From: Mucilaginibacter sp.
GTDB lineage: Bacteria > Bacteroidota > Bacteroidia > Sphingobacteriales > Sphingobacteriaceae
Direction: 5' to 3'
Assembly: GCA_025352225.1 (NCBI GenBank)
Contig: JANXTT010000073.1
Location: forward strand, 1-64,000
DNA length: 64,000 nucleotides
Below the pieces are notes generated by a model, which was not told the origin of the DNA, did no database searches, and saw only the letters and a list, made by a program, of their open reading frames with translations. Both the position numbers and the translations under genes were made by a program. Positions 1 to 64,000 of the stretch are shown piece after piece (the first letter of the stretch is position 1; each line of letters opens with the position of its first letter).

Positions 1-137
1 CAGCCTCCAAAAGCTGCACTAGAGCTCCAGTTGGCTTCTACGGCCGGGGTAGTAGTAGTGGTGTTAACATTTGACTCTTTTTTGCACGCTGCAAATAAAA
101 GTAAGGAGATTGCTCCCATCATCAATTTACTTTTCAT
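1..137 (-). CDS. N-terminal part of a lipoprotein (gene runs off the window)
   Basis: The reverse strand starts with ATG at 137 and stays open to the window edge for 45 codons. The product begins MKSKLMMGAISLLLFAACKK, a short basic n-region, a hydrophobic stretch and a lipobox ending in Cys18. It is therefore a predicted lipoprotein processed by signal peptidase II. A Thr-rich linker follows. The rest lies outside the window, so the function cannot be told. The 320 bp upstream is noncoding and should hold its promoter. Confidence 0.75.
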   Translation of the reverse strand, partial: MKSKLMMGAISLLLFAACKKESNVNTTTTTPAVEANWSSSAAFGG

Positions 138-457
138 TAAAATATGTGTTTATAAAAGGTTACTGCCTTATGGCATTAATTGTAAAATTACTGATACATA
201 AAAGATGGTTTGTAAAAAAACAGGGTCACATTTGTTAAATGCATGGTATATGTTGTTATATGGCCTTCTGGGCCATATTTTGATCGGTTTTTTTTACCAA
301 TCGTATATAAAAAAATCAAACTTGATGTAAAAAGTGCTTTTTGGTGATTTATTAACCCCCGATATAACAAAGAAACACCCAGGCAGTCAACCCCCAATTA
401 TTGGAGTTACGATAGTTAAAGCGCGAAATAAAAAATTAAATGGAAATTGTTATCCCT
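138..457. other. Intergenic region without a gene
   Basis: About 320 bp between the lipoprotein start and the methyltransferase stop, AT-rich, with no convincing reading frame on either strand. It contains a perfect 8-bp hairpin (ATATGGCC, loop TTCTG, GGCCATAT at 258-278). On the plus strand a T-rich stretch follows it, but no plus-strand gene precedes it, so its role is unclear. I saw no clear TAnnTTTG box for the minus strand. Confidence 0.5.
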
Positions 458-1630
458 TCAAGAGCCCACCGGAGGGCATACCCTTGCTACATACATGGTA
501 TCCGCCTTATGCTCGTAACCCTTTAAAACCAGCTGTTTTTCTAACTTAAAGCCAAACTCCTTAACCAAAAAATCAACCATATCTTCGTTTTCGGCTTTAA
601 ATGCCGAGCAGGTAATATAAATCAGCGGTTTACCGGGTTTAAGGTATTTGATTACGTTTTTAACTATGCTTTGCTGCAAATTTTTAAATGCTGTGATCTT
701 AAAATCCTCAAACTGCGCAATCATTTCGGGCGTACGGCTCCAGGTACCCGAGCCACTGCATGGGGTATCTAAAATTATACCGTCAAACTCATAATTATGT
801 AATTCGGGATCAACATTCCGGGTAAGGTCAAGTACCTTTTTTTGAAACTTGCGCAACCCTGCTTGATTAAGGCGCTCATCCAGGTTAGCTAAAATTGATT
901 CGCGGATATCCGACACAACTAATTTTAAGTCGGGCTGCAATTCAAGTAAAAGCAACGTTTTACCGCCCGACGCCGCACAGGCATCCCACCAATGTTCCCA
1001 TTTATTAGGTTTAAACAATTCGGCCGTTTGTTGTGATGAATGATCTTGCACTTCAAACCAATGCTGATTTGCAAATATGGTATCTAACCGTGTACCATTA
1101 GGCAAGGTAAAACATTGGTTGCCTTCTTCCTTAAAACTAATATCCGCTTTTATCAGAGTCGACCTAACCTGCGATTCAAAACCTTTTAACACACGTATAT
1201 ACAAATCCGGCTGAACAAAAAATGATTTTAAGAACTTCTCTTTATCAATTGATGGAGAAAGCTCTGCTGTCCATGGAAAAACATCATCCAGTTTAAAATC
1301 TGGATACGCAGTTTTAACCATCGCCAGTTTTTCATCCAGACCAAACCCAATGCAGGCCGCCCATTCGGGTTTAAAATGGGTCAAAAAAGAATTTACCTGC
1401 GTGTTACATAAAAACTCAGCTACAAATAAACGCTCTTCGGTTGCAGTATTTATAAGGGCCTGCCCTAAACGGAAATAATTATACAACAATCTACTGGCAA
1501 TGCGCCTGTCTGTTGAGCCCATTTGTTTGTTCTGCCGGTAAAACCCAGGCAAAAACTTACTCAAAGGCGTATCAACGGGGTATTCCCCAATTATACGCTG
1601 AAAAGTTTTTAGCTGGTTAAGGGCTTTCAT
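458..1630 (-). CDS. RsmB/NOP2-family RNA (cytosine-5) methyltransferase
   Basis: Predicted SAM-dependent m5C methyltransferase acting on rRNA. The C-terminal Rossmann domain shows a glycine-rich SAM site (ACAASGGKT, about residues 217-225), the motif IV catalytic segment DTPCSGSGTW and the motif VI cysteine in YITCSAF, the two cysteines typical of the NOL1/NOP2/Sun family. The 390-residue length fits the single-domain bacterial form. The N-terminal 150 residues are less conserved. Its ATG overlaps the stop of the upstream lipoprotein gene by 4 nt (ATGA), which implies translational coupling. Which rRNA base it modifies cannot be told from sequence alone. Confidence 0.88.
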   Translation of the reverse strand: MKALNQLKTFQRIIGEYPVDTPLSKFLPGFYRQNKQMGSTDRRIASRLLYNYFRLGQALINTATEERLFVAEFLCNTQVNSFLTHFKPEWAACIGFGLDEKLAMVKTAYPDFKLDDVFPWTAELSPSIDKEKFLKSFFVQPDLYIRVLKGFESQVRSTLIKADISFKEEGNQCFTLPNGTRLDTIFANQHWFEVQDHSSQQTAELFKPNKWEHWWDACAASGGKTLLLLELQPDLKLVVSDIRESILANLDERLNQAGLRKFQKKVLDLTRNVDPELHNYEFDGIILDTPCSGSGTWSRTPEMIAQFEDFKITAFKNLQQSIVKNVIKYLKPGKPLIYITCSAFKAENEDMVDFLVKEFGFKLEKQLVLKGYEHKADTMYVARVCPPVGS

Positions 1631-2880
1631 TCAATATGTTTTAGCTCAAAATTTTGATATTTATAAACGCTCACATGGGTATTGATCCAACCCGAGCCGT
1701 TAATTTTTATAAAGTTAAATTGATTATGCATGCCGTCATAACTAAATTTATTTAATCGTTTAAACGGGTCGGTATCATTGCTCAACAATGTACCAAAATA
1801 ATAGCCTTCATCAAAACCTTTAATTGCATATTCGCCGGGTTCAGTATGATAGGCGTGCCGATAGGCCTTAATAAACTTATTAGTGGATGCAGCTTTATAA
1901 TTGATTTTATCTGTGGCTGTAATATGTGTTTTAAGCTTTTGCAGCAAATCCGTATGCAAAAAACTTGCTTTGGCCCAACTAGGGTGCCCAAATAAGGTTA
2001 CGGGGTAAATATCGCTTAACTTACCCAACGCGGTTAGCGTAATGGTTAAAAAAGGCTGATCGGTAGATGGAACAACAAATATATTCTCTTCGTTTTGTGA
2101 TAGCTCAGGTATTAAAGCATCAAGGTTACCCCGCACTACAGTAAAGTAAATTACCTTGATCTGCTTTTTACCCAGGCTATCAATTGCTTTACGGAAAGGG
2201 GTTAAATACTTATTTTCGTCGCTATAGCCCGATTTTAAAACAATTACCTTAACGGGATCTATGCGTTCCTTAATGTACCTGGCAACCCGCCATGCGTGAT
2301 ACTCCAGCGGTGGCGCGGCTGTAATTAGATTATTATACTTATACTGCCCCGCGGCAGACGGCGACAGCGGAGATACAACCGGTTTGTTTATGCCGGATAT
2401 AGAACTGATAAACGCTTTAATTGTTTCCGGAAAAACGGGCCCTACAATTAAATCGCTGTTGCGGATTTTGGTGTTATTAGCCAGGCCATGCCCTTGCGAA
2501 GCTTCACCTTTTGAATCATAAACCAGTAATTTAAAGTTATTACCTTTTACGGCTAATGAATCGAGCGCGAGTTTAAAGCCCTGGTAGTATTCAACGGCCA
2601 AATCGGCCTTAGCCAAACCACTGCGGGTGGCGTTCAAAGTAAGGTCAAGCTTATCAAGTTCAAATGGCAGTATAAGCGATATGGTTGCAACTTTAGGCGC
2701 GGTTACTTTGGGTACTACCTTTGTCTCGGGCACTTTTTCTACCTCGGTAGGTTTTTTCTCCACTGGTTTTACTACGGGCCTTATTTTAGGCGAACATGCA
2801 CCCCAAATAAGGCCCGATAATAAATATATGAGCCATTTATTCCCACTCGATGGTAGCCGGTGGCTTCGAACTGATGTCAT
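1627..2880 (-). CDS. Lipoprotein with periplasmic-binding-protein (LivJ-like) fold
   Basis: The 417-residue product has a 16-residue lead-in, a hydrophobic segment and a lipobox (LIWGAC). A Pro/Lys/Val-rich linker (about residues 33-65) precedes a domain resembling Leu/Ile/Val-binding proteins: [10 protein letters not shown], then [13 protein letters not shown], a typical type I periplasmic binding opening. Bacteroidota relatives are often linked to peptidoglycan or amino-acid binding, but no transporter genes lie nearby, so the ligand is unknown. The only usable ATG (2880) lies inside guaA, giving a 44-nt overlap. The stop overlaps the methyltransferase start, so guaA, this gene and the methyltransferase look like one operon. 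Confidence 0.7.
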
Positions 2881-4366
2881 AAACTACGCGGTTAATACCT
2901 TTAACATTGTTAATTATTTCGTTTGATATTTTTGCCAGCACATCATAAGGTAAATGGCACCAGTCGGCCGTCATTCCGTCTAACGATTCAACAGCGCGCA
3001 AGCATACCACGTTTTCGTATGTTCGTTCATCGCCCATTACCCCTACCGATTGTACAGGTAAAAATATGGTGCCTGCCTGCCAAACTTTATCGTATAAACC
3101 TGCCGACTTTAAATTATTGATATAGATGGCATCTGCTTCCTGCAAAATCTGTACCTTTTCTGGCGTTACCTCGCCTAAAATTCGAATTGCCAGCCCCGGG
3201 CCCGGAAAAGGATGCCGTCCGAGTATATTTTCATCTATTTTAAGGCTACGGCCCACTTTACGAACTTCGTCTTTAAATAAAGTATTTAAAGGCTCAACTA
3301 CTTTTAATTTCATAAAATCGGGCAAACCGCCTACATTATGGTGCGATTTTATAGTTGCCGACGGCCCCTTTACCGAAACAGATTCGATAATGTCGGGATA
3401 TATTGTGCCTTGGCCCAACCATTTTACATCGGTAATGCGATGCGCCTCGTCATCAAATACCTCAATAAATACACGGCCAATGGCTTTGCGTTTCTTTTCG
3501 GGATCTGACAGCCCCTTTAAAGCGTCATAAAAACGCTGTTTGGCATCAACACCTTTTACATTGAGGCCCATATGTTTGTAGGAGTCTAAAACAGATTCAT
3601 ACTCGTCTTTCCGCAATAAACCATTATCAACAAATATGCAATGGAGGTTTTTACCCACCGCGTGGTGCAGCAAAACCGCCGCCACCGATGAATCAACACC
3701 GCCCGAAAGACCCAGCACTACTTTATCATCACCCAGTTTTTCTTTGAGGGCGGTTATGGTGGTTTCTACAAATGAATCGGGTGTCCATGCCTGGTTGCAA
3801 CCGCAAATATCCACCAAAAAGTTTTGAAGCAATTGCTTGCCGTCAATACTATGGGTAACCTCCGGGTGAAACTGAATACCGTATATCTGCTCGCCTTTAA
3901 CCTGGTACGCGGCAACCCGTACCGTGTCTGTACTGGCTATCACTTCAAAATCGTCAGCTAAACTTACAATGGTATCCGCATGCGACATCCATACCTGCGA
4001 ATCCTGAGGTATGTTTTTAAACAACTGGTTACCGGCTTTAATATAATGCAGGTTGGCACGGCCATACTCGCGTGTGCTTGATGCCTGTACCTCGCCACCG
4101 TGAAAATGCGCCAGGTATTGGGCACCATAACATACTGCTAAAATAGGATACTGGTTACGGAAACGTTGATAATCAAAATGCGGAGGTTCGTTTTGCCGTA
4201 CAGAATATGGGCTTCCCGATAAGATGATGCCTTTTACAGTATCGTCAAACTCTGGTAAGTGGTTAAACGGATAAATTTCGCAGTAAATATTGAGCTCTCT
4301 GACTCTCCGGGCAATGAGTTGCGTAAATTGCGACCCGAAGTCAAGAATGATGATTTTTTCTTGCAT
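2837..4366 (-). CDS. guaA: GMP synthase (glutamine-hydrolysing)
   Basis: Converts XMP to GMP with glutamine and ATP, the last step of guanine nucleotide synthesis. The N-terminal class I glutamine amidotransferase shows the nucleophile in [11 protein letters not shown] and the His-Glu pair in FHPEVTHS. The ATP pyrophosphatase domain has the P-loop [11 protein letters not shown]. The C-terminal dimerisation domain ends TIEWE as in the family. I choose ATG 4366 ([13 protein letters not shown]) over the in-frame TTG at 4372, because that TTG is part of the -7 box TATCTTTG, which ends 3 nt before the ATG. That gives 509 residues and a predicted leaderless mRNA. Confidence 0.97.
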
Positions 4367-4369
4367 GGG

Positions 4370-4377
4370 CAAAGATA
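4370..4377 (-). promoter_or_regulatory. guaA -7 promoter element abutting the start codon
   Basis: On the minus strand the sequence reads TATCTTTG-CCC-ATG. TATCTTTG matches the Bacteroidota -7 consensus TAnnTTTG, and only 3 nt separate it from the ATG. Transcription should start at or next to the A of ATG. Confidence 0.7.
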
Positions 4378-4421
4378 ATTATTAAGGCCGAAGGTTAAAG
4401 GAGAAAGTTGATTTTTAGGAA

Positions 4422-4517
4422 GGGATACAAAGGCTAGCCTTTGTAAGTTAATTAGTCGCCTTCCAAAACCGTTATGGCCATAAACGCGATACACCCGCTA
4501 AATGATCTAATATTCAT
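4422..4517 (-). pseudogene. Decayed remnant of a PF03640-type lipoprotein gene
   Basis: Read on the minus strand from the ATG at 4517, the frame gives CIAFMAITVLEGD, a stop, LTYKG, a stop, PLYP. This aligns without gaps to AFMAMTVFGKTQLTYKGWPMYY near the C-terminus of the intact lipoprotein at 6454-7269. The stops replace Gln (CAA to TAA) and Trp (TGG to TAG). The sequence just before this ATG (4515-4550) also resembles the leader of the intact gene (7267-7305). It is therefore an internally deleted paralogue with its start and near-end preserved, now lying between guaA and the next gene. Confidence 0.75.
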
Positions 4518-4563
4518 GGTTTGATGTTAAAATAATACCACCAACAATATTTTATATGAGCTT

Positions 4564-5937
4564 TTACTCCTTCAAACACCGTTGCCTGATGTTTTTTAAT
4601 GCTTTATTTAATACCAATAAATGTTCTTTTGAAGATTTTTTATTCTTTATTAGGCTTATAGCGTTAAGTTGTTGGGTTTCGGCCTCGGAGTAGAAACCAA
4701 GCTGATATAGTAGATGTGCCAATGTATCGTAGTTATATGGGGAAGGGTCAATAGCAATTGATCGCCGGCACCAAACTACCGCTTTTATTAAATAACTTTC
4801 ATTATGAGTGCCTGTTTTATAAATATCCCATGCAGCATTATTTAATACACTGGCATACATATTGGTTAAAGGCATTAATGAATATACCATTTTTGATGAA
4901 GTAGAATCTTTATATTTTATGCTCAGTGTTTCACGAGTGATCTTTAATGAGTCATTCATTTTTTGCTGATATCTTCTAGCAGAATCAATACTTATATTCA
5001 TATAATAAGTATCATAGAAAGAACTTGATTGCTGAAGAAAGCCAGTAGTGTCATTGATCGCTTTATAAAAATCGATCATGTTAGCTTGGTAGGCCTGACC
5101 GCCATTTTTATAGTCATTTTTATAGAGGCTATTTAAAAAGGCAGAGACCTGATAAGCAAAATTCCTGTCCTTATTAGCGACGGCTTTATCAAATGAATTT
5201 TTTCTTACTAAATAATTAAAACTCATAGCTGTTTTTTTTGGCTGTGTTTTATATATACTATCGCGCAGCTGAATAAACATAAAAGTTAATTGTGTGGCTC
5301 TGCTGCCAATAATAGGACCTGCTTTTAATATAAAGAGCATTTGCTGATACGTATTGATCTCTTTAAGTGTCAGTTGGTCTACATACTCGTTAATAAGATC
5401 TGAGTTATCAAAAAAGCCTAACTTCTCCCTTTCAGTAATATATGTCCACAAAAATAATTTAGATCTTTCTCCAGCATTGTATCTATTGTTATAAACAGCA
5501 ATATTATTCCCACTATTAATTATTGAGGCCACATGATCGGCCATTTGGATATATTTTGTAGGATCTGCAAAAAAGCCAAAACTACTATAGATCATAACAC
5601 CATAATTATTCAAAAATATAAAGGCTGGATAACTGCTAACCTTAAACTGTTTTGATAACTTTTTTGAATCCTCGCTAGCAAAAGCAGCATGGTAGCAAAT
5701 AAACAAGTCCTCAAACTTTTTAACAACATTTGCATTTTCTAATAAAACAGGTCTAACATCTACCTTGCTCGTTTTAACAGTATTTGGGGCATCCAAAAGT
5801 ATCATGATAGGTGTTCCCGTCAATTTTGCTTTTGCAATAAGTGCGGGTATAGAATCGTGTTGGAAGTGAATACCTTGAGCGACAGAAACATTTATTGTAA
5901 CGATGATCGAGAATAAGCTTAGAAAAATAGGCTTCAT
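4564..5937 (-). CDS. Secreted thioredoxin-fold protein lacking the CxxC motif
   Basis: The 457-residue product has a signal peptide (MKPIFLSLFSIIVTINVSVAQ). The first 130 residues look like a thioredoxin-like domain: PIMILLDAPN, then KQFKVSSYPAFIFLN with the cis-Pro region. At the place of the usual WCxxC it has DAPNTVKTSK, so redox-active cysteines are absent. The remaining 320 residues are mainly helical and end with a TPR-like stretch (residues about 390-450, SYLIKAVVWCRRSIAIDPSPYNYDTL). Probably periplasmic, with a scaffold or binding role rather than a redox one. It is flanked by the pseudogene and the intact copy of the PF03640-type lipoprotein. Confidence 0.6.
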   Translation of the reverse strand: MKPIFLSLFSIIVTINVSVAQGIHFQHDSIPALIAKAKLTGTPIMILLDAPNTVKTSKVDVRPVLLENANVVKKFEDLFICYHAAFASEDSKKLSKQFKVSSYPAFIFLNNYGVMIYSSFGFFADPTKYIQMADHVASIINSGNNIAVYNNRYNAGERSKLFLWTYITEREKLGFFDNSDLINEYVDQLTLKEINTYQQMLFILKAGPIIGSRATQLTFMFIQLRDSIYKTQPKKTAMSFNYLVRKNSFDKAVANKDRNFAYQVSAFLNSLYKNDYKNGGQAYQANMIDFYKAINDTTGFLQQSSSFYDTYYMNISIDSARRYQQKMNDSLKITRETLSIKYKDSTSSKMVYSLMPLTNMYASVLNNAAWDIYKTGTHNESYLIKAVVWCRRSIAIDPSPYNYDTLAHLLYQLGFYSEAETQQLNAISLIKNKKSSKEHLLVLNKALKNIRQRCLKE

Positions 5938-6453
5938 ATTGGGTTTTATGTAAACAAGTGTACAAAAAAATATTGTTAAGCATATATTTTAAATATTATT
6001 TCTAAATGAGCTCACCAACGAGCCAAATCTTTGATAGCTCTCACTATCTTTGCACCCAGTGTATAAAAAGCGATACATTATACTGATACTAATTTCAGGA
6101 ACTCTCTCGGCATTTAGCCCGTTCTCTATAAGATAGGTATCTCACACTTTCCATGTATAGCCAGAGGGGCTGCAATTACGTATGGTATTCTGTAATGTGC
6201 GGGGCTTTTGCTTCTGTTGCAGCAGCACCCATACATCCCGCCTGATATACCATTTCTTTTCATAAAATCGAAAGTTTGTATGATGGCTCCCTCAGATATT
6301 CGGTCTCCCTGATATCCTTGCCCGTAACAATGACATCAAACTGTAATGCGTCTTCGGGACATACTCGCAATAGATGATACACATGCTTGGCACACAACCA
6401 AAAAGAGACGCCCAAAAGCATCTCTTAATAAACATAAATTATTTACCTTTTTG
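5938..6453. other. Intergenic region with possible decayed coding sequence
   Basis: A 516-bp stretch with no intact gene. On the minus strand one frame is open for about 50 codons around 6264-6415 and reads like protein (FDVIVTGKDIRETEYL), then meets stops, as if it were the relic of a gene. I recognise no family. On the plus strand a perfect TATCTTTG box occurs at 6045-6052 with no reading frame downstream. The right end holds the terminator of the lipoprotein gene. Confidence 0.4.
6398..6426 (-). terminator. Rho-independent terminator of the PF03640-type lipoprotein gene
   Basis: On the minus strand a 9-bp stem (AAGAGATGC paired with GCGTCTCTT, one T-G wobble) with loop TTTTGG is followed by TTTTTGG. 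It lies 28 bp beyond the stop of the lipoprotein gene. Confidence 0.65.
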
Positions 6454-7269
6454 TTATAGAGGTGCTACAACTGAGTTTTTGTTTAATAACGGCCAATAAG
6501 CACTTATACCTTTTGTATTACCTCTTGTTTGCGCGTCGGCACCAAAATAATACATAGGCCAGCCTTTGTAGGTTAATTGTGTTTTTCCAAAAACCGTCAT
6601 GGCCATAAACGCGGTAACATCCAGCACCGATGGGGCTTTTTGTACCGTTGCTACCTCAAAAACCGGCCACGTGGCATTATTGCTTAAGTCCGATTTGGTA
6701 AAGGTGTTTTTCATGTTTTTATCAGGCGCAAAGGCATATAGTGTACGGCCATAAGCATCTGTAATAAATTGTGTAGATACCATATTATTGTTGGCGTCAG
6801 GTAATTGTTTATTAGCGAGCATTACGGTGTAATCTGATTTGGAAACAAACCAGTTGCCGCCAATGCCATCACCATTCGCATCGCCACTATTAACATCCGA
6901 CTTATAATAATACAATGGCCATCCTTTATAGGTAGTTTGTTTTGACCCGTCCGGCCTGCTGATCACACCAAAATCTGTAGCTGCCAGGCCAGTGCCTAAA
7001 CTGGGTTTATTAGTATAAAAGGGCGGCCAGGTAAGCATGCACCCGCTTGATACGCATGCCGACGATTGCCCGTCGTTATCATTTGCAAAGGAATACAAAG
7101 TTCGCCCAACGCTATCGCTCAATACTGTACCAAATTTAGCATTTGTTGTTAACTGTACGTTTAGTTTAACCTCAACAGGTACAGTATCGTTATTGGTTTT
7201 TTTGCAGGCACATAGGGTTGCAAACATAATGCCGACTGACATTGTTGCCGTTAGTGATTTAAGTTTCAT
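6454..7269 (-). CDS. Lipoprotein with secreted Y-x4-D repeats (PF03640 type)
   Basis: The 271-residue product has a lipobox ending in Cys (TLCACKK). It carries two tandem units, each with a LYSFANDND or LYAFAPDK motif (Y-x4-D), a TWPPF or TWPVF segment and a closing TYKGWPLYY or TYKGWPMYY segment. This is the repeat pattern of the COG4315/Lipoprotein_15 family, whose biochemical role is unknown. A CVSSGC cysteine pair lies in the first repeat, as in relatives. A hairpin (7273-7299) sits 3 nt upstream of the ATG. A broken paralogue lies 2 kb away beside guaA. Confidence 0.8.
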   Translation of the reverse strand: MKLKSLTATMSVGIMFATLCACKKTNNDTVPVEVKLNVQLTTNAKFGTVLSDSVGRTLYSFANDNDGQSSACVSSGCMLTWPPFYTNKPSLGTGLAATDFGVISRPDGSKQTTYKGWPLYYYKSDVNSGDANGDGIGGNWFVSKSDYTVMLANKQLPDANNNMVSTQFITDAYGRTLYAFAPDKNMKNTFTKSDLSNNATWPVFEVATVQKAPSVLDVTAFMAMTVFGKTQLTYKGWPMYYFGADAQTRGNTKGISAYWPLLNKNSVVAPL

Positions 7270-7347
7270 GGTTTTGTGGTTTTAAAGTGATACCACAAAC
7301 ACGTATCTATTTTAATAAAGGTTGCCTGTAATTTCTTTTTAGCATAA

Positions 7348-7935
7348 TTATTTATGTTTTAAAAACGCCACCATCTTCTCTACCGCCCTCGCCCTATGGC
7401 TGATGCTGTTTTTTTCTTCCATGCTCATCTCGGCAAAAGTAATGGCATAGCCATCCGGCTGGAATATAGGGTCGTAACCAAAGCCTTTACTGCCCGAACG
7501 TTCGGTACGGATAGTGCCTTCAACAGTACCGTCAAATATATGCTCCTCCCCTTCCCATATCAATGAGATCACGGTACGAAAACGGGCATTACGGTTGTCG
7601 GTATCACCAAGCTTTTCTAAAACCTTTGTCATATTGCCCTCATGATCGCCATGTATGCCTGCATACCGGGCAGAGTAAACGCCAGGTTCGTTATTTAAGG
7701 CGTCAATTTCCAGCCCGCTATCATCGCCAAAACAATTTAACCCGTATTTATTATAAATAAACCTGCTTTTTATAGTTGCGTTAGCCGCGAAGGTATCCCC
7801 GGTTTCGGCAATGTCATCATGGCAATCAATATCATTAAGCGTTAATAGCCTAAAACCGTCGCCTAGTTTGGCATTAACTTCGTCTAATTTATGCTGGTTA
7901 TTGGTAGCAAATACCAATTGGTATTTAAGGTTCAT
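7348..7935 (-). CDS. rdgB: dITP/XTP pyrophosphatase (Ham1/RdgB family)
   Basis: Hydrolyses non-canonical purine triphosphates (dITP, XTP) to monophosphates, cleaning the nucleotide pool. Family motifs are clear: the N-terminal ATNNQHKLDEV substrate loop, FGDDSGLEIDALNNEPGVYS in the middle and GSKGFGYDPIF near the end, then SHRARA. At 195 residues it is of normal length. It lies 36 bp downstream of the 181-residue gene on the same strand, probably in one transcript. Confidence 0.95.
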   Translation of the reverse strand: MNLKYQLVFATNNQHKLDEVNAKLGDGFRLLTLNDIDCHDDIAETGDTFAANATIKSRFIYNKYGLNCFGDDSGLEIDALNNEPGVYSARYAGIHGDHEGNMTKVLEKLGDTDNRNARFRTVISLIWEGEEHIFDGTVEGTIRTERSGSKGFGYDPIFQPDGYAITFAEMSMEEKNSISHRARAVEKMVAFLKHK

Positions 7936-7971
7936 GGTAATGTTTTTTACGTAATAGAGCCGCTATTTCCA

Positions 7972-8517
7972 CTACAATACCTTCATTTGTTCCCAAAAGG
8001 CTTTGGTTTTGTCTCTATCGCCCATCATTTCGGCAAAACTGTAGCTGTATAGAAGCTTGCGCCCACCCAGGTCTGTTAATTGATTTAATGGAGATGCATC
8101 CCACGGGCTTAATAAACCTTCGCGTCCTAGTATCAGCAACCGTTTGGGTTTAAAATAGGTTAACAACTCATCCGATGTAGCAGCAGAATGTTTAGCCAGG
8201 TTGATAATAGCGACGTCGTCCAAAGTTAAATCTTTACGCTGCAGGGCACTTTTTAAAGCCTCGAGGTGCTTATCATCTATACAATCCACTTCGGCATAAT
8301 GGCATACGATTAGAAATTGCTGCTTGTTATCACCTAAATAACTAAAACTGATGGGGATAGGTGCTATTAAAGGCATTACATTTGTATCCTCAGGTAAGTC
8401 CACCGCTGCGGCCCCAGTATGTGATACCATATCTCTATAGATATTAACATCCTTTTTAGCAAGGTAAATATCCTCTGTAATTAAAAATTGAAGCGCCGCT
8501 GTATTTTCAATGATCAT
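7972..8517 (-). CDS. Hypothetical 181-residue cytosolic protein
   Basis: No signal peptide or membrane segment. I do not recognise a family. The middle has alternating strands and helices (PKRLLILGREGLL, about residues 122-134), suggesting a small alpha/beta fold. A -7 box TATTTTTG (8533-8540, minus strand) lies just upstream and would give a leader of about 12 nt. It is followed by rdgB after 36 bp, so the two are probably co-transcribed. Confidence 0.6.
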   Translation of the reverse strand: MIIENTAALQFLITEDIYLAKKDVNIYRDMVSHTGAAAVDLPEDTNVMPLIAPIPISFSYLGDNKQQFLIVCHYAEVDCIDDKHLEALKSALQRKDLTLDDVAIINLAKHSAATSDELLTYFKPKRLLILGREGLLSPWDASPLNQLTDLGGRKLLYSYSFAEMMGDRDKTKAFWEQMKVL

Positions 8518-8532
8518 TTAACAAATTTTAAC

Positions 8533-8540
8533 CAAAAATA
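8533..8540 (-). promoter_or_regulatory. -7 promoter element for the 181-residue protein and rdgB
   Basis: TATTTTTG on the minus strand matches TAnnTTTG exactly. It ends 15 nt before the ATG at 8517. Confidence 0.5.
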
Positions 8541-8697
8541 GCTAAATAGTTTCTACCTTAATCAGCATATTCGCAGAATACAGTTAGCCCGGCACAAAGC
8601 GGATAAATAATTTGCAATCAAACTCAAATTATTTTCCGAGATTCGGGGCTTCATTAGTTTGTAAACTGGTGATATATAAATATAAGCATAGAGATAC

Positions 8698-10158
8698 ATG
8701 AGAAAGCTTGGGATAACCCTTTTTATTTTACTATTCACATTTACATTAGTTAAAGCCGAAAATAAAAATTCAGATAAAAACGCAGGCGTTAGCCGCAATA
8801 ACAGCATACCCAATACTGATACCACCGTTAAAACTACTGTTCTTAAAAACCTTGATAAAATTGCGGGTGTTGTGGGTAACAGTATCATATTGCAATCTGA
8901 TGTGGAATCGCAATACGCGCAATATCTGGCTCAGGGAAACCAGCCTAACCCTAATATTAAATGCCTGGTTGTACAACAACTGCTCACACAAAAACTTTTA
9001 GCACAGCAAGCCATAATTGATAGTGTTATTGTTAAAGACGAAGAAGTTGATAATGAGGTTGATAAACGTATGCGCAACATGACCCAACGCGCAGGTGGCC
9101 AGGATAAGCTTGAACAGTTTTTGGGGCGATCAGCAATTCAATACAAAGATGAGATCAGGCCGGATATTAAGGAGCAAATGGTTGCTGAAAGGATGCGTCA
9201 GAAAATAACGGAAAAAGTAAGCGTTACGCCGTACGATATTGAAAAATATTTCAACGCCATACCTAAAGATAGTTTGCCAACATACAATAAAGAAATTCAG
9301 GTAGGCGAAATATCTTTTGCACCACAACTAACCAGCGAAGAAAAGAAGCAATACAAAGATAAAGCCGAAGCTTTGCGTACCCGTGTTAAAAATGGTGAAG
9401 ATTTTGGAAACCTGGCCCGCTTATATTCTCAGGATCCGGGATCCGCGCCTGACGGTGGAGACCTGGGTTTTGCCGACCGCTCAACATTTGTTAAAGAATT
9501 TGCCGCTACAGCGTTTAAATTAAAAGCCGGCGAAATATCATCGGTGTTTGAAACCGATTTTGGGTTTCACTTTTTACAGGTTATTGAACGCCGTGGCGAA
9601 CAGGTGCACGTACGCCACATATTAATACGCCCTGAATTTACACAGACCAGTTTAGACCGTGCTAAAAGTAAAGCTGATAGCATTTACAAACTATTATCAG
9701 ACAATAAAAAAATTGATTTTTCAACTGCTGCTTCGTTTTATTCCGACAGCAAGGAAACCAAATATAATGGGGGTATGATGCTGAATGCCGATAATGTGCA
9801 AAGCCGTACAACTTATATCCCTACTGATAAGCTTGACCCGCAAATAGCATTGATAACCGATACAATGAAGGTAGGCGAACTTTCAAAACCAGCCATATTT
9901 ACACCACAGGGCGGCGGAAAGGTTAACTACAAAATTTTATATTTAAAATCCAAAACGGATGCCCATAAAGCTAATCTGGCTCAGGATTTGCCTAAGATTA
10001 AGGAAGTAGCTTATGAAGACAAACTGAACAGAAGCGTAAGCGAATGGTTTGAGAAAAAACGTAAAGACACCTATGTTAGGATTGATGCCGAATATCAACA
10101 ATGCCCGCAGCTTAAGGTTTGGGTAAAAAATAATCCTATTGCGAGTCAAACTAAATAA
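8698..10158 (+). CDS. Periplasmic SurA-like peptidyl-prolyl isomerase
   Basis: Outer-membrane-protein chaperone and prolyl isomerase candidate. The 486-residue product has a signal peptide (MRKLGITLFILLFTFTLVKA) and an N-terminal SurA-type helical domain (KIAGVVGNSIILQSDVESQ). Two parvulin domains follow. The first, at about 205-300, contains ARLYSQDPGSAPDGGDLGF and FGFHFLQV. The second begins at VHVRHILIRP and is more divergent. Only 2 bp separate it from the MoxR ATPase gene. Confidence 0.9.
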   Translation: MRKLGITLFILLFTFTLVKAENKNSDKNAGVSRNNSIPNTDTTVKTTVLKNLDKIAGVVGNSIILQSDVESQYAQYLAQGNQPNPNIKCLVVQQLLTQKLLAQQAIIDSVIVKDEEVDNEVDKRMRNMTQRAGGQDKLEQFLGRSAIQYKDEIRPDIKEQMVAERMRQKITEKVSVTPYDIEKYFNAIPKDSLPTYNKEIQVGEISFAPQLTSEEKKQYKDKAEALRTRVKNGEDFGNLARLYSQDPGSAPDGGDLGFADRSTFVKEFAATAFKLKAGEISSVFETDFGFHFLQVIERRGEQVHVRHILIRPEFTQTSLDRAKSKADSIYKLLSDNKKIDFSTAASFYSDSKETKYNGGMMLNADNVQSRTTYIPTDKLDPQIALITDTMKVGELSKPAIFTPQGGGKVNYKILYLKSKTDAHKANLAQDLPKIKEVAYEDKLNRSVSEWFEKKRKDTYVRIDAEYQQCPQLKVWVKNNPIASQTK

Positions 10159-10160
10159 AT

Positions 10161-11123
10161 ATGCCATACTCGTCTGATGTTGAAGCGGCAGATGCTCTAA
10201 AAGCAGCATACCTGCAAATCCGTGCCGAAATTGGTAAGGTAATTATTGGCCAGGACGAGGTTGTTAAATCTGTATTGATTTCCATTTTTAGTAATGGGCA
10301 TTGTTTACTGGTAGGGGTGCCCGGTTTGGCAAAAACCTTATTAGTACAAACGGTAGCCCGCGTTTTGGACCTCAAGTTTAACCGCATCCAGTTTACTCCC
10401 GATTTGATGCCATCTGATATTATAGGATCAGAAATATTAGGCGAAGACAGAAATTTTAAGTTTATACGCGGCCCTGTATTTGCCAACATTATTTTGGCAG
10501 ATGAGATTAACCGTACCCCGCCAAAAACACAGGCGGCATTATTGGAGGCCATGCAGGAAAAATCTGTAACCGCCGCCGGGGTAACGCATCATCTGGAGCA
10601 ACCATTTTTTGTTCTGGCTACCCAAAACCCAATAGAACAGGAAGGCACCTATCCGCTACCAGAAGCGCAGTTAGACAGGTTTATGTTTAATGTATACCTA
10701 AACTACCCAACACTGCAAGAAGAAATTCAGGTTGTTAAAAACACCACCAGCGGCCTTAAACAAACCGTAAACAAAGTACTTAACGCGCAACAAATTATTG
10801 CTTTTCAGCAGTTGGTGCGTAATATACCTATAACAGACCATGTGCTGGAATATGCTGTTAAACTTGCAGCCAAAACCCGGCCAAATACAGCAATGGCTAC
10901 AGCCGATGTTAACCGCTTATTAAGCTGGGGAGCTGGGCCAAGAGCGTCGCAATTTTTAGTGCTGGGTGCCAAATGTCACGCGGTTATTAACGGTAAATAC
11001 TCGCCTGATATTGAAGATGTACAAGCGGTAGCCAAACCTATTTTACGCCATAGAATTGTACCCAGCTATCAAGCAGAGGCCGAAGGGGTTAGTGCAGATC
11101 AATTGATAGAAAAACTTTTTTAA
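10161..11123 (+). CDS. MoxR-family AAA ATPase
   Basis: The 320-residue MoxR-type AAA+ ATPase shows Walker A GVPGLAKT (about residues 53-60), Walker B ILADEINRTPPKTQAALLEAMQE and sensor 1 ATQNPIEQEGTYPLPEAQLDRF. MoxR proteins usually work with von Willebrand A partners in assembling or activating protein complexes. No such partner is encoded next to it here. It starts 2 bp after the SurA-like gene, so both probably form one operon. Its stop overlaps the convergent 104-residue gene by 4 nt. Confidence 0.93.
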   Translation: MPYSSDVEAADALKAAYLQIRAEIGKVIIGQDEVVKSVLISIFSNGHCLLVGVPGLAKTLLVQTVARVLDLKFNRIQFTPDLMPSDIIGSEILGEDRNFKFIRGPVFANIILADEINRTPPKTQAALLEAMQEKSVTAAGVTHHLEQPFFVLATQNPIEQEGTYPLPEAQLDRFMFNVYLNYPTLQEEIQVVKNTTSGLKQTVNKVLNAQQIIAFQQLVRNIPITDHVLEYAVKLAAKTRPNTAMATADVNRLLSWGAGPRASQFLVLGAKCHAVINGKYSPDIEDVQAVAKPILRHRIVPSYQAEAEGVSADQLIEKLF

Positions 11124-11434
11124 TCTGCCATTTTAAGGCTATTGATAAAGGCACTCTTCCGTTCGTCGGCATAAGCACCATAGGCATCAACAACAAGGCC
11201 CTTTAAGCCGGCCGCGCTTTCAATGGCATATACTACCGAACTATCTTCGGGGTCACTTGCACCTTCAAAACGGTAAACTTCTGTTATTTTTAGTTCCTGC
11301 GGATTAAACTGCACGCCCTTATCATTGCAAAATAAATAATTGTCTTTAAAGTCAAATTCGTCAGTATAACCCCGCTCCTTTAAATCATTAAGGGCATGGG
11401 TAACTGTGGCGTATTTATAATGATCTGCATTCAT
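11120..11434 (-). CDS. Small conserved hypothetical protein (104 aa)
   Basis: A soluble acidic protein opening with YKYATVTHALNDLKERGYT, a pattern I associate with short Bacteroidota proteins that databases sometimes label phosphoribosylpyrophosphate synthetase. It is far too short and has no PRPP-loop, so that label would be a misnomer. No catalytic motif is visible. It ends tail-to-tail with the moxR-like gene, sharing 4 nt. Confidence 0.6.
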   Translation of the reverse strand: MNADHYKYATVTHALNDLKERGYTDEFDFKDNYLFCNDKGVQFNPQELKITEVYRFEGASDPEDSSVVYAIESAAGLKGLVVDAYGAYADERKSAFINSLKMAD

Positions 11435-11488
11435 AATAATTGTTATTATATATAAACTAAAGAAAATAAGGCCGCCATTGTTTCGATA

Positions 11489-12451
11489 TTACTTTTTTAA
11501 TCCAATCTCACGCAGGCGTTCATCCAGATATTCGCCGGCAGTCATATCACTATAAGCCTTTGGGTTATTTTCATCTATACAAGCGTCCAGACAAGCCAGG
11601 TTCATATCCGCTTTAGGGTGCAAAAAAAATGGCACTGAAAATCTCGAATATTTCATTAGCTCACGCGGTGGGTTAATTACCCGGTGCGTTGTTGATTTCA
11701 GCTTATTATTGGTTAGCCTTTGCAACATATCCCCTACATTCACTACCACATCCTCACCATCGGCTTTAACCGGGTACCATTCGCCGTCGCGTGTAAGCAC
11801 TTCCAGGCCATCGGCACTTGCGCCAATTAAAAGCGTAATCAGGTTAATATCCTCGTGCGCTCCTGCCCTTACCGCATCTGCAGGCAATGCATCAGGGTTC
11901 TCAATCGGGAAATAATGCAGCGCCCTGAGTATGGAGTTCCCATTATGTATTTTATCGTCAAAATAGCTTTCAGGTAAATTCAGGTACACCGAAATAGCCT
12001 TTAACAACAGGCCCCCGGCGGCTTCCAGCTTTTTATAAACCTCTGTAGTTATCCGGTTAAAATCAGGCAGTTCTGTAACTTGTAAATTCGCAGGGTATTC
12101 ATCCTTAACGGGATCGTTATCGGTTACAGTTTGCCCTATCTGCCAAAACTCTTTCAAATCGGGCACTTTAAATCCTTTTGCGGTTTCTTTACTTTTACTG
12201 GTATAGCCGCGCTGGCCTGCCAATTCCGGCTTTTCGTATTTAAGCTTAACATCATCAGGTAATGCAAAAAGGTTTTTAACTGCTGCATACAACTCACTTA
12301 TAAGCTCCTTACTTAACCCATGATTAGTTATGGTAATAAAGCCCGTATCATTAAAAGCTTTGCCAATCTCATCCGAAAATAGCTTGCGCTCTTCTGGCGT
12401 TCCGTTTATATATTTATTTAAATCAAGGCGTGGGATATTGATTGTATTCAT
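11489..12451 (-). CDS. 2-oxoglutarate/Fe(II) oxygenase, isopenicillin N synthase-like
   Basis: The 320-residue enzyme has the N-terminal DIOX_N region (GFITITNHGLS) and a C-terminal double-stranded beta-helix. Iron ligands are His199 and Asp201 (HEDINLITLL) and His256 (THRVINPP). Arg270 and Ser272 (RFS) match the co-substrate-binding RxS. The family includes IPNS, flavonoid-type dioxygenases and ethylene-forming enzymes. The substrate cannot be deduced, and no biosynthetic cluster surrounds it. Confidence 0.88.
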   Translation of the reverse strand: MNTINIPRLDLNKYINGTPEERKLFSDEIGKAFNDTGFITITNHGLSKELISELYAAVKNLFALPDDVKLKYEKPELAGQRGYTSKSKETAKGFKVPDLKEFWQIGQTVTDNDPVKDEYPANLQVTELPDFNRITTEVYKKLEAAGGLLLKAISVYLNLPESYFDDKIHNGNSILRALHYFPIENPDALPADAVRAGAHEDINLITLLIGASADGLEVLTRDGEWYPVKADGEDVVVNVGDMLQRLTNNKLKSTTHRVINPPRELMKYSRFSVPFFLHPKADMNLACLDACIDENNPKAYSDMTAGEYLDERLREIGLKK

Positions 12452-12654
12452 AAGCTTATTTAAACCCTAAATTTATCTAATTTTATGCAAACCATTCCGT
12501 ATTTTTTTGTTAATAGTACAGATTAATCACAATTTCAAAGAAATTTAATTTCCTGTAAATACATATTTAACACTTATTTAACGTTTATACCCTGTGCTAC
12601 AAATAAACTTTTCGCTTATTAAGTAGTCAAACCCTTATATAACCATTGAAAATT

Positions 12655-14109
12655 ATGAAATCTTTAAATAAATTATGTGGATTATGCCTTACAGCATTCG
12701 TGCTGATATTGATCAATCCGGCTAAAACCCTGGCTCAGCCTGGATATAGTGTTTCATACCAAACTTTTTACGACGAACTGCAACCTTATGGAACCTGGAT
12801 TGACGACCCTAATTATGGGAATGTTTGGGTGCCGGATGCTGAAGAAGGATTTAAGCCATACGCCTCACAAGGGCACTGGGTACAAACTCCCTACGGCAAT
12901 ACATGGGTGTCTGATTATAGATGGGGCTGGGCCGCGTTTCATTATGGCCGCTGGCGTTTTGATGATTACTACGGCTGGGAATGGATTCCCGGCAACGAAT
13001 GGGGGCCGGCCTGGGTTAATTGGCGCAGGGGCGGAGGCTATTACGGATGGGCACCACTGGGGCCACGTATAAGTATCGATATATCGTTTGGCGATAGCTA
13101 TCGTGTACCTTATGATTATTGGGTTTTTGCCCCGCAGGCATACATTTGCAGCCCACGTATTTATGATTATTATGAGCCGCGCACTAGGGTAGTTAACATT
13201 ATTAATAATACCACCATTATCAATAACGTTTACGTTAACAACAATACCCGGTATGTAACCGGCCCGCGCCCGCACGAAATAGAGCAGGTTACCAATAGCC
13301 GCGTGCAGGTTTATAATATTAATAATGTAAACAACCCACGCAGTGCCACTGTACAAAACAATACGGTAAATGTATACCGCCCTAACATTGTTAGTACCCA
13401 TAATGGCGACAGGCCGCGCCCGGCAACTGTGGTTGATGCTACGGCATATAGAAGCGCACATCCCGCTGATGGTATAGCCAACCGTGCAGCAGGGGCAACT
13501 ATACGCCCTGATAACGCTGCAAGGCTTGCACAGGCCGCCCGTAACCCTGGCCAGGAAAACAGCAATGTGGTACGCGTAAACAGGCCGTCGAGTATTAATA
13601 ACAACCGGGGCAATCAAATTATTAATCCGCAAAATGGAAATACCGATAACCGTAGAAGCTATCCGACTAATGATGGTATTAGTGTAAGGCCAAACCGCAA
13701 TAGCGACCAGCCAAACTCCAATGCGAACAGGCCCGGTACCAACAGAAATAATCAACAACAGCCGCAGGTGCAAAACGATCAGCAGAGGCAGCAACAACGC
13801 CAGCAGATGGATCAGCAAAGGCAGCAGCGCGCGCAACAACAGCCGCAGGTACAAACTGATCAGCAAAGGCAGCAACAACGCCAGCAGGTTGAACAACAAA
13901 GGCCACAACCGGCACCGCAACGCCAACCGGTTGAACAACAGAGACAACAACCGGCACCGCAACGCCAGCCAGTTGAACCACAGAGACAACAACCAGCACC
14001 GCAACAACGAGCACAGCCTGAGCAAAGGCCTCAACCTGAGCAAAGGGCGCAACCTCAGCCCGAATCGCAGCAACGCGACAGGCGTTCGGGAGATAGGCCT
14101 ACAAACTAA
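12655..14109 (+). CDS. Secreted DUF6600-like protein with Gln/Pro-rich tail
   Basis: The ATG at 12655 gives a signal peptide (MKSLNKLCGLCLTAFVLIL, cut near LAQ). I reject the earlier in-frame TTG at 12646. Residues about 30-145 are rich in Trp, Tyr and Gly, with repeats such as GTWIDDPNYGNVWVP, GHWVQTPYGNTWVSD and WEWIPGNEWGPAWVNW, the pattern of DUF6600 domains of secreted Bacteroidota proteins. The middle is Asn-rich. The last 130 residues are low-complexity Gln, Arg and Pro repeats. Likely cell-surface or periplasmic, function unknown. A strong terminator follows. Confidence 0.7.
   Translation: MKSLNKLCGLCLTAFVLILINPAKTLAQPGYSVSYQTFYDELQPYGTWIDDPNYGNVWVPDAEEGFKPYASQGHWVQTPYGNTWVSDYRWGWAAFHYGRWRFDDYYGWEWIPGNEWGPAWVNWRRGGGYYGWAPLGPRISIDISFGDSYRVPYDYWVFAPQAYICSPRIYDYYEPRTRVVNIINNTTIINNVYVNNNTRYVTGPRPHEIEQVTNSRVQVYNINNVNNPRSATVQNNTVNVYRPNIVSTHNGDRPRPATVVDATAYRSAHPADGIANRAAGATIRPDNAARLAQAARNPGQENSNVVRVNRPSSINNNRGNQIINPQNGNTDNRRSYPTNDGISVRPNRNSDQPNSNANRPGTNRNNQQQPQVQNDQQRQQQRQQMDQQRQQRAQQQPQVQTDQQRQQQRQQVEQQRPQPAPQRQPVEQQRQQPAPQRQPVEPQRQQPAPQQRAQPEQRPQPEQRAQPQPESQQRDRRSGDRPTN
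13750..14060 (+). repeat. Imperfect tandem repeats encoding a Gln/Arg/Pro-rich tail
   Basis: Two unit types are seen inside the DUF6600-like gene. One encodes QQQPQVQTDQQRQQQRQQ-like blocks (13753-13905). The other encodes QQPAPQRQPVE blocks (about 13905-14010) followed by variants. The units are near-identical at DNA level, so copy number may vary by slippage. The bias also creates long spurious antisense frames. Confidence 0.8.
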
Positions 14110-14116
14110 TTTTAAG

Positions 14117-14146
14117 CTCCGGTATTAACCGGAGTTTTTATTTTTT
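14117..14146 (+). terminator. Rho-independent terminator after the DUF6600-like gene
   Basis: Perfect 7-bp stem CTCCGGT with ACCGGAG, loop ATTA, followed by TTTTTATTTTTT, 8 bp after the stop codon. Confidence 0.85.
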
Positions 14147-14199
14147 AAATGCTATCAAAATGCATTACTTTGTACTGATAGTACTTATCCTAAATTAAC

Positions 14200-14661
14200 A
14201 TGATAAATAAATTAAAAACACTTGTATTATCTGGGTTCATTATATTTTCTCTGAGTATTGCTACAAAAGGCATAGCGCAAAATAAAGAGCAAGTTAAATT
14301 GAATGATAAAGTTCATTTTATAGAAGATAACTGGAAGGAAGCTCTAAAACAAGCCGCTGCTCAACATAAATATATCTTTGTTGATGCCTATGCTACATGG
14401 TGCGGCCCATGCAAAATGTTAAAAAATCAAACATTTACAAACCCTAAAGCCGCCGAATTTTATAATAAAAACTTTATTAACCTTTCCATGGATATGGAAA
14501 AGGGAATGGGCCCTCAACTCGCCTCCGAATGGGGAATAACAGCTTACCCAACTTTAATTGTTTTTAATTCAAAGGGTAAACCTGTATCGGGAACTATGGG
14601 CTTTATGCCTGCTACTGATCTGATCAAATTCGGGCAGGATGCATTAACTAAAAAGATGTAG
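14200..14661 (+). CDS. Secreted thioredoxin-family protein
   Basis: The 153-residue product has a signal peptide (cut near KGIAQ) and one thioredoxin domain with the active site ATWCGPCKMLK and a cis-Pro segment (GITAYPTLIVF). It resembles the thioredoxin_7/DUF255-like periplasmic reductases of Bacteroidota. It has its own terminator and stands alone, so its partner is unknown. Confidence 0.88.
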   Translation: MINKLKTLVLSGFIIFSLSIATKGIAQNKEQVKLNDKVHFIEDNWKEALKQAAAQHKYIFVDAYATWCGPCKMLKNQTFTNPKAAEFYNKNFINLSMDMEKGMGPQLASEWGITAYPTLIVFNSKGKPVSGTMGFMPATDLIKFGQDALTKKM

Positions 14662-14677
14662 CCAGAAATTGCAAAAA

Positions 14678-14710
14678 AAATACCGGTTCCTCTCGCAGTT
14701 ACCGGTATTT
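14678..14710 (+). terminator. Terminator-like hairpin after the thioredoxin gene
   Basis: Perfect 10-bp stem AAATACCGGT with ACCGGTATTT and a 13-nt loop, 17 bp after the stop. The T-tract is short, so it may be a weak terminator. Confidence 0.6.
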
Positions 14711-14910
14711 ACATCTACCTATGAAAAACAGCCCTTTTGGAGGGCATATAAAACAAAATCTAAATTATATGCTATTCATATAATTGTATTCTTTTACGGC
14801 TTAAGTTAATTTAATGTTTCAATAAGTTAAAGTTTATAATAAAACAGCGTAGAGATTTATGCTAACAATATAGTTTAGGAGTTTTTTTAAAACCAACATC
14901 ATTAAACTAT
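14711..14910. other. AT-rich spacer between convergent genes
   Basis: Together with the hairpins on either side this is the 301-bp gap between the thioredoxin gene and dnaN. I see no reading frame, RNA gene or repeat in it. Confidence 0.5.
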
Positions 14911-14946
14911 ACTAAAAAAGCCACCTGGAAGGGCCGCTTTTTTAGT
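14911..14946 (-). terminator. Terminator of dnaN
   Basis: Perfect 11-bp inverted repeat ACTAAAAAAGC with GCTTTTTTAGT and a 14-nt loop, beginning 17 bp past the dnaN stop. The T-run in the stem fits termination in either direction. Confidence 0.75.
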
Positions 14947-14962
14947 ATGTTGCTGTAAATAT

Positions 14963-16087
14963 TTATGCGTAACTGTTTAACATTACAGGCATTACCAGCA
15001 TCAACACATCTTCGTTTGCATCACCTCCTTGCGGCAGCAGTAAGCCAGCCCGGTTAGGAGTCGACATTTCTAGTGAAACTTCTTCGCAACCCAAATTTTT
15101 AAGCATTTCAATCAGAAAACGAGCGTTAAAACCAATTTCCATATCATCGCCTTCATATTGGCAGGTTAAACGCTCATGTGCCTCGTTTGCAAAATCAATA
15201 TCTTCTGATGAGATGTGTAACTCGCTGCCGTTTATTTTTAACCTAACCTGGTGCGTGGTTTTATTAGCGTAGATAGCCACGCGGCTTAACGAACCTAAAA
15301 ACGCCTGCCTATCAATTAACAATTTATTAGGATTGGTTTGCGGGATAACCGCTTCATAATCCGGGTAACGCTCATCAATTAAGCGGCATACCAGGTTAAT
15401 GTTTCCGAACTTAAAAAAAGCACTGGTATTATTGTATTCAACCGCAACATTCACATCATCAGACGGAAGTGAGGATTTTAACAGGTTCAAAGCTTTTTTA
15501 GGCAAAATGAACGATGCTGTACCCGCGGCTTTTGCATCCTTACGGCGATAACGCACCAGTTTATGAGCATCGGTGGCCACAAACGTAAGCGATTGTGTAG
15601 TTAGCTGGCAAAAAACACCCGTCATGGCGGGGCGCAGCTCATCATTACTAACGGCAAAAATAGTTTTATTAATAGCTTCGGCTAAAACAGAAGCGGGTAA
15701 GTTTACCGACGAAGCGTTTTCAACAGTGGGTATCTTAGGGAAATCGTCGCCGTTTTCGCCGCTTAGTTTATATTTACCGTCACCGGCATTAATTTCTATG
15801 GCAAATGTTTTATCATCTACCGAAAAAGCAATAGGCTGCTCAGGCAGGGATTTTAAAGTATCTAACAATATGCGCGAAGGAATTGCTACACGTCCGTTTT
15901 CTTTCGCTTCTACAAGCAAAGAGGTAGTCATGCTGGTTTGCAGGTCTGTAGCTGAGATCGTTAGATTTCCATCCTTAATCTCGAATAAAAAGTTTTCCAG
16001 TATGGGTAGCACCGTACTGCTGCTTAACGCGCCGCTAACGGCTTGTAACTGTTTAAGCAATGTGGATGTCGAAACAATAAATCTCAT
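14963..16087 (-). CDS. dnaN: DNA polymerase III beta subunit (sliding clamp)
   Basis: Ring-shaped processivity clamp of the replicative polymerase. The 374-residue protein opens MRFIVSTSTLLKQLQAVSGAL and carries the three clamp domains, with GVFCQLTTQSLTFVATDAHKLVRYR in the middle and the C-terminal LVMPVMLN segment that lines the partner-binding pocket. A -7 box TATTTTTG (16111-16118) lies 23 nt upstream. It follows the gld genes on the same strand but has its own promoter and terminator. Confidence 0.97.
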   Translation of the reverse strand: MRFIVSTSTLLKQLQAVSGALSSSTVLPILENFLFEIKDGNLTISATDLQTSMTTSLLVEAKENGRVAIPSRILLDTLKSLPEQPIAFSVDDKTFAIEINAGDGKYKLSGENGDDFPKIPTVENASSVNLPASVLAEAINKTIFAVSNDELRPAMTGVFCQLTTQSLTFVATDAHKLVRYRRKDAKAAGTASFILPKKALNLLKSSLPSDDVNVAVEYNNTSAFFKFGNINLVCRLIDERYPDYEAVIPQTNPNKLLIDRQAFLGSLSRVAIYANKTTHQVRLKINGSELHISSEDIDFANEAHERLTCQYEGDDMEIGFNARFLIEMLKNLGCEEVSLEMSTPNRAGLLLPQGGDANEDVLMLVMPVMLNSYA

Positions 16088-16110
16088 AGATCTCTTTCAG
16101 TATTTATCTC

Positions 16111-16118
16111 AAAAATAG
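16111..16118 (-). promoter_or_regulatory. dnaN -7 promoter element
   Basis: TATTTTTG on the minus strand fits TAnnTTTG. It lies just before the gldG stop codon (16124) is passed and 23 nt upstream of the dnaN ATG. Confidence 0.55.
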
Positions 16119-16123
16119 AAAAA

Positions 16124-17812
16124 TTAGCGCGCATACTTTCGCTTGCGTGTATAATGTTGAAAAATAGCAAATATTAACACTAAAACAATGGGAATTGCAG
16201 TATTTATTAATTGCCAATATAATTTTTCGCTTCGCAAACGGGCACGGTTTAGCAAACGCAGTTGGATCTCTTTATTCCGCAGTTCTATCAAGCCGGAATC
16301 ATCGGTCATATAATCGGCTATATTGAGCAGCAGATTTTTGTTACCATAACTTTGCTGGCTGTATCGGTCAAAACCCAATGGAAACGGCGACCCATCACTA
16401 GCAACCTGATTCTTAAAAAGGTCACCATCACTAAAAACAATCATTTTGGTGGGCTTGCTCGTTGCCAGAACATTGATTTTCTCGTGGATGCTATCCGGAA
16501 CGGGCCTGTTTTTAAAATCAGAAACAAACCAACCCTCCAGTAAAACGCCTACCGTTTTGGGCTGGCCTTGGAAAGCTTTAGGGTCTGGCTCCTGTTCCAA
16601 CATCTGTAAGGATAGTAAATGCGGGGCCGATAGTTTTTTATTATAGGGCGATGACTTTAAGATAATAGTTTTTTTGGTGCCCTTAACCTCCAGAGTATCT
16701 ATAGTGCTGGCAAACTCACTGCGGATGCCATCCAGGTTTTTTACTAAAGGATGTTTTGATTCGGGCATAAATATCGGGTAGAATAGCCAGGGCACCATTT
16801 GCATTTGCCCCTGGCCTGCTATATTTCCTGTATTTACAGGGATCTGGGCGCAATTTAAATCGGCAATAAGATCATAATTAATCCTGATGCCGTAGCGGAA
16901 CAACTGATCATCCAAGTTTAATTGCTTTGCGAAGGCTAATTGCTCGTGGTGCCCATGCAAACTGTCAAGCTCGGCACTTACCTGGTCAATACTCCATACT
17001 ATTCTGCCACCATGCATCAGGTATTGGTCTATTTTAAATTTGTCGGCCTCGGTAAAAGGTTTATCGGGTTTAGTTATAACCAACAGTTTCAGCCGCTGCA
17101 AATTGGCAAATGGAATAGTTTTCAAGTTAACCCGGCCTACTTCATACCCGTCAGATAAAGATTTCAGGGCATCGTTCAACTGCAGGTCGGTAAGTTCGTG
17201 GTGGCCCTCTGTAAAACCTATTTGTGGTTTACCATCTGCAATTACTTTTTTTATGGTCGACGCCAGGGCATACTCCAGGTTTTGGATGGAATTGTTCAAC
17301 TGCTCTTCGTCAGACAGGCCCATGCGGGTTTGTAGGAGCTTTATAGCAATTTGCTTACCATTGGCAGATACGAATGCAAACGGGAAAATTATTTTTTGGG
17401 TTAACCCGTTGTCTGTTTTAATACTCAGATTAGTTGGTTCAATGCCCTTAGCTTCCAAATCCTGAACTACCTGTTTTTGTTGTTCCGCTGCTATCCCGGC
17501 AAGCGGATCAATAAATTCATATTCCAATTTACCGTGCGCGTAAGCCTGCAGGTCTATCAGCATATCGCGCGTGGACCGTTGCAGGCGCTTAAAACCGGCA
17601 GGCAAATCAGTACCCTGTAAATAAACGGTTACCTTTACCCCTTGCGGCAAACTATCAATTAAATGTTTGCTTATGGCGGATAAGGTGTAGCGTTTTTCCT
17701 TAGTAAAATCAAAACGCGTAAATACTTTGGATGATAAAAAATTAAGTAGCGCTACCGCGATCAGAAATGCTGCGAGTTGCTGCAACGCTTGCTTTTTGCT
17801 GTTGGTTACCAT
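16124..17812 (-). CDS. gldG: Gliding-motility ABC transporter component GldG
   Basis: The 562-residue protein has an N-terminal membrane helix (about residues 10-28), a long periplasmic ABC-type-uncharacterised domain and a C-terminal helix (TAIPIVLVLIFAIF) followed by a basic tail. This architecture and its place after the GldA-like and GldF-like genes identify GldG. In Flavobacterium the GldA-F-G transporter is needed for gliding. Many Sphingobacteriaceae keep it without visible gliding. Its start overlaps gldF by 7 nt. Confidence 0.9.
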   Translation of the reverse strand: MVTNSKKQALQQLAAFLIAVALLNFLSSKVFTRFDFTKEKRYTLSAISKHLIDSLPQGVKVTVYLQGTDLPAGFKRLQRSTRDMLIDLQAYAHGKLEYEFIDPLAGIAAEQQKQVVQDLEAKGIEPTNLSIKTDNGLTQKIIFPFAFVSANGKQIAIKLLQTRMGLSDEEQLNNSIQNLEYALASTIKKVIADGKPQIGFTEGHHELTDLQLNDALKSLSDGYEVGRVNLKTIPFANLQRLKLLVITKPDKPFTEADKFKIDQYLMHGGRIVWSIDQVSAELDSLHGHHEQLAFAKQLNLDDQLFRYGIRINYDLIADLNCAQIPVNTGNIAGQGQMQMVPWLFYPIFMPESKHPLVKNLDGIRSEFASTIDTLEVKGTKKTIILKSSPYNKKLSAPHLLSLQMLEQEPDPKAFQGQPKTVGVLLEGWFVSDFKNRPVPDSIHEKINVLATSKPTKMIVFSDGDLFKNQVASDGSPFPLGFDRYSQQSYGNKNLLLNIADYMTDDSGLIELRNKEIQLRLLNRARLRSEKLYWQLINTAIPIVLVLIFAIFQHYTRKRKYAR

Positions 17813-18528
17813 TTTCTGCCTCCTAAAATAATTTTGGTCATCATCAGAAAAATGGAAATAAAGCTGAGAAAGTAAAACAGGTCGCGGGTATCAAGCACAC
17901 CCCGGCTAATAGATTGATAGTGTTCGTTAATACCAAAATCCTGCAAGGCATAATTTTGAAAAGAGAGCAGCGAGCTCAAAGAACCCAATCCGCTAAAAGC
18001 GAAAAACGAAAGAAAAACGGCCACTGTAAACGCGATAATCTGATTGTTGGTTATAGCCGAGGCGAATATGCCGATAGCCACAAATGCCCCACCCAGCAAA
18101 AACAAACCAATGTACGAGCCTATTACAGCCCCGGTATCAATATTGCCTTGCGGATTACCCAGCGTGTGTACCGAATAATAATAGACAAGGGTAGGCAATA
18201 ACGCAAATAGTACCAGCACCAGGCAGGCCAGGTATTTGCCTAAAATAATTTGCCAGTCGGTTAAGGGGCGGGTTGCGAGTAATTCAAAGGTGCCTTCCTT
18301 ACGTTCTTCGGCCAACGAGCGCATGGTTATGGCCGGTATCAGAAACATAAACAGGTAAGGCGCGGTACCAAACAGGCTATCTAATGCCGCATAGCCATAA
18401 TCTAAAATGCTCGACTCGGGGAAAACCCACAGGAATAAACCAAGCACCAGCAAAAATACACCAATGGTAATGTAGGCTACCATGGAGCTTAAATACGATG
18501 TTATTTCTTTTTTTAGGATAGTTAGCAA
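17806..18528 (-). CDS. gldF: Gliding-motility ABC transporter permease GldF
   Basis: The 240-residue integral membrane protein of the ABC-2 permease type has about six hydrophobic segments. The conserved cytoplasmic stretch ITMRSLAEERKEGTFELLATRPLTDWQIILGKYLA is characteristic (residues about 66-100). It forms the transmembrane part of GldA-F-G. It is 38 bp downstream of gldA and overlaps gldG. Confidence 0.92.
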   Translation of the reverse strand: MLTILKKEITSYLSSMVAYITIGVFLLVLGLFLWVFPESSILDYGYAALDSLFGTAPYLFMFLIPAITMRSLAEERKEGTFELLATRPLTDWQIILGKYLACLVLVLFALLPTLVYYYSVHTLGNPQGNIDTGAVIGSYIGLFLLGGAFVAIGIFASAITNNQIIAFTVAVFLSFFAFSGLGSLSSLLSFQNYALQDFGINEHYQSISRGVLDTRDLFYFLSFISIFLMMTKIILGGRKW

Positions 18529-18566
18529 GTGTATAATTATTTAGTTATGTTGTATAGGTTGATATG

Positions 18567-19286
18567 TTAACCAATAATGGCATTGGTTAGTTGTATAAAA
18601 ATATCTTCCAGGCTTTTATTTTGATTTTGGCCCATTAATCCTGTTAAAGAATCATCGGCTACAATTTTACCTTTATTAATAACGATCACCTGATCGCAAA
18701 CGGCTTCAACCTCTTGCATGATATGTGTTGAAAGGATAATGGTTTTGGTACGGCCCAATTCGCGGATCAATTGCCTGATGCCTACCAGTTGATTCGGATC
18801 GAGCCCCGAAGTTGGTTCGTCCAGTATCAGCACCTGCGGATCGTGAATAATAGCCTGAGCCAACCCCACCCGCTGCCGATACCCTTTTGATAGCTGCCCA
18901 ATCTGTTTATGCTGCTCGGGGCCCAGTCCGGTTTGTTCAATTACTTCGGCTATACGCTTAGCGGGGTTATGCAAACGGTGAATATTAGCTATAAACATTA
19001 ACGACTCTTTTACATACATATCCAAATATTGGGGGTTACTTTCGGGCAGGTAACCAATATGCTGTGTAACCTGCAACGGCTGTGTAACTACATCAAACCC
19101 ACATACCGATGCCTGCCCCGATGTTTGTGGGATAAAGCAGGTCAGAATTTTCATGGTGGTTGATTTGCCCGCGCCATTGGGCCCTAAAAACCCAAGTACT
19201 TTACCAGGCTGCGCCGTAAACGAAATACCATCAACCGCTTTTTGAGTGCCGTAAATTTTTGTTAAAGCCTGTACCTGGATACTCAT
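18567..19286 (-). CDS. gldA: Gliding-motility ABC transporter ATPase GldA
   Basis: ATP-binding subunit with Walker A GPNGAGKST, signature LSKGYRQRVGLAQA, Walker B VLILDEPTSGLDP and switch His in STHIM. I start it at ATG 19286 (MSIQVQALTKIYG). The TTG two codons upstream belongs to the -7 box TAAATTTG, which ends 3 nt before the ATG. It is first gene of the gldA-gldF-gldG operon. Confidence 0.93.
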   Translation of the reverse strand: MSIQVQALTKIYGTQKAVDGISFTAQPGKVLGFLGPNGAGKSTTMKILTCFIPQTSGQASVCGFDVVTQPLQVTQHIGYLPESNPQYLDMYVKESLMFIANIHRLHNPAKRIAEVIEQTGLGPEQHKQIGQLSKGYRQRVGLAQAIIHDPQVLILDEPTSGLDPNQLVGIRQLIRELGRTKTIILSTHIMQEVEAVCDQVIVINKGKIVADDSLTGLMGQNQNKSLEDIFIQLTNAIIG

Positions 19287-19289
19287 AGC

Positions 19290-19297
19290 CAAATTTA
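19290..19297 (-). promoter_or_regulatory. gldA -7 promoter element abutting the start codon
   Basis: The minus strand reads TAAATTTG-GCT-ATG. The box matches TAnnTTTG and predicts a leaderless gldA-F-G mRNA. Confidence 0.6.
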
Positions 19298-19517
19298 GAG
19301 ATTACATCTGAGATTTTAGATTAGGAGATAAAAATCGGAAGTTAGTCAAATATAATTCTTATTCTTTACCGCCGAAGCATTATTGATATTTACCGCAATT
19401 TATTTTATTGAAATCCGCTGCTTGATAAAGTTTACCGCTTACCCTATTATGTTTTGCTTAATGGGGTACTCCTTATATTTTCTAACTTTCCATCTTTCGG
19501 ACTTTCCGACTAAAAAC

Positions 19518-19525
19518 TATCTTTG
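19518..19525 (+). promoter_or_regulatory. glyS -7 promoter element
   Basis: TATCTTTG matches TAnnTTTG exactly and ends 8 nt before the ATG, so the leader should be only about 5 nt. Confidence 0.65.
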
Positions 19526-19533
19526 CCCTTGTT

Positions 19534-21012
19534 ATGAGTAAAAATACCGACGAGCTATTTAAAAATGTCATCTCGCATGCTAAAGAGTATGGCTTTGTAT
19601 TCCAGTCCAGCGAAATTTACGATGGCTTAAGTGCCGTTTATGATTACGGGCAAAATGGAGCCGAGTTAAAAAATAACATCAAAACCTATTGGTGGAAAGC
19701 CATGGTGCAAATGCACGAGAACATTGTGGGTATAGATTCGGCCATATTTATGCACCCTAAGATATGGAAGGCAAGCGGCCACGTAGATGGATTTAACGAT
19801 CCGATGATTGATAATAAAGACTCAAAAAAACGCTACCGTGCTGATCAGTTGATTGAAGACAGGATAACGAAACTCGATACCGAAGGTAAAACCGACGATG
19901 CTGAGGTTTTACAAGCCGATATGGATGCCGCCTTAAAAAGCGACGACCTAACCCGCCTGAAAGAAATTATCATCAATAACAATATTACATGCCCTATATC
20001 CGGCACCAGCAATTGGACAGAGGTGCGCCAGTTTAACCTGATGTTCAGCACGCAGTTTGGCGCCATGGCCGAAGGGTCTGAAGAAGTATATTTGCGCCCC
20101 GAAACCGCGCAGGGTATTTTTGTCAACTTTTTAAACGTGCAAAAATCTGGCAGGATGAAAATTCCTTTCGGGATAGCGCAAATTGGTAAAGCCTTCCGTA
20201 ACGAGGTGATAGCACGCCAGTTCATTATCCGCATGCGCGAGTTTGAGCAAATGGAGATGCAATTTTTTATCCGCCCCGGCACCGAGATGGAATGGTATGA
20301 GTACTGGAAAACGGCCCGCCTAAAATGGCACGTTGCCCTCGGAACCGACCCCGCAAAATATCAATACCACGATCATGCCAAACTTGCTCATTACGCCAAC
20401 GCTGCTGTTGATATTGAGTACCAGTTCCCTTTTGGTTTTAAAGAGGTAGAAGGTATACATAGCCGTACTGATTTTGATTTGAGCCAGCACCAAAAATTTT
20501 CGGGCAAAAAAATGCAGTATTTTGACCCCGAATTAGGCCCTGACGGTAAGCCGTATGGCAACTACATCCCTTATGTTATTGAAACATCAATTGGATTGGA
20601 CCGGATGTTTTTGCTTACGCTGATGAACGCCTACGAAGAGGAAGACCTAAGCACCGAGGAAAGAACCGACAGCCGTACCGTATTAAAACTCCCACCGGCA
20701 TTAGCGCCTGTTAAAGCGGCCATTTTCCCGTTAACTAAAAAAGACGGACTACCAGAAAAAGCACGTGAAATAATGGACAAGCTGAAACTGGAATACCATG
20801 TACAGTACGAAGAGAAAGATGCCATAGGCAAACGTTACCGCCGCCAGGATGCTATAGGTACACCTATTTGCATTACAGTCGACCATCAATCGCTGGAAGA
20901 CAACACCGTTACCATACGCCATCGCGACAGTATGCAGCAGGAACGTGTGCATGCTGACGACCTGGAGAAAATTATCGGTGATCTGGTAAGCTGGAAAAAA
21001 TTACTCGGGTAA
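19534..21012 (+). CDS. glyS: Glycyl-tRNA synthetase (class II, alpha2 type)
   Basis: Charges tRNA-Gly. The 492-residue single-chain enzyme has class II motif 2 (GKAFRNEVIARQFIIRMREFEQMEMQFF) and motif 3 (ETSIGLDRMFLLTL), plus the C-terminal anticodon-binding domain (PPALAPVKAAIFPL). Glycine-tRNA-synthetase residues such as LRPETAQGIFVNF are present. It is the eukaryote-like homodimeric form, not the glyQ/glyS heterotetramer. Some databases call it glyQS. Confidence 0.96.
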   Translation: MSKNTDELFKNVISHAKEYGFVFQSSEIYDGLSAVYDYGQNGAELKNNIKTYWWKAMVQMHENIVGIDSAIFMHPKIWKASGHVDGFNDPMIDNKDSKKRYRADQLIEDRITKLDTEGKTDDAEVLQADMDAALKSDDLTRLKEIIINNNITCPISGTSNWTEVRQFNLMFSTQFGAMAEGSEEVYLRPETAQGIFVNFLNVQKSGRMKIPFGIAQIGKAFRNEVIARQFIIRMREFEQMEMQFFIRPGTEMEWYEYWKTARLKWHVALGTDPAKYQYHDHAKLAHYANAAVDIEYQFPFGFKEVEGIHSRTDFDLSQHQKFSGKKMQYFDPELGPDGKPYGNYIPYVIETSIGLDRMFLLTLMNAYEEEDLSTEERTDSRTVLKLPPALAPVKAAIFPLTKKDGLPEKAREIMDKLKLEYHVQYEEKDAIGKRYRRQDAIGTPICITVDHQSLEDNTVTIRHRDSMQQERVHADDLEKIIGDLVSWKKLLG

Positions 21013-21115
21013 TAGCTTTTGAGCGTTGCTGATTGATGTTGGGATCTTAAATTATTTTATTTACATAACTTTATACAATCAGCGCGGCTATTTATGTTTA
21101 ATTTAAAGCGCTCAA

Positions 21116-21976
21116 ATGAAAAAGTACCGATATTTAACAGCGATAACTATTTTAATTATCTTTTTAAGTTGCGCATCTAAAAAAGACGATGTACAGCCCG
21201 CGGATGTTCAAGTTATACCTGTTATGCCGGTAGATAAGAATTGGACTTTTGAAACAACGCCATTTTTTGCCGACGAATTTAATTATACAGGCGCGCCGGA
21301 CACCAGCAAATGGAAATATGATACCGGTGGCAATGGATGGGGGAATAATGAATTGGAAAACTACACCAACTCAATAAATAATGCCAGCGTTGCCAACGGG
21401 GTCTTAACAATCACGGCCAGAAACGAAAATTATAGTGGCATGAATTATACTTCAGCCAGAATGTTGTCAAAAGACGCTAGTAGTTTGCTTTATGGGCGTG
21501 TAGAGGTAAGTGCTAAAATTCCCGCAGGCAGAGGACTATGGCCAGCGATATGGATGTTACCCAATAATGATACCTATGGGGGTTGGCCACGATCAGGAGA
21601 AATAGATATTATGGAAAATGTTGGCTATGACCCCGACCCAGTTTACTTTACCATACATACCCAATTATACAATGGCGCAATAAATACTCAAAAAGGAGGC
21701 AATAAAAGAATACCCGACGCTTCTACGGCCTTCCACAAATACCGGGTAGACTGGACACCATATGCCGTGCGTGGTTATTATGATGATGTATTATTATTCA
21801 CTTACGTGAACGACGGACAAGGGTCGCGATCGTGGCCATTCGACCAAAAATTTCATTTATTGTTAAATATTGCCGTTGGAGGCAATTGGGGAGGCATTAA
21901 AGGGGTTGATAGTACCGCGTTTCCTACAACTATGCAAGTTGACTATGTAAGGGTATATAAAATGATTCCGCAATAA
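21116..21976 (+). CDS. Glycoside hydrolase family 16 lipoprotein (beta-glucanase)
   Basis: The 286-residue product has a lipobox (FLSCASKK, Cys19), a short linker and a GH16 jelly-roll domain from about residue 45. The catalytic motif GEIDIMENVG gives nucleophile Glu162, Asp164 and acid/base Glu167. GRGLWPAIWMLPNN is typical of laminarinase-type (beta-1,3- or 1,3-1,4-glucanase) members. It is probably attached to the outer membrane. No SusC/SusD pair is adjacent. Confidence 0.92.
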   Translation: MKKYRYLTAITILIIFLSCASKKDDVQPADVQVIPVMPVDKNWTFETTPFFADEFNYTGAPDTSKWKYDTGGNGWGNNELENYTNSINNASVANGVLTITARNENYSGMNYTSARMLSKDASSLLYGRVEVSAKIPAGRGLWPAIWMLPNNDTYGGWPRSGEIDIMENVGYDPDPVYFTIHTQLYNGAINTQKGGNKRIPDASTAFHKYRVDWTPYAVRGYYDDVLLFTYVNDGQGSRSWPFDQKFHLLLNIAVGGNWGGIKGVDSTAFPTTMQVDYVRVYKMIPQ

Positions 21977-22195
21977 GTGGTGCTCCTCATCACATCATAA
22001 ATGCATCCATAATAACATATTTACCCGCAAGCAAGCCGTACATACAACCGGCTTATCCCGCCATTACGCCGGGCTAGATGGCTTTATAGTTCGATCTTAA
22101 TTATCAGCACTTTTTAAGACAAACAATGTAAAAGAATTAATTGTATGGGTAAAAACAAAAACGAACCTAAACTCTTTTAATAAAAAAATAAGAGT

Positions 22196-22651
22196 ATGGA
22201 CAAAAGAATCCCTATAACGATTGAAGAATTTAAAAATAAAAGGAAAGAAATCTTAAAGTCTGAAAAAAACGATCAAAACAAAAAATCAGTTTTAGAAAAA
22301 TTAGCAGTATGGATCACTGACAAAGTAGGAAGTATGGGTTTTTTTCTGATTATTTTTACATGGACAATTCTGTGGCTAGGTTGGAATATGCTTGCACCTA
22401 AAGAATCCAGATTTGATCCATTCCCCGGTTTTGTTTTATGGCTGTTTATTTCTAATATGATACAACTTTTTTTGATGCCTTTAATTATGCTCGGTCAAAA
22501 TGTACAAGCTAAACATGCCGATCAAAGGGCCGAAATTGACCTTAAAATAAATGTTCAGGCAGAATTAGAGATAGAAACTATTTTAACTCATTTGGAATAT
22601 CAAAATGACATTATGATAAAAATATTATCTGATATCGAAAAAAAGGCATAG
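22196..22651 (+). CDS. DUF1003 membrane protein
   Basis: The 151-residue protein has a charged N-terminus, two membrane helices (GFFLIIFTWTILWLGWNML and LWLFISNMIQLFLMPLIML) separated by a short loop with FDPFPG, and a C-terminal coiled-coil-like helix starting at HADQRAEID. This is the standard DUF1003 arrangement. Its role is unknown. Confidence 0.88.
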   Translation: MDKRIPITIEEFKNKRKEILKSEKNDQNKKSVLEKLAVWITDKVGSMGFFLIIFTWTILWLGWNMLAPKESRFDPFPGFVLWLFISNMIQLFLMPLIMLGQNVQAKHADQRAEIDLKINVQAELEIETILTHLEYQNDIMIKILSDIEKKA

Positions 22652-22718
22652 CAAATTAACCTAGCCGCATCTTTATAAATAGTGATAAAAAGTTTCTTAA
22701 AAACTATAATCGTTAACG

Positions 22719-23354
22719 ATGAAAACATTATATACCTTAATTATTTTATTAAACGTGGCATGCGCGTTTGCGCAAAATAATCCTTCAGCAAATGTGCCCC
22801 ATTCGCAGGGCAAAACAGCAAAAAAAGACATGGTTGCAAATAAAGATTCTGTTGCCCAAAAGGATACTTCAAAAAATAAAGAACCCCGTTATTGTTATTT
22901 AGCGGCAAACACCAATGTTTTTGTAAACTCTAAAGGCAATTTCGCAAAAAGATTTTCGCCAAGTTTTGAATTTGGCCGCACTTACGGCATTTTTGACATC
23001 GGGATTGCAGCGGGTAAACTAAATACGATAAGTTTGGGTAGTGATACTACAAATTTTATGGAGTTTAGGCCAACAATAAATATATTTTCCAAAGGCCGGT
23101 TTTCTGAAGCACTTTGTTTAGGTGCTGGGTATGTATTTAACGCAGACCAGGGTTTAATGACCGAGATCTGCAATAGCATTAACTTTAATATTTCTGAAAT
23201 ATGGACCGTATCGGTGTTACAAGGGTATTATTATTTTGATGGCACCAACAGCAGCCGGGGTACGCAATACATGGGGTTGAATGTTACTTATAATTTCTTA
23301 AAAAAGCATGGCGTTAATATAAAACGCAAAAAGGCAGCCATACTTAGCGACTAA
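22719..23354 (+). CDS. Secreted hypothetical protein, possible small beta-barrel
   Basis: The 211-residue product has a signal peptide (MKTLYTLIILLNVACAFAQ) and a Lys/Ser/Asp-rich linker to about residue 50. A strand-rich region follows with alternating aromatic and polar residues (SPSFEFGRTYGIFDIGIAAG), suggesting an outer-membrane or periplasmic beta structure. I do not recognise the family. It ends 19 bp from the convergent uvrA stop. Confidence 0.6.
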   Translation: MKTLYTLIILLNVACAFAQNNPSANVPHSQGKTAKKDMVANKDSVAQKDTSKNKEPRYCYLAANTNVFVNSKGNFAKRFSPSFEFGRTYGIFDIGIAAGKLNTISLGSDTTNFMEFRPTINIFSKGRFSEALCLGAGYVFNADQGLMTEICNSINFNISEIWTVSVLQGYYYFDGTNSSRGTQYMGLNVTYNFLKKHGVNIKRKKAAILSD

Positions 23355-23373
23355 ATGGCAACTACACCTTATG

Positions 23374-26190
23374 CTAAAATCGTTCCTTCAAATACTTCCC
23401 AGTGTGTGAGTTTTTCTGTTTGATCAAATCTTCGGGTACACCTTCAAAAACAACTTTTCCGCCGTAGTTACCACCTTCGGGGCCTATATCAATAAGCCAG
23501 TCGGCACATTTAATCACATCCATATTATGCTCTATCACAATAATGGTATTGCCATGCTGCAACAAGGCGTCAAATGATTTCAGCAGCTTTTTAATATCAT
23601 GAAAATGCAGCCCTGTGGTAGGCTCATCAAAAATAAACAACGTTTTATGGGCGTTATTCCCCTTCACTAAAAACGAAGCCAACTTAATACGCTGAGCTTC
23701 GCCACCGGATAGCGTGTTTGACGATTGACCTAAATGCACATAACCCAACCCTACATCAACCAGTGGTTTTATTCTATTGATGATCTTGGGTTCATGAGCA
23801 AAAAACATAAGGGCTTCGTCAATGGTCATATTGAGTACATCATCTACGTTTTTATCATTGTAGGTTATATCCAACACATGCTGTTTAAAGCGTTTGCCAC
23901 CGCAACCTTCGCAGGTTAGGTAAATGTCGGCCATAAACTGCATCTCAATTTTAACCTCGCCTTCGCCCTGACAAACATCACAACGACCACCCTCCACATT
24001 AAACGAGAACGCGGATGGCTTTAATCCCGTAGCCTTGGCGGCCGGTTGCGTTGCATATAGGTTGCGAATCTCGTCCCAGGCTTTTACATAGGTAACCGGG
24101 TTTGAGCGCGATGAGCGGCCTATCGGGTTTTGATCAACCATTTCTACCTGTTCAATCTTTCTATAGTCGCCATCTATGGAATCATAGCTGCCGGTTTGTT
24201 CGCCATTATAATCACCCAAAGCCTTTTGTAGGGCCGGGGCCAATATGCGTTTCACCAAACTTGTTTTTCCCGATCCGGATACTCCGGTAACCACGGTCAG
24301 CACGCCTATCGGAAATTTGGCATCTACATTTTGCAGGTTGTTTTCGCGGGCGCCTTTTATCTCTATAAAATCTGTCCACGGGCGGCGATGCTGCGGGATA
24401 GCGATCTCTTCCCGCCGGCTTAAATATTTCCCGGTAAGGCTATGTTTGTCTGTTAATATCTCCTCATAAGTACCGGTAAATATCAATTCGCCACCATGTG
24501 TACCGGCCTCCGGGCCTATGTCAATCAGATAGTCTGCCGCCTGCATAATCTCTTCTTCGTGCTCCACAATAATAACGGTATTACCCACATTGCGCAGTGA
24601 GCGCAGCACGCCGATGAGTTTCTGGGTATCGCGCGGGTGGAGGCCAATGCTAGGCTCGTCCAGCACGTAAATGGAGCCCACCAAACTACTGCCCAGTGAT
24701 GTGGCCAGGTTAATTCGCTGCGACTCGCCTCCTGATAAAGTATTGGATAAACGGTTCAATGTAAGGTAACCTAACCCAACATCGTTTAAAAAGTTAAGGC
24801 GGTTAACAATTTCTAACAGCAGGCGTTTACCAATGGTTTGGTCGTGCTGGTTTAACTCCAGGTTCTTGAAAAACTCATAGGCTTTATCTAAAGGCATCAA
24901 TACAATATCGGTAATTGATCTGTCAGCAATTTTAACATATGAGGCATCCATGCGCAAACGGCTGCCCTTACACTCAGGGCAATTAGTTTTCCCGCGGTAG
25001 CGGGATAATAATACCCTGTACTGTATTTTATAGGTTTGCTCTTCCATTTCCTTAAAAAATGCATCCAGGCCCCTAAAATATTTATTCCCCTTCCACAACA
25101 GTTGCTGCTGTTTTTCGGTTAACTGGTTATATTGCCTATGGATTGGAAAATCAAATTTAAGCGACTCTTTAACCAGCTTATCGTTCCATTCGCGCATTTT
25201 TTCGCCGCGCCACGGTGCAATCGCGCCATCGTACACCGTTTTACTCTTATCCGGAATAACCAAATCCTCATCAATGCCGATAACCTTGCCATAACCTTCA
25301 CATTTTTTACATGCGCCATACGGATTATTGAAACTAAAAAAGTTTGCTGTAGGCTCTTCAAATCGCATCCCGTCCAGCTCAAACCGGTCGCAAAAAAAAT
25401 GTTCAAGTTCTTCGTCGTTACCCGGTTGCTGGTAACGTACATAACAATCGCCCTTACCCTCAAAAAAGGCCGTCTGGGCCGAATCACCTGCACGGCTTAA
25501 AGTTTCTTCTTCGCTGTTTTTATTGATTCGGTCAATAACTATCCTAACCTGTTCGTCATCTTTTAACGATTTATTGTTTTCGGCACTATCTTCAAGCAAA
25601 GCTTCAATACGTGATAGTTTGCCGTTAATTTCTACCCTAACAAACCCTTTTTGCATTAAAACGGCTAGTTCTTCTTTTAAACTGCGGTTATTATGCGGGT
25701 GCAGCGGGCATAAAATAGTAAGTATGGTGTCATCCGGTAAACCGGTAATAAAGTTCACAACATCTGTAACCGTATCTTTTTTTACAACATTGCCGGATAT
25801 TGGCGAAATGGTTTTACCGATACGCGAGAAGAGCAGTTTTAAATAATCATATATCTCTGTTGATGTACCAACCGTTGAGCGCGGATTTGATGTAATAACC
25901 TTTTGCTCAATAGCTATTGCGGGTGCAATGCCACGTATATAATCTACATCGGGCTTATTCATACGGCCTAAAAACTGCCTTGCGTATGATGAAAGGCTTT
26001 CCACATATCTGCGCTGGCCCTCTGCATACAAAGTATCAAATGCCAGCGACGATTTACCCGAACCCGACATGCCGGTGATTACAACCAGCTTGTTTTTTGG
26101 TATGGCAACATCTAGGTTTTTAAGATTATGTACACGTGCCCCTTTTATTATGATATATTTATGCGAATCCTGCTCAATGTCTGTCTTCAT
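23374..26190 (-). CDS. uvrA: Excinuclease ABC subunit A
   Basis: DNA damage sensor of nucleotide excision repair. The 938-residue protein has two ABC modules: Walker [21 protein letters not shown] and [11 protein letters not shown], and signatures [12 protein letters not shown] and [12 protein letters not shown]. Zinc sites are [19 protein letters not shown], and [10 protein letters not shown] with CEGCGGKRF. Length and order match canonical UvrA. It stands alone on the minus strand. Confidence 0.97.
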
Positions 26191-26302
26191 CCCAAATGTT
26201 AAATACCCTTAATTATTTGTATAATAAGAACAATGTTCTTATATTGTTTAACCTTTTCAAAAATAGAGGTAACAACTGGTTTACAATGGAATTATTACAT
26301 TT

Positions 26303-26310
26303 TATTTTTG
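26303..26310 (+). promoter_or_regulatory. Possible -7 promoter element for the ECF sigma gene
   Basis: TATTTTTG matches TAnnTTTG, 119 nt upstream of the ATG. It is the only exact match I found in the 239-bp gap. Confidence 0.4.
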
Positions 26311-26429
26311 CTTATTGGCAAAATAATTGTTTAATTTGAATATTAAACTATTAATTAAATTGCAAGTCTATAGATAAAACTCTACTTAAGCATTTTACGT
26401 ATTAACAATAAGTTTAAAGTAGTAACTCT

Positions 26430-27017
26430 ATGGATTTTCAATTGAAAAGTGATCAGGATCTAATCCATCTGTATATTGCTGGCGATGAAGCGGGTTTAAA
26501 AGAACTCATTCGCCGGTACCAATCAAAAATTTACACTTCTATATATCTGTTGGTTAAGGATGAATTTCTGGCCGAAGATATTTTTCAGGATACTTTTATT
26601 AAGGTTATCAATACATTAAGAGCAGGCCGTTATAACGAAGAAGGTAAATTTTTACCCTGGGTGATCAGGATTGCCCATAATTTGGTGATAGACCATTTTA
26701 GGCGAGAGAAGCGTACACCCGTAATCAATAACGGCGACGATTTTGATATTTTTGAGGTTTTAGGGCAGCATGATGAAAGCATTGAGGACCGTATAGTGCG
26801 AAATCAAACCTATAAAGACCTTAAAACATTGATCCACTATTTACCATCAGAACAAAAAGAGGTTTTAATTATGCGCCATTATGGCGATCTGAGCTTTAAA
26901 GAAATTGCCGACATTACCGATGTGAGCATCAATACCGCTTTGGGCCGCATGCGCTATGCCTTAAATAACCTGCGTAAAATGATGCAGAATAAGGAGCTTA
27001 GTTTGAAAATAAATTAA
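26430..27017 (+). CDS. RNA polymerase sigma factor, sigma-70/ECF family
   Basis: The 195-residue protein has region 2 (DEFLAEDIFQDTFIKVINTL and PWVIRIAHNLVIDHFRRE) and region 4 (YLPSEQKEVLIMRHYGDLSFKEIAD). These are the promoter -10 and -35 contacting parts of ECF sigma factors. No anti-sigma gene is adjacent, so it may be regulated otherwise. A small acidic protein gene follows after 139 bp. Confidence 0.93.
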   Translation: MDFQLKSDQDLIHLYIAGDEAGLKELIRRYQSKIYTSIYLLVKDEFLAEDIFQDTFIKVINTLRAGRYNEEGKFLPWVIRIAHNLVIDHFRREKRTPVINNGDDFDIFEVLGQHDESIEDRIVRNQTYKDLKTLIHYLPSEQKEVLIMRHYGDLSFKEIADITDVSINTALGRMRYALNNLRKMMQNKELSLKIN

Positions 27018-27156
27018 GTCGGTTCCGCTTCAAAATGAGTTAATTGCTCAATTATAAACTACTGGCTCAATATAAATTGCTTAGATGAAAAAAAGATGAA
27101 GAAAGTAAAATAATTTATTATTGCTTACGTTTAATTTTTAAACTTAACGAAAGTAT

Positions 27157-27348
27157 ATGATAGAAACTTTTACTACTAATTTAAAATCAACTAACACAAT
27201 GGAGGCAAATCAAAAAGTTGCCGAAAATTTGGAGAATCACGAAATCATGTTTTATGACTCCCTGCGTGCAGATCTGGATGCGATTCAAATGACACCTAAA
27301 GATGGTACTATCGAAAACATTTTGACTTACTCTAGCAATTTACGTTAG
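27157..27348 (+). CDS. Small hypothetical protein (63 aa)
   Basis: Acidic, soluble, no known motif. The core EANQKVAENLENHEIMFYD to ENILTYSSNL reads like real protein and is followed at once by a strong terminator, which supports its being a gene. An internal ATG at 27199 is an alternative start. It may be transcribed with the upstream sigma gene. Confidence 0.55.
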   Translation: MIETFTTNLKSTNTMEANQKVAENLENHEIMFYDSLRADLDAIQMTPKDGTIENILTYSSNLR

Positions 27349-27355
27349 TTAACAT

Positions 27356-27388
27356 AAAAAGAGCTGCCTATTGAGGTGGCTCTTTTTA
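27356..27388 (+). terminator. Terminator whose T-tract runs into the nth promoter
   Basis: A 13-bp stem (AAAAAGAGCTGCC paired with GGTGGCTCTTTTT, two G-T wobbles) with loop TATTGA. The last T of the stem is the first base of the nth -7 box TATATTTG. Confidence 0.8.
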
Positions 27389-27394
27389 TATTTG
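27387..27394 (+). promoter_or_regulatory. nth -7 promoter element abutting the start codon
   Basis: TATATTTG-CCCC-ATG: exact TAnnTTTG box, 4 nt before the ATG. It overlaps the upstream terminator. Confidence 0.6.
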
Positions 27395-27398
27395 CCCC

Positions 27399-28160
27399 AT
27401 GCTAAAACCAGAACGCTACCAGCATTTTGTTGAATATTTTACTAAAAACCAACCTGAAGCGGTAACAGAACTTCATTATAACAATCCGTTTGAACTGTTA
27501 ATAGCTGTAATACTATCGGCCCAATGCACAGATAAACGCATCAACCAAATCACACCTGCCCTTTTTGAACGTTTCCCAACGCCTGATGCTCTTGCCGCGT
27601 CAACACCCGAAGATGTTTTTACTTATATACGCAGCGTAAGCTACCCCAACAACAAAGCAAAACACCTGGTAGGTATGGCTAAAATGCTGGTCGATGTTTT
27701 TAATAACAAAGTACCGCCTGACATAAACGAATTGCAGAAAATGCCGGGAGTGGGCCGTAAAACAGCTAACGTAATTGCATCGGTTGTTTATGATGCCCCA
27801 GCCATTGCTGTAGATACCCATGTTTTTAGGGTAGCCAACCGTATTGGGCTTACCACCCGGGCAACCACACCCTTAGCGGTTGAGAAACAATTAACGCAAT
27901 ATTTACCTAAACAAACCCTTGGCGTGGCCCACCATTGGCTTATTTTACATGGCCGGTACATTTGTGTTGCCCGCAGCCCCAAATGCGCTATATGCCCCTT
28001 GAGCTGGTTCTGTAAATACTATGATCATACCAACTCCGACACCTATTTGTTAAAAGCGGAGGCGGCTCAAAAACGTAAACTGGAAACCACTCAAAAAAAA
28101 CGCAAACTCAACATCATTAGCAAGGAGCTAAAAAAAAGGGTTGTTGATAAAGATATTTGA
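27399..28160 (+). CDS. nth: Endonuclease III (DNA glycosylase/AP lyase)
   Basis: Removes oxidised pyrimidines in base excision repair. The helix-hairpin-helix (LQKMPGVGRKTANVIASV) holds the catalytic Lys, and the catalytic Asp is in AIAVDTHVFRVANR. The 4Fe-4S loop is C-x6-C-x2-C-x5-C (CVARSPKCAICPLSWFC). At 253 residues it is about 40 longer than E. coli Nth because of a Lys-rich C-terminal tail (KRKLETTQKKRKLN). Confidence 0.95.
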   Translation: MLKPERYQHFVEYFTKNQPEAVTELHYNNPFELLIAVILSAQCTDKRINQITPALFERFPTPDALAASTPEDVFTYIRSVSYPNNKAKHLVGMAKMLVDVFNNKVPPDINELQKMPGVGRKTANVIASVVYDAPAIAVDTHVFRVANRIGLTTRATTPLAVEKQLTQYLPKQTLGVAHHWLILHGRYICVARSPKCAICPLSWFCKYYDHTNSDTYLLKAEAAQKRKLETTQKKRKLNIISKELKKRVVDKDI

Positions 28161-28207
28161 AATGCTACCATACGATAGGTATGTTTACTGTACGAAATAA
28201 TATTTTA

Positions 28208-28243
28208 CCAAAAATATTAGTAAATCCAAAAATATTAGTAAAT
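28208..28243 (+). repeat. Perfect 18-bp tandem duplication in the recA promoter
   Basis: The unit CCAAAAATATTAGTAAAT occurs twice in a row (28208-28225 and 28226-28243). The end of the second copy supplies the first five bases of the recA -7 box. Confidence 0.9.
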
Positions 28244-28246
28244 TTG
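28239..28246 (+). promoter_or_regulatory. recA -7 promoter element
   Basis: TAAATTTG, exact TAnnTTTG match, 20 nt before the recA ATG. Confidence 0.6.
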
Positions 28247-28266
28247 TACTTATACAATTCTAAAGA

Positions 28267-29274
28267 ATGAGCAGCGCAGAAAAATTAAAGGCATTACAAC
28301 TTACATTAGATAAGTTAGAAAAATCATACGGAAAAGGTACCATTATGAAACTTGGTGACAATGCCGTTGAACCTATTGAAGTAATTTCGACAGGGTCATT
28401 AGGTCTTGACATTGCTTTAGGAGTAGGCGGTTTGCCTAAGGGCCGTGTAATTGAAATATACGGGCCAGAATCATCTGGTAAAACCACTTTGGCGATACAT
28501 GCCATTGCCGAATCGCAAAAAAATGGAGGTATTGCAGCATTTATTGATGCTGAGCATGCTTTTGATAAATATTACGCTAAAAAATTAGGTGTTGATGTAG
28601 AGAACCTGCTCATCTCGCAACCCGACAATGGTGAACAAGCCCTTGAAATTGCAGACAACCTGATCCGCTCAGGTGCCATTGATATTATTGTAATTGATTC
28701 GGTTGCTGCCCTTGTACCTAAAAGTGAAATTGAAGGCGAGATGGGTGATTCAAAAATGGGATTACAAGCTCGTTTAATGTCGCAGGCTTTACGTAAACTT
28801 ACTGGCACCATAAGCAAAACCGGATGTTGCTGTATATTTATTAACCAGCTGCGCGAAAAAATTGGCGTTATGTTTGGAAACCCCGAAACTACTACCGGGG
28901 GTAATGCTTTAAAATTTTATGCTTCAGTTCGTTTGGATATCCGCAGGGTATCACAAATTAAGGATACTGATGAGGTATCTGGTAACCGTGTAAAAGTTAA
29001 GATCGTTAAAAATAAAGTTGCCCCACCTTTCCGCATTGCCGAATTTGATATCATGTTTGGCGAGGGTATATCAAAAGCCGGGGAAATTATTGACCTTGGT
29101 GTTGAATACGAGATTATTAAAAAAGCAGGATCATGGTTTAGCTATGGCGATACACGTCTGGGCCAGGGCCGCGATGCCGTTAAACAATTAATATTGGATA
29201 ACCCCGAACTGATGGAAGAACTGGAAGCCCGTATAAGGGAAACCGTTACCGGTGATAAATTAGAAAAGGTTTAG
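28267..29274 (+). CDS. recA: Recombinase RecA
   Basis: ATP-dependent strand exchange in homologous recombination and SOS signalling. The 335-residue protein shows Walker [10 protein letters not shown], Walker [13 protein letters not shown] and the L1/L2 DNA-binding loops ([10 protein letters not shown] and [18 protein letters not shown]). It is of normal length. Its promoter carries the 18-bp tandem duplication. A bidirectional terminator separates it from the convergent MutS-like gene. Confidence 0.98.
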
Positions 29275-29280
29275 TTTTAG

Positions 29281-29330
29281 CAATTTAGAACAAGGGGTCC
29301 TTGCTGTGCAAAGGCACCTTGTTCTAATTG
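29281..29330. terminator. Bidirectional terminator between recA and the MutS-like gene
   Basis: The left arm 29281-29295 pairs with 29317-29330 over 14 bp, with one bulged T. The right arm covers the stop codon of the minus-strand gene (29324-29326). Confidence 0.7.
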
Positions 29331-31153
29331 TCAAATTCGGCAGTATCCACATCAATACCTATCTGCTTAAGCAGCAAAACAGCATTAAACGTTTTACACT
29401 CACCGTGTTTAATTTTATAATCAAATAGCATTTCGCCGTCCTTTATCTGGATGTCGAAATAAAAATTACGCACATAATCAGGATACTTTTGTTCCAAATG
29501 AGCTATTTGCAAATCATGAGTGGCTACTAATCCTACCCCATTTTTTTTGATCAGTTGCTCTATTACTGCTTTTGAGCCTCTGTATTTATCAACAGAATTA
29601 GTACCCCGTAACATTTCATCAATCAAAAAGTAAACCTTCTGGTCGCTTTCTAAAGCCTGCAACAAGAGCTGCAACCGGTCGAGTTCAGCTTTAAAGGTCG
29701 AGGTACTTTCGTTCAATGAATCTTTAATGCGCATATAACTAATGATAGTCATGCAGGATACCTTCATTGATTTGGCGCAAACGGGTGCGCCTGCTAATGC
29801 CAGCACCGTATTTATACCCAACGTTCTCAAAAAAGTACTTTTGCCGGCCATGTTTGAGCCAGTTATAATATCAATTTTAAACGCATCATTTAATTCGAAA
29901 CTGTTTTCTACCCGGGTTTTAATATTAATTAATGGGTGCGCAATACTTTGAGCGTTTAGGGTGTAGCCATTCCCATCAGCAATTTCTGGCGTTGCCCAAT
30001 AGGGATAATTGATACTTACTCCTGCCAAACTGATCAATGCCTCAAACTGGGCCAATGCGCTAAATGCATCCTGCAGCGTTTTATCGTTGGTACGCTTCCA
30101 ATTCTCTATGGCCATAACCTGCTGTATGTTCCATAGCAAAAAAGCGTTTAGTAAAAAGTCGACCGCTATGTTTAAACGCATATTTAAATTATTGATCAAC
30201 CCGGAAAGTTTTTTTATGCGCGTAGAAACCGAGCCGCCGGCTTCATTTTTAACCATCGCCCAAAGTTCACGGCAATAAACTGATTCAAAGCTTTCGGCTT
30301 CTATCTTCTTAAAAACTTCGGCATACATGGCTAATGTCTTACCCAACCGGCCCGCAATCAGATCGGCTTTATCAATATATTCGCTATTAGACGATGTTAT
30401 CCTGTTATTTATCAACAAAACAACCCCGATAAAGTATTTGGCATCAGGCAAAAAAAACGCGGCAAATATTATTGTCAGCAAAAAAAAAGGGGCTAATTTG
30501 CAATAGATACTCAAAAATTTTTCGTGAGGCATATTAATTACCAGCGGCAGATACGCAAACAGCTGCCTCAGCTGATTTTTATCCTGTTTAACAGCAAAAA
30601 GAGCAATAGCCTGAAAATCCACTTTCCAATCTTTTTTATTGGTCAGTTCCTTAACTGCTTGCTGCCTTTTCAAGATAGTTTCTTTAGATGCTGGCTCATT
30701 TAACCATGCAGCCAGTTGCTCAACTCCCGCTACAGTTGCAGCCCGGTTAATTAGCTGGAACAACGAAGCTTGCCCAAATATATCCAAATCGGAAGTGTAA
30801 TAATGTTTTTCGTTTTGAAACTCATTACCATTATTGTAAATATTTGACCGGGTAAGTATACTCGCTATCTCGTTCTCATTAACTTTTTTTAAGCTATGGA
30901 AGTATTCCCGCCGCTTTTCAAATTCGCTTTGTTTAGATACCAGCCACCCAAACAATATAATAAATAACAATACTGATAACCCAAGCATCCCATAATTGTT
31001 GTTCACCGCGGCTACCACAATAATCAGTATCAACAGTAAAAAAGCACCAAGCCTAATAAAAGAATAGGTATTAACCAACTTGTTATAACTGGCAGCCTGC
31101 GCATGGGCAAAGGCAATTTTATGCTCGTAGCTTTGAATAATATCCCCGTTCAT
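29324..31153 (-). CDS. Membrane-anchored MutS-family ATPase
   Basis: The 609-residue protein ends in a MutS ATPase domain: Walker A GSNMAGKSTFLRTLG (about residue 430), then STFKAELDRLQ, the Walker B-like YFLIDEMLRGTNS and the conserved VATHDLQIAH. Upstream are MutS lever-like helices (about 200-400). The mismatch-binding domain I is missing. Instead residues about 30-75 and 215-245 hold hydrophobic segments (GAFLLLILIIVVAAV). It is therefore a MutS-like ATPase held at the membrane, and a role in classical mismatch repair is doubtful. Confidence 0.85.
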   Translation of the reverse strand: MNGDIIQSYEHKIAFAHAQAASYNKLVNTYSFIRLGAFLLLILIIVVAAVNNNYGMLGLSVLLFIILFGWLVSKQSEFEKRREYFHSLKKVNENEIASILTRSNIYNNGNEFQNEKHYYTSDLDIFGQASLFQLINRAATVAGVEQLAAWLNEPASKETILKRQQAVKELTNKKDWKVDFQAIALFAVKQDKNQLRQLFAYLPLVINMPHEKFLSIYCKLAPFFLLTIIFAAFFLPDAKYFIGVVLLINNRITSSNSEYIDKADLIAGRLGKTLAMYAEVFKKIEAESFESVYCRELWAMVKNEAGGSVSTRIKKLSGLINNLNMRLNIAVDFLLNAFLLWNIQQVMAIENWKRTNDKTLQDAFSALAQFEALISLAGVSINYPYWATPEIADGNGYTLNAQSIAHPLINIKTRVENSFELNDAFKIDIITGSNMAGKSTFLRTLGINTVLALAGAPVCAKSMKVSCMTIISYMRIKDSLNESTSTFKAELDRLQLLLQALESDQKVYFLIDEMLRGTNSVDKYRGSKAVIEQLIKKNGVGLVATHDLQIAHLEQKYPDYVRNFYFDIQIKDGEMLFDYKIKHGECKTFNAVLLLKQIGIDVDTAEFDN

Positions 31154-31224
31154 TGGCTGTATATTTATGGCAAATTAAAGTGAAATTGACGGGTTATTCT
31201 CAAATATTCGTTCTTTTGTTATAA

Positions 31225-31698
31225 ATGAAGATCACTTTACTAACAGTTGGTAAAACCGAAGATGCCTATTTGAAAGATGGCATCGATAAATTTTTGAAAC
31301 GCCTTAAACATTATGTCAAGTTTGAGCTAACAGAATTACCCGAATTAAAGAACACAAAAGCCATGAGCCAGGAGCAGCAAAAGGCTAAAGAGGCCGAACT
31401 GCTGTTTAAAAACATCACATCAACAGATCATGTAATATTACTCGATGAGGGAGGTATTGAGTTATCATCAGTAAAATTTGCTGATATGCTCAACAAAAAA
31501 ATGGTTGCCTCTATACAAAACCTTGTTTTTATTATTGGGGGGCCTTATGGTTTTGATGATAGTATCTATAAACGCGCTAATGATAAATTATCCCTATCCC
31601 GCATGACCTTCTCCCACCAAATGGTACGCTTGTTTTTTGCAGAACAAGTTTACAGAGCATTTACTATTCTAAAAGGCGAGCCTTATCATCATCAATAG
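31225..31698 (+). CDS. rlmH: 23S rRNA pseudouridine-1915 N3-methyltransferase
   Basis: SPOUT-family methyltransferase acting on the ribosome. The 157-residue protein starts MKITLLTVGKTED and has the SAM-binding knot LVFIIGGPYGFDD. It ends in the family signature KGEPYHHQ. Length is typical. A CDF transporter gene follows after 39 bp with its own promoter. Confidence 0.96.
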   Translation: MKITLLTVGKTEDAYLKDGIDKFLKRLKHYVKFELTELPELKNTKAMSQEQQKAKEAELLFKNITSTDHVILLDEGGIELSSVKFADMLNKKMVASIQNLVFIIGGPYGFDDSIYKRANDKLSLSRMTFSHQMVRLFFAEQVYRAFTILKGEPYHHQ

Positions 31699-31725
31699 CC
31701 TATATTGATTATAAGTTTAATCCAC

Positions 31726-31733
31726 TATCTTTG
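31726..31733 (+). promoter_or_regulatory. -7 promoter element of the CDF transporter gene, abutting the ATG
   Basis: TATCTTTG-AAAC-ATG. Exact TAnnTTTG match, 4 nt before the start codon. Confidence 0.65.
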
Positions 31734-31737
31734 AAAC

Positions 31738-32697
31738 ATGTCAGGTCATCATAGCATTCATTCTCATAGTCACGACCATGGTCATGGTTTTGGCCACCAT
31801 CACCACGACCATACGCCAAAGATCGACCATATTAATACCGCATTTGTTGTAGGCATCATTCTCAATTCCGCATTTGTGATCATTGAGATCGTAACTGGTT
31901 TAATCAGTGGCTCGCTATCGCTATTAACCGATGCCGGCCATAATTTAAGCGATGTTGCCAGTCTGGCTTTGGCTCTATTGGCTTTTAAACTTTCTAAAGC
32001 AGGGTCAAATAAAAAATACACTTATGGTTATAAACGCTCAACTATTGTAGTATCATTATTAAATGCATCTGTTTTATTAGCGGGTATCGCCATAATAGTT
32101 TACGAAGCTATCAACCGCTTTATGCATCCGGTAAATGATATGCCAGGTGCAACCATAGCTTGGGTAGCCTTTATAGGTATTGGGGTTAATGCATTTACTG
32201 CCTGGCTTTTTACCCGCAGTGGCGACAAGGATAAAGACCTAAATGTAAGAGGTGCCTATATGCATATGGCTATTGATGCCATTGTATCGCTGGGTGTAGT
32301 TATATCGGGCATTGTAATTTATTTTACGCATTTATTTTGGATAGATAACGTAGTAAGTTTAATTATAGCCATTGTTATTTTAGGTGGTACATGGAGTTTG
32401 CTTAAAGATAGTTTAAGGCTATCACTTGATGGCGTACCTAAAGAATTGAATATAGAAACGATCAAGCTAGAGCTACTGAAAGTTAAGGGCGTTGTAGATG
32501 TGCATCACGTGCATGTTTGGGCCTTGAGTACAACCGAAAATGCGCTTACTGCTCACCTTGTTGTCAACGAGGCTCACATGGCAGAATTTGACCAGATCAA
32601 GCACGAACTTCGCCATAAATTAGAACATCTGGAAATTAACCATAGCACTTTTGAGCCTGAGTTTAGCAATGAAAAATGCGTGCAACTGGATTGTTAA
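31738..32697 (+). CDS. Cation diffusion facilitator (zinc-type efflux transporter)
   Basis: The 319-residue protein begins with a His-rich metal-binding stretch (HSHSHDHGHGFGHHHHDH). Six membrane helices follow with HxxxD-type metal sites (SLLTDAGHNLSDVASL and YMHMAIDAIVSLGVV), then a C-terminal cytoplasmic domain (GVVDVHHVHVWAL). This is the CzcD/ZitB pattern, exporting Zn and related ions with proton exchange. The predicted mRNA is nearly leaderless. A copper-binding protein gene follows after 61 bp. Confidence 0.94.
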   Translation: MSGHHSIHSHSHDHGHGFGHHHHDHTPKIDHINTAFVVGIILNSAFVIIEIVTGLISGSLSLLTDAGHNLSDVASLALALLAFKLSKAGSNKKYTYGYKRSTIVVSLLNASVLLAGIAIIVYEAINRFMHPVNDMPGATIAWVAFIGIGVNAFTAWLFTRSGDKDKDLNVRGAYMHMAIDAIVSLGVVISGIVIYFTHLFWIDNVVSLIIAIVILGGTWSLLKDSLRLSLDGVPKELNIETIKLELLKVKGVVDVHHVHVWALSTTENALTAHLVVNEAHMAEFDQIKHELRHKLEHLEINHSTFEPEFSNEKCVQLDC

Positions 32698-32758
32698 ATA
32701 GTTGATCCTGAAACCAACAAATTTACGGGTAAGTAGTTGTTAATTAAAACACCTGCTT

Positions 32759-33076
32759 ATGAAACCTTTAGAAGAATGCATAGAAGCCTGCCTTAGCTGC
32801 CTCAAAGCATGCGAAATATGCGCCACCAAATGCATAGAAATGGGCGAAAGTGAACAAGCGGCTTGTATTAAAAACTGCCGTGATTGTGCCGATATTTGCA
32901 ACTTATGCATCAAGTGGCTCAGCCGCCAGTCAAAATTTGCCGAGGATCTATGTGAACTATGCGCCAGAATATGCGAAGCCTGCGCTATGGAATGTGACAG
33001 ACATGCCGATATGCACGAGCATTGCCGCCGTTGTGCCGAGGCTTGCCGCCGTTGTGTAGTAGCTTGCAGAAAGTAA
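32759..33076 (+). CDS. Four-helix-bundle copper-binding (Csp-like) protein
   Basis: The 105-residue protein holds 21 cysteines in repeated CxxxC and CxxC spacings (EECIEACLSCLKACEIC and so on), predicted to line the core of a four-helix bundle. This is the DUF326/copper storage protein pattern, known to bind many Cu(I) ions. No signal peptide is seen, so it is cytosolic (Csp3-like). Its place after a metal exporter suggests a metal-buffering pair. Confidence 0.9.
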   Translation: MKPLEECIEACLSCLKACEICATKCIEMGESEQAACIKNCRDCADICNLCIKWLSRQSKFAEDLCELCARICEACAMECDRHADMHEHCRRCAEACRRCVVACRK

Positions 33077-33080
33077 CTGT

Positions 33081-33122
33081 AAAAAGAAAAAGACAGGCGT
33101 ATTACTCCGTCTTTTTCTTTTT
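33081..33122. terminator. Bidirectional terminator overlapping a coding end
   Basis: A 14-bp perfect stem (AAAAAGAAAAAGAC with GTCTTTTTCTTTTT) with a 14-nt loop. The right arm also encodes the Lys-rich C-terminus of the DUF5606 protein. Confidence 0.85.
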
Positions 33123-33602
33123 AACTACTTTATTTTTAGGCTTTTCTATTTCAACAGGAACTTCCGGTGCAGGTGTTTCTACAACTTCTTCTGCAACCGA
33201 TTGACCTTCAGCAATAGCAACAGGCTCCTCGTTAAATAAAGGCATATCTTTAAGATGGTTATACCACCCGATAATTTTTTTCATATCAGATGCATATACC
33301 TTTTCCTCGTCATGGTCTGGGGCTACTTCCCTAAAAAATGGTCTAAGTTTATTGGCATCTTTAATATCCGGAACGCTTGAAGCTGATTTCATCTGTTCAA
33401 AAACATCTTTCAATTTCAGATCTTCATCCGTACCAAAAATGGTTATTTCATCCAGCGCAGCAAGTTTGGCCGTAGTTAAATTGGCTACCAGCTTAATTTT
33501 TTTCTCATCAAGGCTTTCCAAAATAAAACCTGTTTTATTTTGAGCTAGGGCTTTCCATAAGCCCGGTTTACCTGATACTGATACAATTCCGTGTAAATTC
33601 AT
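33102..33602 (-). CDS. DUF5606 domain protein
   Basis: The 166-residue protein opens MNLHGIVSVSGKPGLWKALA, the start I associate with the Bacteroidota DUF5606 family. About 130 residues of domain are followed by an acidic Pro/Val/Glu linker and a Lys-rich end (KNKVVKKKKTE) written by the terminator stem. Cytosolic, function unknown. The cyclophilin gene lies 62 bp upstream on the same strand. Confidence 0.8.
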   Translation of the reverse strand: MNLHGIVSVSGKPGLWKALAQNKTGFILESLDEKKIKLVANLTTAKLAALDEITIFGTDEDLKLKDVFEQMKSASSVPDIKDANKLRPFFREVAPDHDEEKVYASDMKKIIGWYNHLKDMPLFNEEPVAIAEGQSVAEEVVETPAPEVPVEIEKPKNKVVKKKKTE

Positions 33603-33618
33603 AACTATGCATATATAA

Positions 33619-33652
33619 GCGTACAGTATAGCTTTTTAAGATAACTGTACGC
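33619..33652. other. Hairpin between cyclophilin and DUF5606 genes
   Basis: Perfect 10-bp inverted repeat AGCGTACAGT with ACTGTACGCT and a 14-nt loop. No T-tract follows on either strand, so it may stabilise RNA or be a protein site rather than a terminator. Confidence 0.45.
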
Positions 33653-33664
33653 TATGCTTAAAAT

Positions 33665-34126
33665 TTAATCTTCAATAACTTCAATACCCAGTATTTTATC
33701 CCCTTGGCGAATATCATCAACAAGATCAACGTTTTCAACAACCTTGCCAAAGCAGGTGTGATTTCTATCCAGGTGTGCAGTATTTGTACGGCTATGGCAA
33801 ATAAAGAATTGTGATCCGCCAGTATTGCGCCCGGCATGTGCCATTGATAATACACCACGGTCATGATATTGATTCTCGCCAGTTAATTCGCAGTCGATGG
33901 TATATCCGGGGCCACCGCTACCTGCCTTATGGGCGGTATCCGGCGATTTAGAGAATGGGCATCCACCCTGTACCATAAAATCAGCGATCACACGATGAAA
34001 TGCAATGCCATTATAAAAGCCTTCTTTAGCTAGTTTTTTAAAATTCGCTACAGCTTTAGGGGCATCTTTCTCGTAAAACTCTACGGTCATGTTACCTTTT
34101 TCAGTTTTAATTATCGCTTTACTCAT
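33665..34126 (-). CDS. Cyclophilin-type peptidyl-prolyl isomerase
   Basis: The 153-residue cytosolic cyclophilin has the active-site segment GIAFHRVIADFMVQGGCP with the catalytic Arg, GVLSMAHAGRNTGGSQFFIC and LDRNHTCFGKV. It has no signal peptide. The upstream minus strand has a near-match -7 box (TAAATTTA) 4 nt before the ATG. Confidence 0.95.
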   Translation of the reverse strand: MSKAIIKTEKGNMTVEFYEKDAPKAVANFKKLAKEGFYNGIAFHRVIADFMVQGGCPFSKSPDTAHKAGSGGPGYTIDCELTGENQYHDRGVLSMAHAGRNTGGSQFFICHSRTNTAHLDRNHTCFGKVVENVDLVDDIRQGDKILGIEVIED

Positions 34127-34310
34127 TTTTTAAATTTAGTTTGTTTTCGATAGGTTATTAAGATGGCTTCGCCGTTCCTTTTTTAATTTCTGAGCGGCAA
34201 AGTTAATAAAAAAGACCAAACGTTAAAGCTTATGTAACTAAGTAGGCATGTGTTTCAAAAAACCTGTTGCCAGATGTTTTTAAATCATAATAGCATTTGC
34301 ATTTATTCGT

Positions 34311-34318
34311 TATTTTTG
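34311..34318 (+). promoter_or_regulatory. -7 promoter element abutting the ATG at 34322
   Basis: TATTTTTG-AAC-ATG. Exact TAnnTTTG match with 3 nt to the start codon. It supports 34322 rather than the ATG at 34250. Confidence 0.6.
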
Positions 34319-34321
34319 AAC

Positions 34322-35587
34322 ATGAAGTATCTTCTAAAACTAGCTTTAGCTTTAACCTTTTTTATTTCACCGCTCCTATGTAAAGCCGCATCTATCCTCA
34401 TACCGATGGACGAAGCGCAAAAAGATCATTTAAAATCGTACGGGATAGCTTTTTGGACCTTGAAAAATGGTGAAGAAGTTAACTGGCTGCTTAATTACCG
34501 GGGCGGCAGTTTTATGATAAAATATGATCAACGGGTTGAAAACGAATGTAAAATACGAGGAGTAAGTTATGAAGTATTAGCTGATGCAAAAGTTAATGCC
34601 ATAATTACCGAAGTAAGCGACCCTTCTGTTAACATGGATATAGTTAAATTACAAAAAGCACCTAAAATGGCGGTTTATTCGCCTAAAAATAAGTTACCAT
34701 GGGATGATGCGGTAACATTGGTTTTAAAATACGCGGAAATACCTTACGACGTGGTTTACGATGAAGAAGTGATACAAGGCAATTTACCAAAATACGACTG
34801 GCTGCATCTGCACCACGAAGACTTTACTGGGCAGTATAGCAAATTTTATTCAAGCTTTAGATATGCCGCCTGGTATACCGATGATGTTAAGGGACAGGAA
34901 GCTACTGCTCATAAACTAGGCTTTAAAAAAGTATCGCAAATGAAACTGGCCGTGGCCCAGCATATCCGCAAGTTTTGTGCCGGCGGTGGGTTCTTGTTTG
35001 CGATGTGTTGTGGAACGGATACTTTTGATATTGCGCTGGCTTCGGCAAATACTGATATCTGCGAAAGCATGTTTGATGGTGATGGTATTGACCCAAATGC
35101 GCAATCAAAACTCGACTTTAATCAAACTTTTGCTTTTCAAAACTTTTCGCTGGATTTGAATCCTTTGTCGCACCAGTTTAGCAACATTGATGTAACCCAA
35201 AACCGGCAGGTTGAACGAACCAGAGATTTTTTTACCCTGTTTGACTTTTCGGCTAAATGGGATGTAGTACCTAGTATGCTTACCCAAAATCATGACAAAG
35301 TAGTTAAAGGCTTTATGGGGCTAACCACCGCTTTTAATAAAAACATGATTAAACCGGGTGTAACCATTATGGGCGAAATGAAAACCAATAACGAAGCCCG
35401 CTATATTCATGGCGAATATGGCAAGGGCCAATGGACCTTTTATGGCGGGCACGACCCGGAAGATTATCAACATATAGTTGGAGACCCTCCAACAGATCTC
35501 AGCCTTCACCCAAATTCTGCCGGGTACCGGCTGATATTGAATAATGTATTATTCCCTGCTGCCCGTAAGAAAAAACAGAAGACATGA
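34322..35587 (+). CDS. Secreted protein of unknown function (421 aa)
   Basis: From ATG 34322 the product has a signal peptide (MKYLLKLALALTFFISPLLC, cut near KAA). The mature protein is about 400 residues with a Rossmann-like region (GGGFLFAMCCGTDTFDIALA, about 218-237) reminiscent of a class I glutamine amidotransferase-like fold. Bacteroidota relatives are, as I recall, often labelled asparagine synthetase B, but no ATP-pyrophosphatase P-loop is present and the protein is exported, so I would not use that name. The extra 24 residues from ATG 34250 would spoil the signal peptide. Confidence 0.65.
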   Translation: MKYLLKLALALTFFISPLLCKAASILIPMDEAQKDHLKSYGIAFWTLKNGEEVNWLLNYRGGSFMIKYDQRVENECKIRGVSYEVLADAKVNAIITEVSDPSVNMDIVKLQKAPKMAVYSPKNKLPWDDAVTLVLKYAEIPYDVVYDEEVIQGNLPKYDWLHLHHEDFTGQYSKFYSSFRYAAWYTDDVKGQEATAHKLGFKKVSQMKLAVAQHIRKFCAGGGFLFAMCCGTDTFDIALASANTDICESMFDGDGIDPNAQSKLDFNQTFAFQNFSLDLNPLSHQFSNIDVTQNRQVERTRDFFTLFDFSAKWDVVPSMLTQNHDKVVKGFMGLTTAFNKNMIKPGVTIMGEMKTNNEARYIHGEYGKGQWTFYGGHDPEDYQHIVGDPPTDLSLHPNSAGYRLILNNVLFPAARKKKQKT

Positions 35588-35645
35588 GCCATTGCCAGAT
35601 ATTGAACTAAACATTTAACAAAACCCCAATTAGGCAATGGTGTTT

Positions 35646-37748
35646 CTAATTATAAAAATGCCAGAGTACACCAAATTTCAATATCGAGCTTGGCATTGGG
35701 TATCTGTTTACGGTATAATATCCGTTACTAAATAACCCCTGATTTAGATAATCATATTGCAGAAGAAGGTTAGTACGTTTTAATGTAGCCTTAATAAATA
35801 TGGCGCCTATTGGGTACGATGAAAATTTTATAGCGGGCCCGTTATAAAACTCACCAAGGCCCACAGCGTATGATGGAGCTATATAAGGCGTATTGTACCG
35901 AACGTTAATTCCTATATTGGTATTGAGCACATTAAATAATAGTTTACCGTAGTATAAACTGGTATAGGTATATAGCTCCGGCGTGCGTAACGTGTTTTGA
36001 TAATCAGTTTTTTGATAAACAATAAAATTGTCAAAATGCCATCTGCCTAAAGTTATATTTTTACTTACACTCACTTTTAACAGATTTATTGGCGTTGTTA
36101 ACTGGCTTGGGGAGGCATCATTACCGCCAGATGGCGCATCAAAATACACGTAATTATTGATTAAAAAATACTCTGCCTTAATATCAAACTGGTATTTGTT
36201 ATTAATATAGTTGAATGAAGCAGAAGTAGTTTTGACGTTTTTAAAATTATTTGTCCATATAAAGTGATTGGAAACCCAATGCGTATAAATTAGCGGTGGA
36301 GATGTATTTTGTGTGTAGGCCTCCAATATGATCTTCCCGATCTTATCCCCGGCAGATACGTTGAGTTTAGCATCGTACAAGTAATTGCCAAAATCCCGTC
36401 CCAAAACAATTTGTTGAAAATCGGCATCTAGCCCCATACGGTCGCTAAATCGATATCCTAGCTTGGCTTTTAAAGTTATATCCTGAAAAGTAGAAGCTTG
36501 CTTTTGATCTATCTGAGGTAAACCCGTTAGTTGGAACCCCTGAGTTGTTAAGGTATCACGTACGTATTGATCGTATTTATAATAGTCGTGTTTGATACCC
36601 AAATCCAGCTTCAATTCATTTTTAACAAAATTTACAGATTTCCCCCTGAGGTAAAAGCTGTATGAAAATTCATTTTGAACATGCAGCACGGCCAACGAAT
36701 CACGCGATACAGCCTTATCAAAATAATAATCCGGAAAGATTTTATAATTATCAATATCATCCTGCAAAAACTTGTATTTCCGTACATTATAAAACAGCGT
36801 ATAAGCTATCCTTTGGGTAGGCAATATTTTAGCGTCAGCATTGTTACTGCTTAAGCTGTCAATTCGGCCCAGATAATAAAATTGTTTAATGTATACACCA
36901 TTATCCCGCAAATTATCACGGGTGTTATTCAGCCTGATACCTTCACCGGATGATAATAGACTAGGGTTACTAAAAATCGATTCATTCAATAGCGATCCAT
37001 TTTCGGGCGATTTTAAGTTGTTAAAAAACGCGTTACCTAAAATATTATAACGCTTATTTTTTGATTCATACCAGCTAAAAATGGCAGCACTTAAATGATC
37101 GGGTTTTTGACGCGGATATAACCCTTGCGATCCAATCCGGTTATAATTAAATCCAATATTCCAGTTAGGTTTAATATTTTGTGTATGGAACAATTTAAAC
37201 AATTGCTCAATTTGCCCTCCTGTAACTAAATACAAGCTTGTTATTGGCACGCGTGCGCGGTAATATTGTATATCCTGCGGATGTAACATGTAGGCATCTA
37301 AAAAATGTTGCCCTACATCAAAACCAATCGTTTTATCCGGCTCAAAAAGTAAATTACGCTCTGCTAGGCCCAGGTTACCCAATCCTATTTTTGGGCTGCG
37401 GGGCTGGTATAAAACACTGTAATTTTCAAAATTTGTTAAGCTTGTATCTAATGGGAAAACCTGTGTACTATCATCCAATAAACGCTCATTGGTTACCTTT
37501 ATAAATTTAGCGGTAAAAACAACCGTGTCCTTTTTTTTATTCTCACGTTTACGTAAGGTATCAATCATCTGATCGTCTGATAAAGGGCGTGCCGCGGTGG
37601 TTGTATCACGCATTCGGTTTAAATTGGGCTGTTGCTGCCCCGGATAACCTGTACCTGAGGGTTGTTGCGGGTTAAACTGCCCAAACGTAACTTTTGCCCC
37701 AAAACAAAGCAATAGTATAAAAATATATTTAAGCCTTTTTGTAATCAA
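35646..37748 (-). CDS. Putative outer-membrane porin (Porin_10-like)
   Basis: The 700-residue product has a signal peptide ([17 protein letters not shown]) and a Gln/Pro-rich start. The rest is strand-rich with alternating aromatics ([20 protein letters not shown]) and ends in HFYN, with the terminal aromatic-Asn typical of beta-barrels. It matches the large putative-porin family of Bacteroidota. Its ATG overlaps the purine nucleoside phosphorylase stop by 4 nt, so it is the last gene of an lpxK-punA-porin operon. Confidence 0.82.
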
Positions 37749-38560
37749 AGCGCGGTTATCAATTCTTTAAGTATCAGCGTTAATTTAGGTTCAGCAGCGT
37801 AGGCAACCGCAAGTATTTCGTCTACAGATACCGGTGTAAGTATTTCCGGAAAACCTTCGTCTGTTAAAACAGAAATAGCAAAAACTGGTAAACCCATATG
37901 GTTGGCTACAATAACTTCGGGTACGGTACTCATACCAACGGCGTCACCTCCTATAATCCGCAAAAAGCGGTATTCGGCTTTGGTTTCTAAGTTTGGCCCC
38001 GTAACTGATACATAAACACCTTTATGGCATACTATATTGTTACTGGCAGCAATTTTTAATGCTTTATCGATCAGCGTTTTTTTATACGGCTCGCTCATAT
38101 CCGGGAAACGAGGGCCTAATTCATAATTATTATTGCCAATTAGTGGGTTATGTGGCTGTAAATTAATATGATCCTCAATCACCATCAAATCGCCTTTTTT
38201 GAAATCAGGGTTTAAAGAACCACTCGCGTTTGAAACAAACAAAGTTTTTATACCCAACATTTTCATAACCCTTACCGGGAAAGTAATTTGTTGCATGCTA
38301 TACCCTTCATAATAATGCAGCCGCCCTTGCATAGCCACAACATTTTTACCTACCAGCCTGCCAAATATCAATTTACCTGAATGAAACTCCAGCGTTGAAA
38401 TAGGAAAATCAGGAATGTTGGAATACATCATCTGTTTTTCGATTTCTATTTCTTTAACTAAACCGCCTAAACCTGTACCTAATATAATCCCTACCTCGGG
38501 TTCAAAATCGCCAATACGACTTTTTATATAATTAGTGGTTTGTTGTATGTTCTCTAACAT
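37745..38560 (-). CDS. punA: Purine-nucleoside phosphorylase
   Basis: Phosphorolysis of inosine and guanosine in purine salvage. The 271-residue protein shows the class I (trimeric) features: [10 protein letters not shown], phosphate-binding [21 protein letters not shown] and the base-binding [20 protein letters not shown]. Its start overlaps the end of lpxK by 29 nt, and its stop overlaps the porin start by 4 nt. Confidence 0.94.
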
Positions 38561-39590
38561 AGTTTATTGTTAATTGATCAAATTGATTGCCGTTAGCTAA
38601 AAACGTTACAGCTATAGGCATCACCAAAAACGGCATCTGTTTAACAAGCGGTAGTAGTTCTTGTTCTCGCAAACGTTGCGCATCTTTTTCTGTTGTAACT
38701 ATTATTTTTTTTACCGCGGCACAAGCATTAAACTCATCAGCAAGTTTAGCAATATTTTTTAAGGTATATTGATGATGATCCGGATAATTATGATGAATTA
38801 TCTGTTTGGTATTCCTTTTTATTTGATTTATTAATGGTGTTGGGTTAGCAATCCCGGTTAATAAAAAAACCACTGCATTTTCCTCAATTACTTTATCTGC
38901 ATTTATGCCATCAATAGTTTGCAGGGCATTGTAACTAATACAGGTAAAAAATATTTGTTGTTTGGGATATAGCCGTAGCCTTAATTGTATCTCTTGTTGC
39001 TGTTTTACAGTTAAATATTCGGGGCATTTGGTTACCATGATGATATCAGCGCGCTTACGGCCAGCAAAAGGTTCGCGCAAATTTCCGGCGGGCAACAATA
39101 ATTGAGGCTCAAAAACCCGGCTGTAATCAAATAACAAAATACTGAGCCCTGGTTTAACTGCCCTGTGCTGATAGGCATCGTCCAATATAATTAATTCATG
39201 ATTATCCTTTAGTTGGTTTATTCCATAAACACGGTCTTCGCATACGCTTACGGTAATATCCGGAAATTTTTGCTTGAACTGGGCCGGCTCATCACCTAGC
39301 TGCCGGGCAGTTGAAATATCAGTGGCGGCAATTAAAAAGCCCTGGGTTTGCCGGCCATATCCACGACTAAGGATTGCCAATTTATAATGGCTCTTAAACA
39401 AACGGATCATGTATTCCGCCATTGGACTTTTGCCTGCTCCGCCAACATCAAGGTTACCTACTGCTATTATTGGTATATTAAACACCGTGCTTTTTAATAT
39501 ACCCGCATTGTAACACCCATTACGAATGAGAATCGCGCATCCGTACAGTAATGAAAAAGGCCATAAAAACCAGCGTAGGTATTTTAACAT
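38532..39590 (-). CDS. lpxK: Tetraacyldisaccharide 4'-kinase
   Basis: Phosphorylates the 4' position of the lipid A precursor at the inner membrane. The 352-residue protein has an N-terminal hydrophobic segment ([16 protein letters not shown]), the P-loop [14 protein letters not shown] and the [12 protein letters not shown] segment of the family. It is first in the operon with punA and the porin, and confirms a lipid A-bearing envelope. Confidence 0.95.
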
Positions 39591-39705
39591 ATCAGCATGT
39601 AAAGATACAAAACAGCGTTGAAGCCCGGTTTAAATAACAGCATTGTATTTAAATTATTTTATAGCAAAAGGCTGTGGTTTTTACTTCTTATAATCATTTA
39701 AAAAC

Positions 39706-39719
39706 ATGACCGGCATCAT
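39706..39719. promoter_or_regulatory. Crp/Fnr-type palindrome upstream of the hemerythrin operon
   Basis: ATGACCGGCATCAT, of the form ATGAY-N4-RTCAT. Its centre (39712.5) is 36.5 bp before the last base of the -7-like box CATATTTG, about -41 from the predicted start, the usual activating (class II) position. Confidence 0.65.
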
Positions 39720-39741
39720 GGCAGGGTATTAACAGCTTTAT

Positions 39742-39749
39742 CATATTTG
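39742..39749 (+). promoter_or_regulatory. -7-like element of the hemerythrin operon
   Basis: CATATTTG, one mismatch from TAnnTTTG, 15 nt before the ATG. An imperfect box fits an activator-dependent promoter. Confidence 0.5.
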
Positions 39750-39764
39750 TTAAAACCCATTAAG

Positions 39765-40256
39765 ATGGAAAACAAACCGATTAAACGAAGTAAGTATTTG
39801 GTAGCACTTTCCAGCGATCATCACTTTGGATTGTTGTTTTGCTCGAAAATCAAAAGCGGGCTGGACAACAATGTAGAACTCAATCGGATAGAAACGTACA
39901 TTAATTATTTTGCCGAACATCACTTAAAAGCGCATTTTAATCAGGAAGACGAATTGCTGTTTAATAAGATTGATGATGGGCTTTGCTATCAGGCAAAAGC
40001 GGAGCATCGGATGTTAATTGAGCGGTTAAATAGATTGAATTATTATGAAAATGAAGAAGCCCGGGATTATACTTTATTTGCGGAATTGCTGATCAAACAT
40101 ATTCGCTTTGAAGAAAGAATATTATTCCCGCATTTGGAAAACGTTATGCCATTATCCATTTTACATAACGTGTGTGGTTTTTTAACGCAGCAACATCAAG
40201 TGCCCTTTAACGATAACTATCCAGATGAATTTTGGAAAAAACAAGCCAATGCTTGA
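39765..40256 (+). CDS. Hemerythrin-like di-iron protein
   Basis: From ATG 39765 (I reject the upstream TTG at 39747) the 163-residue protein carries a hemerythrin HHE pattern: His19/20 (SDHHFGLLF), His53/57 and Glu61 (EHHLKAHFNQEDELLF), His81 (AEHRMLIERL), then His112, Glu116 and His123 (KHIRFEERILFPHLE). These can bind a non-haem di-iron centre for O2 or NO. It overlaps the reductase gene by 8 nt, so the two are tightly coupled. It is preceded by a Crp/Fnr-like site. Confidence 0.85.
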   Translation: MENKPIKRSKYLVALSSDHHFGLLFCSKIKSGLDNNVELNRIETYINYFAEHHLKAHFNQEDELLFNKIDDGLCYQAKAEHRMLIERLNRLNYYENEEARDYTLFAELLIKHIRFEERILFPHLENVMPLSILHNVCGFLTQQHQVPFNDNYPDEFWKKQANA

Positions 40257-41256
40257 AATCAACACCGATATTTGCATTGTAGGCGCGGGCCCGGTAGGGT
40301 TATTTGCTGTTTTTGAAGCCGGCTTGCTAAAAATGCGCTGTCATTTAATTGATGTACTTACACAAGTGGGTGGCCAGTTAACTGAAATTTATCCTCAAAA
40401 ACCAATCTATGATATTCCAGGATATCCCGAAATAAGCGCGCAAGAATTAATTGACAAATTAATGAAGCAAATAAAACCATTTCAACCTGGTTTTACATTA
40501 GGCGAACGTGTAGAAACGGTAACATCTGAACCCGACAGTTCCATTATTGTTAAAACCAATAATACAACAATAAAATGCCAGGCTTTAGTAATAGCTGGTG
40601 GCTTAGGGTGCTTTGAACCCCGTAAACCTAATATTGATCGGTTGATTGAATTGGAAGGCAAGGGAGTGGCTTATATGATAAAGGATCCCGAAATGTTACG
40701 TGATAAGGAAGTTGTAATAGCCGGAGGGGGAGATTCGGCACTTGACTGGGCCTTGTTTTTAACACCTATAGCTGCCAAAGTAACATTGATCCATCGGGGT
40801 GATACTTTTAGAGGTGTGCCGGATTCCGCCGAAAAGGTTTTTAGATTAGCGAAGGATGGTAAAATCAATTTAATTCTTCAGTCCAATATAATAGCACTAA
40901 ACGGCGACGAGCACTTGCAGTCGGTTTCAGTTTTGGCAGGCAATAATGCACTTACAACAATACCTGCTGACTACTTTATCCCTTTGTTTGGGCTAAGCCC
41001 CAAACTTGGGCCAATAGCTAAATGGGGGCTTGATATTGATAAATCAGCAATTGAAGTAAACACTGTAGATTTCTCTACCAATATTGATCGCATTTATGCT
41101 ATTGGAGATATTAATACCTATCCGGGTAAGCTAAAATTGATTTTATGTGGGTTTCATGAAGCTGCCCTAATGGCGCAGAGTGCTTTTAAGTACGTCTATC
41201 CGGATAAGAAATTGAGCTTTAAATATACTACCGTATACGGTATCCCATCTTTTTAA
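40249..41256 (+). CDS. Ferredoxin/flavodoxin-NADP reductase, thioredoxin-reductase-like type
   Basis: ATG 40249 (MLEINTDICIVGAGPVG) gives 335 residues and an 8-nt overlap with the hemerythrin gene. FAD-binding GAGPVG, an NAD(P)-binding motif VVIAGGGDSALDWAL, and the closing IYAIGDINTYPGKLKLILCGFHEAALMA are the YumC-type pattern. No redox CxxC is present, so it is not a thioredoxin reductase. It should pass electrons between NADPH and the 2Fe-2S ferredoxin encoded 2 bp downstream. Confidence 0.92.
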   Translation: MLEINTDICIVGAGPVGLFAVFEAGLLKMRCHLIDVLTQVGGQLTEIYPQKPIYDIPGYPEISAQELIDKLMKQIKPFQPGFTLGERVETVTSEPDSSIIVKTNNTTIKCQALVIAGGLGCFEPRKPNIDRLIELEGKGVAYMIKDPEMLRDKEVVIAGGGDSALDWALFLTPIAAKVTLIHRGDTFRGVPDSAEKVFRLAKDGKINLILQSNIIALNGDEHLQSVSVLAGNNALTTIPADYFIPLFGLSPKLGPIAKWGLDIDKSAIEVNTVDFSTNIDRIYAIGDINTYPGKLKLILCGFHEAALMAQSAFKYVYPDKKLSFKYTTVYGIPSF

Positions 41257-41258
41257 CG

Positions 41259-41576
41259 ATGATTGAAATTACTATTGAAGATAGCACCGGCAAACAAACC
41301 ATTTTAGATATACCAACAGATATCAATTTAAGCCTGATGGAAGTTTTGAAAGCCGCAGATTATGCTATTTTGGCCACCTGCGGCGGAATAGCATTATGTG
41401 CCACTTGTTGTGTACAAGTAGTAAAAGGTATGGAGCGGCTTCTGCCGCCCAATAATTCTGAAATGGATATGCTGGATGTTTTGCCAAATGCCAATCAATC
41501 TAGCAGACTTGCCTGCCAGTTAAGGATAAATAAAGAAATGGATGGGATGATTTTCCGGATCGCTGGAAAAGATTAA
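41259..41576 (+). CDS. 2Fe-2S ferredoxin (adrenodoxin type)
   Basis: The 105-residue protein has a C-x5-C-x2-C cluster motif (CGGIALCATC, Cys41, 47, 50) and the fourth ligand Cys86 (SSRLACQLRI). This is the adrenodoxin/Isc-type ferredoxin pattern. An extra Cys51 follows the third ligand. It starts 2 bp after the reductase, making a hemerythrin, reductase, ferredoxin operon. Its stop faces nosY (29 bp apart) from the opposite strand. Confidence 0.93.
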   Translation: MIEITIEDSTGKQTILDIPTDINLSLMEVLKAADYAILATCGGIALCATCCVQVVKGMERLLPPNNSEMDMLDVLPNANQSSRLACQLRINKEMDGMIFRIAGKD

Positions 41577-41604
41577 ACGTTGTAACTGTATTCCATCAAA
41601 AAAA

Positions 41605-42372
41605 TCAAAGGTCTTTCTTTTTGAAAATCCTCAAGGCAATTAATAACGGGGTTACTATCCAAACCAATTGCATTATCAATGAAAAAACAATGCCTTGGCC
41701 ACTGCCAAAAAACTGTTGATATAAGGCCCCCGTATAACCCATTAAAGCTGATATATCCAGTTGAAGCAGGATGAGTATCCGTGCAAGGTCAATGGGATTT
41801 AGCGCTGTTAAAAAAATCATCACTTTTTCTAGCGGGTAATCTGAAAAACAGAATAGAAAAAGTAATACCAGACCATCAAATATAATAGAACAATAAAACC
41901 AAATCATTAATGCCAGTCCGATACCTTTAGCTTTATCACGGGTAAGGGTGCAGGTTAGAAAAGCGAGCGAAACAAAACTTAATGTTAACAACGCACCCGA
42001 TGCCATTAAAGTTAACCCGGTTACAGAAAATGCAAATATTAAAACCGGAATGCATATGCCTACAAAAAAAGCAGACATAATAGCACTACTAATCCCTATA
42101 AATTTCCCTAATAATATGGTTTGCCTGCTAATAGGTTGAGATACGAGCAATTCGGTAAACTCAGTAGCATTAAAATAATAAGTGGTTGCGTAAACAATGC
42201 TTACCAGCGGCACAATGATCATCATTACTGTTGTGATACTTACCAAGCCCTTAGTTACGTCGGCATCAGTCATGAAAATGGTTAAGCTGATAGCCATTAA
42301 TAGCAAAGTATAGGCAATAATTACCTTACTTCTTATAATATCCAGGATAATATATTTCGCGATTTTTAACAT
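41605..42372 (-). CDS. nosY: NosY-like ABC transporter permease
   Basis: The 255-residue protein has about six membrane helices and is an ABC-2 type permease. It directly follows the NosF-like ATPase with no gap. In known systems NosY works with NosF and periplasmic NosD in maturing the CuZ centre of nitrous oxide reductase. It is the last gene of the nos operon here. Confidence 0.88.
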   Translation of the reverse strand: MLKIAKYIILDIIRSKVIIAYTLLLMAISLTIFMTDADVTKGLVSITTVMMIIVPLVSIVYATTYYFNATEFTELLVSQPISRQTILLGKFIGISSAIMSAFFVGICIPVLIFAFSVTGLTLMASGALLTLSFVSLAFLTCTLTRDKAKGIGLALMIWFYCSIIFDGLVLLFLFCFSDYPLEKVMIFLTALNPIDLARILILLQLDISALMGYTGALYQQFFGSGQGIVFSLIMQLVWIVTPLLIALRIFKKKDL

Positions 42373-43083
42373 TTAACAACTTAAAATTTTGGTTAATACT
42401 TTACCCAGTTTTAGTTCGCCTGTTTCTTCTTTCAAGTCCTGTAAAGACTTATAAAATTTAATTTGTCCTTCAAAAAGATACATCACCTTATCAGAAATTT
42501 CATCCGCTTCGCTCATGATATGTGAAGTGATCAGAATTAATTTACCTTTAGATCTTTCATCCAATATTTTTTCTTTAAGATATTCTGCCGCAATTGGGTC
42601 AAGGCCCGCAGTAGGCTCGTCTAAAATAAGCACGTCCGGATTGAACATAAAAGCCAAAGCCGCGCTTACTTTTTGCAACGTCCCCCCGGATAAGGTATGC
42701 ATGGTTTTATGAAACATGTTTTCAAGGTGGTAAGCCTTTAACAGGTCGGTATCTAAAGCGGTTTTTTCTTGTCTGATGTCCATAATCATCTCAAACAACT
42801 GCCCAATTTTCATATTATCAGGATAATGACCAATTTGGGGCATATAGCCAATATGCTTTTTATAGGCAAAAGTATTAACAACCTGCTTGCCGCTAAATAA
42901 AATCTCGCCACAGTCCGGGATCACCATTCCGAGAATGGTTTTAATCAGCGTTGTTTTGCCTGATGCATTTGGCCCGAGGATAGAAACAATATTACCGATT
43001 TCAAAACTGCAATCTATACCCTTTAATACCTCTAAACGGCCAAATTTTTTTTTAAGCCCCCGAATTTCAATTATCTTTTCCAT
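42373..43083 (-). CDS. nosF: NosF-like ABC transporter ATPase
   Basis: The 236-residue ATPase shows Walker A GPNASGKTT, Q-loop, signature LSGGTLQKVSAALAF, Walker B VLILDEPTAGLDP and switch His (ITSHIMSEADE). It is placed between nosD and nosY and overlaps nosD by 13 nt, as expected for NosF of the NosDFY complex. Confidence 0.92.
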   Translation of the reverse strand: MEKIIEIRGLKKKFGRLEVLKGIDCSFEIGNIVSILGPNASGKTTLIKTILGMVIPDCGEILFSGKQVVNTFAYKKHIGYMPQIGHYPDNMKIGQLFEMIMDIRQEKTALDTDLLKAYHLENMFHKTMHTLSGGTLQKVSAALAFMFNPDVLILDEPTAGLDPIAAEYLKEKILDERSKGKLILITSHIMSEADEISDKVMYLFEGQIKFYKSLQDLKEETGELKLGKVLTKILSC

Positions 43084-44306
43084 GGTTTCATTCTGGGTTT
43101 TTCGTCTTTTACCGATTCTGGTGTAACCGAGGGTATAGCCCTTTCTACCTTATCCAGCAGATTTACAATAAAACTCCTCATCAGCATAACGCTTTGCGGA
43201 ATTTTCTCTATGATTTGCGCGTACAGGCTGATTGGCCTATAGGGGATGTCGCCTATGCCATCTTTGTTTAAATCATATCCTTCGTATTTATCCCAATAAT
43301 TATTATTAAAATAATTGTGTTTTAGCGTGCCATTGGTAGTTACATCAAATGAGTTCCCCTTAAAATTATTTTGCGTAAAAGTATTCTTGTCGCAACTTGC
43401 CAATACCCTTATGCCCCACCCGTTTGACTGGAAGTTGTTGTTAGTTATGTTGATGCGATCTGAGCCTTCCATATAAACCCCGGTTGTGTTACGTATAAAA
43501 CGGTTACCCTCAATTTGGCTGTCAGAAATTTCTTTAAGCAATAAGCCATAAATAGAGCTCCCCCAGTTTTCGATAAACAGATTATTTAACATTTTAATGC
43601 GCCTGGTATACATTACAGATACGCCCGATCCATTATTTTTGAAGGTATTGTGCCGGTAAATATCATCGTCAGAAAACATGAAATGCATACCATAACGGAT
43701 GTTTTTTTCGCTGAAATTATCTTCAATAAGGCTCTTTTTTGCAAATTCAAAATAGATCCCGTCGCGGTGCCGGGTAACATAATTCCCTTTTATAAAAATG
43801 TATTTGCATTTCCAGAGATGGATGCCGTTGCCTGAGTTTTCCTGGTTGTTTGAGCCGGTTAAATGGTTATGCAATACCTGGATGTGTTTTGAGTCGGATA
43901 GGTAGATGCCAAAAAAGTTGTTTCGTAAAATGTTATTACTGATAATAACGTACGCTACATTGTTTAACCGGATGCCTGCGTAATCTCGCATGGAACCTGT
44001 TTTAGAATTTTGAATAATAAAGCCATCAAATTTAACATGACTAGCGGTAATGGTTACCACCTCTTCATGGAAACGAGCGTCTAACACAGGAGCATTTTCT
44101 CCTAAAATTGTAAGTTCTTTATTAATCAACGTATTCTCAGATACATATATTCCCTTTTTAACGATGATGGTATCTCCGGAGTTAGCTATTTTAATAGCAG
44201 CCTTTAATGATGAAATAGTAGTTTTAGGAGCTACAATAATGGTTTTTGCTAAAACCGATACCGGCAGCAATAAAAAAATATATAGTTTAAAAAATATCCA
44301 TCTCAT
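43071..44306 (-). CDS. nosD: Nitrous oxide reductase maturation protein NosD
   Basis: The 411-residue periplasmic protein has a signal peptide (MRWIFFKLYIFLLLPVSVLA) and many right-handed beta-helix repeats (NNILRNNFFGIYLSDS and similar NN..F..NG units), the CASH/NosD-type structure. It donates copper-cluster components to NosZ with NosF and NosY. It follows nosL by 12 bp and overlaps nosF. Confidence 0.95.
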   Translation of the reverse strand: MRWIFFKLYIFLLLPVSVLAKTIIVAPKTTISSLKAAIKIANSGDTIIVKKGIYVSENTLINKELTILGENAPVLDARFHEEVVTITASHVKFDGFIIQNSKTGSMRDYAGIRLNNVAYVIISNNILRNNFFGIYLSDSKHIQVLHNHLTGSNNQENSGNGIHLWKCKYIFIKGNYVTRHRDGIYFEFAKKSLIEDNFSEKNIRYGMHFMFSDDDIYRHNTFKNNGSGVSVMYTRRIKMLNNLFIENWGSSIYGLLLKEISDSQIEGNRFIRNTTGVYMEGSDRINITNNNFQSNGWGIRVLASCDKNTFTQNNFKGNSFDVTTNGTLKHNYFNNNYWDKYEGYDLNKDGIGDIPYRPISLYAQIIEKIPQSVMLMRSFIVNLLDKVERAIPSVTPESVKDEKPRMKPWKR

Positions 44307-44318
44307 GGGTGCCTTTGG

Positions 44319-44756
44319 TTACCTCGTTTTTAGCATTTCGGGCCAATTGTATAGTTTAGCGGTTTTACTATCAATCGCTGTAGTTGCTCGTTCTTTAGAT
44401 ATAAAGGCAGCAAGGTTACCGCCCATGGGCGATTTGAATATGCCATCCGAAAGAAAGTAGCAATTTTGGGCATTAACTAAAACCCCAGGTTTATTATAGG
44501 TGCAAACTAAAAAAATAGTGTTCTGATCCGCAGCTATTTGGGGTTCAGTTTTCAAATAGGCCGCCATACATTCTGCAGCGTCAAACTTAAAAACCTTTCC
44601 TTTTGGAGTAACTATTTCAGCAGCAAACCTTTTGTCCATTATTGTCATTCTGCAATGCGCACAAGCATCCTTTCCATATTGAATAGGTTGTGGTTCACGG
44701 CTACACGACACTATTAAAAAAAGCACAGCAATTGCAAAAAGGGCTAATATTTTCAT
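44319..44756 (-). CDS. nosL: Copper-binding lipoprotein NosL
   Basis: The 145-residue product has a lipobox (FLIVSCSREP, Cys19). It carries the NosL motif CAHCRMTIMDKRFAAEI with the Cys/Met copper site and a later KFDAAECMAAYL. NosL is a Cu(I) chaperone for nitrous oxide reductase. Its start overlaps the upstream membrane-protein gene by 4 nt. Confidence 0.93.
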   Translation of the reverse strand: MKILALFAIAVLFLIVSCSREPQPIQYGKDACAHCRMTIMDKRFAAEIVTPKGKVFKFDAAECMAAYLKTEPQIAADQNTIFLVCTYNKPGVLVNAQNCYFLSDGIFKSPMGGNLAAFISKERATTAIDSKTAKLYNWPEMLKTR

Positions 44757-45328
44757 TTTAGTTTATGTGGTGATAAGCGAAATTCACTAAATAAAGATAC
44801 CGCTACCAGCAGTCCACTTAATCCCACTAAAATCCCTCCCGTGTCCGGTAACGATCCGGCGGTAAAGTTGAGCAGTTGCTTGTAGCCAACAAGTGGTGGC
44901 TGATAATTCATACCCTCAACCTTTATAGCCGCGTGCGGGTTTAAATTATGCCCATAATTATATTCCCACATATAAAAATCGGCAAACCCTAACATCGCAA
45001 ATAGGCATAGACTAATAAACCATATGCGTAAAAGCTTGCGGCTGTTGATGAAAACTGTAATAAAACCCGTCAGAATGATCAGACCGAAAATATAAGGTAG
45101 GATTTTAAATTCTGAAAAATCGTCCGCTTTGATAAATTTCATGCCGATATAGTGGTTAAGCCCATTGATCTGTTCAATATTTCCAGATAAGCCATTAAGT
45201 GATATTTTCATCTCAAGACCTTCGGGATATTGTGGCGCATCCAGCAAAATATGCCATAAAGGAATAAAATAAGCACTTATCATCAACATTGCTCCAATAA
45301 TGATCATTATTCTGGATGAAAGTTTCAT
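44753..45328 (-). CDS. Membrane protein of the nos operon
   Basis: The 191-residue protein has about four membrane helices (IIIGAMLMISAYFIPLWHIL at the start, ILPYIFGLIILTGFITVFI, and two more). Small membrane proteins of this kind sit beside nosZ in Bacteroidota and may serve the role of NosB of clade II operons, but I cannot show this from sequence. It lies between the terminator-like hairpin after nosZ and nosL. Confidence 0.7.
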   Translation of the reverse strand: MKLSSRIMIIIGAMLMISAYFIPLWHILLDAPQYPEGLEMKISLNGLSGNIEQINGLNHYIGMKFIKADDFSEFKILPYIFGLIILTGFITVFINSRKLLRIWFISLCLFAMLGFADFYMWEYNYGHNLNPHAAIKVEGMNYQPPLVGYKQLLNFTAGSLPDTGGILVGLSGLLVAVSLFSEFRLSPHKLK

Positions 45329-45340
45329 AATAATTAGGGA

Positions 45341-45379
45341 TAAAAAGTGTATCGCGATATAGAGAAGCGCGATACACTT
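45341..45379 (-). terminator. Intra-operon terminator directly after nosZ
   Basis: A perfect 12-bp stem (AAGTGTATCGCG with CGCGATACACTT) with an 11-nt loop, followed on the minus strand by TTTTTATC. It lies 10 bp beyond the nosZ stop and 17 bp before the next ATG, so it should cut transcription of the downstream nos genes partly. Confidence 0.8.
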
Positions 45380-45389
45380 GTGGCAAATA

Positions 45390-47372
45390 TTATTGAGTTA
45401 CGGGGTTGTTACCGATTGAAAATTTTAATGGAACTTTTGAATCTGCAGTAGACACTCTGAAATAGCCTTGCATTTCCTGATGGAGCGCAGAACAAAAGTC
45501 GGTGCAGTAAAAAGGCACTATACCAACCCGTTCCGGGTTCCATTTTAAGGTCATGGTTTCTCCTGGCATAATCAATAGTTCAGCGTTATTTGCCCCCTTG
45601 ATAGCAAATCCATGAGGTACATCCCAGTCTTGTTCCAGGTTGGTTACGTGTACATAAACATCATCGCCAAGTTTTATCCCTTCAATATTATCCGGAGCGA
45701 GGTGCGAGCGGATAGCCGTCATGTAAACATCAACTCTGCTCCCGGTTCTAACCACTTTGGCGTCTTTCTCCATACGGGTAACATAGGGGTTTTTGTTGTC
45801 TTCCAGTTTAAAAAACTTTACCTGATTTTTAAGGATCTTCTCGGCCGGGATAGCCTGTGCATAATGTGGTTCGCCAATGGTTGGAAAATCGAGCAACAGT
45901 TTCATCTTATTTCCAGAAATATCGATCAGCTGGCATGCCTGTGCTAATTCGGGGCCGGTTGGCAAATACCTGTCTTTTGTGATTTTATTTAAAGATAGCA
46001 AATACTTACCGTAAGGTTTCTTTGAATCGCCACCAGGGATACATAAATGTCCGGGAGAATAAAATGAAGGTATCCTGTCAATAATTTCCAGGTTTTCTAT
46101 CTTCCATTTTACAACTTCTGATGATACAAACATGGTGGTATAGGCAAAGCCCTTACCATCAAACTCGGTATGCAACGGGCCCAAACCCGGTTTTTTTACT
46201 TCGCCATGCAAAACTGCTTCGTATTTCAAAACGGGCAAATTACCGGATATTTTTCCTTCGAATTGCTTTTTGTCTATCGCGTCAAGCATCTTTTTAAACG
46301 AAAAAACAGGAATAACGGCGGCAAGCTTTCCACTCGCCACAATATATTCGCCATCAGGGGTTACATCAACACCATGCGGAGATTTTGGACAAGGGATATA
46401 ATACACTAAACCCGGAAACTGAGTAACATCCAATATTTGTGTCTCTTTCTCCATCGTTGAGGTTGCCATATGCGTACTTTCGTTATATACATTATGGGCG
46501 TATTTGGCTGCGATCTTCGTTCCTTTGCCGGCCTTAATCAGCTCTTCAGCCTTTTTCCAGTTTACGGCCATCACATAATCTTTATCCCGCTGACTGGCAT
46601 TTACTTCCAGCAGCGTATGCGCCTGTTCTGTATTGTAACAAGTAAAGAATATCCAATCGTGTGATGGGCCTTTTCCGGCGTGGGCCAAATCATAATTAAA
46701 CGGTGGCACTATAAGCTGGAACGCCAGATTCATGGTTCCTTTATCCTTATCTACCTTAACAAAAGATACCGCGCCTTTAAAGTTTTCTTTATAACTGTCT
46801 ATCGGGACATCGTTTTTTGTATAATCCAAAGGCTGACTAAAACGGGTATTCCCAACTACGTATTCTGTGTTTTCGGTACAGAAAGGCGAGGCATGATTGC
46901 CACCAATATTTGGCAGTTCCAATATCTCCGCAGTTTTGAATGTGGCCAGGTCAATCCGGGCGATGCGGGGCGTATTATTGCCGTTAATAAATATCCATCT
47001 GCCGTCATCTTCGCCATTGGTTTTTGATAACTCGGGATGGTGAGAATCATCCCAGGGTACAAACCCATGCGAAGTATTTAACATTGGTTTGGTTTCTTCA
47101 GTATAACCATATCCGTTTTCGGGATTTTGCGAGAACACCGGGATAACTTTTAGCAACCGCCCTGACGGTAACCCGTATGCTGCAATCTGACCGCTAAAAC
47201 CACCAGATAAAAAAGCATACAGTTCATCATACTTGCCCGGAGCTACGTAAACTTTTTGTGCCGCATCAGCATCTATTGATGCCCCAACTTTACCCGGTTT
47301 GCACGAAGATGTAAATAGAGATGCCAACATAACTGATGTTAACAGAATAAGTGTATTGTATGAACGTTTCAT
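45390..47372 (-). CDS. nosZ: Nitrous oxide reductase, Sec-type (clade II), predicted lipoprotein
   Basis: Reduces N2O to N2 in the periplasm. The 660-residue protein keeps all seven CuZ histidines (His111, 112, 160, 333, 401, 442, 503; for example DDSHHPELSKTNG and SPHGVDVTP). The CuA site is also complete: His587 (VPHGFAI), Cys623, Cys627, His631, Met634 (CTDFCSALHQEM). No twin-Arg motif is present. The N-terminus MKRSYNTLIL to FTSSCKPGK is a Sec lipoprotein signal with Cys24, so the enzyme may be membrane-tethered. It follows a cytochrome c gene by 20 bp. Confidence 0.97.
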   Translation of the reverse strand: MKRSYNTLILLTSVMLASLFTSSCKPGKVGASIDADAAQKVYVAPGKYDELYAFLSGGFSGQIAAYGLPSGRLLKVIPVFSQNPENGYGYTEETKPMLNTSHGFVPWDDSHHPELSKTNGEDDGRWIFINGNNTPRIARIDLATFKTAEILELPNIGGNHASPFCTENTEYVVGNTRFSQPLDYTKNDVPIDSYKENFKGAVSFVKVDKDKGTMNLAFQLIVPPFNYDLAHAGKGPSHDWIFFTCYNTEQAHTLLEVNASQRDKDYVMAVNWKKAEELIKAGKGTKIAAKYAHNVYNESTHMATSTMEKETQILDVTQFPGLVYYIPCPKSPHGVDVTPDGEYIVASGKLAAVIPVFSFKKMLDAIDKKQFEGKISGNLPVLKYEAVLHGEVKKPGLGPLHTEFDGKGFAYTTMFVSSEVVKWKIENLEIIDRIPSFYSPGHLCIPGGDSKKPYGKYLLSLNKITKDRYLPTGPELAQACQLIDISGNKMKLLLDFPTIGEPHYAQAIPAEKILKNQVKFFKLEDNKNPYVTRMEKDAKVVRTGSRVDVYMTAIRSHLAPDNIEGIKLGDDVYVHVTNLEQDWDVPHGFAIKGANNAELLIMPGETMTLKWNPERVGIVPFYCTDFCSALHQEMQGYFRVSTADSKVPLKFSIGNNPVTQ

Positions 47373-47392
47373 GAGATGTACTTTAAATGCGG

Positions 47393-47893
47393 TTATTTGA
47401 TTGAGTCGTTTTTTCTAAAAAATTCCAGTATCTGCCGTGTTTCATCGTCCGACACATTTTGAAAGGTCATTTGGGTTAGGTGTTTCTCCAATAAGGCTTT
47501 GCCTATGGGGTCTTTCTGTTCCATTTCAATGGGATTAGTAATCTGATTCATCACCCACTCCGGTGTGCGCCTTTCTGTAATGCCCTTTAACCCCGGGCCC
47601 ACAATTTTTTGATCGGTAGTTTTATGACAGGCAGAGCATTTGGCAGCGAATATAGCCTTACCCTTTTCGGCCATTGAAGCATCAATTGGCCCTAGCTGAA
47701 CTGATGTAAATTTTCCGACCCCCTTACTTTCACTTTTCGCATTAAGGTCTATAACCGGGGTTTCAGTAGTTGTTGCTGTGGCTTTTGAAGAAGAATCTTG
47801 CGACGACGAATTTGACTGCCCCCCTCCACATGCGTATAAAAAAGTAATACATCCTAATATTAAAGCGGAGATAAGATTTTGTAGTTTTTTCAT
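47393..47893 (-). CDS. Mono-haem cytochrome c lipoprotein of the nos operon
   Basis: The 166-residue product has a lipobox (FLYACGGG, Cys22), a Ser/Thr-rich linker and a class I cytochrome c domain. The haem site is CSACHKTTDQKIVGPGLKG, with a likely Met ligand in LTQMTF. It is first gene of the nos operon and probably the electron donor of NosZ. Its start lies 22 nt from the predicted transcription start below the shared Crp/Fnr-like palindrome. Confidence 0.92.
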   Translation of the reverse strand: MKKLQNLISALILGCITFLYACGGGQSNSSSQDSSSKATATTTETPVIDLNAKSESKGVGKFTSVQLGPIDASMAEKGKAIFAAKCSACHKTTDQKIVGPGLKGITERRTPEWVMNQITNPIEMEQKDPIGKALLEKHLTQMTFQNVSDDETRQILEFFRKNDSIK

Positions 47894-47918
47894 GTTCTTT
47901 CTTTGTAATTAATATTTT

Positions 47919-47926
47919 CAAAACTA
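47919..47926 (-). promoter_or_regulatory. -7 promoter element of the nos operon
   Basis: TAGTTTTG on the minus strand matches TAnnTTTG exactly. It is 58.5 bp from the centre of the palindrome at 47971-47984, two helical turns further than in the other island promoters. Confidence 0.55.
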
Positions 47927-47970
47927 TAGGTAAATAGTTGAGCCATAAATGATGCTTCTTACTATAAAGT

Positions 47971-47984
47971 ATGATATATATCAT
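47971..47984. promoter_or_regulatory. Crp/Fnr-type palindrome shared by two divergent operons
   Basis: ATGATATATATCAT, a perfect palindrome with TGAT-N4-ATCA core, between the nos operon (minus) and the DUF2249 operon (plus). Its centre is 36.5 bp from the end of the plus-strand -7 box and 58.5 bp from that of the minus strand. Activation of both is plausible. Confidence 0.7.
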
Positions 47985-48006
47985 ATGATAGTATCTAATC
48001 CTTTGT

Positions 48007-48014
48007 CAATTTTG
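48007..48014 (+). promoter_or_regulatory. -7-like element of the DUF2249 operon
   Basis: CAATTTTG, one mismatch from TAnnTTTG, at the same distance (36.5 bp) from the palindrome centre as in the hemerythrin operon. It predicts a leader of about 77 nt. Confidence 0.45.
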
Positions 48015-48094
48015 CTGTATTATGTTAAATCAATACCGGTTTACATCGTTTTTTAATGAACACATTGCCACCTGTTATTTAATACCATACAGCT

Positions 48095-48904
48095 ATGTTA
48101 ATTAATGCGTATACCCGGATTAAGGATCTTTTAGATTTTAACCAGGAAGAGGTTATCAATACATTAATAAAGCTTAACAAGAATTTTTCTAAGCTTAAAA
48201 ACCCCCTATTGCGTAATTTATTTGCCCGTAGAATTACCATTGCGGATGCTTGTAAAATTGCTAATTGCCCTATTTCCGCATTTATGAGCAGCATGCAGCA
48301 GATTGGTTTTGTGGTTGATCCGCAAAAAATAAATGAACAAAAAATCAGCACCGAACCATTTAAAAAGTACGCGCATATTATAGAACTAGATGTACGCCCC
48401 GTACTGGCAAAAAATCAAGATCCGCTAAAAACCATTTTGGATCATATCAATAAACTGGAAGCGGGGCAACGTTTAAAACTGATCAACACATTTGAACCAA
48501 TACCTCTTATTCATTTGCTAGCCGAAAAAGGATTTTGCAGCCATACGGAATTTACAGCTAACGAAATAGTTTACACTTATTTTGAAAAAGATAGTACGAC
48601 AGATCAAAAGATCGTTGAAACCCACCCTGCTATACTTCTGAATAATGAAGATAAGTTTGATGAAACGTTAACCAAATTTACGCCCAATCATATTAAATAT
48701 ATTGACGTAAGGGCACTCGAAATGCCTAAACCCATGCTTTTGATTATTGAGCATATTAAAACATTAGCCCTTGGAGAAGCGCTCTTTGTATACCATAAAA
48801 GAAAGCCGATTTACCTGCTCCCCGAATTAGAAAAATCAGGGTTTAAATATCTTTTTAAAGAGACGCTACCGGGGGATGTAAATATGCTGATCTATAAATT
48901 ATGA
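48095..48904 (+). CDS. DUF2249-domain protein (two copies) with DUF1858-like start
   Basis: The 269-residue cytosolic protein has an N-terminal helical domain resembling DUF1858 (TIADACKIANCPISAFMSSM, about residues 48-67). Two DUF2249-type domains follow. The first begins at about 90 (IIELDVRPVLAKNQDPL, then IPLIHLLAEKGF), the second at about 205 (YIDVRALEMPKPMLLII). DUF2249 is also at the N-terminus of Ric in this window. The domain is common near NO-related genes but its activity is unknown. The stop overlaps the next ATG by 4 nt. Confidence 0.82.
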   Translation: MLINAYTRIKDLLDFNQEEVINTLIKLNKNFSKLKNPLLRNLFARRITIADACKIANCPISAFMSSMQQIGFVVDPQKINEQKISTEPFKKYAHIIELDVRPVLAKNQDPLKTILDHINKLEAGQRLKLINTFEPIPLIHLLAEKGFCSHTEFTANEIVYTYFEKDSTTDQKIVETHPAILLNNEDKFDETLTKFTPNHIKYIDVRALEMPKPMLLIIEHIKTLALGEALFVYHKRKPIYLLPELEKSGFKYLFKETLPGDVNMLIYKL

Positions 48905-50193
48905 GTACAATAAAACACGATGCTTCACTTTACAAAATTGTAGTTATACACTACTTGATAGCGGCTGTTTGCTTTTTGGTATTAGCGGTAATGATGTTGT
49001 TTTCTGTGGATGTGTTTTCCGGCCATTATTTTCAACCTAAAATATTAGCGATGACGCATATGGCTGTATTAGGATGGGGCACTTTAATAATTTGGGGCGC
49101 GTGTTACCAGTTGCTCCCAGTTGTGCTCGAAACCGAACTGTTTAGTAAAAAGCTGGCCTGGATAAGCTTATCGCTATTTTTGCCTGGATTAATTGCGTTG
49201 GTATATTCTTTTTGGGTATTTAATCCGGGGATACACATGGAGTGCGGAAGCATTTTATTGCTATCCTCCATACTGTTGTTTACCATTAATGTGTTTTTTA
49301 CGGCCCGCAAAAAACAGCAAGGATCTATCCAGCACGACTTTATTTTTACCTCATCTTTATGCCTGGCTTTTACCACTTTATTAGGAACCGCTTTGGTGTT
49401 TAATTTTCAATTTGCATTTCTTCCTCAGGATCAGCTTCATTTTTTAAAATTGCATGCCCATATAGGTATAGTAGGTTGGTTTTTGTTGTTGGTAATAGGG
49501 GTAAGCACTAAACTCGTACCCATGTTTCTGGTTTCAAGTTATCACAACACCCGGCTTTTATTATGGAGTTATTACCTTATTGTTGTTGCTTTGCTTTTAT
49601 TTTTGGTTGATGCCTATATATGGGGCATTAACTACAAAACTTACTTTATCGTTTTAATCGGATCAGCGGGCATTGCATGTTATTTAGTTTTTATAGGCAA
49701 ATGTTATAAGTCGAGGATAAGAAAAACTATTGATCTGCCAATGATGCATACCTTTTTTTCATTGATGCTGCTTGCAATCGCGATCATTATTCTACCGCTT
49801 ATCATTACGTATAACCTAAAAAATGATCCTGCTTCGGTGCGTTATTCTCTGCTTTATGGATCAATGCTTTTTATGGGTTGGCTTACCGCTTTAATACTAG
49901 GACAAACATTTAAAACCTTACCATTTATTGTTTGGATAAAACATTATGAGCACTTAACAGGCAAAGTACAAACACCAATGCCAGCAGATCTGGTTCAAAA
50001 TAACATACTTAAAATACAAGCGGTTGGCTTAGTGGTTTTTTGCATTACCTTTTTTGGGGGATGTTTGTTTTCGTCTGTACTGCTTAAATATATTGGGATA
50101 TCAGCTTTGTTAATATCGGCGATAACGTATTTAGTTAATGTAATACACGTGCTTTTACATCAATCAAAAACTACAACATATGATAAGGTTTGA
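48901..50193 (+). CDS. Polytopic membrane protein, haem-copper-oxidase/NnrS-like
   Basis: The 430-residue protein has about 12 membrane helices. Conserved histidines lie in helix ends (AMTHMAVLGWGTL, LHAHIGIVGWFLL, KHYEHL), as in oxidase subunit I/CcoN and NnrS-type proteins. The helix VI-VII copper histidine pattern of true oxidases is not evident. It may bind haem or copper and act in NO handling, but this is inference. It is translationally coupled to the DUF2249 gene, and its end overlaps the MIP18-family gene by 14 nt. Confidence 0.7.
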   Translation: MSTIKHDASLYKIVVIHYLIAAVCFLVLAVMMLFSVDVFSGHYFQPKILAMTHMAVLGWGTLIIWGACYQLLPVVLETELFSKKLAWISLSLFLPGLIALVYSFWVFNPGIHMECGSILLLSSILLFTINVFFTARKKQQGSIQHDFIFTSSLCLAFTTLLGTALVFNFQFAFLPQDQLHFLKLHAHIGIVGWFLLLVIGVSTKLVPMFLVSSYHNTRLLLWSYYLIVVALLLFLVDAYIWGINYKTYFIVLIGSAGIACYLVFIGKCYKSRIRKTIDLPMMHTFFSLMLLAIAIIILPLIITYNLKNDPASVRYSLLYGSMLFMGWLTALILGQTFKTLPFIVWIKHYEHLTGKVQTPMPADLVQNNILKIQAVGLVVFCITFFGGCLFSSVLLKYIGISALLISAITYLVNVIHVLLHQSKTTTYDKV

Positions 50194-50512
50194 CATTACA
50201 GATCAGCTTTCTTTTATGAAAATGGGCATAGTGGAATCCCTGCGTTTAGTTATGGACCCTGAATTGCACATCAATATTATTGAGTTAGGATTAGTTTACG
50301 GGGTTAAAATAGACGAAACTAATAAGCAGATAGGCATTGAAATGACATTGTCTTCGCCGTATTGCCCTATGGGGGAGAGTATTTTATCGGCAGTAAAAAA
50401 CTGCATCGAAGGCCATTTTATAGGTTTCCAAGCAACCGTTGAATTAGTATGGGAGCCGGTTTGGTCGTACGATAACATTACCGAAGAGGGTAAAAGGCTC
50501 CTATCTATTTAA
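50180..50512 (+). CDS. MIP18-family (DUF59) Fe-S assembly protein
   Basis: The 110-residue protein has the DUF59 pattern: VMDPELHINIIELGLVYGV near the start and MTLSSPYCPMGESI with the conserved cysteine. Such proteins (SufT, PaaD-like) help mature Fe-S proteins. Here it is sandwiched between two oxidase-like membrane proteins with overlapping or 2-bp junctions, so it probably serves a metalloprotein of this operon. Confidence 0.88.
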   Translation: MIRFDITDQLSFMKMGIVESLRLVMDPELHINIIELGLVYGVKIDETNKQIGIEMTLSSPYCPMGESILSAVKNCIEGHFIGFQATVELVWEPVWSYDNITEEGKRLLSI

Positions 50513-50514
50513 CC

Positions 50515-51729
50515 ATGGGTTGGATCAGCAAATTCAAATACCCACAATGGGCTTTAATTAATTTTTTAGTATTAGCCTTATGGGGGCTTGTAATGCGGTA
50601 CATGCAAGTTTACGCATTGCCAGGGGTTAATTATCAGTTTATTATGCATGCGCATTCGCACTTTGCATTTGCTGGTTGGATGTTCTTTTCTATAGCCCTG
50701 CTCATTATCCATACTGTTGACGGTGGTAAATATTCTACAGCTTACAAGCAGGTGCTTATTGGGGCATTGTTAAGTGCTTACGGCATGCTGATCTGTTTTT
50801 CTTTCCAGGGATACAAAGCCCTTTCCATAGGCATGTCAACCCTGTTTATTTTAGTCACCTACCGTTTTACGTATCTGGTTATTAAAGATGTAAATTTAAA
50901 GGTACGGCTAAATGATGTATCCATAAAGCTGCTATACGCGGCACTAGGTTTATTATGCTTTTCGTCGCTTGGCCCGGTAGCTTTGGGCCCTATCGTTGCA
51001 ATGGGTTTTCGCAATACGCCGTTTTATCAAAATACCATATACTTTTACCTGCATTTCCAGATGAACGGATTTATGCTCTTTGCCGCATTAGGTTTATTCG
51101 GTTCAACATATCTCACCCGGCTTTTAAACAAGGAAATCAAATGGTGGTTGTACCTGTTTATTTTTTCCACCGTCCCGCTTTTCTTTATTTTTACTTTATG
51201 GGATAAGCCGGGCTTATGGGTATGTTTTATAGCATTCTCAAGTTCAGGTATAAATTTGATTAGCTGGATAAACCTGTGTATGTATTTCAAACAAGCGGCC
51301 CGTGGTTTCTCACTACTTGTCAATTTGGCTCTTATAGCTATTACCCTTAAAATTGTATTTCAGGTACTTATTTGTATACCGGCTATAGGCCAATGGGCTT
51401 TTTCAAATCGCAATCTGATTGTAGGGTACATTCATTTATTAACTTTAGGCAGTATAACCCCTTTATTATTAGATCAATTTATAAAGAAAGCTTTGGTGGC
51501 TAGTTCTAAAAATTTATCAATTATCAATTGGGTTTACATCACCACAGTTATAATTTATTTAGCCTTATTATTTATGCAGCCTTTACTTTCGCTTTGGTTA
51601 ATAGCAATCCCTCATTATCAGGCTATTTTGCTGGTATGTTGTATTTTTTTCGTTATCGCGGCAGTATCCTATTTTTACCAATCCTTTAAAGTCCCAAGCG
51701 AGGGTAAGTATTTTGCATCGCAGGTTTAA
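50515..51729 (+). CDS. Second polytopic haem-copper-oxidase-like membrane protein
   Basis: The 404-residue protein has about 11-12 membrane helices. Histidines are clustered in FIMHAHSHFAFAGWMFF, FYLHFQMNGFMLF and GYIHLLTLGSITPLL, patterns seen in CcoN-like and NnrS-like families. It is distinct from the first membrane protein, so the operon encodes two different such proteins. It starts 2 bp after the MIP18 gene and is last in the operon, followed by a hairpin. Confidence 0.7.
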   Translation: MGWISKFKYPQWALINFLVLALWGLVMRYMQVYALPGVNYQFIMHAHSHFAFAGWMFFSIALLIIHTVDGGKYSTAYKQVLIGALLSAYGMLICFSFQGYKALSIGMSTLFILVTYRFTYLVIKDVNLKVRLNDVSIKLLYAALGLLCFSSLGPVALGPIVAMGFRNTPFYQNTIYFYLHFQMNGFMLFAALGLFGSTYLTRLLNKEIKWWLYLFIFSTVPLFFIFTLWDKPGLWVCFIAFSSSGINLISWINLCMYFKQAARGFSLLVNLALIAITLKIVFQVLICIPAIGQWAFSNRNLIVGYIHLLTLGSITPLLLDQFIKKALVASSKNLSIINWVYITTVIIYLALLFMQPLLSLWLIAIPHYQAILLVCCIFFVIAAVSYFYQSFKVPSEGKYFASQV

Positions 51730-51740
51730 CTAACCTATAA

Positions 51741-51765
51741 ATCAAACCCCCTTTTGGGGATTTGA
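51741..51765. terminator. Hairpin between convergent genes
   Basis: Stem ATCAAACCCC with GGGGATTTGAT (one mismatch, CCCC-GGGG core), loop about CTTTT, 11 bp after the stop. It probably terminates from both sides. Confidence 0.65.
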
Positions 51766-51783
51766 TCATATCATCATTAAAAA

Positions 51784-52623
51784 TTATTGTGGTTTAACTG
51801 TATTTGCAATCATAGTAACAGCTGTTTGTGCAAATAATTTCCCGGTAACTTTAGCACCTGTATTCAGGGAAACCAACGTTTTGCTTAGTACAATTCCACT
51901 AAAGTCAGTATACGTTCCAAGAGTAGCCTGGCCAGATACTATCCAAAAAACATTTTTGGCCTGGGCACCGCCTGCTAAAGTAATAATAGCGCTATTATTT
52001 ACTACAAGATCTTGCGCGATCTGGAAAACCCAAATATCATTTGGCCCGCCGCGTAGGGTTACGCCTGCATTTGTAACCAAAACGCCTGTACTCCATTTAT
52101 AAAGCCCCGGAGCCAATGTTTGTCCGCTAATATCACCAGCGTACATTTCAACCAATGGAGAAGGGTCTGTTATACCATTGGCCGTGGTAAATGCAGTTTC
52201 CATATCGCCTATAGCGGTGGTCATTTTAGACGGGGTAGGAACCGCATAGTCTGGGCCATAAACATTTCCGGTTACGATAGGTGTATGCGAAGACTGGTTA
52301 TCATTCGCCATTATCAATCCAAACCCGGTTAAAGCTGTTGAGCCTATAGGGCTTGTGCCAATATCACCCAAAATTGAGGTAACTCCAGTAGTTGTGATAC
52401 CTGTTTCTGTTAAAATGGTAAAATCGTTGGCGGTTCTCAAATTAATGGGCGCCAGACCAGTTGCCGAGCTTGCCGCGAAACTTGACGACATGTTTGATTT
52501 TGGAAGCAGGTTAGTTGCTTCTTTTGCAGTTTCTTTTTTACAGCCCGACGTAAAAACACCAAGCAATAACGCAAACGAGCACATCGTTTTAAATAGTTTA
52601 GAATAGCCTTGGTTCTGGCTCAT
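51784..52623 (-). CDS. Ice-binding-family (DUF3494) lipoprotein
   Basis: From ATG 52623 the product is 279 residues with a lipobox (GVFTSGCKKE). An upstream in-frame ATG at 52662 would add 13 residues. The mature part is a DUF3494-type beta-helix: FTILTETGITTTGVTSILGDIGTSP, then a TLAPGLYKWSTGV segment and GGPNDIWVFQIAQDLVV. Such proteins bind ice or act as adhesins at the cell surface. It lies within the nitrogen-oxide island but has no evident link to it. Confidence 0.88.
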   Translation of the reverse strand: MSQNQGYSKLFKTMCSFALLLGVFTSGCKKETAKEATNLLPKSNMSSSFAASSATGLAPINLRTANDFTILTETGITTTGVTSILGDIGTSPIGSTALTGFGLIMANDNQSSHTPIVTGNVYGPDYAVPTPSKMTTAIGDMETAFTTANGITDPSPLVEMYAGDISGQTLAPGLYKWSTGVLVTNAGVTLRGGPNDIWVFQIAQDLVVNNSAIITLAGGAQAKNVFWIVSGQATLGTYTDFSGIVLSKTLVSLNTGAKVTGKLFAQTAVTMIANTVKPQ

Positions 52624-52928
52624 AGGAGAACAATTTTTAGTGAAATTGATTCTGTTAATCATGGTTGATGATTTTAATTATTATGTGAATTTTTAAGTCT
52701 GCAATTCTTTATGAGTTTTTTATAAAGCTTTCCATTGAGTTCAGTTGTGCAAGGCTAGTGCCCCGTATGCCCAGCACATTTCTTGCTGATTTGCTTTAAA
52801 TGCGGTTTTTATGATATTTTTAATAGGCATTAAGGCTCCTGCGTTTAACATGGATGGATATTTCCAATTAGAAGCTCATTATTTAAGGCGATTGAATTAT
52901 TGGGTTATAAAAAAATGACTGTCGCTCT

Positions 52929-52952
52929 ACAAACCAGGTTTGTTATCATAAC
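52929..52952. promoter_or_regulatory. Two adjoining palindromes, operator-like
   Basis: ACAAACC-A-GGTTTGT (52929-52943) overlaps by 2 bp with GTTAT-C-ATAAC (52942-52952). Both are perfect with a single central base. The regulator is unknown. Confidence 0.45.
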
Positions 52953-53034
52953 GAATAGTTTTGCGCAATTTAATTAATTATAAATATGTTATTATTTCTA
53001 TCAAATTAATTTAATTATTACCGTTTCATAAAAA

Positions 53035-53048
53035 GTGATCGTGATCAT
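53035..53048. promoter_or_regulatory. Additional Crp/Fnr-type site
   Basis: GTGATCGTGATCAT contains the TGAT-N4-ATCA core. It is too far from ric (285 bp from the ATG) for direct activation. A TAAATTTG box starts 11 bp beyond it. Confidence 0.45.
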
Positions 53049-53250
53049 TATTTGAAATTAAATTTGGCAACGGACGGCTATGATAAACTATAAGTTGAAT
53101 TTTTAACCTATTATGATTAGTATAAAGGAATATAGTGTAGCATATTAACTAAAAATTCACCAATCTTAATCAAATCACGGATGTAAATGTTCGTCATCTG
53201 GTTCCAACACAAATTTTAGATAGCAGATATGTTTAAGATTTGCATGTTTC

Positions 53251-53264
53251 ATGACCCTTATCAT
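53251..53264. promoter_or_regulatory. Crp/Fnr-type palindrome upstream of ric
   Basis: ATGACCCTTATCAT, form ATGAY-N4-RTCAT. Its centre lies 35.5 bp before the last base of the -7 box TAATTTTG, near -40 from the predicted start. Confidence 0.65.
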
Positions 53265-53285
53265 TTATTATTTAAGGGTAAAGGA

Positions 53286-53293
53286 TAATTTTG
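53286..53293 (+). promoter_or_regulatory. ric -7 promoter element
   Basis: TAATTTTG, exact TAnnTTTG match, 27 nt before the ATG. Confidence 0.6.
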
Positions 53294-53320
53294 TCTTTTA
53301 TTATTAAATATTAACCAAAC

Positions 53321-54271
53321 ATGGAAACTACAGATTATTTAGATGTAACCCTGATTGAACCAAGGTTAAAACATCCTACCATCTTTCAAAAATTTGATTC
53401 TCTATCATCAGGTGCTTCATTTGTTATTAATAACGATCACGACCCTAAACCTTTGTACTACCAGTTACTTGCAGAAAGGGGGCAAGTTTTTTTATGGGAA
53501 TATTTAGCAGATGGCCCCGAAATTTGGAAGGTTAAAATAACCAGAAAAACCGCTAATCAGGAAGAAGAAACCATTGGCCAAATAGTAGCTAAAGATTATA
53601 GGAAAGCACAGGTCTTTAAAAAATTCGGTATTGATTTTTGTTGTGGAGGCAAAAAAACAATAGCCGAAGTTTGCGAAAAGAAAGGAATAAATGTAGCGGA
53701 TGTTGAGCAACAACTTTTATTAATTAAGGGTGAAGATGTTGATAGCGAAAAAGACTTTCAAAAATGGGATCTTGGTTTTTTAAGCGATTATATAATTAAC
53801 ACCCACCATCAATATGTAAAAGACAATACCGCGTTTATAAATGAACTTGCTCAAAAAGTAGCCAGGGTACATGGCGACCGTCATCCGGAGGCATTTCTTG
53901 TTGCCGAAGTTTTTGATAGAATAGGGAAAGTGCTTACGCTGCACATGATGAAAGAAGAGAAAATCCTTTTTCCGCATATTAAAGAACTAGCCAATATTAA
54001 GAAAACCGGAGGGCTACTCCCGGCTGCCGAGTTTGGTAAAATATCCACCCCTATCCACCTGATGGAATCAGAGCATGAGCAGGCTGGTGATGATTTTGAA
54101 ACCATACGAGATCTCACAGCAAATTACCGCTTACCTGCCGATGCCTGCAGCTCTTATACTATTCTGTACAAAATGCTGGAAGAATATGAAAACGACCTTC
54201 ACCGCCACGTGCATTTAGAAAACAATATCCTATTTCCTAAAGCTATAGAATTAGAAAAAGAGTTATCCTGA
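53321..54271 (+). CDS. ric: Iron-sulfur cluster repair di-iron protein (Ric/ScdA/YtfE) with DUF2249 domain
   Basis: Repairs Fe-S clusters damaged by NO or oxidants. The 316-residue protein has three parts: an N-terminal DUF2249-like domain (about 5-78, HDPKPLYYQLLAERGQVF), the ScdA_N domain (about 85-140, FKKFGIDFCCGGKKTIAEVC) and a C-terminal hemerythrin-like di-iron domain (THHQYVKDN, HMMKEEKILFPHI, HLMESEHEQAG, HLENNILFPKA). YtfE lacks the first domain. A Crp/Fnr-like site lies upstream and an Rrf2 regulator gene 39 bp downstream. Confidence 0.93.
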   Translation: METTDYLDVTLIEPRLKHPTIFQKFDSLSSGASFVINNDHDPKPLYYQLLAERGQVFLWEYLADGPEIWKVKITRKTANQEEETIGQIVAKDYRKAQVFKKFGIDFCCGGKKTIAEVCEKKGINVADVEQQLLLIKGEDVDSEKDFQKWDLGFLSDYIINTHHQYVKDNTAFINELAQKVARVHGDRHPEAFLVAEVFDRIGKVLTLHMMKEEKILFPHIKELANIKKTGGLLPAAEFGKISTPIHLMESEHEQAGDDFETIRDLTANYRLPADACSSYTILYKMLEEYENDLHRHVHLENNILFPKAIELEKELS

Positions 54272-54310
54272 AAGTTATTATATAATAGGTTTGCTTAATC
54301 TTACCGGTAA

Positions 54311-54739
54311 ATGATGTTTTCAAAATCGTGCGAATATGCCATCAGGGCTGCAGTATATATTGCCGGCGAAAGCAGCATCAGCAATAAAGTAAGCATTGTT
54401 CAAATTGCTCATGCAATTGATTCCCCAAAACATTTTACCGGGAAAATTTTGCAAACCTTATCTCGTAAAAAAATAATATCATCCCTAAGGGGGCCGCATG
54501 GTGGGTTTTATATTGACAATGACAGTTCGGTTTTTTTAATTGATATTATCAGGGCTATTGATGGTGATGAACTTTTTACTTCGTGCGTGCTGGGGCTAAA
54601 AAAATGTTCAGATATTAAAACATGTCCCGTTCATGAGCAAATACAACCGATAAGGAACCAGCTTACTATTGAGTTCAGTAAAAAGTCGTTAAATGAGATG
54701 ATCCTGGACGTTAAACAAAATAAATATTTTTTAAAGTAA
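54311..54739 (+). CDS. Rrf2-family transcription regulator with three cysteines
   Basis: The 142-residue protein has the Rrf2 winged helix (SKSCEYAIRAAVYIAGE, then ISSLRGPHGGFYID wing). Three cysteines at C-x6-C-x5-C spacing (CVLGLKKC then CSDIKTC) match the Fe-S ligand region of NsrR/IscR-type sensors. Next to ric, an NO- or Fe-S-sensing role is likely, but which sites it binds is unknown. Tandem ATG codons occur at 54311 and 54314. Confidence 0.9.
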   Translation: MMFSKSCEYAIRAAVYIAGESSISNKVSIVQIAHAIDSPKHFTGKILQTLSRKKIISSLRGPHGGFYIDNDSSVFLIDIIRAIDGDELFTSCVLGLKKCSDIKTCPVHEQIQPIRNQLTIEFSKKSLNEMILDVKQNKYFLK

Positions 54740-55151
54740 AATTCATGTGGTACATGATCTTATACGGCTATAAGTTGCCCCTTCCCTGCGAGGATTGAGT
54801 AAGGAAATAAGGATACCCATTTTTCCCTATAAGTAATAAGTGTGCAAGTAACGAGTATAGATGGGATAAAAAAATGCACCAATAGAAGCAATCGGCATTG
54901 GCAAAACAACAGTGTTTCTAGATGAGTTGGAGACGTAACTTTTTTCGTGTTCAGACTTGATAATCTAGGCTTAGAAATTTGCTTCCACAATTTTTCTTCA
55001 TAATCTATTTCGAACCTATTTAATCTAAAGTGTTATTTAATAGCCTATTAGAAATATACTTTCAAAAACAAAATTCATGTTAAGCAATTGTAAATAGTTA
55101 ACGAAAGGTTAATTTATTGTTATGCCAGCATTGTATTAAGTTTACGGCTTA
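54740..55151. other. Intergenic region without a supported gene
   Basis: About 410 bp, AT-rich. A 76-codon minus-strand frame (54760-54990) has unconvincing composition and no homology I recognise. I see no terminator, RNA gene or repeat. Confidence 0.45.
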
Positions 55152-55415
55152 ATGAAGAATACGTTACCTACTTACGCAATTGTTGAACTATTAATACGGC
55201 TATCACATATTAATCCACTGATTGGTGATTATAAAGGCCATGCTTTTAATGAGGATGGGGTTATTGTAAAAACCAAACACGGTAGTATAGCATTTTCAAA
55301 AAGCCTGATCAAACAACAATTTGATAACCCAGAGATGATTTCAGATGATGAATTAACTATAATCGCTTCAACCTTTAATTCGTTAAAGCAACAGAAACTA
55401 TCTAATAGGAGTTAA
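55152..55415 (+). CDS. Small hypothetical protein (87 aa)
   Basis: Soluble, no signal peptide, with a plausible alternating hydrophobic pattern (YAIVELLIRLSHINPLIGDY) and a strand-rich middle (GVIVKTKHGSIAFSKSL). I recognise no family. It stands alone between ric/Rrf2 and the RRM gene. Confidence 0.5.
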   Translation: MKNTLPTYAIVELLIRLSHINPLIGDYKGHAFNEDGVIVKTKHGSIAFSKSLIKQQFDNPEMISDDELTIIASTFNSLKQQKLSNRS

Positions 55416-55587
55416 AAAAGAAAACTCTACCAATACTACAAACGTATTACTGATAGAGCTATATTATTCTTATCGGGAAAAACCCGTTTAAATGTATATT
55501 TTGAGGTAGCGTGATTATAGGTATGTTGTAAAAAGCAAACTGTACCCCAAGCAAGGGTATATTTCTTTTAACTACGTAACAATCAAA

Positions 55588-55941
55588 CTATCTTTTAAAA
55601 CCGCCGCCACCGCCGCCGCCTTTATTGTAGCCACCACGGCTACCGCCGCCGCCACCACTACCACCGCGATTGAAACCGCCTCCGCCTGATGGCCTGTCTT
55701 TTTTCTCTTCAGCCTGGTTTACAACGATAGTTCTTCCATAAAGTTCTGCACCATTAACTTCTGAAATTGCTTTTTGAGCGGCCTCATCGTCTGGCATTTC
55801 AATAAATCCAAAACCTTTACTTCTACCGGTTTCCCTGTCAGTGATGATCTTTACTGTTGTAACTTCACCAAACTCTTCAAAAACCTCTTTTAATTCACTT
55901 TCTTCAACTTTAAATGGAAGACTACCTACAAAAATGTTCAT
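55588..55941 (-). CDS. RNA-recognition-motif protein with glycine-rich tail
   Basis: The 117-residue protein has one RRM: RNP2 IFVGSLPF at the start and RNP1 KGFGFIEM at about residues 43-50. A Gly/Arg-rich tail from about residue 84 (RGGSGGGGGSRGGYNKGG) resembles cold-inducible glycine-rich RNA-binding proteins. Such short RRM proteins are common in Bacteroidota, probably acting on mRNA. It has its own promoter (TACTTTTG at 55972-55979). Confidence 0.93.
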   Translation of the reverse strand: MNIFVGSLPFKVEESELKEVFEEFGEVTTVKIITDRETGRSKGFGFIEMPDDEAAQKAISEVNGAELYGRTIVVNQAEEKKDRPSGGGGFNRGGSGGGGGSRGGYNKGGGGGGGFKR

Positions 55942-55971
55942 GTTTACTATTAATTAATTTTAATGTTTTAA

Positions 55972-55979
55972 CAAAAGTA
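55972..55979 (-). promoter_or_regulatory. -7 promoter element of the RRM gene
   Basis: TACTTTTG on the minus strand, exact TAnnTTTG match, predicting a leader of about 27 nt. Confidence 0.5.
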
Positions 55980-56049
55980 TATTAAATAAAATTAGTTGCA
56001 CAATTAGGGGAAAGAAAAATAAGCATTATTATTGAATAAAGCACTATGT

Positions 56050-56778
56050 TTAAAAATAAAGCTCAACCATCTTACGCCAAAACCTGGGTTTATGTGCTTC
56101 GTTTTCCCATATGTACAAGGCATTCCATATTTCTTTATCCCATAATAAACTACTTAGGTGCTTACTATCGTCTAAAAAGATATCCTCTTGACCAATAGCA
56201 ATTATAATTTCCAATTGTTTTAACTGGGTAATAATATTTTCGTCACTTAAGTTTGCTATAAATTGATTGGGCATGTTAAAATAAATATTTTCGTCAGCAT
56301 ATCCGCTAAATAAATCGGTAAAAACACCTCTCTGTACGGTTAAATCATAGCGCCCACTCATTGCTATCACTTTATTAAACAAGTGGGGATGTCTAAAAGC
56401 AATATTAACCGCATGATACGCTCCGAGGCTGCAACCGGCAACATACATTTTCGACCCCGGGTTTTTATCAGACGAAAACGGCAGTACCTCCTTAATAATA
56501 TATTGTTCATACTGGATATGCCTTAAAACTCTGTCGGCGGGGTGAATATCAATATTATAGAAACTTTCGTGATCAACACTATCAACACATATTATTTGAA
56601 GTTCGCCGGCATCAACCCTTGTACTTAATGCATCAAGAACTTTCCAGTTCTCATAATCATAAAAACGTGCGCCCCGGGTTGGAAAAAAGAGCACCCGGTT
56701 ACCTGAATGGCCAAAAACCAACAATTCCATGTTTTTTTGTAATTGGGTACTAAACCACTTAAAATATTCTCTTTGCAT
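56050..56778 (-). CDS. Alpha/beta-hydrolase, esterase-like
   Basis: The 242-residue protein is an esterase D/COG4947-like alpha/beta hydrolase. The nucleophile elbow is AGCSLGAYHA (Ser about 116). The Asp is likely in IGQEDIFLDDS and the His in WENEAHKPRFW near the end. No signal peptide, so cytosolic. Substrate unknown. The SGNH hydrolase gene lies 58 bp upstream on the same strand, possibly one operon. Confidence 0.85.
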   Translation of the reverse strand: MQREYFKWFSTQLQKNMELLVFGHSGNRVLFFPTRGARFYDYENWKVLDALSTRVDAGELQIICVDSVDHESFYNIDIHPADRVLRHIQYEQYIIKEVLPFSSDKNPGSKMYVAGCSLGAYHAVNIAFRHPHLFNKVIAMSGRYDLTVQRGVFTDLFSGYADENIYFNMPNQFIANLSDENIITQLKQLEIIIAIGQEDIFLDDSKHLSSLLWDKEIWNALYIWENEAHKPRFWRKMVELYF

Positions 56779-56836
56779 TATTTTATAAATCTAAACACCA
56801 AACCAGCATAAGTAAATAAACAAATTGTTAAGAGAA

Positions 56837-57427
56837 TTATAAATTATTTAAGTATTTTAATACTTCTCCCTTCCATACTTCGTAACCTTTAACACTTAAG
56901 TGCAAACCATCGGGTACAAACAAATCTCGTTTAGGATAACCCGAGACATCTATCATTTGTTTATAAACATCAATAAATTGCCCGTTAGGATGCTTTTTTA
57001 TGTCATTACTTATCAGCTTATTAGCATATTTAATACTATCATTTATTCCCCAGCGGGTTATACTGGGTTTTATTGAGATGTATGCAAACGGAATATCTCC
57101 TAAACTTTCTTTTACCATCACAATTAATTGTTTAAAAAAAATATAAACCTCTTCGGGATTTCTACCATCGCCTAAATCATTGTCACCTGCATAAAAAACG
57201 ATCCTTTTTGGTTGCAACGGAACAACTATTCTATCAAAAAACCAAACGCAGGCAGCGAGTGTTGACCCGCCAAAGCCCAAATTTACAGGCTTATATTCTT
57301 TAAAATCAGTTTTTAGCGTACTCCATAACCTTATTGACGAGCTACCGTAAAATACAGTTTCTGCCGCATAGGTATATCCAAGCCTCGCTCTTTCTAATCC
57401 CTTTACTTCCTCTTCATACCAAACCAT
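56837..57427 (-). CDS. SGNH/GDSL-type hydrolase
   Basis: The 196-residue protein shows the blocks of SGNH hydrolases: block I FYGSSSIRLW with catalytic Ser, block II Gly (LGFGGSTLA), block III GDNDLGDGRN with the Asn, and block V DGLHLSVKGYEVW with Asp and His. It has no signal peptide. It may deacylate a small ester or polysaccharide. The nearby esterase gene suggests a shared pathway. Confidence 0.9.
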   Translation of the reverse strand: MVWYEEEVKGLERARLGYTYAAETVFYGSSSIRLWSTLKTDFKEYKPVNLGFGGSTLAACVWFFDRIVVPLQPKRIVFYAGDNDLGDGRNPEEVYIFFKQLIVMVKESLGDIPFAYISIKPSITRWGINDSIKYANKLISNDIKKHPNGQFIDVYKQMIDVSGYPKRDLFVPDGLHLSVKGYEVWKGEVLKYLNNL

Positions 57428-57512
57428 TATATTCTTATTAATCAGTTTCTAAATATAATAGTATTTGCCAAATGATCTTTGAAAAAGGTATATTTAGATT
57501 AAAATATACTTT

Positions 57513-57923
57513 ATGAACTGGAAAGTGATTTTTCAACTCTCTTTATTGGGTTTAATAATGGCAGTTGCAACTGTTTCACTTATCCCCTTTAATTTTGAGC
57601 CGTTTTTTTGGTTGGCGATATTTGCGATATGCGCTTATTTTATTGCCCGTGTATGTACCCGAAAACATTTCTTACATGGCTTTTTTTTAAGCGTATTTAA
57701 TAGTGTGTGGATCGCATCTGTTCATTATCTGTTTTATAATACTTATGCCAGCCATCACCCTCAAATTGTTAATATGGTTGTAAATATATACCCGCAGAAT
57801 AGCCCTAAACTAGCCATGTTGGTTATGAGCCTGCTTTTAGGCGCAGTATCCGGATTAATTCAGGGAGCCTTTAGTTTTATAGCATCAAAATTTATAAAAT
57901 CAGGGGCCTCCAATTTAGCATAG
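57513..57923 (+). CDS. Small integral membrane protein (136 aa)
   Basis: Four predicted membrane helices: FQLSLLGLIMAVATVSLI, FFWLAIFAICAYFIARV, GFFLSVFNSVWIASVHYLFY and MLVMSLLLGAVSGLIQGAF. I recognise no family with certainty. It is convergent with purD across a strong terminator. Confidence 0.65.
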   Translation: MNWKVIFQLSLLGLIMAVATVSLIPFNFEPFFWLAIFAICAYFIARVCTRKHFLHGFFLSVFNSVWIASVHYLFYNTYASHHPQIVNMVVNIYPQNSPKLAMLVMSLLLGAVSGLIQGAFSFIASKFIKSGASNLA

Positions 57924-58023
57924 GATGCGGATTTAGCTTAAATAATCTTAGCAATGTTAATGGCGCTAATATTAAAACCATAACCTGAGTCTTTCTATTT
58001 GATATTCATTTTTATAGCCCCTC

Positions 58024-58063
58024 TAAACAAAAAAGGAGAAGTGTGCTTCTCCTTTTTTGTTTA
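58024..58063. terminator. Strong bidirectional terminator
   Basis: An 18-bp perfect stem (58024-58041 with 58046-58063, core GGAGAAG and CTTCTCC, outer A/T runs), loop TGTG, between the small membrane protein gene and purD. Confidence 0.92.
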
Positions 58064-58066
58064 AAC

Positions 58067-59341
58067 CTATAGCAGATCAAATCCAATATCGCGCCTAAAA
58101 TTAACGCCGTCGTAATAGATGCGGGCAGCATCAGCAGTAGCGTGCTGCAAGGCCTCAAAAACATTATCCTGCAAAGCGGTAACCGCTAAAACACGGCCGC
58201 CGGCAGTTTTGATGTTGCCGTTATCCAACTCTGTACCTGCCTGAAAAACGATAGAATCGCGCACGTTATCTATGCCGGTAATTACTTTTCCGTTTACATA
58301 ATCGCCGGGATAGCCGCCAGCCACACACATTATAGTGGCGGCCACTTTATTAGATACTTTCAATTCTTTAGTATTGAGGTTGCCATTGGCTACACCTAAT
58401 AACAGATCAACAAAGTCCGATTCAATACGTGGCATTACACTCTCAGTTTCCGGGTCGCCCATGCGGCAATTGTATTCAATGGTGTAAGGCTCTCCGTTAC
58501 AATTCATCAAACCCACAAAAATGAACCCTTTATAAGGTATGCTTTCTTTTTTAAGTCCTTCAATAGTAGGTATCACAATACGCTCTTCTACCTTCTTCAT
58601 AAAATCGGCATTCGCAAACGGAACCGGAGATACCGAGCCCATACCGCCTGTATTTAAGCCTGTGTCTCCTTCGCCAATGCGTTTATAATCTTTGGCTTCG
58701 GGTAGTATCTTATAATTAACACCATCTGTCATTACAAAAACCGACAGTTCTATGCCTTGTAAAAACTGTTCAATTACCACTTTAGAGCTGGCTTCGCCAA
58801 ATTTGGCGTCTTTTAACATAAAAATCAACTCTTGTTGAGCCTCATGCAATGTGGTACAAATCAATACCCCCTTGCCCGCTGCCAAACCATCTGCTTTAAG
58901 CACAATAGGCAAACCGGCGGTGGTCAAATATTCAAGACCCTGCTGCAAAGTATCTTTAGTAAAAGTACACGATGCGGCGGTAGGGATATTATGCCTGAAC
59001 ATAAATTGTTTAGAAAAATCTTTACTGCCTTCTAATTGCGCGCCTTGCTGCTGCGGGCCTATTACCGGTATATGTTTAAGCTTCTCATCTGCCAAAAAGA
59101 AATCGTGAATACCTTTTACCAATGGTTCCTCGGGGCCAACCAGTACCAAATCAATGTTTTTTTGAAGCACAAGTTTACGTATGCCGTCAAAATCGTTAAC
59201 CTTAATATTAACATTTGTACCATATTGGGCGGTTCCGGCGTTACCCGGAGCTATAAACAGTTGCAGGCATTGAGGGCTTTTTGCTATTTTCCAGGCAAAA
59301 GCACTTTCTCTTCCACCAGAACCTATGATAAGGATATTCAT
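58067..59341 (-). CDS. purD: Phosphoribosylamine-glycine ligase
   Basis: Second step of purine synthesis: forms glycinamide ribonucleotide with ATP. From ATG 59341 (MNILIIGSGGRESAFAWKI) it is 424 residues. It has the ATP-grasp core (VLKADGLAAGKGVLIC), GTGGMGSVSP-like loop (GLNTGGMGSVSP) and FVGLMNCNGEPYTIEYNCRMGDPE. The ATG 33 nt upstream is rejected because a -7 box TATCTTTG ends 4 nt before 59341. Confidence 0.95.
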   Translation of the reverse strand: MNILIIGSGGRESAFAWKIAKSPQCLQLFIAPGNAGTAQYGTNVNIKVNDFDGIRKLVLQKNIDLVLVGPEEPLVKGIHDFFLADEKLKHIPVIGPQQQGAQLEGSKDFSKQFMFRHNIPTAASCTFTKDTLQQGLEYLTTAGLPIVLKADGLAAGKGVLICTTLHEAQQELIFMLKDAKFGEASSKVVIEQFLQGIELSVFVMTDGVNYKILPEAKDYKRIGEGDTGLNTGGMGSVSPVPFANADFMKKVEERIVIPTIEGLKKESIPYKGFIFVGLMNCNGEPYTIEYNCRMGDPETESVMPRIESDFVDLLLGVANGNLNTKELKVSNKVAATIMCVAGGYPGDYVNGKVITGIDNVRDSIVFQAGTELDNGNIKTAGGRVLAVTALQDNVFEALQHATADAARIYYDGVNFRRDIGFDLL

Positions 59342-59345
59342 GCAG

Positions 59346-59353
59346 CAAAGATA
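59346..59353 (-). promoter_or_regulatory. purD -7 promoter element abutting the start codon
   Basis: The minus strand reads TATCTTTG-CTGC-ATG. Exact TAnnTTTG match with 4 nt to the ATG. Confidence 0.65.
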
Positions 59354-59442
59354 TGCAAATGAGTGAATGTGCAAATGGAGTATGTATGCAAATGAATTTA
59401 ATCTTTTGCTGGTTTAATTACAGTACTTTCAGCTATAAAGCG

Positions 59443-59450
59443 TAATTTTG
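59443..59450 (+). promoter_or_regulatory. secA -7 promoter element
   Basis: TAATTTTG, exact TAnnTTTG match, 73 nt before the secA ATG. Confidence 0.5.
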
Positions 59451-59523
59451 CCTGTCATATTGACTTTAAAAGGCTATTGGCGTAATTGTTGAATAAGCCA
59501 TAATCTATCATAAAATATAAACC

Positions 59524-62500
59524 ATGTTGCAATTTATCAGTAAGCTTTTTGGTAACAAATCCGACAGAGACGTTAAGAGTATACAGCCTATAGTTGAGAA
59601 AATCAAAAACGAATTTTCAAAACTTGGACAATTAAGCAATGACGAATTGCGGGCTAAAACCTTAGATTTTAAAGAAAGAATAAAACAAGGCCTGGCGGAT
59701 ATTGATGCTCAGGTACAAGCGATTAAAGAACAAACCGATAACGCTGCCCTTGAGGTTGATGAAAAGGTTGAGCTTTATACGCAACTTGATAAACTAGAAA
59801 AAGACCGCAATAAGGAGCTTGAAGCGTTATTACTCCAAATATTACCCGAAGCATTTGCCGTTGTTAAAGAAACCGCCAAACGCTTTACGGAAAATAAAAC
59901 CCTGGAGGTTACGGCTACAGATTTTGACCGTGAACTTGCCGCGCATAAAAAGAATGTGCTAATAAATGGCAGCAAAGCCACGCACAACAATACCTGGATA
60001 GCGGCAGGTAACGAGGTTACCTGGAATATGGTGCACTATGATGTTCAGTTGATAGGTGGAGTGGTGTTACACCAGGGTAAAATATCAGAAATGGCTACTG
60101 GCGAGGGAAAAACGTTGGTTGCAACCCTGCCTGCTTATTTAAATGCCATAGCCGGACAAGGGGTGCATATTGTTACCGTGAACGACTATCTGGCTAAACG
60201 CGACTCTGAATGGATGGGGCCTTTGTATGAGTTTCATGGCTTATCTGTTGATTGTATAGACAGGCATGAGCCTAACTCCGAAGAACGCCGTAACGCTTAC
60301 CTTGCAGATATTACATTTGGCACCAATAACGAATTTGGTTTTGACTACCTGCGTGACAATATGACACGTAGCCCCGAAGAATTGGTGCAGCGTAAATTAC
60401 ATTATGCCATGGTGGATGAGGTAGATTCGGTTTTAATTGATGATGCCCGTACACCATTAATAATTTCGGGGCCTATTCCCCGTGGCGATGAGCATGAGTT
60501 CTACGATTTAAAACCTCGCATTGAACGTTTGGTAAGCGCGCAGAAAAACTATGTTCAGGGTGTGTTGAACGAGGCAAAGAAATTAATAGCCGAAGGAAAA
60601 ACCGGTACAGATGATGGTGGTTTAGCATTATTGCGTGCACACCGTGGCTTACCAAAAAGCAAGGCACTTATTAAGTACCTGAGCGAAGGCGGTAATAAAA
60701 CCATCCTGCAAAAAACAGAAAACTATTACATGCAAGACTCCGGCAAGGAAATGCCTAAGGTTGATGCGGAATTGTTTTTTATTATAGATGAAAAAAACAA
60801 CCAGGTTGAGCTGAGCGAAAAAGGTATTGAACTGATAACAGCATCAGGCGAAGACCCTAACTTTTTTGTAATGCCGGATGTGGGAACCGAAGTTGCGGAT
60901 ATTGAGAAATCACAACTAAGCAACGACGAAAAGGTTACAAAGAAAGATACCCTGATGCGTGATTTCTCTATAAAATCAGAACGCATCCATTCGGTTAATC
61001 AGTTACTTAAAGCTTATACCTTATTTGAGAAAGATGTAGAATACATTTTGGATGACGGTAAAGTTAAAATTGTAGATGAACAAACCGGCCGTGTTTTGGA
61101 TGGCCGTCGTTATTCCGACGGATTGCACCAGGCTATTGAGGCTAAAGAAAATGTAAAAGTTGAAGATGCGTCGCAAACGTTTGCTACAGTTACCCTGCAA
61201 AACTACTTCCGGATGTATCATAAACTTTGTGGTATGACGGGTACTGCTGTAACAGAAGCTGGTGAGTTTTGGGAAATATACAAGCTTGATGTTGTTGAAA
61301 TCCCAACCAATACACCAACCAGCCGTAGGGATGAGCAGGACATGGTTTACCGTACCATACGCGAAAAATACAATGCTGTTGCCGGCGAAATTCAGTTTCT
61401 GGTGTTCCCGTACAGCCATTATGAAACAGAATTTGAAAAAGACAAACAAGGCAATATAAAAATGAGCGGTGGTAATCCGGTTATTAAGTTTGACAGTGCT
61501 GGCCGCGCGGTTCCAAAACTTGATGGTAAAGGTGCTTTGATACCCGCCCCGAACCCAAAAACAGGTGTTATTGAGCCAAAAGTTGGCCGCCCTGTATTAG
61601 TGGGTACAACATCTGTGGAAATTTCAGAATTATTGAGTCGGATGCTTAAACTTCGCGGCATCAAGCATAATGTATTGAACGCTAAAATGCACCAAAAGGA
61701 AGCGGACATTGTAGCAGAGGCCGGTAAAAACGGAACGGTAACTATTGCTACCAACATGGCCGGCCGTGGTACCGATATAAAATTAGGTGAAGGCGTTAAA
61801 GATGTTGGTGGTTTAGCCATTGTAGGTACAGAGCGCCATGAATCTCGCCGGGTTGACAGGCAGTTGCGAGGCCGTTCCGGCCGCCAGGGCGATCCTGGTT
61901 CTTCACAATTCTTTGTATCGTTAGAAGATGATCTGATGCGTTTATTCGGGTCAGAACGCATATCGAGCCTGATGGTTAAGATGGGCATTGAAGAAGGTGA
62001 AGTTATCCAACACTCCATGATAACCAACTCTATTGAGCGCGCCCAAAAGAAAGTAGAAGAAAATAACTTTGGCGTTCGTAAACGATTGCTGGAATACGAT
62101 GATGTAATGAATTCGCAACGTACGGTAATTTACGCAAAACGTAAAAACGCCCTATTTGGCGAACGCCTTGATGTGGATTTGAGCAATACTATTTTTGACG
62201 TTGTTGATGATGTAGTTACAGAATATAAAGAAGCTAATAACTTTGATGGTTTCCAGTTAGAAGTTATCCGTTTGTTTGCGGTAGATACCGAAACAACACC
62301 TGATGAATTTGCCGCACTATCTATCCCTAACCTTGCTGATAAAATTTTCCATGAAGTAACACAATTTTATAAGCGTAAAACAGAGGCCATCGCCAATCAG
62401 GCGTACCCTGTATTAAAGGACGTTTATGATAGCCGTGCCGGAATAGAAAATATTATTGTGCCATTTACTGATGGTATACATGCTATGCAAGTGGCAGTGC

Positions 62501-63006
62501 CGCTAAAGAAAGCAATAGATAACCATGGCCTTGAAGTGTTTAAAGCGTTTGAAAAAAATGTTACTCTTGCATTAATTGACGATGCCTGGAAAGAACACTT
62601 ACGCGAAATGGATGAGTTAAAGCAATCTGTTCAGAATGCGGTTTACGAGCAAAAGGATCCTTTATTGGTTTATAAGTTTGAGGCTTTTGAATTATTCCGA
62701 CAAATGCTGGCCACGGTAAATAAGGAAATTGTGACCTTCCTGTTCAGAGGCGGTATCCCTATGCAGCAAGATGTTGATGATATTCAGGAAGCTAAACCTC
62801 AGCCAAAAACAGATATGCGTAAAATGCGTACCTCAAAACCAGAACTTGTACACGAAACAAATGGGGTGCCTAATATGTTTGATGATACACGTGAGCCGCA
62901 AAAACAAATGCCTGTTAAAGCCGAACAGAAAATTGGACGCAATGATACTTGCCCATGTGGTAGTGGCAAAAAATTCAAGAACTGCCATGGTGTAGGCGCG
63001 GCTTAA
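59524..63006 (+). CDS. secA: Preprotein translocase ATPase SecA, long form
   Basis: Motor of Sec-dependent export. Walker A is [19 protein letters not shown], the DEAD-like box [23 protein letters not shown]2 ends [16 protein letters not shown], and the C-terminal zinc SEC-C motif is [14 protein letters not shown]. At 1160 residues it is about 260 longer than E. coli SecA. Part of this is in the preprotein-binding region (about 280-460), as in other Bacteroidota. A further block of about 60 residues lies in NBD2 just before the [12 protein letters not shown] segment (about 624-685). Confidence 0.97.
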
Positions 63007-63063
63007 CATAAAGTAGTGGGTTATCGCTTTGAGTATCTACTGCAAATAAGTTAAACAACAACC

Positions 63064-63525
63064 ATGAAAAACAGTGATAGCATATCTTTTTTAACCCTTA
63101 TATTTAAAAGATATACTATTGCTTTGGTTTTTATTTTGGTCGCAAATACGGTGCTGGCCCAAACGCCCGGCAAGGTTACCGTTGTTAAAGATGCGCGCAT
63201 TGATACTTTAATTGCTTTGAGGCTTGCGCTTAGCAAAACAACGAGCAGCGCTGTAGCTACAGTATCTACAGCTACTACAGGCAATGGCTACAGGGTGCAA
63301 TTTTTTATGAGTACTAACCGTAACGAGGTTTATACAGCGCAATCAAAATTCAACGGGTTATTTCCTGATCTAAAAACTTACATCGTTTATATCGAACCTA
63401 ATTTTAAAATTCGCGCCGGCGATTTTCGTACCCGTTTAGAGGCTTCCCGGTTATTGGAGCAATTGCGCTCACAGTTTCCAAGCCTCTTCATCATTCCCGA
63501 AAAAATCAACCTGAAAAATGATTAA
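63064..63525 (+). CDS. Secreted SPOR-domain protein
   Basis: The 153-residue product has an N-terminal signal or anchor segment (YTIALVFILVANTVLAQ) and a C-terminal SPOR domain (GYRVQFFMSTNRNEVY, then YIEPNFKIRAGDFRTRLEA), which binds denuded peptidoglycan. Its end overlaps the M20 peptidase start by 8 nt, so both are coupled. Confidence 0.85.
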   Translation: MKNSDSISFLTLIFKRYTIALVFILVANTVLAQTPGKVTVVKDARIDTLIALRLALSKTTSSAVATVSTATTGNGYRVQFFMSTNRNEVYTAQSKFNGLFPDLKTYIVYIEPNFKIRAGDFRTRLEASRLLEQLRSQFPSLFIIPEKINLKND

Positions 63526-64000
63526 AGAAAAAATACAGCAACTATCTAAATCTATTTTTAATGATGTGGTTAGCAATCGCAGGCATATACATGCCAACCC
63601 GGAGCTTTCTTTTCACGAGGTTGAAACCTCGGCATTTGTAGCGGCGCAATTAGATGTACTGGGCATCCCCTATCAAAAAATGGCCAATACCGGTTTGGTT
63701 GCATTGCTAAAAGGAAATAAACCATCAGATAAAGTTATCGCGCTTCGTGCGGATATGGATGCGTTGCCAATTATGGAGGCTAATGATGTTGTTTACAAAT
63801 CAACTAATCCGGGTGTGATGCATGCCTGTGGCCATGATGTGCATACTTCCTCATTATTAGGTACAGCTAAGATTTTGACGGAATTAAAAGATGAATTTGG
63901 CGGAACTGTTAAATTTATATTCCAGCCTGCCGAAGAAAAATTGCCTGGCGGTGCCAGTATCATGATCAAAGAAGGCGTGCTGGAAAACCCTAAACCCCAG
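63518..64000 (+). CDS. M20-family amidohydrolase, N-terminal part (runs off the window)
   Basis: ATG 63518 begins a frame open to the window edge (161 codons). It has RRHIHANPELSFHE-like sequence near the start, the metal-site segment LRADMDALPI and HACGHDVHTSSLLG, then FIFQPAEEKLPGGA. These are hallmarks of M20 amidohydrolases (amino acid amidohydrolase/hippurate hydrolase type) with a di-zinc site. The substrate is unknown. Overlap of 8 nt with the SPOR gene. Confidence 0.92.
   Translation, partial: MIKEKIQQLSKSIFNDVVSNRRHIHANPELSFHEVETSAFVAAQLDVLGIPYQKMANTGLVALLKGNKPSDKVIALRADMDALPIMEANDVVYKSTNPGVMHACGHDVHTSSLLGTAKILTELKDEFGGTVKFIFQPAEEKLPGGASIMIKEGVLENPKPQ

Follow-up and report, generated by a model that had tools for sequence, protein, structure and literature searches.

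The 64-kb window (the whole stretch of Mucilaginibacter sp. DNA that was analyzed) contains a hemerythrin operon, a nos operon with a Sec-type nosZ, a DUF2249 operon that diverges from nos, and a gene for a DUF2249-RIC protein followed by that of an Rrf2-family regulator (Table 1). The four RTGAYN4RTCAT sites reported in an earlier, sequence-only reading of this DNA (39706, 47971, 53035, and 53251) are all present, and the four distances given there from site centers to TAnnTTTG-like promoter boxes (36.5, 36.5, 35.5, and 58.5 bp) proved correct on recomputation. Around the site at 53035, which is not assigned to a gene, the only boxes lie at 24.5 bp (plus strand) and 60.5 bp (minus strand), and there is none close to 36 or 58 bp. 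Orthologs of the Rrf2 gene mostly lack a site of their own (present in 2 of 20). The site between the divergent operons appears to have two roles, as the strong upstream site for nos and as the class II site for the DUF2249 operon.

Table 1. Predicted operators, promoter boxes, and genes in the window.
Feature	Position	Strand	Remark
Predicted operator ATGACCGGCATCAT, hemerythrin operon	39706..39719	+	center 39712.5, 36.5 bp before last base of box (39749)
Promoter box CATATTTG, hemerythrin operon	39742..39749	+	deviates from TAnnTTTG
Operon: hemerythrin-domain protein, thioredoxin-reductase-like flavoprotein, 2Fe-2S ferredoxin	39765..41576	+	
nos operon: c-type cytochrome, Sec-type nosZ, unknown membrane protein, nosL, nosD, ABC ATPase, permease-like protein	41605..47893	-	
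nos promoter box TAGTTTTG	47919..47926	-	last base (47919) 58.5 bp from center of strong site
Second, weak nos site GTAAGAAGCATCAT	47949..47962	-	22 bp downstream of first; center 36.5 bp before nos box end
Predicted operator ATGATATATATCAT, common to nos and DUF2249 operons	47971..47984		center 47977.5
Promoter box CAATTTTG, DUF2249 operon	48007..48014	+	last base (48014) 36.5 bp from operator center
Operon: DUF1858/DUF2249 protein, membrane protein, SufT-like protein, membrane protein	48095..51729	+	
Palindrome GTGATCGTGATCAT	53035..53048	+	no box at class II distance or 22 bp further
Predicted operator ATGACCCTTATCAT, RIC gene	53251..53264	+	center 53257.5, 35.5 bp before last base of box (53293)
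Promoter box TAATTTTG, RIC gene	53286..53293	+	
DUF2249-RIC (ScdA/YtfE-type iron-sulfur cluster repair protein)	53321..54271	+	TIGR03652 above cut-off
Rrf2-family regulator behind RIC	54311..54739	+	

Over both strands of the window, RTGAYN4RTCAT has seven matches, against a mean of 0.84 and a maximum of 5 in whole-window shuffles. The core TGAYN4RTCA alone gives a weaker signal (6 seen, 2.52 expected; 6 reached in 2 of 100 shuffles). All four window sites of the form RTGAYN4RTCAY are intergenic, within the 7,098 intergenic bases of the gene list, where 0.059 would be expected; none of 2000 first-order Markov simulations reached four, the largest number being two. By itself, TAnnTTTG occurs at chance level (95 seen, 94 expected), so that the information is carried by the spacing only.

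This spacing recurs across the family. Of 121 family genomes, 68 contain the pattern site-N22-TAnnTTTG, with 140 matches in all, compared to 8 matches for the reversed pattern and only 4 when the spacer was changed to N18. Three further control patterns (1, 7, and 3 instances) are weak, as they differ in letter make-up and the set was partly motif-chosen; the spacer control is the reliable one. A pooled set of 185 instances combined NosZ-chosen loci with motif-chosen loci of the own genome, and the histogram of box distances was redone on the 140 instances from NosZ-chosen loci: 36.5 bp occurs in 46, 37.5 bp in 22, and 58.5 bp in 10, with each other distance in at most 7. The palindrome spacer is likewise fixed, N4 being present at 25 of 76 NosZ loci and 12 other spacers at 0–2 each. 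In Flavobacterium psychrophilum, the box is placed at -12 to -5 (PMC9723704), from which a distance of 36.5 bp puts the site center at -41.5, the class II position. The fixed spacing of 36.5–37.5 bp would thus correspond to class II architecture, in a conversion that uses the F. psychrophilum box position and predicted start sites.

Genome-wide, the strict motif on its own shows no enrichment relative to the reversed-pattern control (41/43 vs. 37/41), whereas the motif with a box at 36.5 bp occurs five times in the own genome, two of them in the window, against none for the control. The own genome has 301 core sites, of which approximately the first 50 were inspected. With a crude ORF caller, 30 of 53 examined motif sites, chosen to lie more than 300 bp from the end of a fetched stretch, fell inside ORFs and 23 were intergenic. 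The possibility, raised by the sequence-only reading against itself, that the motif is as common away from respiration genes therefore applies to the bare palindrome and not to the palindrome plus box.

Conservation was assessed with the best 80 of 95 nosZ relatives, which are non-independent samples. All 80 NosZ loci were offered, of which 76 (spacer count) and 68 (nos count) extended far enough upstream; a listing of 48 of the 80 loci and 31 hand-picked loci with an upstream site were kept out. Upstream of the nos operon, 32 of 68 relatives have a site; the RTGAYN4RTCAY nos site is absent in L082, L083, and L094. RIC is preceded by a site at 10 of 30 loci, and at 10 of 11 within Sphingobacteriaceae, and the DUF2249 operon at 5 of 10, all five at 36.5 bp. 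The expected conservation upstream of orthologous operons was thus found for nos, RIC, and DUF2249, but is poor for the hemerythrin operon at 39765 (one of seven loci, L074). The TGA half-site palindrome with its fixed spacer, conserved before orthologous genes, has the hallmarks of a predicted Crp/Fnr-family operator. Spacing rule, spacer control, and conservation together support the earlier proposal of one putative Crp/Fnr-type operator at the class II position, with binding and activation as its predicted consequences, and the sites have the appearance of genuine binding sites of a switch protein of this type.

The nos promoter carries a second site. The 58.5-bp distance of its box, two turns further than elsewhere, had been described for a single site; the distance stands, but the strong site has a weak companion at 36.5 bp. 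In the window, +22 is the best of 36 offsets for this companion, with a score of only 3.6, and the same offset occurs in most Mucilaginibacter nos promoters. Among promoters with a box at 57.5–59.5 bp, +22 is the best second-site offset in 15 of 23, and +23, with a box at 59.5 bp, in three more; in 8 of the 23, +22 is not the best. A weak site 22 bp downstream of the strong one implies that -41.5 would be occupied at nos too.

Sites were also identified before ccoNO, ccoI, hemN, two universal-stress genes, and an operon encoding a FixL-like heme-PAS kinase and a receiver-Fnr fusion. With cbb3 oxidase, hemN, universal-stress, and kinase/regulator genes behind the same kind of site, the idea that the palindrome ties together a nitrogen-oxide island holds in that one operator is present there, but is too narrow. 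The sites are probably part of a broader response to low oxygen and not of one to nitrogen oxides only.

The own genome has 9 PF00027 and 2 PF13545 matches, all of them outside the contig of the window (C27), in agreement with the earlier statement that the window has no crp/fnr gene and that the regulator is encoded elsewhere. Only two complete Crp HTH proteins are present in the assembly, which is 97% complete. One of these candidates follows the kinase gene (G000:C22) and combines receiver, cNMP, and Crp HTH domains in one chain; it lacks the N-terminal cysteine cluster of an iron-sulfur Fnr. The best PDB match of the kinase PAS domain is FixL (2.5e-24), with aligned His and Arg that we take to be the heme-pocket residues, and HisKA and HATPase_c are present, as in a FixL-type oxygen sensor, so that heme binding is predicted. 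The kinase gene is closely preceded by two core sites, and 10 of 13 relatives have an intergenic core site upstream of it. An ortholog of the fusion is found in 86 of 121 family genomes. Strict co-occurrence of fusion and architecture across the family was rejected, since the class II architecture also occurs without the fusion in G051, G093, and G070 (5, 6, and 3 matches); G013 (L086) has fusion proteins and no nos site. In Weeksellaceae the nos site is present together with a different, 237-aa Fnr, so that the fusion cannot be picked out by the operator. The receiver-Fnr fusion at G000:C22 is nevertheless the likeliest regulator, which makes low oxygen the predicted cue.

The operators resemble those of E. 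coli Fnr, which binds a 14-bp palindrome of TGA half-sites centered at -41.5 before targets such as hemN; they differ in that E. coli prefers an outer T (TTGAT) and has sigma-70 promoters, and in that the fusion lacks the N-terminal cysteine cluster. An attempt to relate the outer operator base (A vs. T) to the recognition helix was dropped: Fnr proteins from genomes with TTGAY-type sites (L087, L100, L116) and those of Weeksellaceae with ATGAY sites both mostly have Glu-x-x-Ile/Thr-Arg and show no clean covariation. In Bradyrhizobium diazoefficiens, FixL-FixJ-FixK2 controls nosRZDYFLX through a palindrome centered at -40.5 (PMC5582078). A low-oxygen heme-PAS FixL and a Crp/Fnr-type activator of the nos operon are shared, here as predicted from sequence; that system is a three-protein cascade with the operator TTG(A/C)-N6-(T/G)CAA, whereas here we find a kinase and one receiver-Fnr fusion, RTGAY-N4-RTCAY, TAnnTTTG promoters, and a tandem strong/weak nos pair. 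With one fusion after the kinase gene instead of a separate FixJ inducing a separate FixK, kinase and fusion would at most work like the FixJ/FixK cascade. HcpR2 of Bacteroides and relatives is also a Crp/Fnr-family regulator of nitrosative-stress genes in Bacteroidota, but the window operators do not fit its consensus GTAACnnnnGTTAC before hcp (PMC1274295). For Nitrosophilus labii, Crp/Fnr sites (TTGA-N6-TCAA, two mismatches allowed) are predicted upstream of clade II nosZ (PMC11539149), as here, with a different lineage and consensus. Literature searches found no paper on nos regulation in Bacteroidota with clade II nosZ; the regulation is of a known kind, in a phylum where these searches found no description.

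On the basis of the sites, the spacing rule, conservation, the second site, and gene neighborhood, we consider it reasonably probable that the palindrome is the class II Crp/Fnr operator of a low-oxygen regulon with the receiver-Fnr fusion as likeliest regulator, where binding, activation, regulator, cue, and start sites are all predictions. In this model, falling oxygen would lead the adjacent FixL-like heme-PAS kinase to switch the fusion, which may be autoregulated and, bound at -41.5, would act as a class II activator on Bacteroidota TAnnTTTG promoters. At nos, the strong copy at -63.5, two turns above the weak proximal copy at -41.5, may help the weak one bind. The regulon would comprise cbb3 oxidase, oxygen-independent heme synthesis, stress proteins, N2O reduction, and repair of nitric-oxide damage. 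More tentatively, and with the balance tilting slightly against it, kinase and fusion may represent FixL-FixJ-FixK compressed to one step, so that oxygen, and not nitrogen oxides, would control clade II N2O reduction and the repair of nitric-oxide damage; the strong/weak pair, spaced by 22 bp, would set the threshold at the nos and cbb3 promoters.

The same operator could instead be recognized by L037 (G000:C38), an Fnr-like protein rich in cysteine, sensing oxygen or NO directly via an iron-sulfur cluster. This protein has N-terminal cysteines at 8, 13, 16, and 19 and one at 107, presumably the position of the fourth Fnr cysteine by comparison with E. coli Fnr, and its helix retains the Glu and Arg that read TGA. 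Orthologs occur in all Sphingobacteriaceae nos genomes among the 47 of 80 genomes searched, and two of five examined ortholog loci (L157, L158) have a core match upstream. We nonetheless regard this reading as unlikely: L037 lies among nitrate-assimilation genes (named by eye), its own promoter region has no core match, and G009 and G013 have close orthologs, yet no strict nos site. A separate palindrome for L037 was rejected, because the ortholog promoters have only A/T runs in common.

We give similarly little weight to the idea that the nitrogen-oxide operons have their own Crp/Fnr protein, responsive to NO or nitrite, which has its operator in common with the oxygen regulator, as Dnr/NnrR with Fnr elsewhere. 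In its favor, genes for RIC and hemerythrin are typical of nitrosative stress, the neighboring Rrf2 gene could place RIC under additional control by NO, and a truncated cNMP-domain protein (L043) ends at a contig edge, its DNA-binding part not found. Against this stand the two complete Crp HTH proteins of the nearly complete assembly, the likeness of the RIC and nos operators to those of ccoNO and usp, and the window itself, where genes for a nitrite or NO reductase were not noticed. That the palindromes lie by chance beside real but unrelated promoters, as the strict motif without raw genome-wide enrichment and the boxless site at 53035 might suggest, is extremely improbable; the intergenic excess, conservation, and the spacing rule with its spacer control contradict it.

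Bacteroidota that carry clade II nosZ are considered sinks of N2O. An operator that many genomes of the class have in common, together with the constant -41.5 position and a named candidate regulator, provides a directly testable question and a simple pattern by which low-oxygen promoters can be sought in these bacteria. If oxygen, and not N2O, is indeed the cue, the supply of oxygen would govern how these organisms consume N2O.

All four RTGAYN4RTCAT sites described in the sequence-only reading (39706, 47971, 53035 and 53251) and their four spacings were reproduced on rechecking the window sequence. With both strands counted, the strict palindrome has 7 matches, against a mean of 0.84 and a maximum of 5 in whole-window shuffles, and under the looser form RTGAYN4RTCAY all 4 window sites are intergenic, with 0.059 expected in those 7.1 kb of intergenic DNA. 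The promoter box TAnnTTTG shows no excess over its chance frequency in the window, and the case therefore depends on the fixed distance between site and box (bp from site centre to last base of box). The operator is genuine, well conserved and was measured correctly. Site 53035 lies 373 bp upstream of an ice-binding-like gene, too far for a clear link.

Features of the window and of its genome referred to in the text
Feature	Position	Strand	Description
Hemerythrin operon	from 39765	plus	hemerythrin, thioredoxin-reductase-like protein, ferredoxin
nos operon		minus	c-type cytochrome, Sec-type nosZ, unknown membrane protein, nosL, nosD, ABC ATPase, permease-like protein
Second nos site GTAAGAAGCATCAT	47949-47962	minus	matrix score 3.6
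DUF1858/DUF2249 operon		plus	with SufT-like protein and two membrane proteins (48901-50193, 50515-51729), no family found for either
Ice-binding-like protein gene	51784-52662		between two operons; PF11999
RIC, then Rrf2 regulator		plus	DUF2249-RIC iron-sulfur repair protein; after DUF2249 operon
595-aa protein gene	L053:1617-3404 (contig C78, same genome)	minus	divergent from ccoI; own 58.5 site and weak +22 site

The first membrane protein of the DUF2249 operon gave a weak cbb3 subunit I match only (E 0.003), and a PDB search with it was without a match.

Conservation was assessed in 80 loci picked by NosZ alone, 76 of which had enough upstream sequence for an 800-bp count. Of these 76, 25 carry ATGAYN4RTCAT in the 800 bp preceding nosZ, versus 0–2 loci for spacers of N0–3 and N5–12; 60 permutations of the half-site gave a median of 0 loci, the permutation AYGAT scoring 15 because it also covers ATGAT. 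The expected retention of RTGAYN4RTCAY before orthologous operons holds for the nos cytochrome (32/68 loci), RIC (10/30, and 10/11 within Sphingobacteriaceae, the family of Mucilaginibacter) and the DUF2249 operon (5/10), but not for the hemerythrin gene (1/7); Rrf2 has the site in 2/20. The closest nosZ relatives of the window are mostly Mucilaginibacter. Judged by record title, the 32 site-bearing nos loci belong to Sphingobacteriaceae, Weeksellaceae, Flavobacteriaceae or unplaced Bacteroidetes bins, with none from Ignavibacteria or Verrucomicrobia, and four close relatives (L082, L083, L086, L094) lack the nos site. Relatives having both the nos and DUF2249 operons carry a separate site for each; the single shared site of the window is a local arrangement. 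In seven loci (L090, L092, L093, L095, L096, L099, L122), site pairs approximately 32–33 bp apart precede a small lipoprotein-like gene approximately 6–9 kb downstream of nosZ.

Among 140 instances from the NosZ-chosen loci (the pooled histogram set comprising 185), 46 have the relaxed box YAnnTTTR at a distance of 36.5, 22 have it at 37.5 and 10 at 58.5, with each remaining distance in at most 7. At the 32 nos sites the distances are 58.5 (9), 36.5 (10) and 37.5 (10), besides 35.5, 38.5 and 80.5 (3 sites in all). Site-N22-TAnnTTTG has 140 matches in 68 of 121 family genomes (reversed control, 8), and the N18 form 4 matches in 4 of 121 (reversed control, 8). Across the phylum the N22 form occurs in 39/148 genomes (3 matches in the reversed control), namely 29/37 of the window's own class versus 10/111 others (rows counted by hand). 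As the box occupies -12 to -5 in F. psychrophilum, according to the available text of PMC9723704, distances of 36.5 and 58.5 correspond there to -41.5 and -63.5; transferred to Mucilaginibacter, the same positions would apply.

The 58.5-bp distance claimed for the nos box is correct, and its unusual length can be explained by a weak second site at +22. Among 23 promoters with a box at 57.5–59.5 and none at 35.5–37.5, scored with a matrix built from class II sites, the best second-site offset is +22 in 15; in 3 others, whose box lies at 59.5, it is +23, and in 5 it is elsewhere. Scores average -0.5 at +22 versus -7 to -16 at the remaining 35 offsets. The second nos site has its promoter-proximal half intact and its distal half degenerate. 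On this evidence the nos promoter is best read as tandem, with the class II position occupied by the second predicted site. In the same genome this layout recurs before ccoNO, before one universal-stress gene and before the gene that diverges from ccoI; ccoI itself has a box at 58.5, yet the second match scoring best there does not lie at +22. The 595-aa protein divergent from ccoI has no match in Pfam or NCBIfam, and in L143 a site at 18010 precedes a gene whose start resembles that of this protein.

In the window's own genome, sites also precede two universal-stress genes (boxes at 36.5 and 58.5), cheB-cheR (36.5), ccoI, ccoNO and hemN, the last having only GATATTTG at 57.5, seen by eye and not accepted by the counting pattern. 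The names hemN, usp and others without a family search were read by eye from translations. Here 30 of 53 strict sites examined lie inside ORFs and the raw count does not exceed the reversed control; many of the matches are therefore non-functional. The bare motif is thus as common away from respiration genes, whereas the site with YAnnTTTR at N22 (36.5) gives 5 matches against 0 in the control; the strict TAnnTTTG box gives zero. Oxygen limitation increases cbb3 oxidase and haem synthesis in F. psychrophilum (available text of PMC9723704), and the gene set downstream of the sites is that of a low-oxygen response. The operators proposed to tie together a nitrogen-oxide island are real, but with sites before ccoNO, ccoI, hemN and usp the island looks like part of an oxygen regulon.

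A domain search confirmed that Crp/Fnr domains are absent from the window's contig, and identified two proteins with a complete Crp HTH in the genome; a third Crp-like protein (L043) is truncated and ends at a contig edge. The first, L036, is a receiver-cNMP-HTH fusion, encoded directly behind a kinase gene. The PAS domain of this kinase aligns with FixL structures at 2.5e-24, including the haem-pocket His and Arg. Two core sites (TGAYN4RTCA) lie upstream of the kinase gene, the farther 58.5 bp from GATATTTG by eye. In 13 Sphingobacteriaceae loci retrieved with the L036 protein (L209–L221), at least one intergenic core match lies upstream of the kinase in 10, and in 12 a core match overlaps the fusion gene's stop codon, in most cases with a lactate-dehydrogenase-like gene and hemN following it; the stop-codon site and both genes are absent at this position in the window's genome. 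The alternative candidate regulator, L037, resembles Fnr in its cysteines and has a core match upstream in 2 of 5 orthologue loci, but its gene sits among nitrate-assimilation genes and its own promoter region has no core match. A close orthologue of the L036 fusion is present in 86/121 family genomes. Three genomes (G051, G093, G070) show the site-box architecture without one, and in Weeksellaceae a 237-aa Fnr has a core site approximately 20 bp before its own start in 9/9 loci (L177–L184, L196), which would suit negative autoregulation; several Fnr lineages therefore seem to share the operator, with no one-to-one link to the fusion. The L036 fusion is thus the best, not the only, candidate in this genome. 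In L084, three sites (20792–20958) lie between a universal-stress gene and a divergent FixL-like kinase gene, approximately 10 kb from nosZ.

The closest working parallel to the kinase and L036 is FixL-FixJ-FixK2 of B. diazoefficiens, which drives nos via a -40.5 site under low oxygen (available text of PMC5582078); architecture and operator both differ from what is described there, and the fusion is therefore not classed as FixK. The nitrosative regulator described for Bacteroides, HcpR2, also has a different operator in the available text of PMC1274295. A literature search covering few subscription papers found no description of the window operator in Bacteroidota, so one may exist. The L036 fusion can now be put forward as a testable candidate for the regulator.
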